Below are positions 1 to 64,000 of a DNA stretch of 64,000 nucleotides, piece after piece. This DNA comes from Antedon mediterranea (taxonomy: Eukaryota; Echinodermata; Crinoidea; Comatulida; Antedonidae), in the NCBI RefSeq assembly GCF_964355755.1, contig NC_092680.1:6797001-6861000 (forward strand), read 5' to 3'. The notes beneath the pieces are model-generated. The model was not told the DNA's origin and did not search any database. It saw nothing but the letters and a program-made list of their open reading frames with translations. Each line of letters opens with the position of its first letter. Position 1 is the stretch's first letter. Both the position numbers and the translations under genes were made by a program.

Positions 1-2622
1 AAAGGAAAAGCTTGTACGGAAATAGTCTAGCAAAGTTCTTAATAATATGTCTCAGAAAATAACATATTTATTATACTCTTAATAGGTTGATCCTAGGTCA
101 TAGAATTTATATACATATATGTTTATGTAGAAACTTGGATTTGTGTAATGAAATATAACCAATCGTAAAATACTGTAAATTTATATATATATATTCAAAA
201 TCAAATAGTATATAAATTTCCAAATCCAATGGAAAAGTTTCAGAAAAAGTCAATGATTAAATTGATTGACTGGGAATTGAATTCTACAGTAAATTAACCA
301 GCCAGCCGTCCCAGCTGAGATCTTCCCATCCCCTAGTTATCCATTTAGACTTTAAATGACCTTACCGTGTCATTTATTGATTGAAGGTTGACATTATATT
401 TGTTACATTGATTTAGTAATGTTTATGATGTTATAAAGCTTGACAACAAAATTGAAAACAATTTCTTTATGTTTTTACCTTTATTTCAGCACTTTTAATG
501 CCTACAATATTTTAAACAATCAATTTTAAAGCAAGATAATTGGATGGCATATCATACCAAATAACCTAATAATAATAATAATCAATTTTTCTTTAAAAAA
601 CTTAATCTTTTGTACATTATTTGCATAGGCTATTAATACTACCAAACCTGGAATAAATTTCAATATTCTACTTTTTTGGTTTTAACTATAGACTATACCA
701 TAGCAATATTTATAGTTTACTATAATATCTCTACAACTATACCATCGGATCATTTGCAAAATTCAATATTATATGAAAATAACTTGTAAGTAATTTATTT
801 TTAACAATATTTTTTTATTATTTCTTAGTTGTATCCACTAATTGTATTAATAACAAGTGTTTTTTTTTTCTTTTAAGTTGAGGTTCACTCACCTTTATTT
901 CCATTTCAAAACTGGTTAATAACATTAGTTATGTTATAAAATGCCTAAGTATATCTTTTCCATTTGATTGATTTATGTAGTTAGTAGTGTAAATGTTTTA
1001 ATTTTTTAGGCTTAAGGAAGTTGATTAATGGTGTTTTTTTTACTGTACTGAAATTTAGTGAGTTGACACACAATTTTGATATTGACTAAACCAGAAATGT
1101 AATTAATCTGTGACTAAGCATACATTTAGATATTGAAAAGGCAAATGAATAACATTCTAATCGATTAAAATAATTTTGTTTCAAAAACATTTTATCAATG
1201 ATAAGATACAAATTTTAAATTTAATTTTGAATCAATTATAGGCTAATTCTACAAAACTATACTTGTTTCCTATTTATTCTCTTAATATAATACTTAACAA
1301 GATTTCTTACTTTAAAATATCTCGGTATTCAGTCAAGGTGTCCATGGTGTCCGCAATCCCTCCCCCTAACTTTTAAATGGTTCCATTTTAAGAAGCTACC
1401 ATAACATAATCTACTAATTGTAATGCGTAAAACAAGCAAAGTACTTTTTTGTCTTTTAACTTACACATGTTCTATAGAACCCCTCCTAAACTTACCTCTG
1501 TCCCATTTCAAACAATCCTACCCAATCTACAGTATATAGGCCTGATGCAATTATACACACATAAGCAGATTCTAAATTTAAATACTACAAACTTATTACA
1601 ATAAAATTGTCACTATATACAGAGCACTACAAATGAAATGTGATTTTCCAATTTATTGGCGGCCATTTTGGATTTTGGCCGCCATCTTGAAAAATAAATT
1701 ACGACCAGAGTGGCTCCTAGGCAAAAATCAATTGGTAGGTCCCAACGAAGCTCCATGCAAAATTTGGCGCTTTTGTCCACCGTGTAACGATTTCCTCATT
1801 TTTTGTTGTTAAGCCACCTGACTATACCTTGTTATCAATGTTTACATTTAGAAATTAAAATTTATGATAACATTTGTATGTTGATTATATCAACTAATTG
1901 TAGACAGCAAACTTGATAGGAGTTTTTTCATACGACGACGTTGCGGCCAAACTATTTAACTGGTGGATTAATGTCTTGCACATTATGCACCAGGTCATCT
2001 AAGAAAACTTGTATGTATCATTATTGTCCTCAATTTGCAGGGGTCACCTTGGAATGTCCCTTTTATATTTGACTGGTCACTACACAAATCTGGTTACATC
2101 TTGAGACCATTTTTACCAATGTGAAATGTACTGCATTTGCGACTTTTGACTAGTTAATATGGACACTTTTAGCTTCAGTTTGTATAGCCCTTTATTTAAT
2201 TGTTATGTTGCTATAACGGAATTTATGTTTTGCACCCGAGCTTATAAAGTTTGAAGTTGCAAATGTAATGTTTTCTTGTGCACAGTGTTCTCAAAGAAGT
2301 TCCAATCAATGTCACAGTACAGGTAATCTCAAGAATACTCCAGCTAATCATTTTGATGTGATTGTTTCCAATTTTAAACCCAGAATTGTAGCAAGATGTA
2401 ATACTGCAGTAGCTATTCACTCCTACTTTCCAATGTAGTACTACGCCACTCATATACTATCAACATTAATTATGTTGGTTTCAGTGTTCAGTATCTCACA
2501 GCACTGTTTCAACATCTTTGCTTGGTTTTTTTTATGTAGCAGCCTTCTATTGCTTGGTTATATTTTTGGTTGTTCAATTATTTATTCTTGAGTGAAGAAG
2601 CATCAATGAATGTGGCATGTAT
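1..2622. other. Non-coding flank downstream of the IGFBP-domain gene
   Basis: I see no convincing exon on either strand. The stretch is AT-rich. The part next to 2623 probably includes the 3' UTR of the minus-strand gene, since TTTATT (AATAAA on the minus strand) lies at 2581-2586, but the true poly(A) site cannot be fixed from sequence alone. A repeat-like block with a GGCGGCC/GGCCGCC palindrome lies at about 1638-1800. Confidence 0.5.
1638..1800. repeat. Dispersed-repeat-like block with GGCGGCC palindrome
   Basis: GC-rich island in AT-rich surroundings. A 26-base imperfect palindrome (GGCGGCCATTTT, then TTGGCCGCC) is followed by a moderately GC-rich stretch. It looks like part of a mobile element rather than a gene because no frame stays open. 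The family is not identified. Confidence 0.35.
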
Positions 2623-5600
2623 CTAGTTACCAATACAGTGTGGAACACGACACTGGAATTTTCCATTTTGGAAATCATGGCCCTGAAAGAAAAATGTCCC
2701 AAAATTAGTTATTCAAATAAATGATAATTGAATTAAAAGATTTAAATAATCTACTGTTTGAATTAAACCAGTAGATTTATTTGTAAAAGAATGCACATGC
2801 TGTTGTACCTGTATTTACATAATTGATTATTCATTACTACAGGCTATAATACAGTAGACCTCCTTCCTTTGGAACACCTCTATTCAGGGGACATTGTACT
2901 TTTCTGTGAAACAACCAAGGGGAATATTATTCTTTATAAGGTCAACCCCTATTAACCCCTACGTACCCCTTAAAAAGGGTTATTATTAGTACACTGGTGG
3001 TATATATATATATATATATATGTGTGTTTCATAAACCATTATATACTATTATTTATTTAATTATTGTACAATAAATTCATTGTAATGTTTTTTTTTTCTA
3101 TTTTGTTAATGATGGCCTTGGTTTAAAGTCTACTTCTATTGTGACCACCATCCACATTTATAAATATTTAATGATTTATTAAGAACAATATATGTATTAT
3201 TTGTGGGAACTAATAAACAACAACTGTACATTAATAAATTAGAAAGAAAATATCTCCAAAAAGAAAAAAAAACTTAGGGAATTGTAACAAAAAAAAACCC
3301 CATTTTTGTTAAAGTCATCTTATAGGAGATATTAACCTTTAAATGACAACTAGTTGTCATAAGCAACTAAACATACGGGATTTTCATGACTGTTAGTTTA
3401 TTTCAGTTGAAGGTTGCCCTATATAATAATATAGATATGTTTGCCATTGTGCAGAAACCTGACTTTTTTTTGCTTGATATGAATATTCTACATAGCATTG
3501 TCTTTCATCAGTTTGACTTTTTAAATTACATTTTATTTAGTTAGTTCTGACTCATAGAACTGGCTGTCATGAGGGTCTTTTTATTCCAAAGATCTATTTC
3601 AGTTTGAAAGTTCCTATTATTTTAGCATCATAATTTAATTTAAATTAATTTACAGGTCAAATGTGAATGCATTAAACTGTTAATAAATGTACATTAATCT
3701 GTAATAAATGTACATACCTGGCCATACCCAAATTTACAAATTTCACCCTGAAATTAGTTAACTAACTCCAAATAATTCTTTTAAAATAGATGTCCTTGGT
3801 GTGATTGACAGCCGTTGTAATTTACTACAGGAAATTCCTATTTTGGCTTGTTAGTGTGGTTGTTTATGGGTGGTGAATGTCCATACATCACCTAATTTTT
3901 GTCTTGTTTGACACCTTTCACACTTTCAGTTATGAGTCAAATCACAGAGTAATATTATAATGGTCAAATGGAGAATATTACGGATAGAATTTTAAGTTAG
4001 CTGGACAGGAAGTTTGCGACATGATGGGAAGGTGGGAATGTGCTTAATAACTAAGATGAATTTGTTGGGCTAAAGCTCTGTCTACACTATCAAACTTTAT
4101 GTGACAATAACATGTGACAAAAAAACGTGTGATGTGCCCAAATATGGTAGAGATATGACATCATCGTGTCCATTTATTACATGGCCACATCAAATTTTTT
4201 TGTCACATAAAGTGTGATATTGTAGACAGAGCTTATAACCGGATCCAATTTATGTTCACTTTTAAAATCAAGAAAAGCGATACTTCATTAATTATGATTA
4301 TTTCTTGGTAGTATATTTGTTGTGTTATTGCATTCTTATCTCATTGGTAAAGTCACAAAAGCTTATTAAAAGCTATATCATCAATATGGGCCAAAATATT
4401 AAATTGCGCGCCATTTGTCGGTCTCGTATTTTTGTCAGTTACTGTTTTGAATTTTGTTTATTTTCAAATGTTTTCATTTGACCGGTGTGTTTTTTATTTA
4501 TTTGAACAACAGCTGTGTACATAAATTAAGTTTAGTTATTTCTATACTATTCATTTATAAACCAACCTGATAAGTTTCTGTTGAATTTAGCATGGTTCTA
4601 AACCAAATGATTATGTCCAAATTAAATTTAAGGAATGAATAAAAACCTGTATATTACTCAGTAGGTGCCATATATTTATGCCACAGGCAAAAGTGAGAAA
4701 GAAATATCTCAAATCCCATGATATGGTGTGAACTAAGATATAAAGTACCGTACAATTCTAAATTTATATTTTCACCTGCCATCATTCTTTATTTTCTTCT
4801 CTACATTCTTTCATCTTAACAATAGAAATATTAATGATCAATATAATTAATAATTCATTCATTACTGTATACATACTGTATGTGTTACTGTATACATACT
4901 GTATGTGTTACTGTATACATACTGTAACCTATGTATTATTGTATGCATACTGCATGAAAACAACTGGCATGTAAAAATCAATGAATATTTTAGAAAACAT
5001 CATTTTGACACTATAGTGCAGGAATCTAGTAAAACGTGTTTGAACTTTCAAATGTTTTACAAAAACAATATTTAGGACCATTGTTCATCTACTCAATGTT
5101 ATCTGCAAACATTCTTGAAATCAATTTTCACTTTTAATGAACTCTGGGAACCCTGTTCTAATATTGAGATGTAAAATACCTGTTGTACACCATCAATGGA
5201 ACAATATGTTGAGCTGGATGGTGTAAAGTAGCTGAATTTTTTGTCAACTTATGTTTGAAAAAAGAGAGGAGTGAATTCAGCACCTCTATTTAGACGTCAA
5301 CTTAAAACTTTTCTCACTGTTTTTTGTAGGGCGCCATATAAAAACTTGTATAGAATAAAATAACCAATGTAATAGTGTAAATAGGTGCAACCCAAGTTTA
5401 TCTCATATGAAAATGGTCTCTGATGTTTCTCTCGGTGAATTGATTGTACCAGCAAATGTTATGCTTAACCTAGGTAGGCTCCATTTATTCTGGGCCTGCA
5501 TCAAGAATTTTTTCCTGGCACCTCTGCTAATATAATTAAATATTGCGATTAGGGATTCTATATAGTTTTTTTGGACAGAGCTATGGACTGCTCCAACAGA

Positions 5601-8600
5601 TTAAGGTCATTTAGGCCTACGCTAAATGTTCCGTGTTATACAACAACCTTGGTGCTGAACCCCTATGTTCCCCTGTTCTACCGAGTCAGCTGTTTCCTTC
5701 CAGTTTTTGGTTAATATCTAATATTTTGTCCTTGCAGGTTTCAAACATCAGAATGAGTAATCATGTTTGTTCAAATCCTGTTTTACATAAATTATTAATT
5801 TTCACTTTGATAGTGAAGTATGCCTTAACAGGAATATTTTGTATAGCAAGAAAACTTAAATGTCATAGGATTCTAAACATAAATCTTAGAATATCATGCA
5901 AATTATTTTATTTTTGTATGATCTGGTTCATCATTTTATCTTTTATTTATGATGATGAGTAAAATCAATGAAAGGTGAATAAAATCAAACTTTGAACAGG
6001 CCATTTTGTAGTTATAATAAACTTGATTAATTTCACCAAACAGTAAGTGAATAAAAATAATGATTTCGCTTTATAAAACTTAAAGAAACATGTATATTTA
6101 ACCAAAAACCATGTTAAATAATAATAATTTGTTTAGTTCTAATTTTTGTCAATGTAACATTAAAATGGTCTAAATTTGTTTTCAATTATGTTTTCAGGAA
6201 GACAAAATATCTTTTTTTTTTTACTGATGGAGCCATAGTAGTACAGTAGTAATAAAGAAGTAACAATCTTTGAAAGTGGGGTGGGTTTATGTCCAGATTT
6301 ACTGTAGAGAATACAGTAGTACATACGTATACGGATAAGGTATATAATGATGAATATATAGGCGGAGCATGTTGGAGGATATAAGTATAAGTTCACTTAT
6401 ACCTTAAAACTTAGAAAAGTGAGAATGGTATTACGAATACTAGTAAATTTAATAAAAAAATAATAATATAGGATAATGTAGGTTGCAGACTGACTGGTTT
6501 CTAATAACATGTTGTTTAATCCCTGTGTACTTTGCAATAATCTTCTATAAATAGTTGCCCTTCCTGAAAACTCATGTATAGCTTTTTATTTGCACTTGCC
6601 ATTGCAGATGTATGTCACGTCAGATCGAGTTGAAACACGCTCAAGTTTTCTAATCATTTCAAATATTAAAAACTGGGGTAAAAACCCCCACTGTTTTATA
6701 TCAAAACACAATTTTGTTTCTATTTTTAAATGTTTCCTTTTAATTTAATGTTTAATGTTAAATTAAAAAATAATGAGAAAATGTATGTATCTTGATTGTA
6801 ACGCCTAGTAGGCTTTTTACAATTAGACTACTGTATTATCATTAAGACACCTTTAGTACCCAGTACTAAGCTCTTTCTGTCATTCTTTAGTACATTCTCT
6901 TAATCTTTCAAACATCAACACCCTAGAATTTAAGACCATTCACTTTAAATAATCCTGAAATCAGAATTTCTCAGGAAATCAAAAGGTACTGTTTATACCA
7001 TTAATATACGGTTTATGCATTATGGGCCTAGTGTTTGTAAGAATCAAAAGAAAAGTGTTTTTCAGAACAATTTTTGGTTGTTGCTTTTATAATAAAGACA
7101 AATTGTCTATTATGTAAATGAAGTAAAACAGGTTTCTCATTTAGTGGTCGTAAGTGGTTGGTTGTGTATGTAATGATGTCATTATTATCCACTGAGGTAA
7201 GGTTGAATTATTACTATAATACATTATTTCCATTTCTAAATTCAAGAAAATAATATGGTATCAAATCGATTTTTTTATGTCAATTATAAAGCGGCCGTAA
7301 GTCCAAACGGGAAACAAAACAAAGCAGCTGAAGGAAATGTTACATGAATGTTGATGATACAAATCAGTAATCCTTTTTAGCAATACTAGTATAGTATGCT
7401 TTTTAAAGTGTATTTTATCATGCAAAGTTATAATTATTTAGGCTTGTATGTTTTACTTACAATTAAAAACCAGCACCATAATCAATTAATCAATCAAATA
7501 ATTTGTATTATTGTGTTAAATAGTCAGAAGAAATTACAATTTTTAACTCAACAAAATGGAAAGGTAAGTTGAAAATAAAATTAAAAGATAGTATAGCTAA
7601 AGACCTAAACAAATATTGTAATGTTGCTCAATCCTGACCAAATCAAAACTCTTGGGCTGTCTTCTTAAAAAGTTGCATGCATGAGTGGATTTTTTATAGC
7701 TCCCTCTATTCTTGTGTTGTGATTTCACCCAGTAGTAGTTTTTAGAGGGAAATTCTACCGACCCTGTTTTTACTGTATTTGAGCAACATAACAATTTGTT
7801 TAGGTCTAATGAATCAAATTTAATACAAAAATCATAAACAAAAAATAAAGAGTGTTTCACATACATCGAATCTCACCTCTTCGGAACCTAGACCACATGG
7901 AAACCTCTTTTCACACACATGTTTTTTCAGGCATTTTGCATATTGTCTCATGCATCGAAAATCATCTTTTTTACAGCGTCCACATTCAGGCTCACTTGAG
8001 ACAAACTCGCAGGCCATACAAGAGGTATGTTGGCATTCTCCTTGGCAGTCCATCTTTACGTCCGCATTATTTCTGAAAAAGAAAAGCTTGCAATAAGAAA
8101 TTGGGTTTTTTTTTCAGTTTATTTTTTCTGGTATAATAAAAAAAATTCAGAGCAAGTCTATACCCATAGCCTTTTATTTATAGTATAAAAATGAAAAATA
8201 ACCGTTAAAGTTGGTTTATTTTGCTGTGGGCTAAATAGCCTCACTATTTTGACAATGCAAGCCAAGAAATCCTTAAATGTTTTTGCAAGAAAATGTTTTT
8301 TTAATTTGGGGGCATCAAGATTCCAAGTATACAGACTTTCATTTATATCTCAAATAAAGTACTAATTATTTTAATTCAGCCCCAGTTTTAATATTCAGAT
8401 GAACTAATACCCAGAAGGCTACAATAACATTCTACTTTTAACATTATGATTTAAACAGTCTGCCAATAAAGTTGACAAATTATTGGCTGTTCATAAAGAA
8501 ATAATATGCAGGTTATAATTAGGGCAGTGTTTCACCCTCATACACCTTGTCAAATAAATTAATGTTAGCAGTTTGTTGAGGTCTTTTTCAAATCTAATCA

Positions 8601-11600
8601 TTTCTAATTGATGTTTAACAACAAGACCACCACTATACTGATGCACACATCACACAGAGCTGTTTCCACATCACATACTGAGCACTTTTCGGTAACCCTA
8701 TATGTCACGGTCCGTCACTGTCGTCAAAGGTCTGATTGAACGTGTGATGACCTTGCTATAATCAAAGTTTAAAGGAAAGTTCATTATTGCCAATGCAAAA
8801 TTTAAAGCAGAATCAAGAACCTCTACAATAATATATTCTGTGAAAATCATATTTGCTGGCATAGACTTTTGAAAAATATTATTGTTAAATTGATCAATGA
8901 ATTGTTGGATCACGTACAATTAAGACTTGTAGACGTGACAGCAATGGTGAATTTGTGATTTTGTCCATTAGACATATAAATAAATTTTGATCAAAAACTA
9001 TTGGATTAATCCTAACCCTATTTCACCCAGAAAGAGCGTTACTTTGAAACTACTGTAGTCAACTGGAGGAAACTTGTATGGAAGTTGAAATAAATAAGAT
9101 TAGCTTCCCATGTAGAGTTTGGGAGTTCACCAACCTGACAAAACCATGTAATAGGGTTATTTCAAGCCATGTAATGTGATGATTTACTATTTGAACTATC
9201 TGAGCCCATTCTACCAACAATAAACAGAACTTTTATAGGTTCCTTTATATGACCCTTTTAGTTTGTACGTACTTAAGCAACAAATTATTGTACACAAAAA
9301 AAAAAAGAAGAAAATAGTGTCATCGGATTTAATTTGATACAGTATTATACATTATTTTGCAAGGTTTTAATAATAATGGCTACGCTGAGTAAAAATTGTA
9401 AACAAAATTTATCCTCAAGAAATAATCTTCAGAAAAGCAAACATTATTGACAGGAACTGACAAAATAAACATGCTAGTAGTGCTCAAATGCATAGCAGCT
9501 ACCAAATAAAACTGAAAGGACCCTTAGGCCCAACCACTGATGTGCTATAAAACTAACATTGGTGGTTGAACCATACCCTAAAATTGACCGCTACAGTGTA
9601 CCACCAGCATTGCTTACTGCCTGAGGTGAGAATACAAGTCCACAGCAATGCCAGGGTCAATCTAGACTTGTCAATCACCAGTTTATGTCTGCATAAATGG
9701 TAATAAAAAAGTTCTAAGGTGTTAACCAAGCCATAAGCTTTGATAGGAAACTAGTTATGGATATTGTGACTAGTAATGTATTGAAAAATAGTATAATTGA
9801 AAGATTTGTATTTAGTAATCACTAAATACATTATTTATTTTGATTGAACACTATATATTATATTAGTATTTTGTGTCATGTAGGAAGGTGTTGTTAATGT
9901 ATCTTTTCCTTTTTTTTCTTTGTGCTTAAAATTGAAATTTAAATAAACAACAAAAAATCAAGTAGAAAAAAACAAGGCCTATTTCAAAATGATGGTAACT
10001 GCAGTAAAACATAGAGACTATTAATAGATTGTCTAGTATTTCCACATTAAAAAATCCAACAACACAAATAGAAAATTATGAATTATTATGAGCCTCAATT
10101 TATTGATGTAATCAGAACATTGCCGGATATAAAAAAAAGTTAGAATTGATGTATTGTAAACATCAGTTATTGAGATTGATTGTTTACAGTAATCTCTGCT
10201 GGATATAAAGAGAAATAAATAATATGGTCGATGCATCAAAAGGATGCTACAATAGGTATCTAGGTAGGAGCACGAATGCTGTGTCTAAGAGGTAACCAAT
10301 ATCACTGTGCTGACAGCAATACCGTGTCATTTGCAATCACTTTCTCATTACTGCCTATAGCGTTCTATTTTCTTTGGATGTTGCCCCCTGTGTTGAGAGC
10401 TGCACAGTTTACCACCATTTTTTAATAGACTTGTTTTATTATTTCTAGAACTATATTGTTAATGAATTCATGACTTGCTATATTTTTTTGTCACCTGAAA
10501 TTTTGGTTTGCATGCGTTTTTTCATTGTTGTAAGCCCCATTGTATTTCATTATATATATATATTTTTTTTAATTTTGTGTTTTTAGTTAAATATTATAGT
10601 TCTGACTATATTTTTTCTTCTATTAATTATATTGCTTTTGATGATAATATAAAAGTGTACGTTTAAATAAATGATACTGTAACTATAATAAATCTTTGAA
10701 TTCAAATATCAATATGTTGCCTGTAACCACTCATAGTATACCTGTACAATATATGTTCCATGTTAATGGATTACCTCTCCCTAGAAATTCTTTTTTCATC
10801 ATGCTGTGTTGACTAAATGTTATCATCAAGATCGTTAAGTGCTTTTTGTTTGGATTAGTGTTTGTTCTTTTCATTAACACATTCTATTGGGTGGTATCCA
10901 ACAGACTTGTTCTTTTAAAAATAATATAGGGCACTGAACCTTCCACAATATGGAAATTAATAAAAGCTAACAAAACTCCGTAGAGTAGAACCCTTCCTTT
11001 TAGAACAAACACAGGGAGAACTTCCTTAGAAATATATGTTTCAATACTACAGCCAACCCCCATTCAGGGGACACCCCTATTAAGGGGAAACTTTGTTCTA
11101 CTATATCATAAAATAAAGTAAAAAGGAAAATTATTACCGTAGTTTAGAATTCTAAACATTTGTTGAAAATATTAACAATAATCAAATATCTTTATTTGAA
11201 CTTTATCTAATTAATACACTCTATGTAGAATACTGACAGACTGTTGTTTAATATTTGAATGTGGGGTGATTGAGCATCATATGGCTGTCATTTAACCATT
11301 TTTTTTTTCCGCTTGCCAAAACGTATTCCTCTCAGAAGAAATAGCTTGTTTGTTTGTGTCTAGACCATTATAAACAAAGTATTTAGTATTGAACACCATT
11401 CTAAATCAATTAACAAAAGGAGATATCATCTGTACTTGAATCAATTTGTCAAAATGTTGAGACAACCTTTTGTTTATTAATTATTTCACTTCAATAGAAG
11501 AGCAACCTTACAACCTTGGAAAGAAATTAGAAAATTGATTTAACTACATTACTTGGTGATGGTATGGATTTTAGTTTGTTTTTAGAGTTACAGCAGTATT

Positions 11601-14600
11601 TCTAAAACTTTGTTTCAACAATTCCAGTCCGATTGTTTTTAGCCTTATTGTAAAAAGAAAGTAAACATTGTAGCATTCATACACCCTTTTAACAGTTAAA
11701 GTTACTTGATGGTAAAGTTATGAGTACAGTATTTGTACTACTGTACCAAGGTATCAGTGGTCGTTACTCTTAACTTGACATTTCATGTTACAACTAACAT
11801 TATTGTTTAGCTTTCATTATTGAGTTATTGTGGAAAAACATTTGAATCTAGTAACAACAAATAAATTGTCTCTGTATCCGACATCACATGTTTAAAAAAA
11901 AAATAAAAAAATGATTCCATGAAATACAACATATATTTGTTAGGGTTGGCATTCAAATAAATGTGAATATGGAACCATGTTAGCCTGACCTGTCAGTGAC
12001 CCAAATTGACCTGGGCCCTGGTTGATGGCAATCAAATGCATTTAGAATATTGTACTGTAGTCGAGTTTACAGATTTACATTAATATGTATTAAGTAATTA
12101 TTAGGCTGAGTCTGAGAGGCCTAATAGAATTAAAGGTGGATGTAAATGTTGTATTTCTGTATGCCTTGTCAGTTACTGGCAAAGGTAATTCAAATTTACA
12201 CTTTCAAATTCATCTAAACTAAAAACATATATAATACACTGGTTTAAAATGATTTTGTCCTGATTGTATTCAACAATGACAGACAACACTTGCACGTTGT
12301 TCAGCTTAAATTTCATCAAAACAACGAAAACATCTTTCTGGAGAGGCTAAATGACAAGTGATCAAATTCGCTATGCTTAATAAATATAAAATGTGTCACA
12401 TTACACAATTTAGCCTGCCATGCTTTACCAGCAGGTAAAATGAGGTCTGCTGAGGTACCTGTCTGCCACATACTTAGTGCACGATTGGAAAGAAGTAAAG
12501 TGACAGCCATATGATGCTCAATCACCCCACATTCAAATATTAAACAACAGTCTGTCAGTATTCTACATAGAGTGTATTAATTTAACTAAGTGGGTTAAAT
12601 AGTAATTTATCTAATGCAATTATTTGGAACTGTTAACATCTCTAACATTTAATTGTAAGCAATAACAATAATTTGTGTGTGGTACGAGTTTGTTCTTGTG
12701 AAATTTATCATATCATAATTGCCATCATTAAATATTATTGCATCCTGGTGAATGCTAAATACCTTCACAAGGTCTTGAGGGGGTTTAAGAACTATTTAAT
12801 AATTTCAGGTAATAAGTTTTATTCTTTTAAGTTGTGTTCCCACACTAGATTTTAGTATACATAGAATGGATTTAAACTGAAGGAATCATATTTATGTTCA
12901 CTCGTGTGAATGGTTAACTCTCTTATACCCCCTGTGTCATTAATAATAGAACTTCAATATAACTCCCTCATATTCAAAGTAAAGTTAGACAAAACACAAG
13001 TTTGAATGCAGAAATGCAAATTAAACCAAAACATTTGCTGTGTTTAACTCTGATCAAAGAATGTATATATATTCGCAATAAAAAAAAATGTCTGTAAACC
13101 CAGACTGAGACTCTATTTAATGTGTTACATTCAACTTACATATTCATTATACAAGATACGGTAGTTCATATTCTCAACTTTTTGTGAAAACAATTTTTAA
13201 ACCTGTTATTTCCTCTTATTATGGTGTATTTCTAAATATCAGCTGTCAATTCCAGAGACTTATCTGACTTAGTTTACTTTTAGTCATCTGTTCTAGTAAA
13301 ACCTTAAAGTGAAAACTACTGCAAACCGGGTTTATTTCCTCCCATGTATGGCGTTGTTCCTCATAATATTGCATTCAATTAAAATCTGGGTGATAATATT
13401 AGCGTCAAAAAGTGCAAAGAGATCATTAAATAACCCATTTATAATGACTAATAAATCAACAGTTACAAAAAGATGTTCTGAAGAAAAGTTGAAATATAAA
13501 CTGGGTGTTTACCACACCATAGTAGAATAGTGCAATGACTGCAAATAAACACCCATAACAAATACTAGAAGTTATTTTCACGCTGCTGCTCTAGCCCGCT
13601 ACGTCACACGAGATGACTCATTCATTAGATGAAATCAAGCAGCTTTATAGTACTACACTTTGACATTTTTGTTAAAATGGAAACTCCACTATAATTTATT
13701 GGTACCACCTGTTGAATCCAAAAACGGCTGAGAAAAGAGTCTAACGACAAATCCCAAAGCATTCTGGTATTTATGAGTCCCATGATATAATTCGCTGTCA
13801 GATAATCATTGAATTATTATCAAAACAGTCAGTCCATTGAAGTTTTTGTTTGTAATAGGATACTTGAAGTATCTAGGCGTGATGAAGTGACCCCCAGACT
13901 TGACCTTAGCAATAACAATAAGCGAGCAGCGTTTTTTGTAAGAAATATTCTTGTTTAAATATACACTTAACTATATTTTTAATCTAACTTGTTGGTATGC
14001 TAGTTCAGTCATTTGGGAATAAAGTGCATTAAAAGTTTATAGTTTAAGTGTGATATAGTATTATAAAGAAAGACGTTGTATGATGTTTGCTGAAGTATAA
14101 ATTTGTAATTTTTAGAGGCAAAGAAAGAAATTCTAAATCAGTAAAATAAGACAATTTGCTACAGTAAAGTGTGAAAATGTTGGCCAGCCTAAATTCGAAA
14201 ACTGCATATTAAAATGGTTATCGCCAACATCGACTGAATGATAATGTAATTACATGAATTTATTTAAAAAAAGCTATAAAAAAAACCAAAAAAACAATTA
14301 AATCATCAACATAAATCATCAACATAAAAACAGAATAGTATTATCAAAAGTAAAATTTTGTTTAAATGGAGAAGATCTTTGGTACATGCTATTCTATTAA
14401 ATTATTTCTATTTCAATGTGTAACCCATAACTTGTTTAACTCATTGAATCATCGCCATAAGTATGGCTTATTGGGGTCACACACAATTATTTGTCATGGT
14501 AAATATACCTTTTGGTGAGAAAATGTGTGTAGCACTTTATTGGAGACCTTGAAGATTTGATGCATCCACGTGTTTCAAGATTTCAACTTATTTCCCAATG

Positions 14601-17600
14601 TTAATGCCAATTGTTGGGGTTTCTATAATCTTGTTTCACTTTATCATAATAAGAAAATAATAATATATAATGTAATAATAATTGCCCTTTATCACATAAA
14701 CGAAAGCAATGCAGCAAAGTTTTAAGCAAAAGGGAACGATTTTTTGAACTTTTTTTAATGTTATATATTAATATAAAGTTTGGTAATTTTCCAACTGTAG
14801 GCCTAATTGGTAAAGTTTGAGTGATATTTCCTGTCATCATAAGCACTTGAAAATATCACTTTATATGAATTAAATACTTCAGATGAGATCGATTATTTTA
14901 ATACTACAACAAAATTTGCATCAGATGCAAATAACTTTTATCAAGATATTGCTTAGGCCTAATAGAAATCAAATCAAGATGAGAAATAAAAGTCAGTAAA
15001 AGTGGAAAATGGAATTGTTAATTCCGAAATATTCAAACTTTCAGACTCTAGATTTAGTGGCAGGGGGAAGAAATAAGTGGGCTTTTAAGTAGTTTAATAA
15101 ATGTTTATCCTTCCTTAAAAAGTTGGTTCTCCCAGGGAAGAGTTAAATTAACTCTTCCCTGGTTCTCCGACATACATCAGTGACTTTGAAATCAGTGGCA
15201 AATATCAAGGTATTTATAACATGATACACATTAAACTACAATCGATTTACTACCGTACTGTACTAATTTTCTACAATAAAGAAACAACTTATTCCATGTC
15301 CATGTTTCATTCCTTCCCAGAATCCACTCCATCCGATTCAATAGAAGAATAATGATTTTTAATATTTAGTTTTCATATTCTAAAATTGGTCTATTTAAGT
15401 CCACGACCTTTAAATACAGTCAGGTGGTGTTACTCATGGAAAATATCAACAGAGAATAAAATAATTAACAACAGTACTTGGGAAGTTCTTGATGTATGAT
15501 CAGTTTTCAACCAGTCGGAGCCTTAAGTAAGGACCTTTAGCCATTCTTGTTTCTCTAAGGAAATGTGCCACGGTGTTTCATATTCAGTAGTGTCAAATGG
15601 GATTTAGAATTCATTTGAAAATTGACGCATTTTGAGTGCTTAGGCCTAAGGCTTCTGCGAACTTAATTCAAAGACTGCTATATAAAGATTTCTGAGTCTT
15701 TAAAAATTACCACATACACTAAGAAGTATCAACAAGTTTCAAAATCTCAAATTAATAACCAACATTTTCAAAGGCGCTCAAGACTCTCTCCTGGCACATA
15801 CAACAGTCATCAATCGCTAATTTGAAGAGCATTTAATATAGGTTTTTTTTAGAATTCTACACGATTTTATTTAAAGATTTGTAAATTGAACTATATAATC
15901 AAACCCTGGAGAATACAGTGATAGTGATCGTATGATTTTGTACAGTAGCTTGTACAATCTGATTAAAGTTGACAAGAAACGAACGAACGGTGCGAATATT
16001 TTATTATCACGATACTGAAACTTTCTTAGGTCTTAATATAACAAAACAAAAAGACCCGACGTTACCTTTTTTTTACCAAATATCAGAAACTCTATATCTT
16101 TTTGTTTTTATCACTGAACTAGGCCTACGGGTTTTTTCATTTGAAATCAAGACCGTGACTTCTAAAAAGTGGCAATGAAGCCCAGCATTTTGAATCGGTA
16201 CCGGTATGGGAAATTGATAACATACGATGTGGGGAAGAGTAAAATTACGATTGGTGTATAATTGAGCAATTTTATGAGGACTGAACTTCTTGCAGAGCAG
16301 GCAATAGATATCAGACCTAATTCTTATAACTTATATTTATAAATTAGTATATAGTTCATTTGATATTAATCTTTAAACTAATATTGGTGAACTATAATAA
16401 TATAAATATTAATAGTGATAGCCGTTTTGTATAAAAATCTATTTTATGGTTTATTGTAGGCCTACTGTTTACCATACGATATATGAACGAAGTATGCCGC
16501 AATAACCTTAACCCTATAAACAGAAAGGATGTTTCGTGGTACATGCAACATTTCAAACAAATCATGACATTAAAATAAATACGGTCCAACTAAATGAAGG
16601 ATGGTTGATTGCTAGTTGAACGTGATTTTAACACGGATCGTCATCCAAACACTTTATTCTTTGCCTAACCTGACGTTAACACGCTGTCTCTATTCGCAAT
16701 TTCCTGAATAATAAAGACCTTATGGTTTTATCATGGAACTTTGAATTTAATCTGTCAGTGATTGTGACGTGACAGACGTCAAAAGAAATGTCAATCATTT
16801 GTTATGACTATAATATTAGATACCTCCATGGTACGACGGATAAAGGTAATTTCAGGAAAAACACGAAGTAACACGATTTTTTTATTTCATATCAAAAGAT
16901 AAATGTTATAGTCCCGTATTTTACTTACGAATACGTTTGGTGTTTCATACATTACATTACAAATTTGATATAGAATGAAACAATTTTTAAAACACTTTAC
17001 ATCGAAATTATGTTCTACACATAAACTTGTTGGAAACGAAACGTTTTTAATTTACGCTTTAAACTATCAAAGTTAGTTTCAGACCGAATTGACACTAGTG
17101 TTTTATAGAATATCCACTTTTATTAATTCACTCACTGTCACTCGTACAGCGTTTGTGCTTTAGAACCAATTTAAACAGATGTAAAATTAGTCATGAAATG
17201 TTTCGAGTTTTATTGAAATAATTTGCCACGAATCTTAAGCAACGAACTTATAACGCTTACCTGCTGATTCGGAAGTGGAGAAACCTATGCCCTTCCGTTG
17301 CATTCTCTCGGCCCATATGGGTCTCTTTTGTACACTTTCCTCACCTACCTTTCTTTTGTCAAAACATTTGAAGACATCTGGTAGATTTGAGAAAAACATC
17401 ACATTAATTTGACTGTGTGTACAGTGGTGTGTATAAGTCACCAGCGGGTTCGTTTTGTAAAGGTGTTAAAGCGCGTCAAACGTCATTGAATTAAAATTAA
17501 TAGAAAAGGATTATAAAGAATTCGGCGTGTGTTCGGTCGCGGATGCTGCTGCGCTTTTAATTCAATTTTGATAATTAAACTTCCGATAAAACCCCACATT

Positions 17601-20600
17601 GTATGACAAGCTATTGAATGTGTTGTACAGTATAAGCGAATATTTCGATTCATGTTGAGAAAATGACTACCTGTATCGGTAATTAGGTCTTTCACAGTTT
17701 TGGCGTTGTTTTGCTCAGCATACCTTCTCGGAGGACAATTTATTGTACATTGTCCAGTGACTGAAGCTGTTTCTACCCCCTAGCGACGGTGATATGTCGC
17801 TACTTCCATCTGCACCTGCACTATTATAGACTCAGACTTCAGAATCGGGAAGTAGGCTACATTGGTCCCAAAAAAGTCATGACTTGCAACAGTAAATGGT
17901 TTCATGAATAATGACTTAACAAACACAAAATTGATAGATTTGTCATCTGAAAGCACGCGATGGCACTGTTGCCAACCAGACCTACTTACACTCAATCCAC
18001 ACTCATACAGAATCCATCAACGGTTACACCTGTATATATAGTATGACAGAATCCCTAAAGGGGACACTTTCGGGGCCCAATAATGTGCCCCTTTAGTGTC
18101 CCTGAATATGGGTTGGTCGTAGTTTAAAACAGTATTACCGTACCCTCGTTTGGTACATGGGGAAGTATTTCCTTGCGGTGTCCTAAATGAGTGGTTCTAC
18201 TTCTAGATCGGAAATTATTTTTATTGGAATTTCTCAAAATAAAAAAATCATCATTAATATTTACGTTAAAAAGGTCTAACTATCCTACTACTTGACCAGT
18301 GATATTTATTAAAATTCTGTTCTTCAAGACGGAAAACTCAGTTTTATTAAAATTACAACAATATTTAAAAACATTATATTATTTAAAAAATCTGGAGAAT
18401 TGATTTCAAATTGCATAAATATATATTTATATATATATATATATATAGGTTTATGTTACGATGAATCTAAACAACATAAAAATGACTATTACTAAAAATA
18501 CACGTGAAAAGAAATCGGTAAGAAACGCATGATAACCAAGAATTACTGACATTCGATGATGATTGGTCCGGCATCATGAAAACATTTCATGTGTTCACCT
18601 GCCAGTAATAATATTACTAGACAGCCGTGTAATTTCTAGGCTTTCAAACCTCCGTCCATAATGTAATGTCAACAGAAAGGTGAAATCTGCATGTTAACAC
18701 CGGAATTTAGAAATCTTGGTTTGGTTCCGTTTGTTTTGATTGTAAGTGAGGATTAGTTATTGAAGGAGGGAGAAGGAGAGAGACAATTGAAGGAAACAAT
18801 GGCACTCTACCGGACCGATTTTGGTCGATATAATACCGGTAGTTTAGATCGATTTTTATAATCGAAAGATGGGAATATGGGACTATGTTTATCCTTTTAA
18901 AGGAAAGGAGGGAGAATTGAGGGGATAGAGTATATATTTTACTGCAATCACGAGTGTGAGGATGTATTGAACAAAACCGAGGAGTGTAAGCCTATAATCG
19001 TGGTCTGGCTATGGTTGAAGAATGTTCTATATATTCCACCTAATTAATTACATACACTATCACTCAGTATTCGTCAATTTCCCACACACGGTCGGGAGCA
19101 CGACGTTTCTTATTATCGAATAATCACGGGACAAAATCTTTAGACTAATGAAAAATGATCTGATGTCGTCGTGAAAGCGATCTTCGCCTCCCAAGTTGTT
19201 TTAATGCGTTAAAATTACAACAATTTCCTTCACTGTATTAATATTTAGCGGTATATGATTGAAGTGAAGCTAGGCCCGCGTTGAAGGGCAATTGATGCAT
19301 TGATGATACAGTTGGTAGAGGGGAAAGCTCCCTGACAGTTGGTGACGGGAAACTAGCAGTATCAAGGCCAGTTCAACTAACAATGATGCTGACGGTCGTA
19401 ATATTGTGTTAAACGCTATGTTCATTTTCAAGCATAAGCCTCACATATTTAACGGCATTTTTAAAATTGAATTAATCAGCGTGGCTAATTTACATACAGA
19501 AGGTACATTTTTACCCGGTATTCTCAGAAAAAAAGTGGTTAATGACGTAACAAATATATTGAAAAATACAGATGAGCTGATGGCTTTAAAAGGTCACGTA
19601 TCTATTCAACTTGTCCTGTCGGCTGGTATCAATCAAATATAAAATTAAGGTCGTCTCCCAATACAGGTAAATTATTATACATTCAAGATTTTATAATATA
19701 AGACGGCTGTGTTATGCGAACAACAAAATCTATAACTGGAATTTAATATTAGGAATTCTAAAGATGAGACCTGCTGTATTATAATCTAGGCCTATCATTA
19801 TGTCTTAACTCCTTGCATTTAATATTTTAGGCTGCATCAATTTTAGGCCTATAGTTTGCGGTGAAATTCTGAGAAAGACCGTCTGAGCATTACCAATAGT
19901 AATATTTGTTTTAACTTACAATACTAATTCCAGGAAACTGATTTCATTGATATAAGCACGAATTATTATCGTTCACATTTATTGATACTAATTTTTAGAA
20001 TTCTAAATTAACCACTTTGGTTTGTCTTATTTTCATAAGGTCTTGAAAGTCTACACTGAGTGACGGAGACCTACTAAGGAGGTCGTCACAGCCCTGACAT
20101 AACCACAGTTATGAAACCAAGAATGGTTAGTAGATCGTTATGGGAGTTTGCCCCTGAGGGAGAGAAATCACTGGTACTGAGTTCAATACTCAGGCAGACA
20201 AGCATGATATCCGTTGTCAAAAGCTTTCCTCTTAGGTCCTGGGCTGCTTCAGGTTTCGTATTAACTTTGTATCTAGTGTAAGCCTACAAGTCGGGCCCGT
20301 ACACTTTAATATCAACTTGGGCCTACTGTATGAATGTTTTCATCAATATTCTTTACCATGTAGTGGTGAAATGAGACGTCACGATCAACGTTTCCGAATG
20401 GTTTCATCTCACTGACCATGCAATTCTTTGACCCTGTTTTGTATTACAGTTTCCTAATTGCTCTATCAATGAGTGTATGAAAAAATATATAATTTCACAG
20501 AACTAAAGAATCGCATGGAATTTTTCAAATGTGAATTAGAAATAAGATATCTAATTATTTGTATTAAACATCTTGTGCACGTAAATGTCATATATAGAAC

Positions 20601-23600
20601 TATACAAAATACGGTTAATATTTTTATAATGGAGACCTTAAAAGGATTATTGCCAGTTAATTAAGCACGGTTCAAGTGTTTTAATATGAATCAATTGGTG
20701 ACGAGACAAGAACTGATCACCTTATATTATAGTTATATAATTTTTGTAAGCTATGGCATGTTAAATGCAAAAGGTAGAATTTAACTTCACCTGAAAGTCA
20801 AAATACAAGACAACCCGTCGGCCTCTACTTATCGATCCAGGTAGTATGATTATTTTTGTTTCTTGTGAAAACAAATATATTTCGTAACGGTTTACCTGTA
20901 TTACCGGAAGTCGTTTGTTACCGGCATAATTTGAACATGAAGGAATTTGTTTTGAATTAAAGATTCCAAAATGGATCATCTGTTTATCCTTTAAAACAAA
21001 GGAATTACTGTTTTATATGACAAAATGGAAATACAAATGAAAACTTACATAGCAGAACAAATAGATTTTGGATTTTCTGCGCAAAAATCTGGAGTACACT
21101 TGGGCTGACATCCAGATACTCTGTTCGCTTCGTCTCTCATCTGTAAATCTATTTTGAAAAAAAATAAGTAAATAAATAATCTTTATACTGAATGAGATTA
21201 CAAGCAGTGTTTTCCAACGTGGTTCAGTATAAAACATCAACAATAAATACTGACATTATTGGATAAAAGTAAAACAGTAGGCCTGTCGCACTTTAAGCGT
21301 GGTTCCCACTAGCGACGCAACACAAGGACGTAACGCAACGCAAGTGAATTGACCAATCACAAGCGATGGCTTATTCGCTTGTGATTGCTAAAGCGTGGTT
21401 CAATTCCCACTAGCGACGCAACACAAGGACGTAACGCAACGCAAGTGAATTGACCAATCACAAGCGATGGCTTATTCGCTTGTGATTGCTAACTGTCTAT
21501 AACTTCGCTTGTCATTGGTTAAAACGCTTGCGTTGCGTTTACGTCCTTGCGTTACGTTCTAGTGGGAACCAAGCTTTAAATGTATACCAACGTACGCCAA
21601 CGTTAACAGAAAGAAAAACAAAATATGAAAGAAATATTCACGGTAGACTATAATGTTAATCAAAATAATATTATACTTATTTTCACTTTAGTGATATTCT
21701 TAACTTGTAAATTAATTATAATTTTCATATAAGAATACGTCTAATAGTTATTATCAATTTATTTAGAAAAAGCATTTTCTTTTTAAATAAAATTTGTATG
21801 AACACGGTATAAATATAATTTTGTAAAATTAACCGGAGACCGTTATTTAACGAAAGAAAGTTCCATAATTTGTAAAGGAATTTAAAAGTTAGAATGCCGC
21901 AGTGTTAAAACTATCTGTATTTGTTGTGTGTATTCAATGTTTGTTATTGCCGTCATGCTCAACCAAACTTGATCTTGAAATTATTAACACCAATAAAATT
22001 CGTAATAACAAGGCGTTAACTGATCGTAATTTATGTAAGATGAGATGATGACATCAAATTAAAGTTCAAACTGTGAGCGAGTTGTCGTTTTAAGAGTGGG
22101 AAATGCATTGATGTATGGTATATTAGCCTGGAATTATTATTAAACCGGGGAAAAAGAGAACACAAATGATATTTTTTTGTAATTGTGTCGCGATTTAAAT
22201 AAAGCAGCTGATTTTCAGGTTCAAATTATTTAAAAACCTTTAATTATTCGATGATTTTTAGCCGTAGACCGATATATACAATTAACTTAAAAACGATCTT
22301 ATGCTACCCAATATAAAAGAACAATCTGAACGAAGACACTGACATATTTAAATTAGAACTTATAACAATTTGGATTAGATCAATAAAGTAGGCCTAAAAA
22401 GTAGGCCTAGTCCATAAGAAGACACATACATGGGCAAATCATGAGAAACAACAATTCAATTAATTAATTGTCTGGTGGCAGTTTTCCTAATTTTCATCGT
22501 TTAGGCCCATAGATTAAATAATGTACAGTATATCATCACTGGGTGCAGGTTTGGAGTTTCTCTGTGCCATTACGGTATGTACGTCACAGTAAAATACAGT
22601 TTTAGGCTTATGTTTTTGAAAAGTTGTTTCTATAATTCTAACCAACATTCAAAGCGTCTTTTAAAAAACGTTATAATGTAGAATGTAGGCCTATAACCTT
22701 ATCAATTGGACCTACATAGTATAATGGTACCGGTACTATGATTAAGCACCAACGAAATGTAAGCCTAGTACATTTTGTGAAGGAAATATTTATCAACGGT
22801 TTAGTTTGAGGAAAGAAGGTTTAGCATCTATACGTACAAGTGCTTCTCTGTGATTCATCCTTAATCATAGATATCGCCATGTGTTATAATTCGTTTATGA
22901 AAGTTGAAAATACACTTGTTCTAAAGTATAATTTGTAAAGAAGATACCATGCTGCAATCTTTATAAGTTATACCTGTAATTTAATAGTATAGTGCTGGTG
23001 TGCAATGACATTTCACTTTTTTCAATTAGATTATTTAGATATTAGGTACAGGTATTCGTTTTCCCTATTTCCAAATAACATTTGCAGTGAAACGCATGTT
23101 TTAAATGACAAAACGTTGACAAATTTCAAAATATTGAATTGCAATATAGTCGTAAGCAACACCATACTAAACTATACTTATATAATCATTGGTTTAATCA
23201 TTCCATGTCAATATGTAACTTATTTTTTTTGCACTTAAATAAGTTTGGTTAATTTATAAGTAACTTATTCACTTACTTCTTTTACAGATTCCCCCTTTCA
23301 ATGTGTATGGCTCATTGTTTGGCGTCGTATCTTCTACTTCAACACACTCAAGTCCAGCGTCGCATTTACCCATGTAATTATGTGTACCCCCACATTTTTC
23401 ACCCTCTTGTTTGGCGCACACCGGACAGCAACCACAAACGCCCGTCGTAACACCTCCCGGACACTTCAATTTTGATGCTTTTCTAGGCGAACAATGAACT
23501 TCATTGCAAGGGGGGCACTTTAGTTCCGAAGCTCTAATGTCTCTGTTTTGTATTGCACCGCAGTCCGCTTGCGTAATCCAATTAAATATAAATATGGAAA

Positions 23601-23619
23601 AGATAATGTATACATCCAT
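2623..23619 (-). CDS. Secreted cysteine-rich protein with N-terminal IGFBP domain (4 exons)
   Basis: Coding exons in order of translation: 23619-23277, 21148-21049, 8072-7877 and 2682-2623 (stop TAG). Intron phases 1, 2 and 0 chain without a stop, giving 232 residues. Residues 1-18 form a signal peptide. Residues 35-112 carry 12 cysteines in the order of an insulin-like-growth-factor-binding (IGFBP) N-domain, including VCGCCPVC at 61-68. Known IGFBP domains bind insulin-like peptides or act in the matrix; binding here is inferred. Exons 2-4 add 16 more cysteines in C-x3-C-x4-C blocks (128-137, 157-166), ending at C229. This tail is not the thyroglobulin type-1 domain of vertebrate IGFBPs and I do not recognise it. 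Exon 2 uses the acceptor at 21149-21150; a second AG eight bases into the exon would throw the frame into a cysteine-poor reading. Intron 2 is 13 kb. Exon 1 is the surest part; the joining to exon 4 rests on phase, acceptor and cysteine pattern. Confidence 0.82.
2851..2975. mobile_element. Short MITE-like element, GGGGACA family
   Basis: Begins ACAGTAGACCTCC and contains the CAGGGGACA and AACCCCTATTAA blocks that recur at 10976, 18044, 44625 and 50534. Non-coding and only moderately conserved between copies, so it is best read as an old non-autonomous DNA element. It sits in intron 3 of the IGFBP-domain gene. Confidence 0.5.
4073..4234. mobile_element. Foldback MITE, AAGCTCTGTCTACA family (copy 1)
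   Basis: Terminal inverted repeats: AAGCTCTGTCTACACTATCA at the left and its complement (TGTAGACAGAGCTT) at the right, with internal palindromic blocks (GTGATGTGCCCAAATATGG, then GGCCACATCA). It is about 160 bp with no coding capacity. Six more copies lie at 25714, 26338, 30980, 31560, 31974 and 44954. Confidence 0.85.
4863..4930. repeat. 24-bp tandem repeat, about 2.8 copies
   Basis: The unit ACTGTATACATACTGTATGT plus GTT is repeated almost exactly. Each unit is itself nearly palindromic (GTATAC, TACTGTA). Confidence 0.85.
10976..11102. mobile_element. Short MITE-like element, GGGGACA family
   Basis: Contains TAGAACCCTTCC at the left and CCCCATTCAGGGGACACC followed by TATTAAGGGG at the right, matching the copies at 2851 and 50534. 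Non-coding. Confidence 0.5.
11209..12583. mobile_element. Element bounded by 83-bp perfect inverted repeats
   Basis: Bases 11209-11291 and 12501-12583 are perfect reverse complements over 83 bases, separated by 1.2 kb. This arrangement suggests a non-autonomous terminal-inverted-repeat transposon or an inverted duplication. The interior contains only a chance-like minus-strand frame at 12316-12525 that runs into the right arm. No clear target-site duplication is visible beside the arms. Confidence 0.6.
15132..15162. repeat. 31-bp perfect palindrome
   Basis: Two 15-base arms (CCAGGGAAGAGTTAA and its complement) flank one central A. It would form a cruciform in DNA or a tight hairpin in RNA. 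No other copy was noticed in the window. Confidence 0.85.
18044..18203. mobile_element. Short MITE-like element, GGGGACA family
   Basis: Contains AAAGGGGACACTTTCGGGG, then CCCTGAATATGGGTTGG, then GGTGTCCTAAATGAGTGG, in the same order as the copies at 44625 and 50534. Non-coding. Confidence 0.5.
18421..18447. repeat. TA dinucleotide microsatellite
   Basis: An almost pure (TA)n run in the large intron of the IGFBP-domain gene. A similar run lies near 3002-3022. Confidence 0.8.
21295..21577. mobile_element. Palindromic MITE with duplicated left half
   Basis: Left end AAGCGTGGTTCCCACTAGCG and right end CTAGTGGGAACCAAGCTT are inverted. The left arm (about 110 bp) is present twice in tandem before the right arm. 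A simple copy of the same family, in the opposite orientation, lies at 29851-30022. Both are flanked by TTAA or TAA on at least one side. No coding capacity. Confidence 0.85.
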
Positions 23620-25396
23620 TGTAGAAAAAGTTATGTGCGTTTTCTAAGTAAGTTCAATTAAGTTGAGTTGACGTAATGCACGACGATATTAACAATGTTA
23701 CGTCATAAGTATCATATCAATTATAATATCCGACTGTCAGAAATAAGTATGTCGTGTCCTTAAAATTCAACTTTTTTTAAAGAGAATACAATCAGCAGCA
23801 CACAGTTAAGAATGCAAAATGCAATTCCTAAGAAATGTTATTAACATCAGTAGCCTATATACTACTCAAATTTTGCTGCGTTTTCGATCCTGTCGTGTCC
23901 AAATTTGTTAGTTGCTTGCTATTAAGAGAATGGCTCAATTTAAGTCTCACAATCGAATGATAACGTGTGTGTGGGTCTTCGGGGACCCGGAATTATTCTG
24001 CAAACTTATTTCGATGATCAGTGCGTATCACTGTCTGTCTGTCGGGTTTATTTATGTGTAGGGAAACTCCTGGTCTGTTTAGCTGTCAATGCGAATAAAC
24101 CAATCAGATCACTTGATTTTAGTGAATGCCGTCACTTCTTTAAAAGACGTGGTCAACTAGTGACGTCATAAGGAAGAAGTTTTTGATTGGATGAAACTAC
24201 AGACGTTGGCGAATTTTTCTATCAATAATCACGAATCTAAATATTAGGCCTATACAATATTTACTAAATGCTTGGATTAACTAAACTTAATTGCTACTTA
24301 AATATACGGTTTATACTAACAAAAAGGGTTTATGAAATTCAATGCTATTTAATCAAGGTAGCCTATGTGATTACCGAAAGTCCAATTAGATGCTTCGATA
24401 TAATTATATATTATATAATTAAATTTAAAAAAGTACGAGGAATTAATTTAAAGCAATATAGCAAATATTACAAATTTAAAATTAAATAATAGCGTGATTA
24501 GACTCCTGTTTCGTTTACTTTAGTTCTTAGTCTTATCTTAATCTTAAAATCCATAATAAAACATTTAAGTGTAGTTGTAATGAGGAAAGCAAGAACACAT
24601 TGTCTACATTAAAGCAATGCAATTAATTGCCTTGATTAAAGTATCTGTTAATTTTGGTTGTTCTTAATGGATTGTAAAATAATACCGTACATGTTTTACA
24701 TCTCGATTGTGAATATTGTCTGCTGCCCTCATTAGTAAAAATTACTCAAAACATGCACAACAATCAAATCATCGTCCAAAAAAACCACACATCAACAAAA
24801 ACATTCGCGGCCCGTGACAACAAAAAATCAGAATGGGAAAGCTTATAAAGTAAAACTTTGATAAGCGTAAACATTAATTTGTATAGTTTACTGGCCCTAG
24901 GGCTAGAAATAAACTGTCCTCTATCTTCTATGCTAATAAAAGCCGCTTGCTTGCTAACTAGTAGAGACTCTAGGCTAGGCCTTAGCTAGCTCGATAGACT
25001 CGATAGAGTAGGACCACCACCGCCGGACGGGCCGGGGGCTGGAGCAGAGACGACGGCTAGATAGGCTAGCCTTAGCTAGAGGTATCGGCCTGTCTTGCCT
25101 ACCCTAGGCCTATATAGGGACCAAAATCATTAGTATCGAATTGAGTGGGTAGGCCTTTTCATGTCCAATTTTCCTGCTGTGATGACAATAAACAAGATTG
25201 TGGTATTAAATAGATGGTGGGGTTGTCGGAATCCGTCAAATCAGCCAATAATATTGTGGGTCATGTCGCAGATTTGTTGATTTGACACAAAACACCATGT
25301 AATGGAAGAATTGCGAAGATAATGCTAGTATTGATATAAAAATAGATTATTTAAAAATTATTTTTTTCAGAACATGATTGAATACTGACTAAAAAA
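23620..25396. promoter_or_regulatory. Divergent intergenic region between the IGFBP-domain and FAM227 genes
   Basis: The two genes are transcribed away from each other across 1.8 kb. A CRE-like TTGACGTAA lies near 23670, within about 60 bases of the minus-strand start. A cluster with AACCAATCAG (about 24097), GTGACGTCAT (about 24160) and an inverted CCAAT box (TGATTGGATG, about 24184) follows. A GC-rich block at about 24950-25110, unlike its AT-rich surroundings, is the likely FAM227 promoter or 5' exon. No TATA box is convincing. Confidence 0.45.
25371..25396 (+). promoter_or_regulatory. FAM227 5' leader with a four-codon upstream ORF
   Basis: A good acceptor (TTTTTTTCAG) ends at 25370, implying an upstream non-coding exon. 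In the leader, ATG at 25374 opens a four-codon ORF that stops at 25388, eight bases before the main start at 25397. Such short uORFs usually damp initiation at the next ATG; that effect is inferred. Confidence 0.5.
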
Positions 25397-28300
25397 ATGT
25401 CTAAGATTAAAGAAGAAAATGATAGTTTGGCCAAAACTAAAAAAAGTGAGCCTGCAGAAAATGTAGAAGAATGGATAAAAAAGAATGGCTATGTAAGTAA
25501 AGAGAATTTTTATTTTGATAAAATAAAAATACATGCTTATTAAAAATTAATATCATACTTTTATTTTTTATTATTTTAGGATGTTTGGTCAGAGCCTTCA
25601 GGTGTCAAAGGTTTTCTACCTGAGCAAGAAAAGCAAATGCTTGGCACAACCGAAGAAATAATTGAAGAACTTAAAAGCCATGCTCGTATCCTTTGTAAAA
25701 AGAAATAACCATTAAGCGCTGTCTACATTTTCAAACTAGTTTGACACAAAAAGTGTGATGTAACCAAATATGGTAGTGATATGCTAAAATAAGGTAGTGA
25801 TATGACATCATGTCCATATATGGGCACATCACATTTTTGTTATCACATACAATTTCAGTGTGAAATTAAGTCCGGTAAATTGACAAAACATGCTGTAGCC
25901 TTTGATTGCTCTTGTTTGTTTTTAATGGCTAGGCCTAACATACCACTAGTAGATAAGTGTTTATATTATATATAATTTTCTTGCACTATTTTTAATACCG
26001 GTTGGAGCCAATTTAGTCTGGCAAAACCAGCTTTGAGAGAATACTGAATTTGATACTGTAGATAGAGCTTAAAGTATATCATTTTGACAATAACAAATTT
26101 GAATTGTTTATAAGTCTTTATTTTCCATGATAAATAAATACAGCTTTTCCTATGTATATGTTGGAAAGATTAGATGCAAAAGTGGATGAACTTGAAGAAA
26201 AACTACATGTTTATTCCAATCAAATTATTACTGAAGATACTACATCTGGCAGACACAAGAATAATCTGTTCCATTCACCAGATAAAAGTAAGTTGGCAAG
26301 ACGAGAGTAATGAATATGTTAATGAGCATTTTGTATCGTTTTTGTCTACACTAGATCTATCAAACTGTATGTCACAAAAAAATGTGATGTGCCTATATAT
26401 GGACATGATGATATATCACTACCATATTTAAGCTTATCACTACCATATTTGGTTACATCACACTTGTTTTGTCAAACTAGAGACAGCGGTTGCAAATGTA
26501 TTACCTACAGAATAAAAACTTTTGATGGTAAGAGGTACAGTAAATGTGAACTTGACTGACTGAAAGTGGCTGCATTTAGGCTGATCAGGTTAAAAAAGGC
26601 CCACACAATCAATTAACTGATTTATAATAATTATCTTGATATAATATTTTGTCTTTTTCAGCTAGATATGTTTCATGTAAGTGAAGTAAAGAATTATTAA
26701 AAAATTGGTTTGGTTACTAACTTGCATATCAACATTAAAAACACACACTAACTTTTGTTTTTAATATGTGAATACGAGAATGTGATAGATCTGATTGCTT
26801 GTTTTGCTTTTTTTTTTCGTCCATGTTTTATATATTTTTTGGTTCACATTATAATTAATACAGCATTTTTTATTTAATTTTTGCTTTTTAAAGTATTTCC
26901 ATTTTTATCTAAATTTTTTTTAGCAAAACCAGGCTCGACAGTTTCAGATATAAAGCTCAGCATATATTATTTAGTTAATTATTTAATGTATATTGGTTTT
27001 TGTGATTGTAACACTACAATTGATTGTGATATTTGTTAATAATATTTTTATTATATAATGCATTAGCCAATTCTCAATACTCAATATGATTTTCCAGTAT
27101 CTTAGGCAAATTATGTAATACAGAGTCACATATGTATCACATGTCACACCTGTATCAATATCATAGGTCATAAGCCTAAATGTAACATACTGTAATGTGT
27201 GTATGATACTGTATAATATGTGGAGTACATAGAATTGGGTGATAATATATTTTTTGAATGTTTAAATTTTGTATTTGTTGTGTTAATGAAGGAATTTTGA
27301 TTTGAGTGAATGAACTAAAATTAAACATCAGTTCCTTATTGTTATTTTCGTAAGGCCAGTCTTAAAAGAAAATACACATCAGCCTGGTGAACAAAATAAA
27401 TATATTTAAAATTACATTACTAATATTGGTCATAGGTAGACTTAAAGGTAAGGTAAAAACAAATGTATTAATACTAAAAGTTGATATATATAAACTAGTG
27501 ATTTTTAAATTAAAATTATTTGGAATTTCAGTTATGAAAAAAGCTGCCGAGTCAGATGCTATAAAAGCTCACCGAGGAAAGTTACGCGATAAGAATTCTG
27601 AACTGCGATCTCTGATATTAGGCAGCAAAACAAGAAGCGTTGAGGCAAGTCATTTTTAAACTAGATATTTGTTTTAAAATGTCTATGTTTTTTTTTATTA
27701 TTTATTCTTTATACTGGGTAGCCTCTGCAGTCAAAAACTGTTCTCCCAGAGTGTATAGTACTATGATGAGTTTGTGACAGTGTGTGAACTAGTACACTGG
27801 GGTAACCCCCTTCTTCATCTCGAAAAATGTGCTACGTCCACATGAGCCAGATGTGTACATTGGACCTACAGTTTATAGTCTTTATCCGAGAAGACTCGTT
27901 CTACTACCAGAACCATGGAGCAAGTGAGCCTTGAACCCTTGCCGACGTATTACGGTTCCACTGTCTTAACCGCTCGGCCACTCACTCGGCCCCTTTACCA
28001 TCATCACTTTCATCACAATTATTATTGAAATCTTTGTTGGAAAAGTTATGTGTAGGTGTGTTGAATGTTATCAATTGATAACATTGTCATTTCCAGAACT
28101 TGTATGATATTTTACTTTTGGCCGTTCCTACTAATGCTATAATAAGATAACAATGATATTAGACGAAACCAGGATTCATAAATAATTGTATTATTTGTTG
28201 TAAACCCAGATTTAACTTTATTTACAATTTCTTTACAGGCCACAAGATATGCTGGATATAATCGTCATGAACTTAATGAACTACCACACGGCTTGGAAGC

Positions 28301-31300
28301 ACCACAGATACTGAACAGGGTCACCAAAGCACAGAATTTTAACGTAAGTGACTCATGTAAAATATGGATCAGGCTGCCACAGTTATTTGTGCCTGATTAG
28401 ATCATGACTGACAGTGATGGGTCAATTTTAATTTTTGTAAATTTGGTTAAATGGAAACATAACTGCAAATATTATATTAATGCACCTTTTTTACTTTTGT
28501 GAAGTATATTATTACTTGCTTTGTATGTGTGTTTTTTCAATTTCAAGTTATCTATTTTTATGTTGTTAATAGCTACATACCAACAGACCAGTGGCAGTAT
28601 TCACCATTAAAAGGGAAACACTTAAAATTAAAAAAAAAATTTCAATTTAAGTGAATACAATTTAAGGGAAATACTTAAATATTTATTGACTTATATGTCT
28701 GTTGTTATTGTAGCTATTACATACATAAAAAACACAAAACAAATATTTTTACCAAAATATTGGACCAAAATATTAAATAGCGCACCCTCTGCCTGCTCTC
28801 TGCATTAAGTTCACTCTTTTTCTGAATGCTTACTTTATGTTTTCTGGAGTAGCAACGGAACATTTAACCTATTACCGTTAAATTTGTTTTTTAGACTGGT
28901 TTTGAAAAGTTTTGGAAGAAGCTGTTCTTGTCCGAAGCGTCAATTGCCGTTATGCTTGATATGTTCTGGTGGTTCTTTATTGACAAGTTTGAGGTGATTA
29001 ATATTATCTGATATACTTATAAACATTCCTTGTTGTGTTGAAAATTATTATTTATCTAAAAAAAAAAAATTTGTCTACAGCTAAGTTGATTAAAAATGTA
29101 TTGCCACAGAATGTGATATCTTTATATTTATTTATAATTTGATTTGAATTTATTTGGAAAATCATCATAAAAAATACATACAAAGTGATAACATAAATTA
29201 CTGACATTACAAATAAAGACTTGCACTGATGAAGGGCTAGTGTTGCCCGAAAGCTCTGGCTAACTTTTCTGGCTGTTTTACTTATCGTTTTGATTTAGCT
29301 TTTCGCTTTTTTTTTGTATCTCCATTGAGATCCAGCCACTGATACCCACAGCATTGTCATTTTTTAGTAATATACATATATATTTACAAAAGATTTTCCA
29401 GGATAGCCCAAAAAGCTTATTAGCTTATTTACATTGAGATCCTTTTATAATCTAAAATAAAATGTATAAACGTTACAAAGTATTGCATTAAACAAATCAA
29501 TATAACAACAATAAGAATATATATAAAAAATGTTAATTAAAAAGACTATGATCGACTTACAGTTATTTGGTATAAAAAATAGCAATCACTAACTAATGCC
29601 GAATTTGATTGCTATACAATAAAAGACAATAAAATATAAATAGATACGGGTAAAATGCACTATTCACATTCACTTTATATTAATACATTTCAATAATAAT
29701 AAATTTACAATTTTCGTATTCGATTGGGACTTTTACTGTCTGTATAGTTTTTCCGTTAAGTACTTATCTAACAAAGTATTTTGAGCGTTGTGATTATTCT
29801 TAACGAAAAGGCTTGCGTTGTTAACGTTTCTATTCGAATGATTTTCTGGGAAGCTTGGTTCCCACTAGAACGTAAGGCAAGGACGTAAACGCAACGCAAG
29901 CATTTTAACCAATGACAAGCGAAGCTAGCAATCACAAGCAAATAAGCCATCGCTTGTGATTGGTCAATTCACTTGCGTTGCGTTACGTCCTTGTGTTGCG
30001 TCGCTAGTGGGAACCACGCTTTAAGCACATTTACAATTAACAATTCGAATACAAAAAGTACTCAAAGACTTACTGTTGACAACAAAAGTTCCCAATCGAA
30101 TACGACAATTTTTGTACATTTAATTCATATTTTCACATGCAAAAATCACACTTTTTATTTCTATTTTTGACACTGATAGACAAACAGGAAAACACAGGAT
30201 AAGAAGAAATTATTTAACCGAATAGCAGATAGTTTTGTTGCCTTATATATTAGTGTCAACCCAGAAATTAAAGACAAATTTTTTGCAGTAAGTATATATT
30301 GTCATTGGAATTCTTGTTTTAATAAATTTGTGTTCAATTGTGCAAATGTATGCTATGTAAAAAAACAATATACATAGCCTGCTTTACTTAAGCTACTCAT
30401 TAGTCCATCAATCATTTAAAGAAACTACTGTACACTATAAAAACCAATATTACCTTTATTTTTTGTTTATACATGCTGTACATGATGAGTGAGTGTGGCC
30501 GAGCGGTTAAGACAATGGAACCGTAATCCATAGCCATAACATCGGCAAGGGTTCAAGGCTCACTCGCTCCATGGTTCTGGTGGTAGAACAAGTCTTCTCG
30601 GATAAGGACTATAAACCGTAGGTCCAGTGTACATCTGGCTCATGTACACTTTAAAGAACCTAGTACATCTTTCGAGACGAGTAGGGGGTTACCCCGGTGT
30701 ACTAGTTCATACACACACACACTGTCGTGGACAGACGTAATGGCGCCGTAGTTGGCTGCCGATGACACGATGTGACCCTTAGGGGAGAAGAATGTTGTTG
30801 AAAAGATGTAACATCCAGTCCACAGCGCCTTTGATCACTTGTTGCTGGAATTGGCGCTTTACAAATTCGTATATATTATTATATTATTATTTTATTATTA
30901 TTATTGTACTGTAGCTTTACCAAGCACCCGATTCTCTGTATCTCCACATAATATACTTTGTCCCATAGATTAGGCCCTTCGGTATTCAGTGTCACATACA
31001 GTATGTGGCACCTGTATCATGTTCAAAAACATTTGATGTCACTACCATATTTAGGTATATCACTACCATATTTGGGTACATCACACTTTTTTTGTCAAAC
31101 TAGTTTGGTAGTGTAGATAGACGAGCTGTAGATTGCAATCATTTGTAATTTCTTCAGTTTTTTGGGGAGATGATAACATTTTTCTTATGTTTGTTACCCT
31201 AGGTTTATTGTGATTGCCTGGCCCAGTGCTTGTTTGCCGCATACCTGGATGCATTTACAGACTCTCACAAGGTGTTTGATGACAACTTTAAACAAGATCT

Positions 31301-34300
31301 TGCTTCTTGTGTTTCTGACTGGGTTTCAGGTGTCAAAGCTCCGCCTTTTGCCTGGAAACATTGGGATATTAAGAAACTACGTCCTAAAGGATTAACTAGG
31401 GAAAAAGAAGAGGATAAAATGAAGGTGGTTCTTATCAAAGATGGAAAGATCAACCATGATGGTAAACTAATATAATAAAATTTTTATTATAGTATAAAAG
31501 GTCCTACTTATTAATAGACTTTATACTGATATAGCCTTATAAAGAGTACTATTGATATTAAGGCTCAGTCTACTCTATCAAACTTTATGTGACAAAATAT
31601 GTGATATGACCATATATGGACACGATGACATCATATCACTACCATATTTGGGCACATCACACTTTTGTTGTCAAATTAGTTTAATAGTGTAAACAGAGCT
31701 TAACATTTCCTGTGTATAAAGTTCATGCCTGTCCATCCAGCTAATGTTATGTTATGACTTTGCTTTCCTTTTTCTTTAGCCAACTTCTCCATTGAGGTTG
31801 AACCAGAGGAAAAACCTGCCGTTGATACTGGAGTTTCTCGCGAATTAACAATGATGTCAATGAAATCCAGAATACCACCAATTGGTGCAACTACCATGCC
31901 TTCTGCAAGACTAAGCAATGCCATCCCATTTAAAGAGGTTTTTCCTTTATTTTTGTCTTATTAGTTTTATCTTAAGCTCTGTCTACACTATCAAACTATT
32001 TAAAAGTGCCCAAATATGGTAAAGTAATATAATGGTAGTGATATGACATCATCAAGTCTATATTATGGGCACATAAAATTTGATAGTGTAGACAGAGCTT
32101 TAAATACATTGATCCTGATGACAGTATGTGGCAACCCCTTTTCGTTATCTCCATTTAGTCTCATGAAACGGGACCAGGACCAGGTTTTGAACGAGTGTTG
32201 TTCAACATTGGAGGGCGCAGTCCACTCGTGGCACACTACCTTTACATGAAAGGTTTGACGACAAATGAAAATCATGGCAGAAATGTTAGAAGAACTGAAA
32301 TTTCAAAACCTCAATATCCTTTTGTTTTATATGCTATTGTAGTTAATAATTAATATCCATCCTTTTGTTTTCTGCAAGTGTTAAACTTGTGCACCAGAAG
32401 ATCCACTACATAACTTATAACAAAAAAAGTGTCACTATTCCAAAAAAAAGTTGTGGCACAACACATAGGCCTTCTACAGTTTAAGTAGCAACAAGAAGTA
32501 ATAACGACAAGAAAAACATTGAGAATGGATAATATAAATATTCAAATAGATTGAAGCATTTTATTCACAATATATCCACTTATTTGGGGTAACCATTGTC
32601 CTCTCACTTTGCATGATTTGAGAGTGTGTCATTTTGCCATTTATAGTGTATGCATCTTTTGCGGCTGCCTACGATCATGTGTTTGGGTTTCTAGGCTCTC
32701 TTGGTCTTGTATTTTCATATCATTGCCCAATAAATATTGTTTTTTAAGTTCCTAGTAAAATTTCCTTAATTAGAATTCAAGCCCCCAGCACCAACATACC
32801 GTGATGTTATAAGGAACACGCGCAAAATGAAAAAAGCTTTGAATTCCGAGTACCAAAGGTAACATTTTTAAGTATTTGATATATATGTACATTATTAATA
32901 ATATTAGTAACAGTCTATATTTATTCGATGATCTGAAACTTGGCAATTTCACAGTTTACAAACTATTAAATTAATTTTACTGTAATACCATGGATTGAAT
33001 TTAATGGAATGGAGCTTAAGGTTGGCGTTTAACATGCGTTTCTTTCAATTTCATGGTACAGTGTTTAATGCTGGAGTTTTACCTGTACTTACACTACTTC
33101 CTAAGCCTCAGGCTTATTTTTTAAGCAAAATACAGATTATTCATGCTGTAATTGCCGAGTTAACTTGCTGGTCGAGGTGTATGAAATAATGATTTTAAAA
33201 ATAAAGATAATGACCACCATTTATAGTTTACATGCCTCCTATAATATGATTACTTCCAGCATCACCCATTTTTCTATTGACACTACTAAGAACTATAATT
33301 AACACAACAATTTATATTTAGAATAAGTGAGTCTGCTTCCAAAGATATTGCACAAATAGAACGTAATCAGGCAGAGCAGGTGAGAGAAATTGAAAACTTG
33401 AAACAGCAAATCATTCACCATAATATTGACATGAAGATTTTGAGTGAAAGAATTCTAGACCTAAGGGTATGTTTCTGTCTTTCTTTTTTTTCATATTTTT
33501 AACATGTTCATTATTTACCTGTTACACCATCCTGTGTGTGGAGTAAAAGTAAAATAGATGGTACTACATCATTTCCATTAGAAAAAATAATGTTTTGTAC
33601 TACCCCCAAATGATAGAGGGTGCTATATCGTTGCTGTTCTATCAAAACCTTGTATCTACATACATTTTTTTCCTGAAATAATAATAATAATGTTGTGAGG
33701 GTTACCGTTACATATATGTTTTAGAATCAGTTTTTACACACACATTACATCTCATCATGTTTGTAGCAATAATCTACAGTACAACAACAATATTTTATAA
33801 ATTATAGCTAGAACTTAATGTCTAAAACCTTTTATACACCGTTTTATGAAACTCATGACAACTAAGTAGTGTAACATTGTGTCCTACCAATACAATCTAA
33901 CATGATGATGTGCTCTGGCGATCAAGGGTTTATCTGTGGCTGCGACATGATCCGTTCCACACCCTTTAACAGACACTGCACACTGCGGAGAATATGTACA
34001 TAGTACAGTAATGTTGGTGTTTGTCGCAGCCAGACATAAGATCAAAGGACTTTTACAAGTTTATATCTTAGCAAGGCGAGTTCAGTGTCCTGTTAGATTG
34101 CCTTGGTCCTTTTACGTTTAACAATTACTCCTTTCATTTTATAACTTGTACAGTTACCTATAGCATGATATTGTGACTTTATTATCTCTTTGAATACATT
34201 AAACTTGTCACATTTATAAACAGGAAGGAATCACATTTTATGTATTTACTGGTAGTAGTTGTAATAGAACTCATTTACCTTATTTTTTTTTTATTATTTA

Positions 34301-35746
34301 TCTTTTTATATGATTCTAATGAAATGTAAATAAAATCAATCAAATAGGAGCCGGCTTACCAGCAATAATGTGGATTATAAAAACGCCATCATTAAGAATA
34401 TAATGCTAAATGTAGAATTTTGATATTAAAAGTAGCTGTGTAGATGTCCCAACTTAGAAAAATAGAATATCGGGGGGAAATGAATATGAAAGAAGGTATT
34501 ATGACAGAAGGAAGGTACTATAAATTAAAATTATACATAAAATTATAGGGGTAGGGGGGTCGCTTTGAACAAAGCTTAGGCATCAGCATCTTTGAAAAAA
34601 TTTTCGCAACAAACTAAGGCTTTGTAATAATAGAGAATAAGTAGTGTAATACATTTTAACATTATCTGGATGTCTTTAAGTATATCCTCAACAAAAATTG
34701 AAAGAAATTATATTTTAAGGGGAAATCCTGAAATATCGGGAAGCAGTGCGGAAGAGTGGTTTGAGCTGTTGCTGACTGATGCAAGGAAAGCAATAAAAAG
34801 TCTCTGTTTCGATAATACCTATTACTACATGTATCGACATCAATATTTATAATAGTAATAATTGCTTATATAATGCTTTTCCACATTGATCAAAATGCTT
34901 CACATTATGATTAAGCCTACAATTTTGATTTACAATTTTTTTAGATATTTTTTGAGATCTCAATTTTAGTGAGTGGTCGAGCCATAACATCAGCAAGGGT
35001 TAGAGGCTCATAAAAACCGTAGGTCCAGTGTACACATCTTTTTCATGTGCACTTTAAAGAACCTAGTACATCTTTTGAGACGAGTATGGGGTTACCTTGG
35101 TGTACTAGTTCACACTAAGCCACTGTGTCTTGGACAGATGAGTTCAACAGCAACCAACTGCACAGCCTTTTAAACTATTATCAAACAAGGCCATATATAT
35201 GCCTACAGTCGCGTGTGCAAATTTGAGTTAGAGTTTGCCGATCGACATAGTAAACTGTAGAGTCGCGTTTGCATGTGACTAAAAAGCTGAAAGTGCAATA
35301 GAAACATTTACTCAATCAATCAATCAAATTAACATTTATTTTCTTCCGCAGTAAAATAACAACAAATATCCAATATAAATTGTAAAATGAGGGAAGAGGG
35401 CAAAACTCAAAAAGTAACGCCAGATGAAAAACAGAAAACTATTAATCAAAAGACCTTGTGACGAGCAAGCCCTAAATTATAAATAAAATTTACAAATTAA
35501 TTAACGTACACAAACACACAGACAGTATAAAGTGAACTATAATGAAGGACATAAGATGACGGGTATTAACTATTATCAAGTATTAAGGATACACTCATGT
35601 GTGTTATGTTTATTAGCAAACTAAACGTTAGCTATATTGTTTTCTTGAATTTTAAACAGGAAAGACAGATCACCTCAACTACAAGGAAAGCAAAGAGTAA
35701 CCAAGTTGACCGTACCTCTGATGACAGTTTTGATGAAGAATGGTGA
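25397..35746 (+). CDS. FAM227 domain-containing protein (FAM227A/B-like), 13 coding exons
   Basis: Coding exons: 25397-25492, 25580-25685, 26144-26287, 27532-27644, 28239-28343, 28895-28993, 30198-30287, 31203-31461, 31780-31937, 32159-32252, 32774-32858, 33322-33466 and 35660-35746. All phases chain, giving 526 residues. The FAM227 core runs from residue 189 (FEKFWKKLFLSEAS, FWWFFIDKF) through VYCDCLAQCLFAAYLDAF (252 onward) and the tryptophan-rich FAWKHWD to the hallmark FNIGGRSPLVAHYL near 405-418. The C-terminal part (about 425-498) is a charged, helical, probably coiled-coil stretch, and the tail is acidic (DDSFDEEW). No signal peptide or membrane segment is seen, so a cytoplasmic or cytoskeletal location is likely. 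The family has no established biochemical function and vertebrate members are mostly testis or cilia associated. A or B type cannot be decided by eye. The donor of exon 4 appears to be GC. Confidence 0.9.
25714..26070. mobile_element. Foldback MITE, AAGCTCTGTCTACA family (copy 2, interrupted)
   Basis: Starts AAGCGCTGTCTACA, carries the GTGATGTAACCAAATATGG and GGGCACATCACA blocks and ends GTAGATAGAGCTT. It is longer than its relatives because about 170 bases of unrelated AT-rich sequence separate the core from the right end. It lies in FAM227 intron 2. Confidence 0.7.
26338..26488. mobile_element. Foldback MITE, AAGCTCTGTCTACA family (copy 3)
   Basis: Shows TGTCTACAC, ATCAAACT, AATGTGATGTGCC and the repeated TATCACTACCATATTT block, ending CAAACTAGAGACAGCGG. 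The ends have decayed. It begins about 50 bases after exon 3 of FAM227. Confidence 0.7.
26662..26676 (+). other. Candidate 15-nt microexon of FAM227
   Basis: The sequence CTAGATATGTTTCAT is preceded by a strong acceptor (GTCTTTTTCAG) and followed at once by GTAAGT. Its length is a multiple of three and both neighbouring introns are phase 1, so inclusion changes I116 to TRYVSF without shifting frame. The protein is open with or without it. Confidence 0.4.
27745..27992 (-). mobile_element. tRNA-derived SINE (Ser/Leu-type head), minus orientation
   Basis: Read on the minus strand it begins GAGTGAGTGGCCGAGCGGTT, a class-II tRNA box A context, followed by a box B-like GGGTTCAAGGCTC and then the same body as the plus copy at 30486. 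It lies in FAM227 intron 4. Confidence 0.8.
29226..29262 (+). ncRNA. Hammerhead-ribozyme-like motif
   Basis: CTGATGA (29226-29232) is followed by a GGGC/GCCC hairpin, GAAA (29249-29252), a three-base-pair stem III (AGC/GCT around TCTG) and then A at 29262 where a type-I hammerhead would cut. A short stem III is typical of hammerheads carried by Penelope-like retroelements. Against activity: one extra A sits between CTGATGA and stem II, and stem I pairing is poor. Probably a relic within a repeat. Confidence 0.4.
29851..30022. mobile_element. Palindromic MITE, second copy of the 21295 family
   Basis: Runs from AAGCTTGGTTCCCACTAG to CTAGTGGGAACCACGCTT, with inner inverted blocks (AACGCAACGCAAGC and TTGCGTTGCGTTACG). 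It is the reverse orientation of the 21295 copy and lacks its tandem duplication. It ends about 175 bases before exon 7 of FAM227. Confidence 0.85.
30486..30905 (+). mobile_element. tRNA-derived SINE (Ser/Leu-type head), nearly full length
   Basis: The head is GTGTGGCCGAGCGGTTAAG followed by box B-like GGGTTCAAGGCTC. The body contains TAAAGAACCTAGTACATC and GGTTACCCCGGTGTACTAG, and the 3' end is TTGGCGCTTTACAAATTCG followed by a (TTA)n tail. Such an end suggests mobilisation by an L2-like retrotransposon (inference). It lies in FAM227 intron 7. Other copies: 27745 (minus), 34966 (partial), and possibly 59640. Confidence 0.85.
30980..31129. mobile_element. Foldback MITE, AAGCTCTGTCTACA family (copy 4)
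   Basis: The left half is degraded. The right half keeps ATCACTACCATATTTGGG, TACATCACAC, GTCAAACTAGTTTGG and TAGTGTAGATAGACGAGCT. It ends about 75 bases before exon 8 of FAM227. Confidence 0.7.
31560..31701. mobile_element. Foldback MITE, AAGCTCTGTCTACA family (copy 5)
   Basis: Begins AAGGCTCAGTCTACTCTATC and ends TAATAGTGTAAACAGAGCTT, with the internal ATATGGACACGATGACATCA and GGGCACATCACAC blocks. It nearly fills FAM227 intron 8. Confidence 0.85.
31974..32100. mobile_element. Foldback MITE, AAGCTCTGTCTACA family (copy 6)
   Basis: AAGCTCTGTCTACACTATCA at the left and its near-perfect complement TGATAGTGTAGACAGAGCTT at the right make this the best-preserved pair of ends in the window. It is internally shortened. 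It occupies most of FAM227 intron 9, between 31937 and 32159. Confidence 0.9.
34966..35185 (+). mobile_element. Truncated copy of the Ser/Leu-headed SINE
   Basis: Shares AGTGAGTGGTCGAGC, GCAAGGGTTAGAGGCTCA, ACTTTAAAGAACCTAGTACA and GGTTACCTTGGTGTACTAG with the copy at 30486, but has an internal deletion and no clear tail. It lies in the last FAM227 intron. Confidence 0.75.
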
Positions 35747-38746
35747 TTGAGAAAATAACAAAAACTAAGTTGGAACCAATAATAACAATCAATTAAAAAA
35801 ACAAACAAATTTAAAATTTTTTTGTTTTTTTAAGTAACTGGAACTGGTTCAGGTAACCACCTACATAAAAACATCTGATAGCCATTGACATAAAGTTGGC
35901 ATTACTTACTTGACTGGTTACTGAAAAAATTTGATGGTAGACGGTGATCTCTCGGTTAAAGTCAAAAAGCAGTATCAGTACTAATGTCAAAAGCATGTCA
36001 ATGACTACAAAGTGTCATGAGATGACGGTTATTTCGGGTACAAATAAGTATTAATCAACAATCTTGTTGAGTAAGTTTATAATCTTAAGACAGGTGGTGT
36101 ATTTCATAGGGTTGCTTCATTCGTCACGATTGACTCTTCAATGTTCTGGTGATATGACAAGTTTTATTTAAACCCTAAATCCAGTGTACGCTATTCACTC
36201 GTGTACGCTTAATCTATGCAGTATTTCGCAATAAGTAGGCGTACCAATAACGACCAATCAAGTGTTTTGATATCCAATCCGTCCTGTAAGCTCACTGATC
36301 TTCACCAGCTAACCGTTGGTCTTCCAAGAAAAATTAATTATCTATATTCATTTCTATGTGTTGTTTTACACAATGTTTAATATGTTAATATAATATATTC
36401 AAATTCTTTTCTGAATTTGGCAAATAAACAGCTCTTTTTTTAAACCTTGATGTATATACATTTAAAGCTAATAAATTTTAACACCTATTTAATTTAATTC
36501 CTAATGAATTAAAATACTAACTTTGGTGCTTTCAGTTTATTTGTGTATCTTTTCTATCATCCAACTATACCAGTTGAGTTTATTATTATATTAATTGTCG
36601 ATTCGATTGTTCTTCCATGATTTTAAATCTTCCAATTAAATTCAACCTGTCCGAATACTCTAGATTGTTTTCCATATGAGAGTTCCTATTATCGGTTCGG
36701 ATTCTGTAAAAGTAACTGAACATGTGCACTATTTCACTCGGTGTATATTCTGTAAAAGTAACTACACATGCGCATTATTTCACTCGGTGGATATTCTGTA
36801 AAAGTAACTGCCCATGCGCATTATTTCACTCGGTGGATATTCTGTAAAAGTAACTGCACATGTGCATTATTTCACTCGGTGGATATTCTGTAAAAGTAAC
36901 TGCACATGTGCATTATTTCACTCGGTGTATATTCTGTAAAAGTAACTGCACATGTGCATTATTTCACTCGGTGTATATTCTGTAAAAGTAACTACACATG
37001 CGCATTATTTCACTCGGTGGATATTCTGTAAAAGTAACTGCCCATGCGCATTATTTCACTCGGTGGATATTCTGTAAAAGTAACTGCACATGTGCATTAT
37101 TTCACTCGGTGGATATTCTGTAAAAGTAACTGCACATGTGCATTATTTCACTCGGTGTATATTCTGTAATAGTAACTGCACATGTGCATTATTTCACTCG
37201 GTGTATATTCTGTAATAGTAACTGCACATGTGCATTATTTCACTCGGTGGATATTCTGTAAAAGAAACTGCCCATGCGCATTATTTCACTCGGATGTTAT
37301 TCTGTAAAAGTAACTGCACATGCGCATTATTTTTCTTTAAGATTATTTTCCATTGGCGATTTGGATCAGTGTAATGCTGTGGTATATTGATCGGAGGGTT
37401 GTCCAAAGCATCCATTGTGCATTGTTTTTGATGAGTTGTGATTTATTTATTTATTTATTTGCCGTGTAAGCGGTTCGGTGTTCGGTTCACATTGATTCAA
37501 TTTTTTTTACAGTGTAGTATAAGTAAAATATTGCTTATTAAAATTATTAGCAAAATCTGTTTATAGTGATGTAGAAAAAATAAAAATTATATGATATTTA
37601 TTTATTTAATTCCACTCCGCAAAAAACATTTTATTTTAATTTTCTACACTTCATTTAATCAATTAAACCGATGGTACTTTTTATCATGCTTTTTATCATG
37701 CTTTTTTTATTGACACGGGCTGAGTAGGCATACGGTAGCAGAATACATGCAAGCTATTGAACAACTCGATAAAAAAACAAGGCATTTGACACACGGTTGG
37801 GTTGACCGTGTCAACTTCCCTCGTGATAGCAAATGTAGTAGGCCTACTAACAGTTTATTATGTATTAATTAACTTATATATGAAACTTAAAGTAGATAAC
37901 CTGTTTGTCAGATGTTTGTATGGCACCATAGTACTTGTAACTTAGCCAATATAATAAACACACTTTGTATTCCATAATTTCCACTTTAACCTCAGCATGG
38001 ATTAATGAGAATTGTCACGTGTTGTTGGTGAAGAATTAGCTAGGAATATCTAATTCGTTATTTAGCTGGTAGGATTGATTGAAAACCATGTTTAGTTTAA
38101 ATTGTAAATACATTACAAAGACAATAATTATAATAATTCATCAGTATAATTGAGTAATGGTGTTTAATATCCCCAACCTGATGATTTCTAGCCTGGACTA
38201 ATAGATACCTGCTTGTGTTTGATGATTTTGTTGAAGGAACTCCTGTTTAATCTTAGTTCACACTTAGACAGACACAACCGAACTGAACCAAGCTTTACTT
38301 ACGGTTCTGTCCCCACTTGCACTCGAATCTCCCCAGAATTTCGACTGCATCATCATTTTGTTTTTCTTATACAAAAATAGATTATCATTACATACACATT
38401 TTAAAACCAAACTTACAGAATAAACAACTAAACAACCCTTTAGGCTGATGGGATAATACCGTAGTTTCCAAAGTTGTTCTCGAAGAAATTTCTTTAAATC
38501 ATTTTCTATTAGCCCTTAGTTCTGTATGGCCTATATAAACCATCAGTTTTAGTACGTTATGCATTGGTTGTAACAGCGAAAAATATAAATCTCTGATATA
38601 TTAAAACAAATTTCAATGTATCTACCATCTGATTTGTATTGTATTTAAATGCTTTGCATTAGGCGGAAGTTGGATCTCTCTATAGTTGAATTAAAATCTT
38701 GCTGACGACATTTGCCGTACTATTCATTGGCCAAGTCGCAGCCCTA
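35747..38746. other. Convergent intergenic region with a satellite array
   Basis: This is the shared 3' side of FAM227 (plus) and the SLC24 gene (minus). An AATAAA at about 36423 could end the FAM227 transcript. The 46-bp satellite at 36701-37333 is the main feature. From 37334 to 38746 I see AT-rich sequence, an ATTT run near 37441 and no exon. Confidence 0.5.
36701..37333. repeat. 46-bp satellite, 14 units, with five-unit higher-order repeat
   Basis: ATTCTGTAAAAGTAACTG recurs exactly every 46 bases, from 36701 to 37299, with no indel. Units differ at fixed sites: ACTACACATGCGCA, ACTGCCCATGCGCA or ACTGCACATGTGCA, and CGGTGGAT or CGGTGTAT. The order of variants in units 2-6 (36747-36976) is repeated in units 7-11 (36977-37206), with one A-to-T change, showing a 230-bp duplication. 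Each unit carries a TGCACATGTGCA or CATGCGCA near-palindrome. Confidence 0.93.
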
Positions 38747-41700
38747 CTACCAGAGATAGTCGGATAGAATACATAGTGTAATAAAAATGAAATAAAATAC
38801 AAGAAATATTAAACCAGTACATCTATTGAGCTTGCCCCGTCGTAAGTAAAATATAAGGACCATTAAAAAGACAGTGGCGAGAAGCATAGCAGCGGTAAAC
38901 ACTAGATTAGTTGAGTAAACTTTGATTATCCCGTTGAAGTCTACAAACAGCGTTTTGATAAACCATGGCGTGCCTAAACAGAGCAGGATGTCAAAGATGT
39001 TACTGCCCAACGAATTGGAGATTGCCATTCCACCAAATCCTAAAAGAAAGAGCACATATAACATGTATCACAAAATTATACTTTACAGGACAGTACATCA
39101 CCGACAATCGGATATAGTGAACTACAATCCGAATCGTCATCATCGTCACATAATTATCGGCACGTCTCACCGATAATCGGCTATTAGTGAACTACACAAT
39201 CCGAGTCGTCATCATCGTCACACAATTATCGGCACGTCTTCTATAATAGGCCTACTAATACAAGAAATTTCACTTTATAAATACATACATATTTAAATAG
39301 GCCTACCTAGTGTATGTTTAACACTACGGTAATCAATACATTCAACATTAAAATAGGCAAAATTTTGAAACAAAATAATTGTTACCGTCTCTTGCAGCAA
39401 TGACACTTGCCATAGCGTCAGGAACGCTGGTGCCAGCTGCTAATAGTGTTAACCCCATAACGGAATCGTCGATACCAAAGGTATCACCTATGTATAAAAA
39501 ATTAACATAATTCAGCATTTTCAATTAAACACGTTTTTAAGTTAGACTTTATTAGCAGCATATTGTAGATTATTATTTATCAGTTATATTGCATTTTTTT
39601 TTTCATTGTACTGTATTTATTTTATGAGGATATTCAATATTTATTTTTTTTTTACTTTTGTCAAAACATAACTTGAATGTAATTATTTCAAGACAAGAGT
39701 TATGTAAATAATCTAATCAATAAATAATCATGGACTCATCACATGAAGCAATCGATATTCTCGAACCAACAACAAGATGCCATTGATACCATTTTATATT
39801 AAAAAATATAAATAAAACCTACCAATAATAGAGACCATCCACACCAACACGTAAGATAACCCTCCAATGTAGATCACTGACATTAAGAACGTCAGCATAT
39901 ACCAGTTCTTCCAATGTGCACGACGACAGTCGGGTATTGTCAAATAGAATAATACGTATATTGGTAGTGCTATTACCCATATGCAACGATTTAGACAACC
40001 ATCTGGAACGGAAAGAACACTTTCTTCCCTTTTCTCCTCTAATTTATTCACCGTCGTCGTCGTCGTTGACGCTGCTACAATGGAAAACATGTTAACTTGG
40101 TTAACAAAATAATTGTTCTTTTTAAAATGGTGCATACTTTCTCCATCCTTTAAACTATTTAGCAGCCGCCGGCGTCATCATAATGGAAACCGCATTAGAA
40201 CTAATTTATCGAACATAAAGTAGGCCTATGTTAATTTATTTTGTCATTTTTGTATTTATTATTATTTAAATTGTCTTTGTTATAAGGAGGAGGACTGAAA
40301 CCTAGTTTACACTAGCCAACTTTGGTAAAACTGAACCAAACTCCGAGTTTGCAAAAACAAAACAACTTAAATTGGTAAAGTTTGGAAAACTGCAGAAAAC
40401 AAGTTTGACCAAAACCTAGTTTGCACTAGTCAACTTTAGTTTGCAGATTCAACAAAACTCTGAGTTTGCAAAAACAAAACAACTTAAATTGGTAAAGTTT
40501 GGAAAACTGCAGAAAACAAGTTTGACCAAAACCTAGTTTGCACTAGTCAACTTTAGTTTGCAGATTCAACAAAACTCCGAGTTTGCAAAAACAAAACAAC
40601 TTAAATTGGTAAAGTTTGGAAAACTGCAGAAAACAAGTTTGACCAAAACCTAATTTGCACTAGTCAACTTTAGTTTGCAGATTCAACAAAACTCCGAGTT
40701 TGCAAAAACAAAACAAAAATTGGTAAAGTTTGGAAAACTGCAGAAACTAGTTTGACCAAAACTTAGTTTACACTAGTCAACTTTAGTTTGTAGATTCAAC
40801 AAAACTCCGAGTTTGCAAAAACAAAACAAAAATTGGTAAAGTTGTTTGGAAAACTGCAGAAACTAGTTTGACCAAATTCTAGTATACACTAGTCGACTTT
40901 AGTTTGCAGATTCAACAAAACTCCAAGTTTGCAAAAACAAAACAAAAATTGGTAAACTTTGGAAAACTGCAGAAAACAAGTTTGACCAAAACCTAGTTTA
41001 CACTAGTCAACTTTAGTTTGCAGATTCAACAAAATTTCGAGTGTGTAAAAACAAAACAAAAATTGGTAAAGTTTTGAAAACTGCAGAAACAAGTTTAACT
41101 AAAACCTAGTTTACACTAGTCAACTTTAGTTTGCAGATTCAACAAAACTCCGAGTTTGCAAAAAAACAAAACAAAAATTGGTAAACTTTGGAAAACTGCA
41201 GTTTGCGGAAGTCACGTCTACACTATAGCTAGATTTCAAACTCGGAATTTACAAACAATTTACAACTGGGTAACGTGTGCGTCATCATAGGGAGAAATGA
41301 GAACCGAAAGGCGGTTCACGTGACCAGATCAAACGATAAAAACATAAATCCAAAAATGTCCATTACCTATGCTTTGATTATGACCATGTGACCTATTTAA
41401 TGTAGGGATTTCAACCGTGAGAATTTTGCTGCATTCTCCATTTGTTTGTAGCTTATTTCCATTTTGTAACGTAAAACCATCGTTTTCATTTAAGTTTTCT
41501 GTTAGTAATGTTCTTTCAGAGATGTCTTTGTTTTGATTGAAAAGACCATTAATAAATTCTTCCAAGTTTTCGTTGAAATACATAATAAAAATATAGCCGG
41601 CATAGAGCAACATAAATATTGCACCTTCGTACCTGAAATGTTAAGAACAAAAATAAGGTTACTGAATATCGGACTGAAATTAGTTACCAAATAATTAAAC

Positions 41701-44700
41701 ATTTACGGCCGGATGGAGAATGAAATATAATACGTGTAAGTTTGTAATATTAATAAAGCATGCTTATATTGATTTTATGTGACTTATGGCTAACATGAAC
41801 ACTTGGATGGGTGGGTTGCTATGTCTGTTCATCTGCGTGAATAGAATGGACAAACACACATGCGTATTCTTATGTTAATCTACTTTTTGTGGCGTCAAAA
41901 GAATGTACAGCGAATCTGAGCTCAGTAATATCGGCCAGTGGAAAACAGGCTTAGTGTGGTCCTGTCCTCTACAGAGAGATATTTAGTTTGAAAATGAATG
42001 AAAATCTGAACTTACCAATGAACAGTGAAATCGCTTATTGCAGCGATGAGAGCCACTATACTGATAAGATAATATACCGAATCACGGAACATTGGCCAAA
42101 ATAGCAACTGTATAACCTTTAAAAATGATACAAATAATTAGATAGGCAATATTTTAAAAGCAATTTTTTGTTCAATATGATTTACAATTTAAAATTAATG
42201 GATATATAATCGATAACTAATGATTATTTTCAAGACTATTAAGGTGATTCTGTACACCAAAGTATTACTTTCTTCAATAAAAAGACATTGCTAGGCCTGT
42301 TACAATGTTTCCAATTAGAATATCCTCATTAGAAAGATGCGGGTAAAACAACAACTCATGAATATCTCGTTTTGAGACGTTTAATACATTTTAAAGCTGG
42401 TTGATATAATAGTCTGCGAACGTTTATGATAGTTTGCGTTGCTTTCTTAGAAATATTCTAAGGCAGTGTGTTTCATTTGTATAAACAAGGTATTTATATA
42501 CAGAGGAGATATTTTAATAATAATAATAATAATAATATTTTTAAAATAGCTTATTAACAGTCCTCGTATACAGTAAACAATTTCAACACTAATTCTTTCT
42601 TCAATTCAATATATGTTTTTCCAGTTATTTATTTATTTATTTAGAGTTTGAATTATGTTTTGTTTTTACTTTGTTTTCGAAAAATGAAAATCTTACTAAC
42701 AGTACTAATAGAATAACATATATTTACCATTCCGGCAAGAAGTCCACATAAGCCAATTATAAACAGAAGATTAAAGACAGCCGATCCTAAAATGGTTCCC
42801 GTTCCAATATCGCCGCCTGTTATAAACACTCCTGTAACAATATGCAAATTACCGAATATAGTCAATAATGGTTCAAGGTTTTTTTGAATTTATACTTATT
42901 TTGTATTGTTTTATAATTTCAGTTTTGCCTCATATAATAAAGATCTTATATCATGTTTAAAAGACACTATAATGTAATTTTTAAAAGAGTGGACATTAGG
43001 ATCAGTACTTACCAATTATTGAAGTGAAAAACTCTGGAGCTGAACTCCCTGCTGCCATAAACGTGGCACCGGCGACGTCAGGCGCCAAATTTAAACCTAA
43101 TTTAAATTTTTGAAAGAACGATAAAATAATGTTAGGCCTATACAAACAATGTTTATTATTAATATAATATTAAAGTAATTGCTTATCATGATAGTCAATA
43201 GGCCTATAATTAATATTAATTGTTATTAAAATCTTTTATGATTGTGATTTTATCATCAACATTTAATTCCTTTCTTCTGTGATATTTCCATTAAACGTAT
43301 ATTCTTCAATAGGATTTTAGTGATGGTTAAGAAAAAATAATGAACCACTTTCCAAAATTGAAAGACGAACATTATGATTCATAATCATAATCTTTTTTTA
43401 AGAAAAATATTTGTTTATGTTCGATTTTTTAACTTCAGAATTTCTTTATAATTATTAGTAAGATTATTCTTAGTATTGATTTTAAGTTTTCAAGATAAAT
43501 ATTAGTTCATACAAGAATTTTATTTTAACAAAAATAGGAACAGTAGGGCCTAAATCTTCTTATTTTATACCATTCTTGCTTTATTTAAATATGTTATTTC
43601 TTACAAACAAATATTGAAAGTCAAAATTTTAAAGAAGTAAGAAAAATAATTTTAAAAAGTGGAAATTTCGGCAATTTTTCGAAAATAATCCTTTGGTCCC
43701 CCGCAGTGAAATTTTCCAAAACAAAATTGCCAAATTTCGACCCTTTTATTTTTTGAGATAACTAGTTACTATGGCTCTATAAGAGAGAATCTAACATGAG
43801 AATCGGAATGTTATGGTATACTGTATTTTACCTTCGGTGATTCCCTCCAGAGATGGAACAAAATAATCATCGCATATTATAGCAATAGCCCCAAATATAT
43901 AAAATGCCACCAGGAAATTGATAGCTACTGCTCCATTTTGCCGCTGGTCTTTGGTAAAAAATCCAGATGGGAAACTATCAACAGTGGAATCAGAAGTGGT
44001 AAAGTTTGTTTCTTCTGAAATTTAAAATTCAATTTATTGTCACATGATATAAAATACATAACATTTGTCTTCCTGAGCTTAGAAACTTAGATAAAATACA
44101 ATTTAAAACACAATATAAAAAATCTTAACTAATTATCTTGAAAAATGTACAATATAGATGACAAGCATATGGGAAAAAGAGTCTCTAAAACGGTTGGTTT
44201 TAACTTTGCATTGCCCAATTCTACCAGATGTATTCAAACTTACAGTACTATTAAGTGGATGAGTCACATCTTTAATTATCCATTTTAATTTAATAAAAAC
44301 CGTTTTTACTTAGGCCTAATTATTATTTTGTAATTGAGAAAGCACGACGAAAAGTACATTTATTTCTGATCATTTTTATGTATGGAAGCTGTCGTGTTTT
44401 AACTTAATTGATAAGACAGTTTTTGTTTTTACTTTTGTTTAAGAAGTGTATTTAAGGATTGGACAAACTGTAACATCTGGCGTAATTAAATGATGTAATG
44501 TAATATATCTTTATAGTTTCATATTATTATTTATTAGTTATATTGCTGAGTGGTATCTCTCGTTATATTATCTACCGTTATAATTATTATTGGCACGAAG
44601 GTTCAGTTTCTTATATCTTGACCATCTGGGAACCGATTGAAAGGACAACTTCGGGACCTAATTAAGTTTCTGCTTAATAGGGTCAACCGTAGGGTTAAAA

Positions 44701-45621
44701 CATCTATTACCCCTCGATTGTTTCACGAGGACGTGTCCCTTTGATAGAGGTGTTTCTTGAACAAGGGTGTCGTGCCCCAAATGTGGGATGTCATTCTAAA
44801 TATTCATACAGCACTCACATATACACTTTAAACCTGAACTTATCGTTTAGGATTTCTATGTTTAGAAGAGAATTAATAAAATAACAATGATTGTGAAAAA
44901 CTGACTTAAATTATTCAAAATGCTTTTTCTGTCTAATCAAGTAACAAATTGTTAAGCTCTGCTTAAACTATCAAACTTTATGTGACAAACAAATGTCCAT
45001 TATGGACATGATAATGATGCCATATCACTGCCATATCACTACCATATTTGGGCACATCGCACTTTTGTTGTCAAAGTAGTTTGATAGTGTAGACAAAGCT
45101 TTATAGGCTTATATTGCTAGTGCCTACTAAATGAAACATATTAGCCGTATATATTCTGAAATTGTATTTATGCACGATCAACAAGAATGTATAATTTGGT
45201 TAAAGGTTAAATAGAAATATAATAAATATAAAACAAGCCAAGAAGTCATAGGAATTAAGTTTGATGGTTGATAATAGTTCAGTTATATATTATCATCATC
45301 CTTTACAAAATGCAAAATTAAAAATATGTCTAATACATAGCTAATTGGATATATACATTTTTCGATGATCTATACTTAGCAATAAGTCAATCGACATGAT
45401 AATTATATAATCGATAGATAATTACCTTCCTGAATATCTTCATATTTCCTTCGTATCTGGAGGTGATTTGAATTAAAATTCGAGCTGAGATACAGTGCTA
45501 TAATAAAGGTACAGCTTGCAATACCAATCCCATGGAATACATACTTCTTTCTTTGAGGTTTTAGCTTGGATGAAAAGCGTCTGCATTCCAATGGTTTGCT
45601 TGTCGACAAGGCGGTCTTCAT
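38747..45621 (-). CDS. K+-dependent Na+/Ca2+ exchanger, SLC24 (NCKX) family, 9 coding exons
   Basis: Coding exons in translation order: 45621-45426, 44014-43832, 43096-43013, 42831-42728, 42116-42016, 41632-41367, 40074-39823, 39487-39386 and 39039-38747 (stop TAG). Phases chain, giving 526 residues. The protein would swap Na+ inward for Ca2+ and K+ outward across a membrane. The alpha-1 repeat spans exons 3-4 ([20 protein letters not shown] with E148; [12 protein letters not shown]). The alpha-2 repeat spans exons 8-9 ([17 protein letters not shown] with D419; [13 protein letters not shown] with D446, the position tied to K+ dependence in NCKX2). All key acidic residues are present. A central cytosolic loop (about 250-330) separates the halves. 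A TM-like stretch near 33-50 is followed by only a short lumenal or extracellular segment, so the protein is compact like NCKX3-5, not the long NCKX1. The subtype is undecided. Start: first ATG after the acceptor ending at 45622. Confidence 0.93.
39103..39238. repeat. Two-copy tandem repeat of about 70 bp
   Basis: GTGAACTACAATCCGAATCG with the following CATCATCGTCACA and TTATCGGCACGTCT recurs with few changes about 70 bases later. It lies in the last intron of the SLC24 gene, just after the acceptor of exon 9. Confidence 0.8.
40297..41205. repeat. 113-117-bp minisatellite, nearly 8 copies
   Basis: CCTAGTTT(A/G)CACTAGTCAAC starts units at about 40301, 40415, 40532, 40649, 40762, 40878, 40992 and 41105. 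Each unit contains CTCCGAGTTTGCAAAAACAA and TTTGGAAAACTGCAGAAA. Spacing varies by small indels. It lies in the SLC24 intron between coding exons 6 and 7. The array ends in CACGTCTACACTATAGCTAG, resembling a MITE terminus. Confidence 0.9.
44625..44776. mobile_element. Short MITE-like element, GGGGACA family
   Basis: Shares ACAACTTCGGGACC, AATAGGGTCAACCGTAGGG and GACGTGTCCCTTTGATAGAG with the copies at 18044 and 50534. It lies in intron 1 of the SLC24 gene. Confidence 0.45.
44954..45101. mobile_element. Foldback MITE, AAGCTCTGTCTACA family (copy 7)
   Basis: AAGCTCTGCTTAAACTATCA at the left and TTTGATAGTGTAGACAAAGC at the right, with the ATATCACTACCATATTTGGG core. It lies in intron 1 of the SLC24 gene. 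Confidence 0.85.
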
Positions 45622-45704
45622 CTTAAAAATAAAAGTGAAATAAACACACACAAAAAGGACATTAATAAAATAAAGATCGGAGAAGTTATTTAATCGGAAC
45701 ATAC
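45622..45704 (-). other. Probable 83-nt 5' UTR intron of the SLC24 gene
   Basis: On the minus strand, CTG|GTATGT at 45704 and a pyrimidine-rich tract ending TTTTTAAG at 45622 bound an 83-nt intron directly before the main ATG. If it is kept in the mRNA, an in-frame ATG at 45702 would add 27 mostly hydrophobic residues to the N terminus. Confidence 0.5.
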
Positions 45705-46485
45705 CAGTAATTGGAATCTAGAGAAGGAGGGGTCATAACTCAATGAAGGATTTAAATTCAGGAAAAGAATAAAAGCGAAATTTCAATTTGCGACGAAAAG
45801 ACTTCCTGAACAACTTTTGTGAAGCGCCGTTTTGTTAAAAATGGCAAAGCATTTACTGTAAGCATGAATGTAGCTTTAGTCAAGTTAATTCATTGCGCAC
45901 ATGGCGCGCGCGATGAGCTACGTCACACTGTTTATACGAGGTATACGTACTTAGGTGTTGCGATTCGAAAGAACAACATGTTTATGCCAAGATGAAGGAA
46001 CACGCCAGATTAATTACCAGGCACAAATCCAACGATGATGACAAAACGAAATTTGATTGTTTTTGGAATTGTTGATGGTTAATACTAGACTGTAACAGTA
46101 CATTATTAATTTAACAATGTTTTCCTGGCAAATAAACACTAGTAAAGTCACGTTTTCAGTACACCGTGTTTTTTTTAAAGAAGAGTCAAGCTGTACTGTA
46201 GTGTGGGCCTATTTACGATCAAAGGTTTAGTTCGGTCAGGGAAGTTCCCGGTTCGATCAATTTGATTCATCAAACCCACTCAATGAATGACGATATAGTT
46301 TAACTCTCAAAAGAGCACGGCCTCACCTGATGTGTTCCTTACGGTACATTTACGAGGTATAGATGACATATGACTACTAAAACAATAGATTAAATAGGAT
46401 AACATTTTAAATTATAAAATATTAGGTAGTAGCCCAAAGGATGCATTATAAAATAAATGGTCTTTTTCTGCTTCACCCTTTAAAT

Positions 46486-46806
46486 ATACGGACGGCCATA
46501 CTGCGTTGAAACACCGGTTCTCGTCAGATAACCGAAGTTAAGCAACGTTGGGCCCGGTTGCGTTCTGGATGGGAGACCGTCTAGAAATCGTGGCGGGTGC
46601 TGTATATTCTGGAGAGTGATGGTGTAATGGTAATATCGGACTATTATCTGTACCATACTAATTGCATCCTTAGGCAAGATGCTTTACTCTCATTGCCTAA
46701 TCTGGTAGGCGCTGCACTGCTGGCTGCCGTGGGTCCGTGGAGGACCTAATCCTAATTTCCTCACTGAGGACAAATATTAATACAAAATACAAAATACAAA
46801 TAAATA
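46486..46806 (+). mobile_element. 5S rRNA-derived SINE (SINE3 type)
   Basis: The first about 118 bases (46488-46605) are recognisably 5S rRNA: ACGGCCATACT, box A-like AAGTTAAGCAACGTTGGGCC, box C-like GGATGGGAGACCG and the end GGCGGGTGCTGTAT. Instead of a 5S terminator, an unrelated body follows, with CATCCTTAGGCAAGATGCTT, and then an A-rich (AAATAC)n tail at about 46779-46806. Transcription by RNA polymerase III from the 5S internal promoter is expected for this class. The 5S part differs from a functional gene at several sites. Confidence 0.88.
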
Positions 46807-47962
46807 TGGAACTACCATTAACATAGAATTGAAAATGACACACTGTAGGCCCAAGTCGTCAAAATCGATCATTAACATTAACAATGATAGATGTAGGCAG
46901 CTAAGCCCTTACCAGTAATGTGCACTACACTAATCAGGTGACACCTAATCTATGTTATATTCAGTAATTTCAAAATATAAAGTTTTACAAAATAGATCTC
47001 ACGTACTATCGATATTGATATCACCGTGTCGATACCAGGTCAACACCGTCAGCTTGACGAAGTCACTCTCTTCAACTCCTAAGACATATTATCCTCCTAA
47101 GTAGGATCACTTATGTTTAATAGTTTTATGTTTTCAAATTTACAACTGATCCAACAAAATCGATATATACCTTCAACTTCCTGATTATTCTGACCGTGTT
47201 TGACACAATTAATATCAGATGCAACTGAATTGTACCAGTATAATTATTTACGAAGGTTGTATTGAACAATCGTGCAACAGGACTATTATATGATACCTAC
47301 CTCAAAAGAAAAGTGAAATTCTGATCCCTGGTTATAATAATAATAATATGTATATGGTCAATCTCGCGTACATCCTTCCCTATTTATAATCATTTTTGTC
47401 ACGTTTTTTTACAGTAGAATTTTTCGTCAACATTGTATAGGCCTACGGAGGCTAACTGTCCTAGATAGCTTAAGTTGATTGTTGGCTAATAGGCTCATTT
47501 CAATACTTTAGTTAGTTCCACCTGGATCATTGATTATGCAGTATAGCCATTACCAAGTATTATTGGCCAAATCTAGACAAAATGAAAGCTTTTTTTTTTT
47601 GGCCTTTTGTCAAAACTTAACTTATGAGTGAATATGCTTTAGTAATAAAGAAATACTAGGCCTATGTGTAATATTTAGAATTTGGACTGAATTTTCACAC
47701 AGCACATTGACCATGTTGATTGGATGGAGGGCGGGCTATAGTGGCTATACTTCATGAAACAGGTACGTGAAATGCGTTGAAGTCACATAAAACTACGCCT
47801 TATCATCAGAGAGATATTCCTGTTATTATCATTAATGTATGCTGTGCATGTTCAGAGGGCGTAGGACATTGGAAGTATTGTATTTTAGTTATTGTTCTTC
47901 TTTTGAGTCACTCTTCAGTGACTTCTACTTTTCAGTTCTGAACAATTATTAATTAGTATTAC

Positions 47963-48496
47963 TATTAAAGATGTATTGTCCCTTGAAACACAAAAAAATG
48001 AAGGTCAAAATATATTAAATTTTAATTGGCCATATCAAAGTAATATTAAAGTTATTCACTTTAAGTCGAAAATTCAAGACAAAAACAACAATTTTACGTA
48101 ATTAATAGCTAAATTAATTTGATTATATTTCGTCTGGAAAACAAAGTAAACAAAGATTTCAAACCATGATGCTAATTAGGATTATTTACAACTTGTCACG
48201 GTTGAGAAGGTGTTTTCACACAGATCTCAAGGAAGTTTTATGATTATGCATACAGAGCAGCCAAATATGCGCATTGCATTATGAGATATGTTTTGATCTA
48301 AAACTTTGACTGGAAGTCAAAGTTATTTTTTGAACCAAAAAACGTCTAGTTAAATGATTTTTTTACCCGACTATTTTTTGGTGAAAGTTAATAACTATTA
48401 TGATACTTTAAAATGACCCACTTTTTTTCGAAATCTTTTTATTTTTATTATTTAGGAATTTGACAAAGGGGCTAGATGTATTATACATCTTTAATA
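47963..48496. mobile_element. About 530-bp TIR element (MITE-like)
   Basis: Left end TATTAAAGATGTATTGTCCC and right end GATGTATTATACATCTTTAATA are inverted. The interior is AT-rich and non-coding. It is a non-autonomous DNA transposon by structure; the superfamily is not determined. Confidence 0.65.
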
Positions 48497-49225
48497 TAGT
48501 TATCATTTGTATTATATTTGCCTATTGTTCAGTAAGAAGTATTAAACTAATTGGAATTGCTTTAGTCTTTTAAATTATTGTTTGCTTAGTCTCGATGTGA
48601 AGTTGTAGGCCTATGTCTGATATTAGACAAAATCCTCTATTTATACAGTTTGGGCGGGCAGTTTGGACAGCAGAGGGATGGGCATAATGTGTGGATTTCC
48701 TCAACAAAAGCGGCCTTCCTCTCTCTGTCAGTCTCAGTCAGGTGGCGATGTTGATTTATTTCAAAGATAACTGCTGTTCTCAAACAGATTAACTTTGTGT
48801 ACCCAGGTGCTTTTTCACCGTATCATTGAGTTTTTTGTATCACCGTACTCGAACCTCCCCTATCTCCACCTATCTCTGGCATGGGATATTTCCTTCTGTT
48901 TGCAATGATTGTAAAAATGTTATCTAGCATTTAGATTTCAGACAAAATCATCAAGTAACGAATGCTGTTTGTATGGAGCCATTTTATAAAATTTACAGTA
49001 ATTGTGTTTTGTTCTTTTAAAGTCCACCAATGCCACTGCAGTTGCCTGTTGTGCTACTCTGGGGGGACGACGTGAGGAGGAGGAGGGAGGAGGAGGAGGA
49101 GCTTTAGAACTATAGCGGGCGCTACCACAAATGAGCGTGCGTACTGTACTTCCTAATTGCTAATAACGCCATTTTCACTGCTTTTGTTTAGGTCCCAAAT
49201 TTTATTAAGAAATACGTCAAATAAT

Positions 49226-49231
49226 ATGTAA
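49226..49231 (+). promoter_or_regulatory. Start-stop upstream ORF (ATGTAA) before UBE2Q
   Basis: ATG followed at once by TAA lies two bases upstream of the main ATG at 49234. Start-stop elements can hold initiating ribosomes and lower translation of the main ORF; here that is inferred. The in-frame TAA at 49222-49224 rules out an upstream extension of the protein. Confidence 0.6.
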
Positions 49232-49233
49232 AC

Positions 49234-52200
49234 ATGGCGTGCGTTGAAAATTTAAAACAAGAACTTAAACATCTAGAATCTATGTTCAAGAAAGATGACG
49301 TTCGGTTTCAAATTCACACTGCAAACATGGATGAACTTGTATGTAAGTTCATTGGGGCTAACAGAGAGAAGTTCGTCATCCGTTGCAACTTCACGGTGAG
49401 TTTTAACCGCAAACAGGTTCGGGCTTTGTTTCAATAATGCGGCTGGCACTTCTGTCCAGGCCTAGCCTAGCCAGTTTCCGTAGGCGGCTGAGTAAGTGGA
49501 AGTAAAATATAAAATACTAAAATATCATACAATTGTAAACGGCACATGATCCTATGCCTATTCTATGTGACAATTATAAATAAAACGCTGGGAATTATTT
49601 GTATATTCACTGTAGGCTGGGCCTATACTAAAACTAGGCAAGCTAGATAGAAACTGTAGTTAGTAGACCCTGCTAGGCTTACATCCATAGTAATAATAGT
49701 AATTGAATACTCCTAGTAAAGAGGTACAACAATGCTCTTTTTTAGTGTGTCTAGGCATGTTGGATAACAAAAAATAATGCACTATATAAATAATCCTTTA
49801 TTATTATTATTATGTTATGGTATATTGATGCTGTTTGTGCTATTTATACAGCAATTAGTAATTAATTATTCTTTTGTTTTTTACTTCAATTTGTTTTTCA
49901 GGACTCTTATCCGTCCTCACCTCCAGTTTGGTTTTCTGAAGTAGACGACCCTGTTATATCAACAGTAGTTACAGAATTATCAGAAATCAGAGGATCAGCA
50001 TCTATGGTATGTTTATTAAAGAATGAGTCATACAGTAATTATTACAGTTCTTATTCAAGGTTTCTTACACTGGCTCAAAATCAAACTTGTGATTTAACTT
50101 CTACTGTAACTAGATTTCTATGTAAAATACTATTGAACAATATATATCAAGAATGATTATGTTGGCCCACTAATATTGGCTGTTCTTTATTGTATTATTA
50201 ATATCATTACTTTAAATTGAATGGAAATTTTGAGTAATACTGTACTGGTGTGTACAGTAGTCAGTTTACATACACTATTTGATCACACATAACTGTATAA
50301 AAAGAAAGACAATTTAATATATTGCATGTACAGTATTTATTACCTTAAAATCATAATGACCTAAAAAAGTAGTAAATCACAAAATAGACATAGCCCAATA
50401 ATAAAAATATTTAAAGAATGTAAGGAAACAGACTTGGCCTACTGTAGAGTCAACAAAGGCTAGTACAAACAAAATTGATTTCCTTGTATAAAATGTGTGT
50501 TTACACTACACAATAGATCCGAGAGTGTTTATTACAGTAGAACCCCATTAAGGGGACACCTTCAGGATTAAAATAAGTTACCCCTTTGGAGGGACCCAAC
50601 AGAGTGTTCCTTAATAAGGGGTTTCCCCTTAATATGGGTTGACTGTGACACTAGTTAAAACATATACTTACCTCATTAGTTTTATTGGAAAGTGTCCCTT
50701 ATACAGGGGTGTCCCAATTCATATACAGTACAGTACATATACTGTAATATACAGTACATTTGTTGCTGTGTAAACACACTACAAAATGTTTTATTTGACT
50801 ATTAAGCCAACATTATTTATTAATCTTTGGTTGTACTGTTGTTTGATTCATCGTTTTCAAAATTATGAATAATTAAAGACGATATCCGAATCATCAATAT
50901 TTTGTTAAGCATTGTTGGTTGATGGTCTTTATTTTGTAGTTATTACGAATGGTAAGAAAATTAGTAAGAGAACTCTGCAAACTACACAACGTTCCGGAAC
51001 CACCTGGGTTAGGAAGGCTAGATGTTGAGATTCTACCAGAGGTAAGTAAAATACGTAGAGGTTATACAACTAGAGAGACAACTAGATGACAGGGAAGTTA
51101 TGTGTGCAGGGTAGTGACCCCTGGCTGCCTTATTGTTAGTTATTTCAAATTGATAATTTCGAAATGTATGATAACCACATAAGCCAGTGCATTAAGTACT
51201 TTATTCGCTCAAGCATTGTAAAATTGTAATTAAATTAATATTTATTAAAACAATAAGTATAAATTTAATAGTAGTTTTTCTGTTTCCATTCAGAGTGACT
51301 TTTAAATGGACTAAAATTTTAAAACTGAGTTAACAAATATATTTTTGTTTTATGTTTTAGTCATCATTCCAAAATGATTTAGACATGAGTTCAGCCGATG
51401 AGGATGAGGAAGATGGAGAAGGGGAAGAAGACGAAGATGAGGAGGATGAACAAAATTATGAAATGGAAGAGGAACCACCGTAAGTATCTTAGTAGAACTA
51501 CCTTACAGAAAGAAAATCCCCTTCATTTCTCTGCTTAAGCTTTCATAGCCTACAAATTGGTAGATCACAGGGTATTATTCTATACTGTATAGCCTAGTAT
51601 TTTTACTCGGGGTACCCGAGTCTAGGACTCGCTCATCATCTCCATCTGGACACTATTGAGTCAAGTTTCAAGTCCTACTAGTTCTTTACGCGTCGTCTGA
51701 CGGCTCTAAAACATGGCATGCATATACTAGGGTAATAGGTGAACAAAGCTATAGAGAGAAATTGTTTGTACTTCAACCGGAGTACATAAACATGGTACCA
51801 ATCGAAAAAATTGCGATTTATAAAGTACTACTCCTCTCTTATTCGTTGTAGTATTGAGCTGGGATTTGGCATGGGTATACTACAGGGACATGTCCTCAAA
51901 GCTATAGATTTTTTTATTTCAAACTGGATGCAGCCATATGACGTCTCGAAGATGGTACCTTGGTGCCAAATGATTTTTGTTGTAATATAGCCATGTTTGG
52001 TGTCATTTCAAAGGTCTTGACTTGGAGAATAAGAATATACAGTAAAACCTATTTATGAGATTGTGACATCCCTTCTGCTTTCGGAAATAGCAAAAAAATA
52101 GCAGTATTTGGTAGCGAGGTTATTGATGTGTATGTGAGGTTACAGCCCGTCTTATGACGTCATTACAGCTTCTTTTGCTGTACCCTGATTCGTGCTTGTT

Positions 52201-55200
52201 TCTATTTATCCGCTTTTAAGTATGTAAACACTCACAGAAAAAATTACAGTATTACCATACTACATTTACTTTACCTAAGAATTAAGGAATATTATATACT
52301 TTGATGTTCCTTTTGAGCAGTTTACAACTTGGTCCTCCGCCAGTCAAAATTAACTAATTTAATCCACACCTTGTTGCTTCATAAAAAACATTGTAGAGTT
52401 GTTTATTGAGTTTACAAACTTCAGAACGAAGCTCATTGAAAGTTCTTTTTTGAGCGTGCTGTACGAAGCTGCAAAGCCGGTTTTTTTTCTACTAGAGAAA
52501 CCTATTCATGAATCTAAACTTCCTGAGCCATGATTGGTTGCGCATTTTTTCGCATTAAAAAATGTTGATAATTTGCGCAAAAATACATTTTGTGAGGTTA
52601 TGGTTTTCAATAATTGTGTAATACAGTCAAGTCTCCCAATACGGACTCTCTGAAAACCAGAAACTGTCCCAAAACCAGACTTCTCTTGAGGTCCAAAAGG
52701 TCCCAAATTTTTTTGTTACCATTAAAAATGGAAAATGGAACACCAGACATATTTGGCCAGCCCAAATGTGTCTGGTATTGGGAGAGTTGACTGTACAAGA
52801 AAAAAAATGTCCATGTCTTACCATGTCTTAATTCATTTAATTGTAGAGATGCATCAAAGGAAGATGATAGCTCCAATATTGATGCTGGTAATGTAGCTGT
52901 CCTAGAAAGATTAAAGACAAATCAAAGAAGAGATTATTTAAAGGTATTTTTATATGTTCTTAATATTCACAAATTGTGATCAGTGTGTATCCAGGATTTT
53001 GAGAATGGGTGCTGAACTTAACCTAATTTTCCATCTTTTGCATTGTATTTTTCCCCCGCTTCACATAATTTAACAAATACATTTTTATGACTGTCTGTAG
53101 AGGGCCTAATCCAAATTTTCTCAGTTTCCAGTTAAACTTGAGGATGAATATAAATACCTAACTTACCTTTTACTATGTAATTTAAATGGTTATAATTCTT
53201 GAAACACTTCCATCCAGAACATTCTTTTGTACTATTATAATGAGTCAATAATTATTAACTAAAGCATATGACAGTCACATGCTACTATAAGTAATCACAC
53301 GGTGCAGTTTCAATTCTGAAGATTCTTGATCTAATAATTGTTTTTTTTTCTTGAGAATCACATGTCTTCTTTATTCACTAGATAATGCGCACAAGAAAGC
53401 AATTATTCTGTATGGTTTAACCTTATTTAACCTATTATTTTTTAACCTGGAAGTTGGCATTAAACTATAAGACAAACATCATTGTCTTTATTTTTTTATC
53501 GCAGGGTTCTGTATCCGGCTCAATACAAGCAACTGACAGACTAATGAAGGAACTTAAAGAAATCTATAGGTCACGAAATTACAGAGACAAACATTACATG
53601 GTTGAATTAGTTAATGATAGTCTATACGATTGGAATGTGCACATATTTAAGTAGGTGTTTGTTTAACTATTTGAAATTAAAATTATTGGGAAAAAAAATG
53701 CATAAAACATATATTATGCCAAGTTAAGTGTTCAATACTTGATAGTAATAATTTAACATATTTATTACAAGAAGGTACTGACTTATAATTGACATATTAT
53801 ACAGTAATCTATGAAGATGGAACTAATTTGCATTTTAGTTGTCCATGTACAGTATAGTATAAATGCCACTATTCACTACTGTACATTATGTATTCTTCTA
53901 TTCAGTACAGTATATTTATGCTTATGTTTCTTTTTGTGTGTGTAGAGTTGACAAAGACAGTGCTTTATATGCAGATTTACAACAACTTAAAGAAAAAGAA
54001 GGCAAAGATCATTTATTACTAAATATGACATTTAAGGTATAGAAATCATTATATTCAAAATAATCGTTGATTTAGAGGCCATTGTATTATTATTTGTACA
54101 GTTTTACAAAAGCATGCACAACGATATGTCACAACCAGTGTACCCTAATGCACTTGTCAATTGTATGCACCACGATACGACCCCTGGGAGAGGTGCGTCG
54201 ATTGTTCAATTGTGCATCATACCTTATAAATACCATGACATGACTTACCTTTAGGTGACCATGGCGCACCCTTTAGACGCACTGTTACCATGTTGTTCAT
54301 GATACGGTGGGTGGTAAACTGACGGACATTGACACACCATTGTTCATGGATGTGACGTACCATTTAGGTCTCCACCTCTCCCGAGTGGTCGTATAGTGGG
54401 TCATACAATTGACAAGTGCAACTACAGTGGCCTGAAATTCCAACTGGCCAGCATTTTTGCTGGGTACAGTTTTATAATGTTGATTACATATTTATTGCTC
54501 GATAATATTCTTCTTGGGTTTTTGTTTTTGTTTACCATAAACTAATAATAACTGTTATTTACTAATGCTAAATTTGTTACATAATATCATGTCTTATTTT
54601 AGCTGGTTTCACATAACATCATATATAGAGGGCTCACTTTAAATTCAATTAATTTTGCTTTTCTTGTAGGATAATTTTCCATTTGATCCACCTTTCATAC
54701 GAGTAGTTTTTCCGGTACTAACTGGTGGATATGTACTGGGAGGAGGTGCCATATGCATGGAGCTATTAACTAAACAAGGCTGGAGTAGTGCTTATAGTAT
54801 CGAATCTATTATAATGCAAATAGGTGCAACACTAGTTAAGGGCAAGGCTAGGATACAATTTGGAGCCTCTAAGGTAATTTCTTTCATTTCAGTAACCATC
54901 TACCAACATGTTTAATCCTAATTCATGTTTTCTAATCTGCAAGAATAACTAATTGTTACATGAATAATTTTACCTAGTCATAAGATTTTCATGCTCTAGT
55001 TTTCCATGGTGTAAGGAAATGTACTGACCATTAACAAAAATCATTAGAAAAATATGCATGAATGTGCAGATCACTGTGGTACATCAATGTTACAATATAA
55101 CATGGAAACACTTGCACACGGTTGTACCAAGGTAACAATTTGTTACAATATATTACATTTTGTATAAAGATGTATTTGAATCAGGGTTTTAATTTATCAC

Positions 55201-56580
55201 ATGCCCTGTGAATGATCATACCCAGTACCGTTTTGATTGGGAAACCACCTCACAAAGTCAAAGAAATATGTTACATTTTGTATAAAGATATATGTACCTG
55301 TGATTGGAATCAGGGTTTTAATTTATCACATGCCCTGTGAATGATCATACCCAGTACCGTCTTGATTGGGAAACCACCTCACAAAGTCGAAGAAAGTTCA
55401 ATCTCGGGTCCATTCTGTAGTCACCACAGATTGACTTCTTCATCAATACTTCTATAAATAGATGATTAGTTGGGAACATGAACGCTAGTTGATCATACCT
55501 AGTACCGTTTTGATCGTACGATCATACGGGAAAACACCTCGCAACAAAATAACCATGTATTCATTTAAATATGTGATGTTTATTTTGTAGTTTGAGCTCT
55601 TTGTTGATGCAACACTTGGTATCCCACTATGTAAACAAACCTATGTACCCATTTTCTATCAATGTATTTATTTAATTAAACACCTTCTATGCTCTTTTCA
55701 GAGTCAATACAGTTTAGCCAGGGCACAGCAATCATTCAAGTCATTAGTTCAAATTCATGAAAAAAATGGTAAGTTAGAATAATCTATAATGAACCCATAA
55801 TTCATAATCTTGAAAATATATAATTTCAGTGGTTCTGTAGAACTGCAAGTGAAATGGGATAAGATTTCACAAGAAGGGCGTGTGGCGCAGTGTGTTGGAC
55901 GTTCGTCTACTGATCGAGGCTCGAATCCAACTCTCGCCGCATTGCTTGTATCCTTAGGCAAGATACTTTACTTACGTTTGCCTCTCTCCACCCAGGTGTA
56001 TAAATGGGTACCCGGTTAGAGATCAAGACACAACTTTGCGCTGATTACTAGCTGCATTATGGGAGTAGGTTTCCATACGTGTTTGATCCAAAAAATGACT
56101 GGGTTAATAATGTTCAGCACATTGAGAGCTTGCTTATATGCGCTATATAAGAATGAACTATTATTATTATTATCAAGCTTTGTTGCTTATTTTAAAAGTG
56201 AATGATTGAGAAGAGAATTACGTTTCCTCAATTGATTGGATTTTATTTGGTTTCAACATAAGATTACAAGACAGTATGAATACAAACAATTTACAAGTAA
56301 ATACATTAAATAAAAAACCAAGGATAGCCCATAAAGTGGAAAGAAAAATCAAAAAATCAACTTAATTCCAAAGGGGTCCTTTAAAAAACAGCATAGACAA
56401 TCAACAAACAGAATAAATATACAAATCAAACACGCATCACAATAAAATATGGCAGAATATATACAATTTAAACATTTTAAAATATATCTGTTGGGATACA
56501 GAAACCCATTTTCATGTCAGAAACGTGCCATATTTCTTTCTTTTACAGGTTGGTTTACACCACCAAAGGAGGAGGGTTGA
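49234..56580 (+). CDS. UBE2Q2: Ubiquitin-conjugating enzyme E2 Q, UBE2Q2-like, 10 exons
   Basis: Exons: 49234-49395, 49902-50006, 50940-51041, 51361-51479, 52847-52943, 53505-53650, 53946-54036, 54670-54873, 55702-55768 and 56549-56580 (stop TGA). Phases chain to 374 residues, almost the length of vertebrate UBE2Q2. E2 enzymes accept ubiquitin from E1 as a cysteine thioester and pass it on with an E3. Residues 1-120 form the RWD-like N-terminal domain typical of this family. Residues 124-163 are an acidic linker ([18 protein letters not shown]). The UBC domain starts near 195 and holds the catalytic C303 in [20 protein letters not shown]. The protein ends [10 protein letters not shown], the family's signature tail. 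The family lacks the usual HPN motif of other E2s and none is seen. The start has a strong context (AAACATGG). Nothing is missing. It could equally be the single ancestor-like UBE2Q1/2 gene. Confidence 0.95.
50534..50732. mobile_element. Short MITE-like element, GGGGACA family (best copy)
   Basis: ACAGTAGAACCCCATTAAGG with GGACACC at the left is inverted against CCCCTTAATATGGGTTGACTGT, which ends near 50648; a further GTGTCCCTTATACAGGGG block follows to about 50732. It lies in UBE2Q intron 2. Confidence 0.6.
52622..52797. mobile_element. MITE with ACAGTCAAGTCTCCCAAT ends
   Basis: Left end ACAGTCAAGTCTCCCAATAC is inverted against GTATTGGGAGAGTTGACTGT at the right, about 20 bases each with few mismatches. 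The body is about 175 bp and non-coding. The ends resemble, but differ from, the GGGGACA family. It lies just before exon 5 of UBE2Q. Confidence 0.75.
54150..54419. mobile_element. 270-bp foldback element in UBE2Q intron 7
   Basis: GCACTTGTCAATTGTATG and the following GATACGACC, GGGAGAGGTG blocks at the left end are matched as reverse complement at the right (CACCTCTCCCGAGTGGTCG, then CATACAATTGACAAGTGC). The arms are about 47 bases. Non-coding. Confidence 0.8.
55152..55552. repeat. About 120-bp tandem repeat, two full units and one partial
   Basis: Units starting at about 55152 and 55271 share ATCAGGGTTTTAATTTATCA, CATGCCCTGTGAATGATCAT and GATTGGGAAACCACCTCACA. A third, partial and diverged unit (GATCATACCTAGTACCGTTT, then GGGAAAACACCTCGCAAC) lies at about 55490-55552. 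It lies in UBE2Q intron 8. Confidence 0.85.
55875..56174 (+). mobile_element. tRNA-derived SINE with conserved core and (TTA)n tail
   Basis: tRNA-like head: box A-like GTGGCGCAGTGTGTTGG and box B-like GAGGCTCGAATCC. The core is TATCCTTAGGCAAGATACTT, then CCACCCAGGTGTATAAATGG and GTACCCGG. The end is GCGCTATATAAGAATGAA followed by (TTA)n. The core matches that of the 5S-headed SINE at 46486 and resembles the SINE domain conserved across many animals (Nin-DC type, tentative). It lies in the last UBE2Q intron. Confidence 0.85.
56225..56500 (-). mobile_element. Possible 3' end of a non-LTR retrotransposon, minus orientation
   Basis: Read on the minus strand it is AT-rich with TTGTAAATTGTTTGTATTCA and TGAAACCAAATAAAATCC, the style of a retrotransposon 3' UTR and tail. 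There is no coding remnant, so this is a weak call. A similar style of sequence occurs near 29155-29530 and 44030-44110. Confidence 0.3.
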
Positions 56581-59500
56581 CGAAATGTAAAAGCTCTAGG
56601 TGGGTAAGAATGAATATCGGGAGGACACAGACCCAAACTGACCGTTCACTATATGAATGGTCTTCTGGTCAGCCAATAGTTGTTTGTTGGGTTCCTTCAA
56701 GGCTGGTGCTACTCTGAAAATACAAGAATAATCCACGATAATTTTTAGCTAGCACTGTTAACTCTTTAATTTCACTTTAGCTAAGCAGGTTCTTGTCTTT
56801 CATTACAATGCATTTTGTAGGTTGTTATATAATCTCTTTAAGGCACATCATACAGAAGTCATTAATACATAAACAAAACTGTGACTCGTTGCTGTTGAAT
56901 CAAGGGAGTGATTAAAACAAATTTAAACAATTTCGGTGAAAATGGCCCTATAATCTTATTGTTTTTCTAAAAAATTCCAATTATTGAGATTTTAGAGTAA
57001 ACAGACATCTTATAGGAAACAGAATAGTGTCAAAGGTTGACAGCAAACGAGCTGGTTTTTTAGGCCCTATGATCTAAAGTGGTTTAAATAGATTGATTTC
57101 CCCAGGTTCACTGTACTAATGCTATTTCCGCTGTGCAAGTCAACTGCCTACTGCATTCTATGTAACAAGCTGACCAAAGAAAGTTAAATGTATTGATATT
57201 AGCTCAGACTAAGTATGTTGCATCTGCTCTGTCTATCTTATTGCCTATACAGTATAATTATATAACAAGCCAATAAATAGCCAGTTTTTAACAATGGAAA
57301 ACTTGTGAGCTAAACTTGTCAGACTTTACACACTAATTCATGATTGTGATGTCAGGATTATGATGTCATAATTGTTACCCATTGGTATGCTACTACTTCT
57401 ACAGTCTTTAAGAAAGTTCACACAGGAATTGTACACTATTCAAATATTACAATGCTCACATATTTAAAAAGAAGTTTTATAATGTTGATTACATATTTAT
57501 TTGCTTGATAATATTCTGCTTAATAATTAATGTTTACCATATTAGAGTTGATCATAATTATAAGCTAAAATTGGTGCATTTAGGATTATATATATTTTAT
57601 AAACGCTTTAGTTGCTAAAGGTCAAGACATCAGAAAACAAGTAAAGAAACTTAAGTAGGGGTTTAACTTTGAACTGCTTCTGCTGAAGAACCTACTGATT
57701 ACCTACGAACAACTATAGATTATTTTATATTGTCCATGACTCTGGTTGCTTTTATTTTTTTTTTAATCAGTACTGATTTCAAGAAATCATTTCTACTGTG
57801 GTTCAATATGTAGAAGAAAAAATGGCTGTATTTTGTTGACATGACACGGACAATATTTCGTCAAGCAACGCTGTGATTATGAATAGTTGAAGTCTAGTTG
57901 TGAATTTCTTTTTCTTCATCAGTTTGTTATAGGCCAACATGACCGTTGTCAAGGCATTATAATACTATATAATTTGTTTATTGTTTTAGTTATTTATTTA
58001 TTATCAATGCCCTTAAAAATAAGCACTATACATAACACGGAATCGTATCCAGTTTCCTGGATTTTAGTTCTCAAGAGTAGATTCTTCCAAGTTAGCTTTA
58101 TGTGTTGATTATTCTGTAAGTTTTAACTTAAAAGAATTAGGTTAATAAAAAAGCACTCAAGTTGAATATAACTGTGTAATATTATTTAAGTCATGCTTGT
58201 TATATAATACTATTTTATTTCGTTTTGGTGAGTTAAATTGGCAATCAAAGAGTAACACGTGTTGGAATTGGATTCTTTGTTTTTTCTAAATTATGTTAGC
58301 GAAAAATAGTGGAAAGTTGTATCAGCTTTGGCAACAAGTGTGCCATGAATATCTAAGTGTATAGGTTAAGGTACATAGTTATGAATACCAAAATGAAAGT
58401 ACGTATTTGTCTACTTTTAGCAAAGGTTTTTTTAAATGGGCATAGAAATATGCGAACTTGCTTTTATGCAACATAAAATTAAGTGCTTCATGTTGCAATG
58501 ATAAATGGAAAGGAAAACATTAAGCCTGGGGGTTTGGCAAATATGTGAAGCGTTGATCAATAAAACATTTTTGTAATAAAAATTGGGCTTATGTCTACTG
58601 CTGTTTGTCTATAATTTAGGTAAACATAAAAAAAAAACAGAAAGTCATCAGGATCAGCTGTACCCGTAACTAACACGGATGCCCACACTAAAGGTCGAAT
58701 TTACCAATGAAAGCAAACTTTGGCTCTTGCAAAGTAATTCACAAGTAGAGAGGGCGCTTTCTAATAAGAAAAATAAATAGATGTAACTCGAGTTATTTCG
58801 TTGTTTTAGTACAATAACTAGTGTAACAATACTTGTAGTCTTTTATTGCTTCTGTCAATAAAGAAGCCCGGAACAATTTACTCTTTGTTTATATGAAATT
58901 ATATTTACGAAACAATAAAAAGAGGGCGCTTTTCAATAAGAAAATAAAATAGGTTTCGCTCGAGTTATTTCATTGCATGAGCTCTCAGTTGGAGAAGCTG
59001 TCAAATTAACATGTTTATTTAAATTATTTCGAGTGCAGTGGGAAAATGTGTTACGGTGGGGTAAAGCTTGGCAGACGTTAGCATCAACAGTTTTGTGTCT
59101 ACCTATAGTTAAATTATTGTTTAGCCTCATTAGGCTTAGATCTGTCTGTCAGTCTCGGTCAGATGTAGGCCTGTACATTATGTGTAATTAATTCGTAAGT
59201 ATTATACAAACTGCCTTGGATCGATGTGTCATTATTTACAGGCACCCTTCGATTAGTTTTCTATTTACTTTCACTTTCAAAGAATCAATTTCGATCATTA
59301 GGTCGGTTATCACAATGCAGTATTTAATTAACAATTATTATTCAAACAGAATTGATCTCTTTTTGACTACGGAAGAGAATGTCTTGTATTTAATAGGTCA
59401 AGCATGCACTTATTTGTTTATTTATTATGTATACATAATCATAAATCGAATCTCTAATCATTTCTTAAATGTATCATTTTGGATCAAATCATTATTCTTG

Positions 59501-60975
59501 TTGCATGGCTGAAGTGAATTCTGGGAATACGTTTTCGTATTTCTAGTCTTTTCAGAAGAAAAAAGAAAAAATTATATTTGCATGCAAAATATAATTAATT
59601 TAAACTACAGTGTATAACATGTGAGCGGGTTCTATCTTCTTGTCTATCCATTCTCTGGTTCTCGAAATGTCAGTGTAAAACATGACTTGGCCCGTGTGCC
59701 TTTGTAAAGAACCTACTGCATCGTTCGTTATGAATATTACTGCAGTACGTACCAGTACTACTGGTTCACATTATGTTAAGACAGTGTGAGTATGTACTTT
59801 CCTCATGCAATTGTATCTCGCTTTTTTTTTTATAATTTGGTGAGCTGTGAAACGAAATGATTAAATGTTGATAAAGGAAAATTGTTCATGTCACGTCCGA
59901 TGTTACAAGTTACAAATCAACTATATTTTCATTTTGAAATATTTGTTGTAAGCCTACAGCATAAAACTCATTAAAATATGTATACATAAATTAAATTTTC
60001 AATAAAAATATAATTATCCTCCGAAATTGTTATTGAATAAATTATGTACAATGCTGAATGTTGAACATACTTTTACTATAGCTACAATAATTGTAGGCGA
60101 ATTTTTGTATTTATTTTATTTCTTGATCATAGCCTATGACATAATGTGTATACAAATAGTAAGCATCAACAGTAACATGTTCGAAAAATATGTACGTATA
60201 AAATGCTGACAAATATAATTTGATAATCATAATTCAACCAGCGTGACGTTAACAAGTTTTGCGTCCATCGTTCAGTCAATAAAATAACCGCAAATGAGAA
60301 ACTTACCCATTAATGATCATTGATACGTTTCATAGTAACGTAGTGCATGGTAATTGATATTGATTATGTCTGTAACTACCAGAAGTTGATATCAGATAAC
60401 TTCTTGTTGGTTGTTAGTGTTTCGGGAACCACACACACACGATGTTGACGAATTTGGAATCTTTCGATATTTTACATTGATCAAAATGGGTAATTTATTT
60501 TACTTTACTTTTACCTGTTTATTATCCTAATACTGTAATTCTAATTGTATTAGTTAATTAGCTATACTTATCATCCCCGTTGTAACTACCATCATCTATC
60601 ATCTTTTCGTTAGAAACGGCAATTTTACATTACTGCAGTAATTTGTTACGGTACTTTAACCTACATAACTATACATATATTACAGTTTAATCTGTACGTT
60701 TAATTTATACTTATTTATTTTAAGTGTTTGTTTTTCATTCTTGGATTCACCTTTGAGTGCCATTTATGTCGTTTTCAAACATAGATTATTATATTAAGTA
60801 GAAATTAACTTTTGGCTTTCGATTTGAATTTTCATCCTAGTTTCTTTAGTAACAGTCTAGTACTTAATGGCTTTTTAATTAATATACAAAATACATATTA
60901 TTATGTTATTTCATGATTTTCGTTTTAGGTTGAAACAGTATTGTTGTATGTTTATTTAAGGTAATATTACTTAAG
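56581..60975. other. UBE2Q 3' UTR and spacer before the ENaC-family gene
   Basis: The UBE2Q 3' UTR starts here; AATAAA hexamers at about 58144 and 58559 are candidate poly(A) signals, none decisive. A duplicated about 65-bp block lies at 58742-58808 and 58917-58980. An old trace of the Ser/Leu SINE body may lie at about 59640-59790. A probable acceptor (CGTTTTAG, ending 60928) marks the 5' UTR exon of the next gene. No other coding exon is seen. Confidence 0.45.
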
Positions 60976-63900
60976 ATGTCAGAAGGAGAACAACATAAAG
61001 AGGAAGGCGATGTTCTGCCAATGGTTAACGATCTTCTCAAGAATTCGTCTTCACACGGGCTGCCAAATATCTATTCTGCACAGTCCCTGGTTGGAAAGTT
61101 TTTCTGGGCAGCTGTGTTCTTTACCGGGTTATGTCTTATGCTTTGGCAGGTTTATGAGTTATTTGTGGCATATTTTGCATACGAGTATATTGTTGGAATT
61201 GAAGTACGGTTTAACAGATCTCTACCATTCCCTGCAGTCACCATCTGTAATTTAAATCCGATAAAACAAAGTATTCTAGAAAGATCTAGTGAAGCCTTCC
61301 GAAGTGAGTTTGACGCTAGTTATATCGCAGATAAAGTGGCATGGATGGAAAGTAATACACAACAGAGTGTACCAGTCGCTAAAGGAGAACAATCTGGACC
61401 AGTGACCGTAGAGTATTACACTACAAATATTGAAGATACAGCGACTGAAAGTTCAGGTTCGGGTAGAAAAGCAAGAGGCGCTAACCCTGTACCGATTCCG
61501 CCTTCTCCTCCACCTACTTCTTTCACAACTTCAAGTAACGAAGGAATCAATTCTACATTCAATTCTACAGAACCTCCGGTAAGTTCAACCACCGTTTTAT
61601 TACTGACTGAAAAATACTAATGGTGACAAAATACGGGGAAATTGTTCGTGTCTCCATGGAGATGCAATTTCATATTGGCAAATGTGTACACCATAATACA
61701 TTTTATTTATATTTAAATTCAAATAAAAGCCAACATTTTTGAGTAAGCCTTTCTCCGCATTATAATTAATGTATTTGTTTTTCTTTTTATCTTACCATAA
61801 TGTAATTGAATTTCGATCAACGTTACATGCATCTTATTCAAACTTGACTTTTACATGTTCTTTTATTAGGCCTATGTTACTTGTGTTATATACATTATCT
61901 TCGGCTGCCCTACCATATTTGTAATTTCGGATACCTTACTGGCCAATTTCACACACGATGCAACTGATTCTGTAGCTGTCACTAGACAGATTCTAACTGA
62001 CTATCGCAAGTCATCTATAAACAAGTTTAGCTGTGTATTCAATATAGTTAGAATCTGTGTAGTGACAGCAGCTGCAGAATCGGGACGAACGATGAGTATA
62101 AATAAAAGTGCATACATTCTAAGCATAATAACATTTAAAATCACAAAAGTGTTTCTTTGAGTGACGCACTTCACCTCTTATTACTTGCAGGTAAAATCAT
62201 GGGATGAGCTTGAAAACAAGGAATATTTTGAAGCTCAGTCAACAGAGTACATACGTATGAAAAAGTTGAGGATTGCACTTTCAGAAATACCGTTGGAACA
62301 AAAAATAATCATGGGACATACTTTACAAGATATTCTTTTAGATTGTTCATGGAAAGGTTTTCAATGTGGGCCACAGTAAGTAACATTCTAAACATTCTCT
62401 CTTATTAGTTGTCAATTCAACGTTAATAAAAACAGATTCATCCAGAATCCCTACTACTTCCTCTAAGAGACAAAAAATGTATTAATGATTTGTCAAATTT
62501 TAAATCCAACGTTTGAAAATCAGATTGAATTTGCATTTCTATTTTTTTTCGGTTTTTTTACTCTTTGCAGAGTTATTTTAGAATTTATTTATCCAGAAAA
62601 TAAATACAAATAGATAAAATTGTATACGGAATCCTTGGCGATATAGTTGTTGTAATTGAGCTAAAGGAAAATAAATAACTATGCTATTATTGTATAGTGT
62701 TTTTAATTCAACAACATTTTACTCCTGATAACGCAACATGCGATTTTTTTTGTTTTTTTTACTGTAGTACAAAGGTATACAAACATCTACGTGCGTACCA
62801 TTGTGTCTATTTATACCCAAACTAATGTGATTTCTTTACCAATGCATCTTCAAGCTACTGACCATGTAATATTAATCTTGAGTGTTTTGATTGAATTCAA
62901 GTAAATTTTCTTTTGGATCTAATGTTTTGATTGAATATTTTAGAAATTTTACTACATTTTACCATTATCAATATGGAAATTGCTACACTTTCAACAATGG
63001 AGTGGAGAATCCTGTACTTACTACTAGCAGACCCGGACCAAATTACGGTAAACAAATATGTTTCTATTTAAAATCGAAAAACAACAATGCTTTATGTTTG
63101 CGCAGATGCAACTTCTGACTAGACAAGATTTCAGCTTCCATTGTGTAAATGATTAAAGTTTAAATTTGTGAATAAATAATTATACATACCTCCAAATAAT
63201 GAATAATTGTTGCTAAGTGCTTATGTGCTAATCCATAGTATGGCACTAAAATATTTAAACAAAATTTAACAGTTTTACTGAAACCTATAGCTTTAACCTT
63301 TGACTCATTAGTGAATTGTTTATGTGTGTTTACAGGTCTGAGCCTGGAATTATTCGTTGATCAAGACGAATATATGGAAGGCATGACAGATGCCGCAGGG
63401 TTCCGAGTATCCGTGCATGAGCCAAACGTAATGCCATTCCCAGAAGACGATGGTTTGTCTATTGGTCCTGGTCAAAGATCCTCTTTAGCTACGAGAGTGG
63501 TAAGTTTTTGGTACGGTAGAATCGTATAGCACTAACTAAATATGATCTACATTTTGTGTATGCCTTTTTTAGTTAAACTTATTTATGCAATTGATTTTGT
63601 AAACTGTGGGCGTCCGTTTTCGAAATAAAATGTTTCAACTTAGAAGCTTAGATAGGCCTACTAAATAGATGAATAGAATAAATAAATGAAACTATAGCTT
63701 TTCTCCGGATTATTGATATTATTTTAGGTTTTTATTTTTTCCCCTGACAAATACTTTTATTTGAATTTAACCATTGTTATAGACCTATTAATATATATTG
63801 GTTATGGTTGCCAAACCCACACACATATTTACTGTGAACAATAACACCTTCGTATTGAACTATTCTTTTCAGTTGGAAATGGATCGATTAGGATCACCCT

Positions 63901-63980
63901 GGGGTGACTGCACAGACGCAAATTTGTACACAACTAAAGATATATTCATTAATTGTTATAATGTTAAGTACAGTAAGCAG
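60976..63980 (+). CDS. ENaC/degenerin/ASIC-family sodium channel subunit, 5' five exons (partial)
   Basis: Coding exons: 60976-61578, 62191-62375, 62944-63047, 63336-63499 and 63873-63980, the last followed by GTAATT; the gene runs off the window. Phases chain, giving about 388 residues. The family forms trimeric amiloride-sensitive Na+ channels. Residues 27-28 are the conserved His-Gly gating motif (SSSHGLPNI). TM1 spans about 41-68, and FPAVTICN (85-92) starts the extracellular domain. Later exons show NFTTFYHYQYGNCYTFN, a family block, then GLSLELFVDQDEY and DAAGFRVSVHEPNVMPFPED, the beta-ball and palm region shared by ENaC and ASIC channels, then GSPWGDC. TM2 and the selectivity filter lie beyond the edge. 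Residues about 133-201 form a Ser/Thr/Pro-rich insert with RKAR at 164-167 and NST sequons at 192 and 196. ASIC, ENaC or peptide-gated subtype cannot be decided. Confidence 0.93.
61963..62080. repeat. Foldback repeat in intron 1 of the channel gene
   Basis: GATTCTGTAGCTGTCACTAG with ACAGATTCTAACTGA is inverted against TAGTTAGAATCTGTGTAGTG with ACAGCAGCTGCAGAATC, separated by about 45 bases. Probably a small MITE remnant. Confidence 0.7.
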
Positions 63981-64000
63981 GTAATTATCATCTTTATATA

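Follow-up and report, generated by a model that had tools for sequence, protein, structure and literature searches.

A predicted secreted protein in which an IGFBP domain is joined to an unclassified cysteine-rich tail

The window, by which is meant the whole stretch of 64,000 nucleotides that was analysed (C11:6797001-6861000), contains on its minus strand what is probably a real gene, whose four exons (23619-23277, 21148-21049, 8072-7877 and 2682-2623) encode one protein of 232 residues. The joins between the exons are predicted from the DNA, and an earlier note on this stretch had probably put the exons together correctly: the four-exon gene that it described, with 232 residues and splice phases of 1, 2 and 0, was reproduced with the same junctions in one open frame of 699 bases including the stop (233 codons). 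Both cysteine counts given in that note, 12 for an N-terminal IGFBP domain and 16 for the tail behind it, were recovered from the spliced translation. The protein, from an invertebrate animal, would be a probably real variation, if a modest one, within a familiar family, with a well-known growth-factor-binding domain joined to an uncatalogued tail.

The coding part of exon 1 (23277-23619) specifies residues 1-114, comprising a signal-like peptide and the whole IGFBP domain (cysteines 35-112), and ends at a phase-1 donor, gtaagt. An in-frame stop lies upstream on the same strand at 23644-23646, its first base 27 bases 5' of the ATG. Exon 2 (21049-21148; 100 bases) encodes NLQMRDEANRVSGCQPKCTPDFCAENPKSICSA, which includes 4 cysteines; it carries the frame from phase 1 to phase 2 between an acceptor, caaaatag, that is weak and a gtaagt donor. 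Exon 3 (7877-8072; 196 bases) contributes about 65 residues with 10 cysteines, among them those of CQGECQHTSCMACEFVSSEPECGRC, and takes the frame from phase 2 to phase 0 between a strong acceptor and the donor gtgaga. Exon 4 (2623-2682; 60 bases) follows a strong acceptor and encodes GHDFQNGKFQCRVPHCIGN, with 2 cysteines, and the stop codon, from which a poly(A) signal (AATAAA, 2581-2586, minus strand) is separated by 36 bases. On inspection by eye, with no model used for scoring, the donors (gtaagt, gtaagt and gtgaga) all come close to consensus, as do two of the three acceptors (tctttttcag and tttctttcag), the weak one being that of exon 2. GC content was 0.40-0.43 in the exons versus 0.30-0.32 in the introns.

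The weak exon 2 acceptor favours an account in which part of the gene model is mistaken: the real protein would stop soon after its IGFBP domain, and the exons of the tail would belong to another transcript or isoform. Use of an alternative acceptor, ttacag, 8 bases on (21140) would lead to ...CKRNERRSEQSIWMSAQVYSRFLRRKSKIYLFCYK and a stop, truncating the tail. The intron sizes of 2.1, 13.0 and 5.2 kb point the same way, as do the single-IGFBP-domain proteins known in shrimp from the available part of PMC7866140. Against such an account, one open frame runs through the four exons in phases 1, 2 and 0, and none of the lengths of exons 1-3 (343, 100 and 196 bases) is divisible by three, so that skipping exon 2 or exon 3 would destroy the frame. 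When the introns were scanned, with filters, for extra cysteine-rich exons of compatible phase, introns 1, 2 and 3 yielded 0, 1 and 0 candidates, respectively. In addition, the cysteine density of exon 3 proper (10 cysteines in 65 codons) was seldom reached among 60 copies of the window generated with a first-order Markov model, a simulation that covers exons 1 and 3, exons 2 and 4 being too short: the best 65-codon stretch held 10 cysteines in one copy of the 60 and 11 in none, as compared with 11 in the frame of exon 1 and 11 in that of exon 3. A partly wrong model is considered quite improbable.

Intron 1 also contains, at 21289-21582, a structure that resembles a small mobile element, with two identical 89-base copies (21303-21391 and 21404-21492) enclosed by inverted arms of 24 bases and 88% complementarity. 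Elsewhere in the window, exons of a sodium/calcium exchanger gene were found on the minus strand at 38747-42889 (Pfam Na_Ca_ex, 52.5 and 27.6 bits). The plus strand carries exons of an amiloride-sensitive sodium channel at 60934-61617 (ASC, 80.6 bits) and, at 54670-54912, of a ubiquitin-conjugating enzyme (UQ_con, 28.3 bits).

The sole Pfam family recognised in the protein was IGFBP (PF00219), which matched residues 35-92 with 36.7 bits against a cut-off of 28. With the gathering score passed and 12 conserved cysteines present, including the CGCC-x2-C motif, the N-terminal domain is at the sequence level certainly an IGFBP domain, and the earlier assignment is borne out. Sequence matches in the PDB were to IGFBP5 (E 0.0006), IGFBP7 (9zhh, E 0.0007) and spider SIBD-1 (3zxb, E 0.0016). 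The N-terminus, MDVYIIFSIFIFNWITQA, looks by eye like a hydrophobic signal, and the protein is presumably secreted. The 12 domain cysteines span residues 35-112; a further one, Cys20, lies close to the end of the signal peptide and may or may not survive cleavage. If it is kept, the mature protein would have 29 cysteines, one of which may pair between chains.

The tail consists of 118 residues (115-232) with 16 cysteines (128, 132, 137, 145, 157, 161, 166, 169, 178, 181, 188, 195, 201, 207, 224 and 229) and lies beyond the catalogued families searched. Exons 1-4 hold 12 (plus Cys20), 4, 10 and 2 cysteines, respectively, and the even number in every tail exon is weak evidence for self-contained disulphide units. 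Two related blocks, C128-C137 and C157-C166, had been reported in the tail, a claim that did not withstand shuffling: the alignment score of exon 2 against exon 3 (25) was matched by 71% of 1000 cysteine-preserving shuffles, and a repeated pair of adjacent cysteine spacings of any kind arose in 30% of 50,000 spacing shuffles. What speaks for the related blocks is that the spacing pair actually observed twice, (3,4), recurred in just 2.8% of those 50,000 shuffles, a figure for a pair chosen after the data had been seen. An internal repeat was therefore rejected, shuffled sequences scoring equally well.

No family was matched when the tail was compared with Pfam at a maximum E value of 10, a scan in which the HMMER filters discard most matches above about 0.1. 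At that sensitivity, the earlier statement that the tail is neither a thyroglobulin domain nor a recognised module is upheld as far as Pfam families go. Matches of the tail to an NCBIfam arginase (E 0.15) and to a dynein light chain in the PDB (E 0.25) were taken as chance, both being proteins of the wrong cell compartment, and the PDB yielded no credible relative. A search of the whole genome (354.4 Mb in 18 contigs) up to E 10 scored three candidates, all three being the tail's own exons. Pattern searches gave 2 stretches in viral contigs and 17 in prokaryote genomes, none of which was confirmed as a relative; absence from viral and prokaryote sequences is expected of an animal gene. Single-sequence AlphaFold2 models, with a mean pLDDT of 47.8 for exon 3 alone (65 residues) and 50.0 for residues 21-114 of exon 1, were too poor for a fold search. 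No IGFBP with such a tail is described in the open-licence literature searched, as far as its available parts extend. On its sequence, the tail is best regarded as unclassified and probably disulphide-rich, in a gene found once in its genome.

One further reading of these results is that the tail derives from a known module, for instance a furin-like repeat, from which it has diverged strongly, and the spacing C-x4-C-x2-C-x8-C-x2-C in exon 3, which is presumably that of furin-like repeats, is in its favour as a matter of spacing only. The furin-like reading of exon 3 (PF00757, PF15913) received no profile support in either the tail scan or the genome search, where exon 3 was absent from the places listed up to E 10 for Furin-like (at least 7) and Furin-like_2 (at least 12). 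Given also the lack of a Pfam match for the tail within the limits of the scan described above, a diverged known module is held to be unlikely.

The high affinity of IGFBP1-6 for IGF comes from hydrophobic residues; among those that matter are Val49/48, Leu70/69 and Leu74/72 of IGFBP5/IGFBP4, and mutation of the hydrophobic patch in IGFBP3-6 lowers affinity about 1000-fold (PMC5618481, available part). Alignment to IGFBP5 places N81, N102 and T106 at the positions of V49, L70 and L74, so that the hydrophobic IGF patch is not kept; N102 and T106 fall in a loop that is 19 residues long in each of the two proteins, and the pairing of N81 hinges on where a 3-residue gap is put. The tyrosine adjoining N81 (Y82) is conserved in the alignment. 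Because of these replacements, vertebrate-type high-affinity IGF binding is not predicted. Of the insulin-like-peptide binder suggested previously, it is the high-affinity kind that is weakened; for low-affinity IGFBP-related proteins, both looser insulin/IGF binding and ligand-independent roles are reported in the accessible portion of PMC5618481.

From their sequences, insulin-type A-chain exons, and hence candidate ligands, are probably present in the genome. Two weak candidates of this kind, at C2:14970999 and C2:14919831, lie about 51 kb apart and scored 22 and 20.2 bits in the genome search (E 0.10 and 0.34); the translated exons gave 19.1 and 24.2 bits, respectively, against a Pfam cut-off of 23. 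The exon at C2:14970999 has a long basic (lysine/arginine-rich) C-terminal extension, which resembles that described for ambulacrarian IGFs in the part of PMC8286064 that was available. The resemblance makes it plausible that the animal is an echinoderm or a hemichordate; a COX1 search meant to identify it had no match.

The PF00219 profile found three places in the genome, and exon 1 as query added one partial place on C7. The IGFBP-like domain at the latter (C7:19422.4-19424.0 kb) is split over two exons and has 11 cysteines; with its halves joined by hand it scored 26.7 bits, below the Pfam cut-off of 28, and no Kazal_2, VWC or thyroglobulin place was among the matches listed for 20 kb of that locus. 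At all four places, a phase-1 donor, judged by eye, stands right after the last IGFBP cysteine. Downstream of both C10 IGFBP exons and on the same strand are VWC places, about 35 kb from the exon at C10:14233504 (C10:14191931-14198127) and about 10 kb from the second exon (C10:1739422-1742458). Each C10 IGFBP exon and its downstream VWC places would form one gene, a layout that is presumably the CRIM1 or CCN arrangement and, for C10:14233504, presumably of the CRIM1 type. Exons like those of the tail were sought by tblastn near the C10 and C7 IGFBP exons, over nine loci whose downstream reach is about 9-13 kb for the C10 exons and about 11 kb for that on C7, and the best match (E 3.2) was at the level of chance. 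A cysteine-rich frame on C7 at about 19,432,580, with the string CHHTNC, resembles the tail by eye and was set aside at E 14.

None of the partner modules usual in this family was matched in the protein itself. Among the genome places listed, none of at least 45 for thyroglobulin (PF00086) and none of at least 137 for Kazal_2 (PF07648) fell in the window, and none of at least 61 for VWC (PF00093) fell on C11; the nearest thyroglobulin, Kazal_2 or VWC place on C11 among the matches listed is more than 1.6 Mb from the window. With no VWC, Kazal_2 or thyroglobulin module among these matches, the gene stands apart from the three best-known architectures of the IGFBP family.

These comparisons bear on the possibility that the protein is matrix-associated or modulates growth factors and has no insulin-family ligand, its IGFBP domain serving as a structural module only, in the way that CRIM1, CCN proteins and endocan are known to work without insulin-family ligands. 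Such a role is suggested by the replaced IGF-contact residues and by the cysteine spacing at the end of the domain, which at 7-9-5-19 is one residue off that of the CRIM1-like exon at C10:14233504 (7-9-5-20). The missing VWC, Kazal and thyroglobulin matches, in the protein and among the places listed for the window, indicate that the protein does not belong to the CRIM1 or CCN proteins, and a role of this kind is regarded as possible, if somewhat doubtful.

The explanation tentatively put forward, which may quite possibly be correct, is that the gene encodes a secreted IGFBP-related protein that is a low-affinity insulin-family binder or a matrix factor, with the tail as second contact or anchor. 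The protein would act extracellularly, where its IGFBP domain may bind a peptide at low or moderate affinity, the ligand plausibly being one of the animal's own insulin/IGF-type peptides. The disulphide-bonded tail, standing where other members of the family have a thyroglobulin or immunoglobulin domain, would make a second contact or hold the protein to the matrix with the help of a basic segment at residues 176-210 (pI 9.3; 10 lysines and arginines versus 4 aspartates and glutamates). Since the tail as a whole is about neutral (pI 7.55), the anchoring idea is founded on that one short segment. A bolder proposal, which seems improbable, is that the tail represents an extracellular domain not yet described, which replaced the thyroglobulin or Ig domain as the ligand-clamping second half of an IGF-binding protein in an invertebrate deuterostome and so would be an independent solution to IGF sequestration. 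Should the tail prove to be a true domain, the IGFBP superfamily would gain a new architecture, and the protein would be a candidate for regulating insulin/IGF signalling in an invertebrate animal, possibly an echinoderm or hemichordate.

Within the IGFBP superfamily, the N domain is common to the members and the C domain differs most (PMC5618481, in part); an IGFBP-like gene has been named in sea urchin (PMC7280269, in part), and KAZALD genes are reported throughout deuterostomes, with echinoderms among those searched (PMC12955574, in part). Vertebrate IGFBP1-6 share with the present protein a 12-cysteine N-terminal domain with CGCC-x2-C, a signal-like start and a similar size, theirs being 240-300 residues according to the available part of PMC7866140. 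They differ in having a 6-cysteine thyroglobulin type-1 C-domain where a 16-cysteine tail is present here, and in the IGF-contact hydrophobics that are replaced here. Spider SIBD-1 (3zxb, E 0.0016) and shrimp LvIGFBP2/3 are likewise alike in their IGFBP domain, being short proteins with one such domain (PMC7866140, in part), to which a tail of 118 cysteine-rich residues is added here. IGFBP7, KAZALD and decapod IGFBP-rP1, which combine IGFBP, Kazal and Ig domains, also share the IGFBP domain (9zhh, E 0.0007), whereas the present protein has no Kazal or Ig match; HTRA1 differs similarly, there being no Kazal module after the IGFBP domain here. With CRIM1 and CCN proteins (IGFBP followed by VWC and other modules), the protein has in common an IGFBP exon with a phase-1 donor and a cysteine spacing near that of the CRIM1-like C10 gene, in contrast to which it has no VWC or TSP1 match. 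Endocan (ESM1) consists of an IGFBP domain and then a short EGF-like cysteine-rich part with a glycosaminoglycan chain and, by this description, resembles the present protein in carrying a further cysteine-rich part behind its IGFBP domain.
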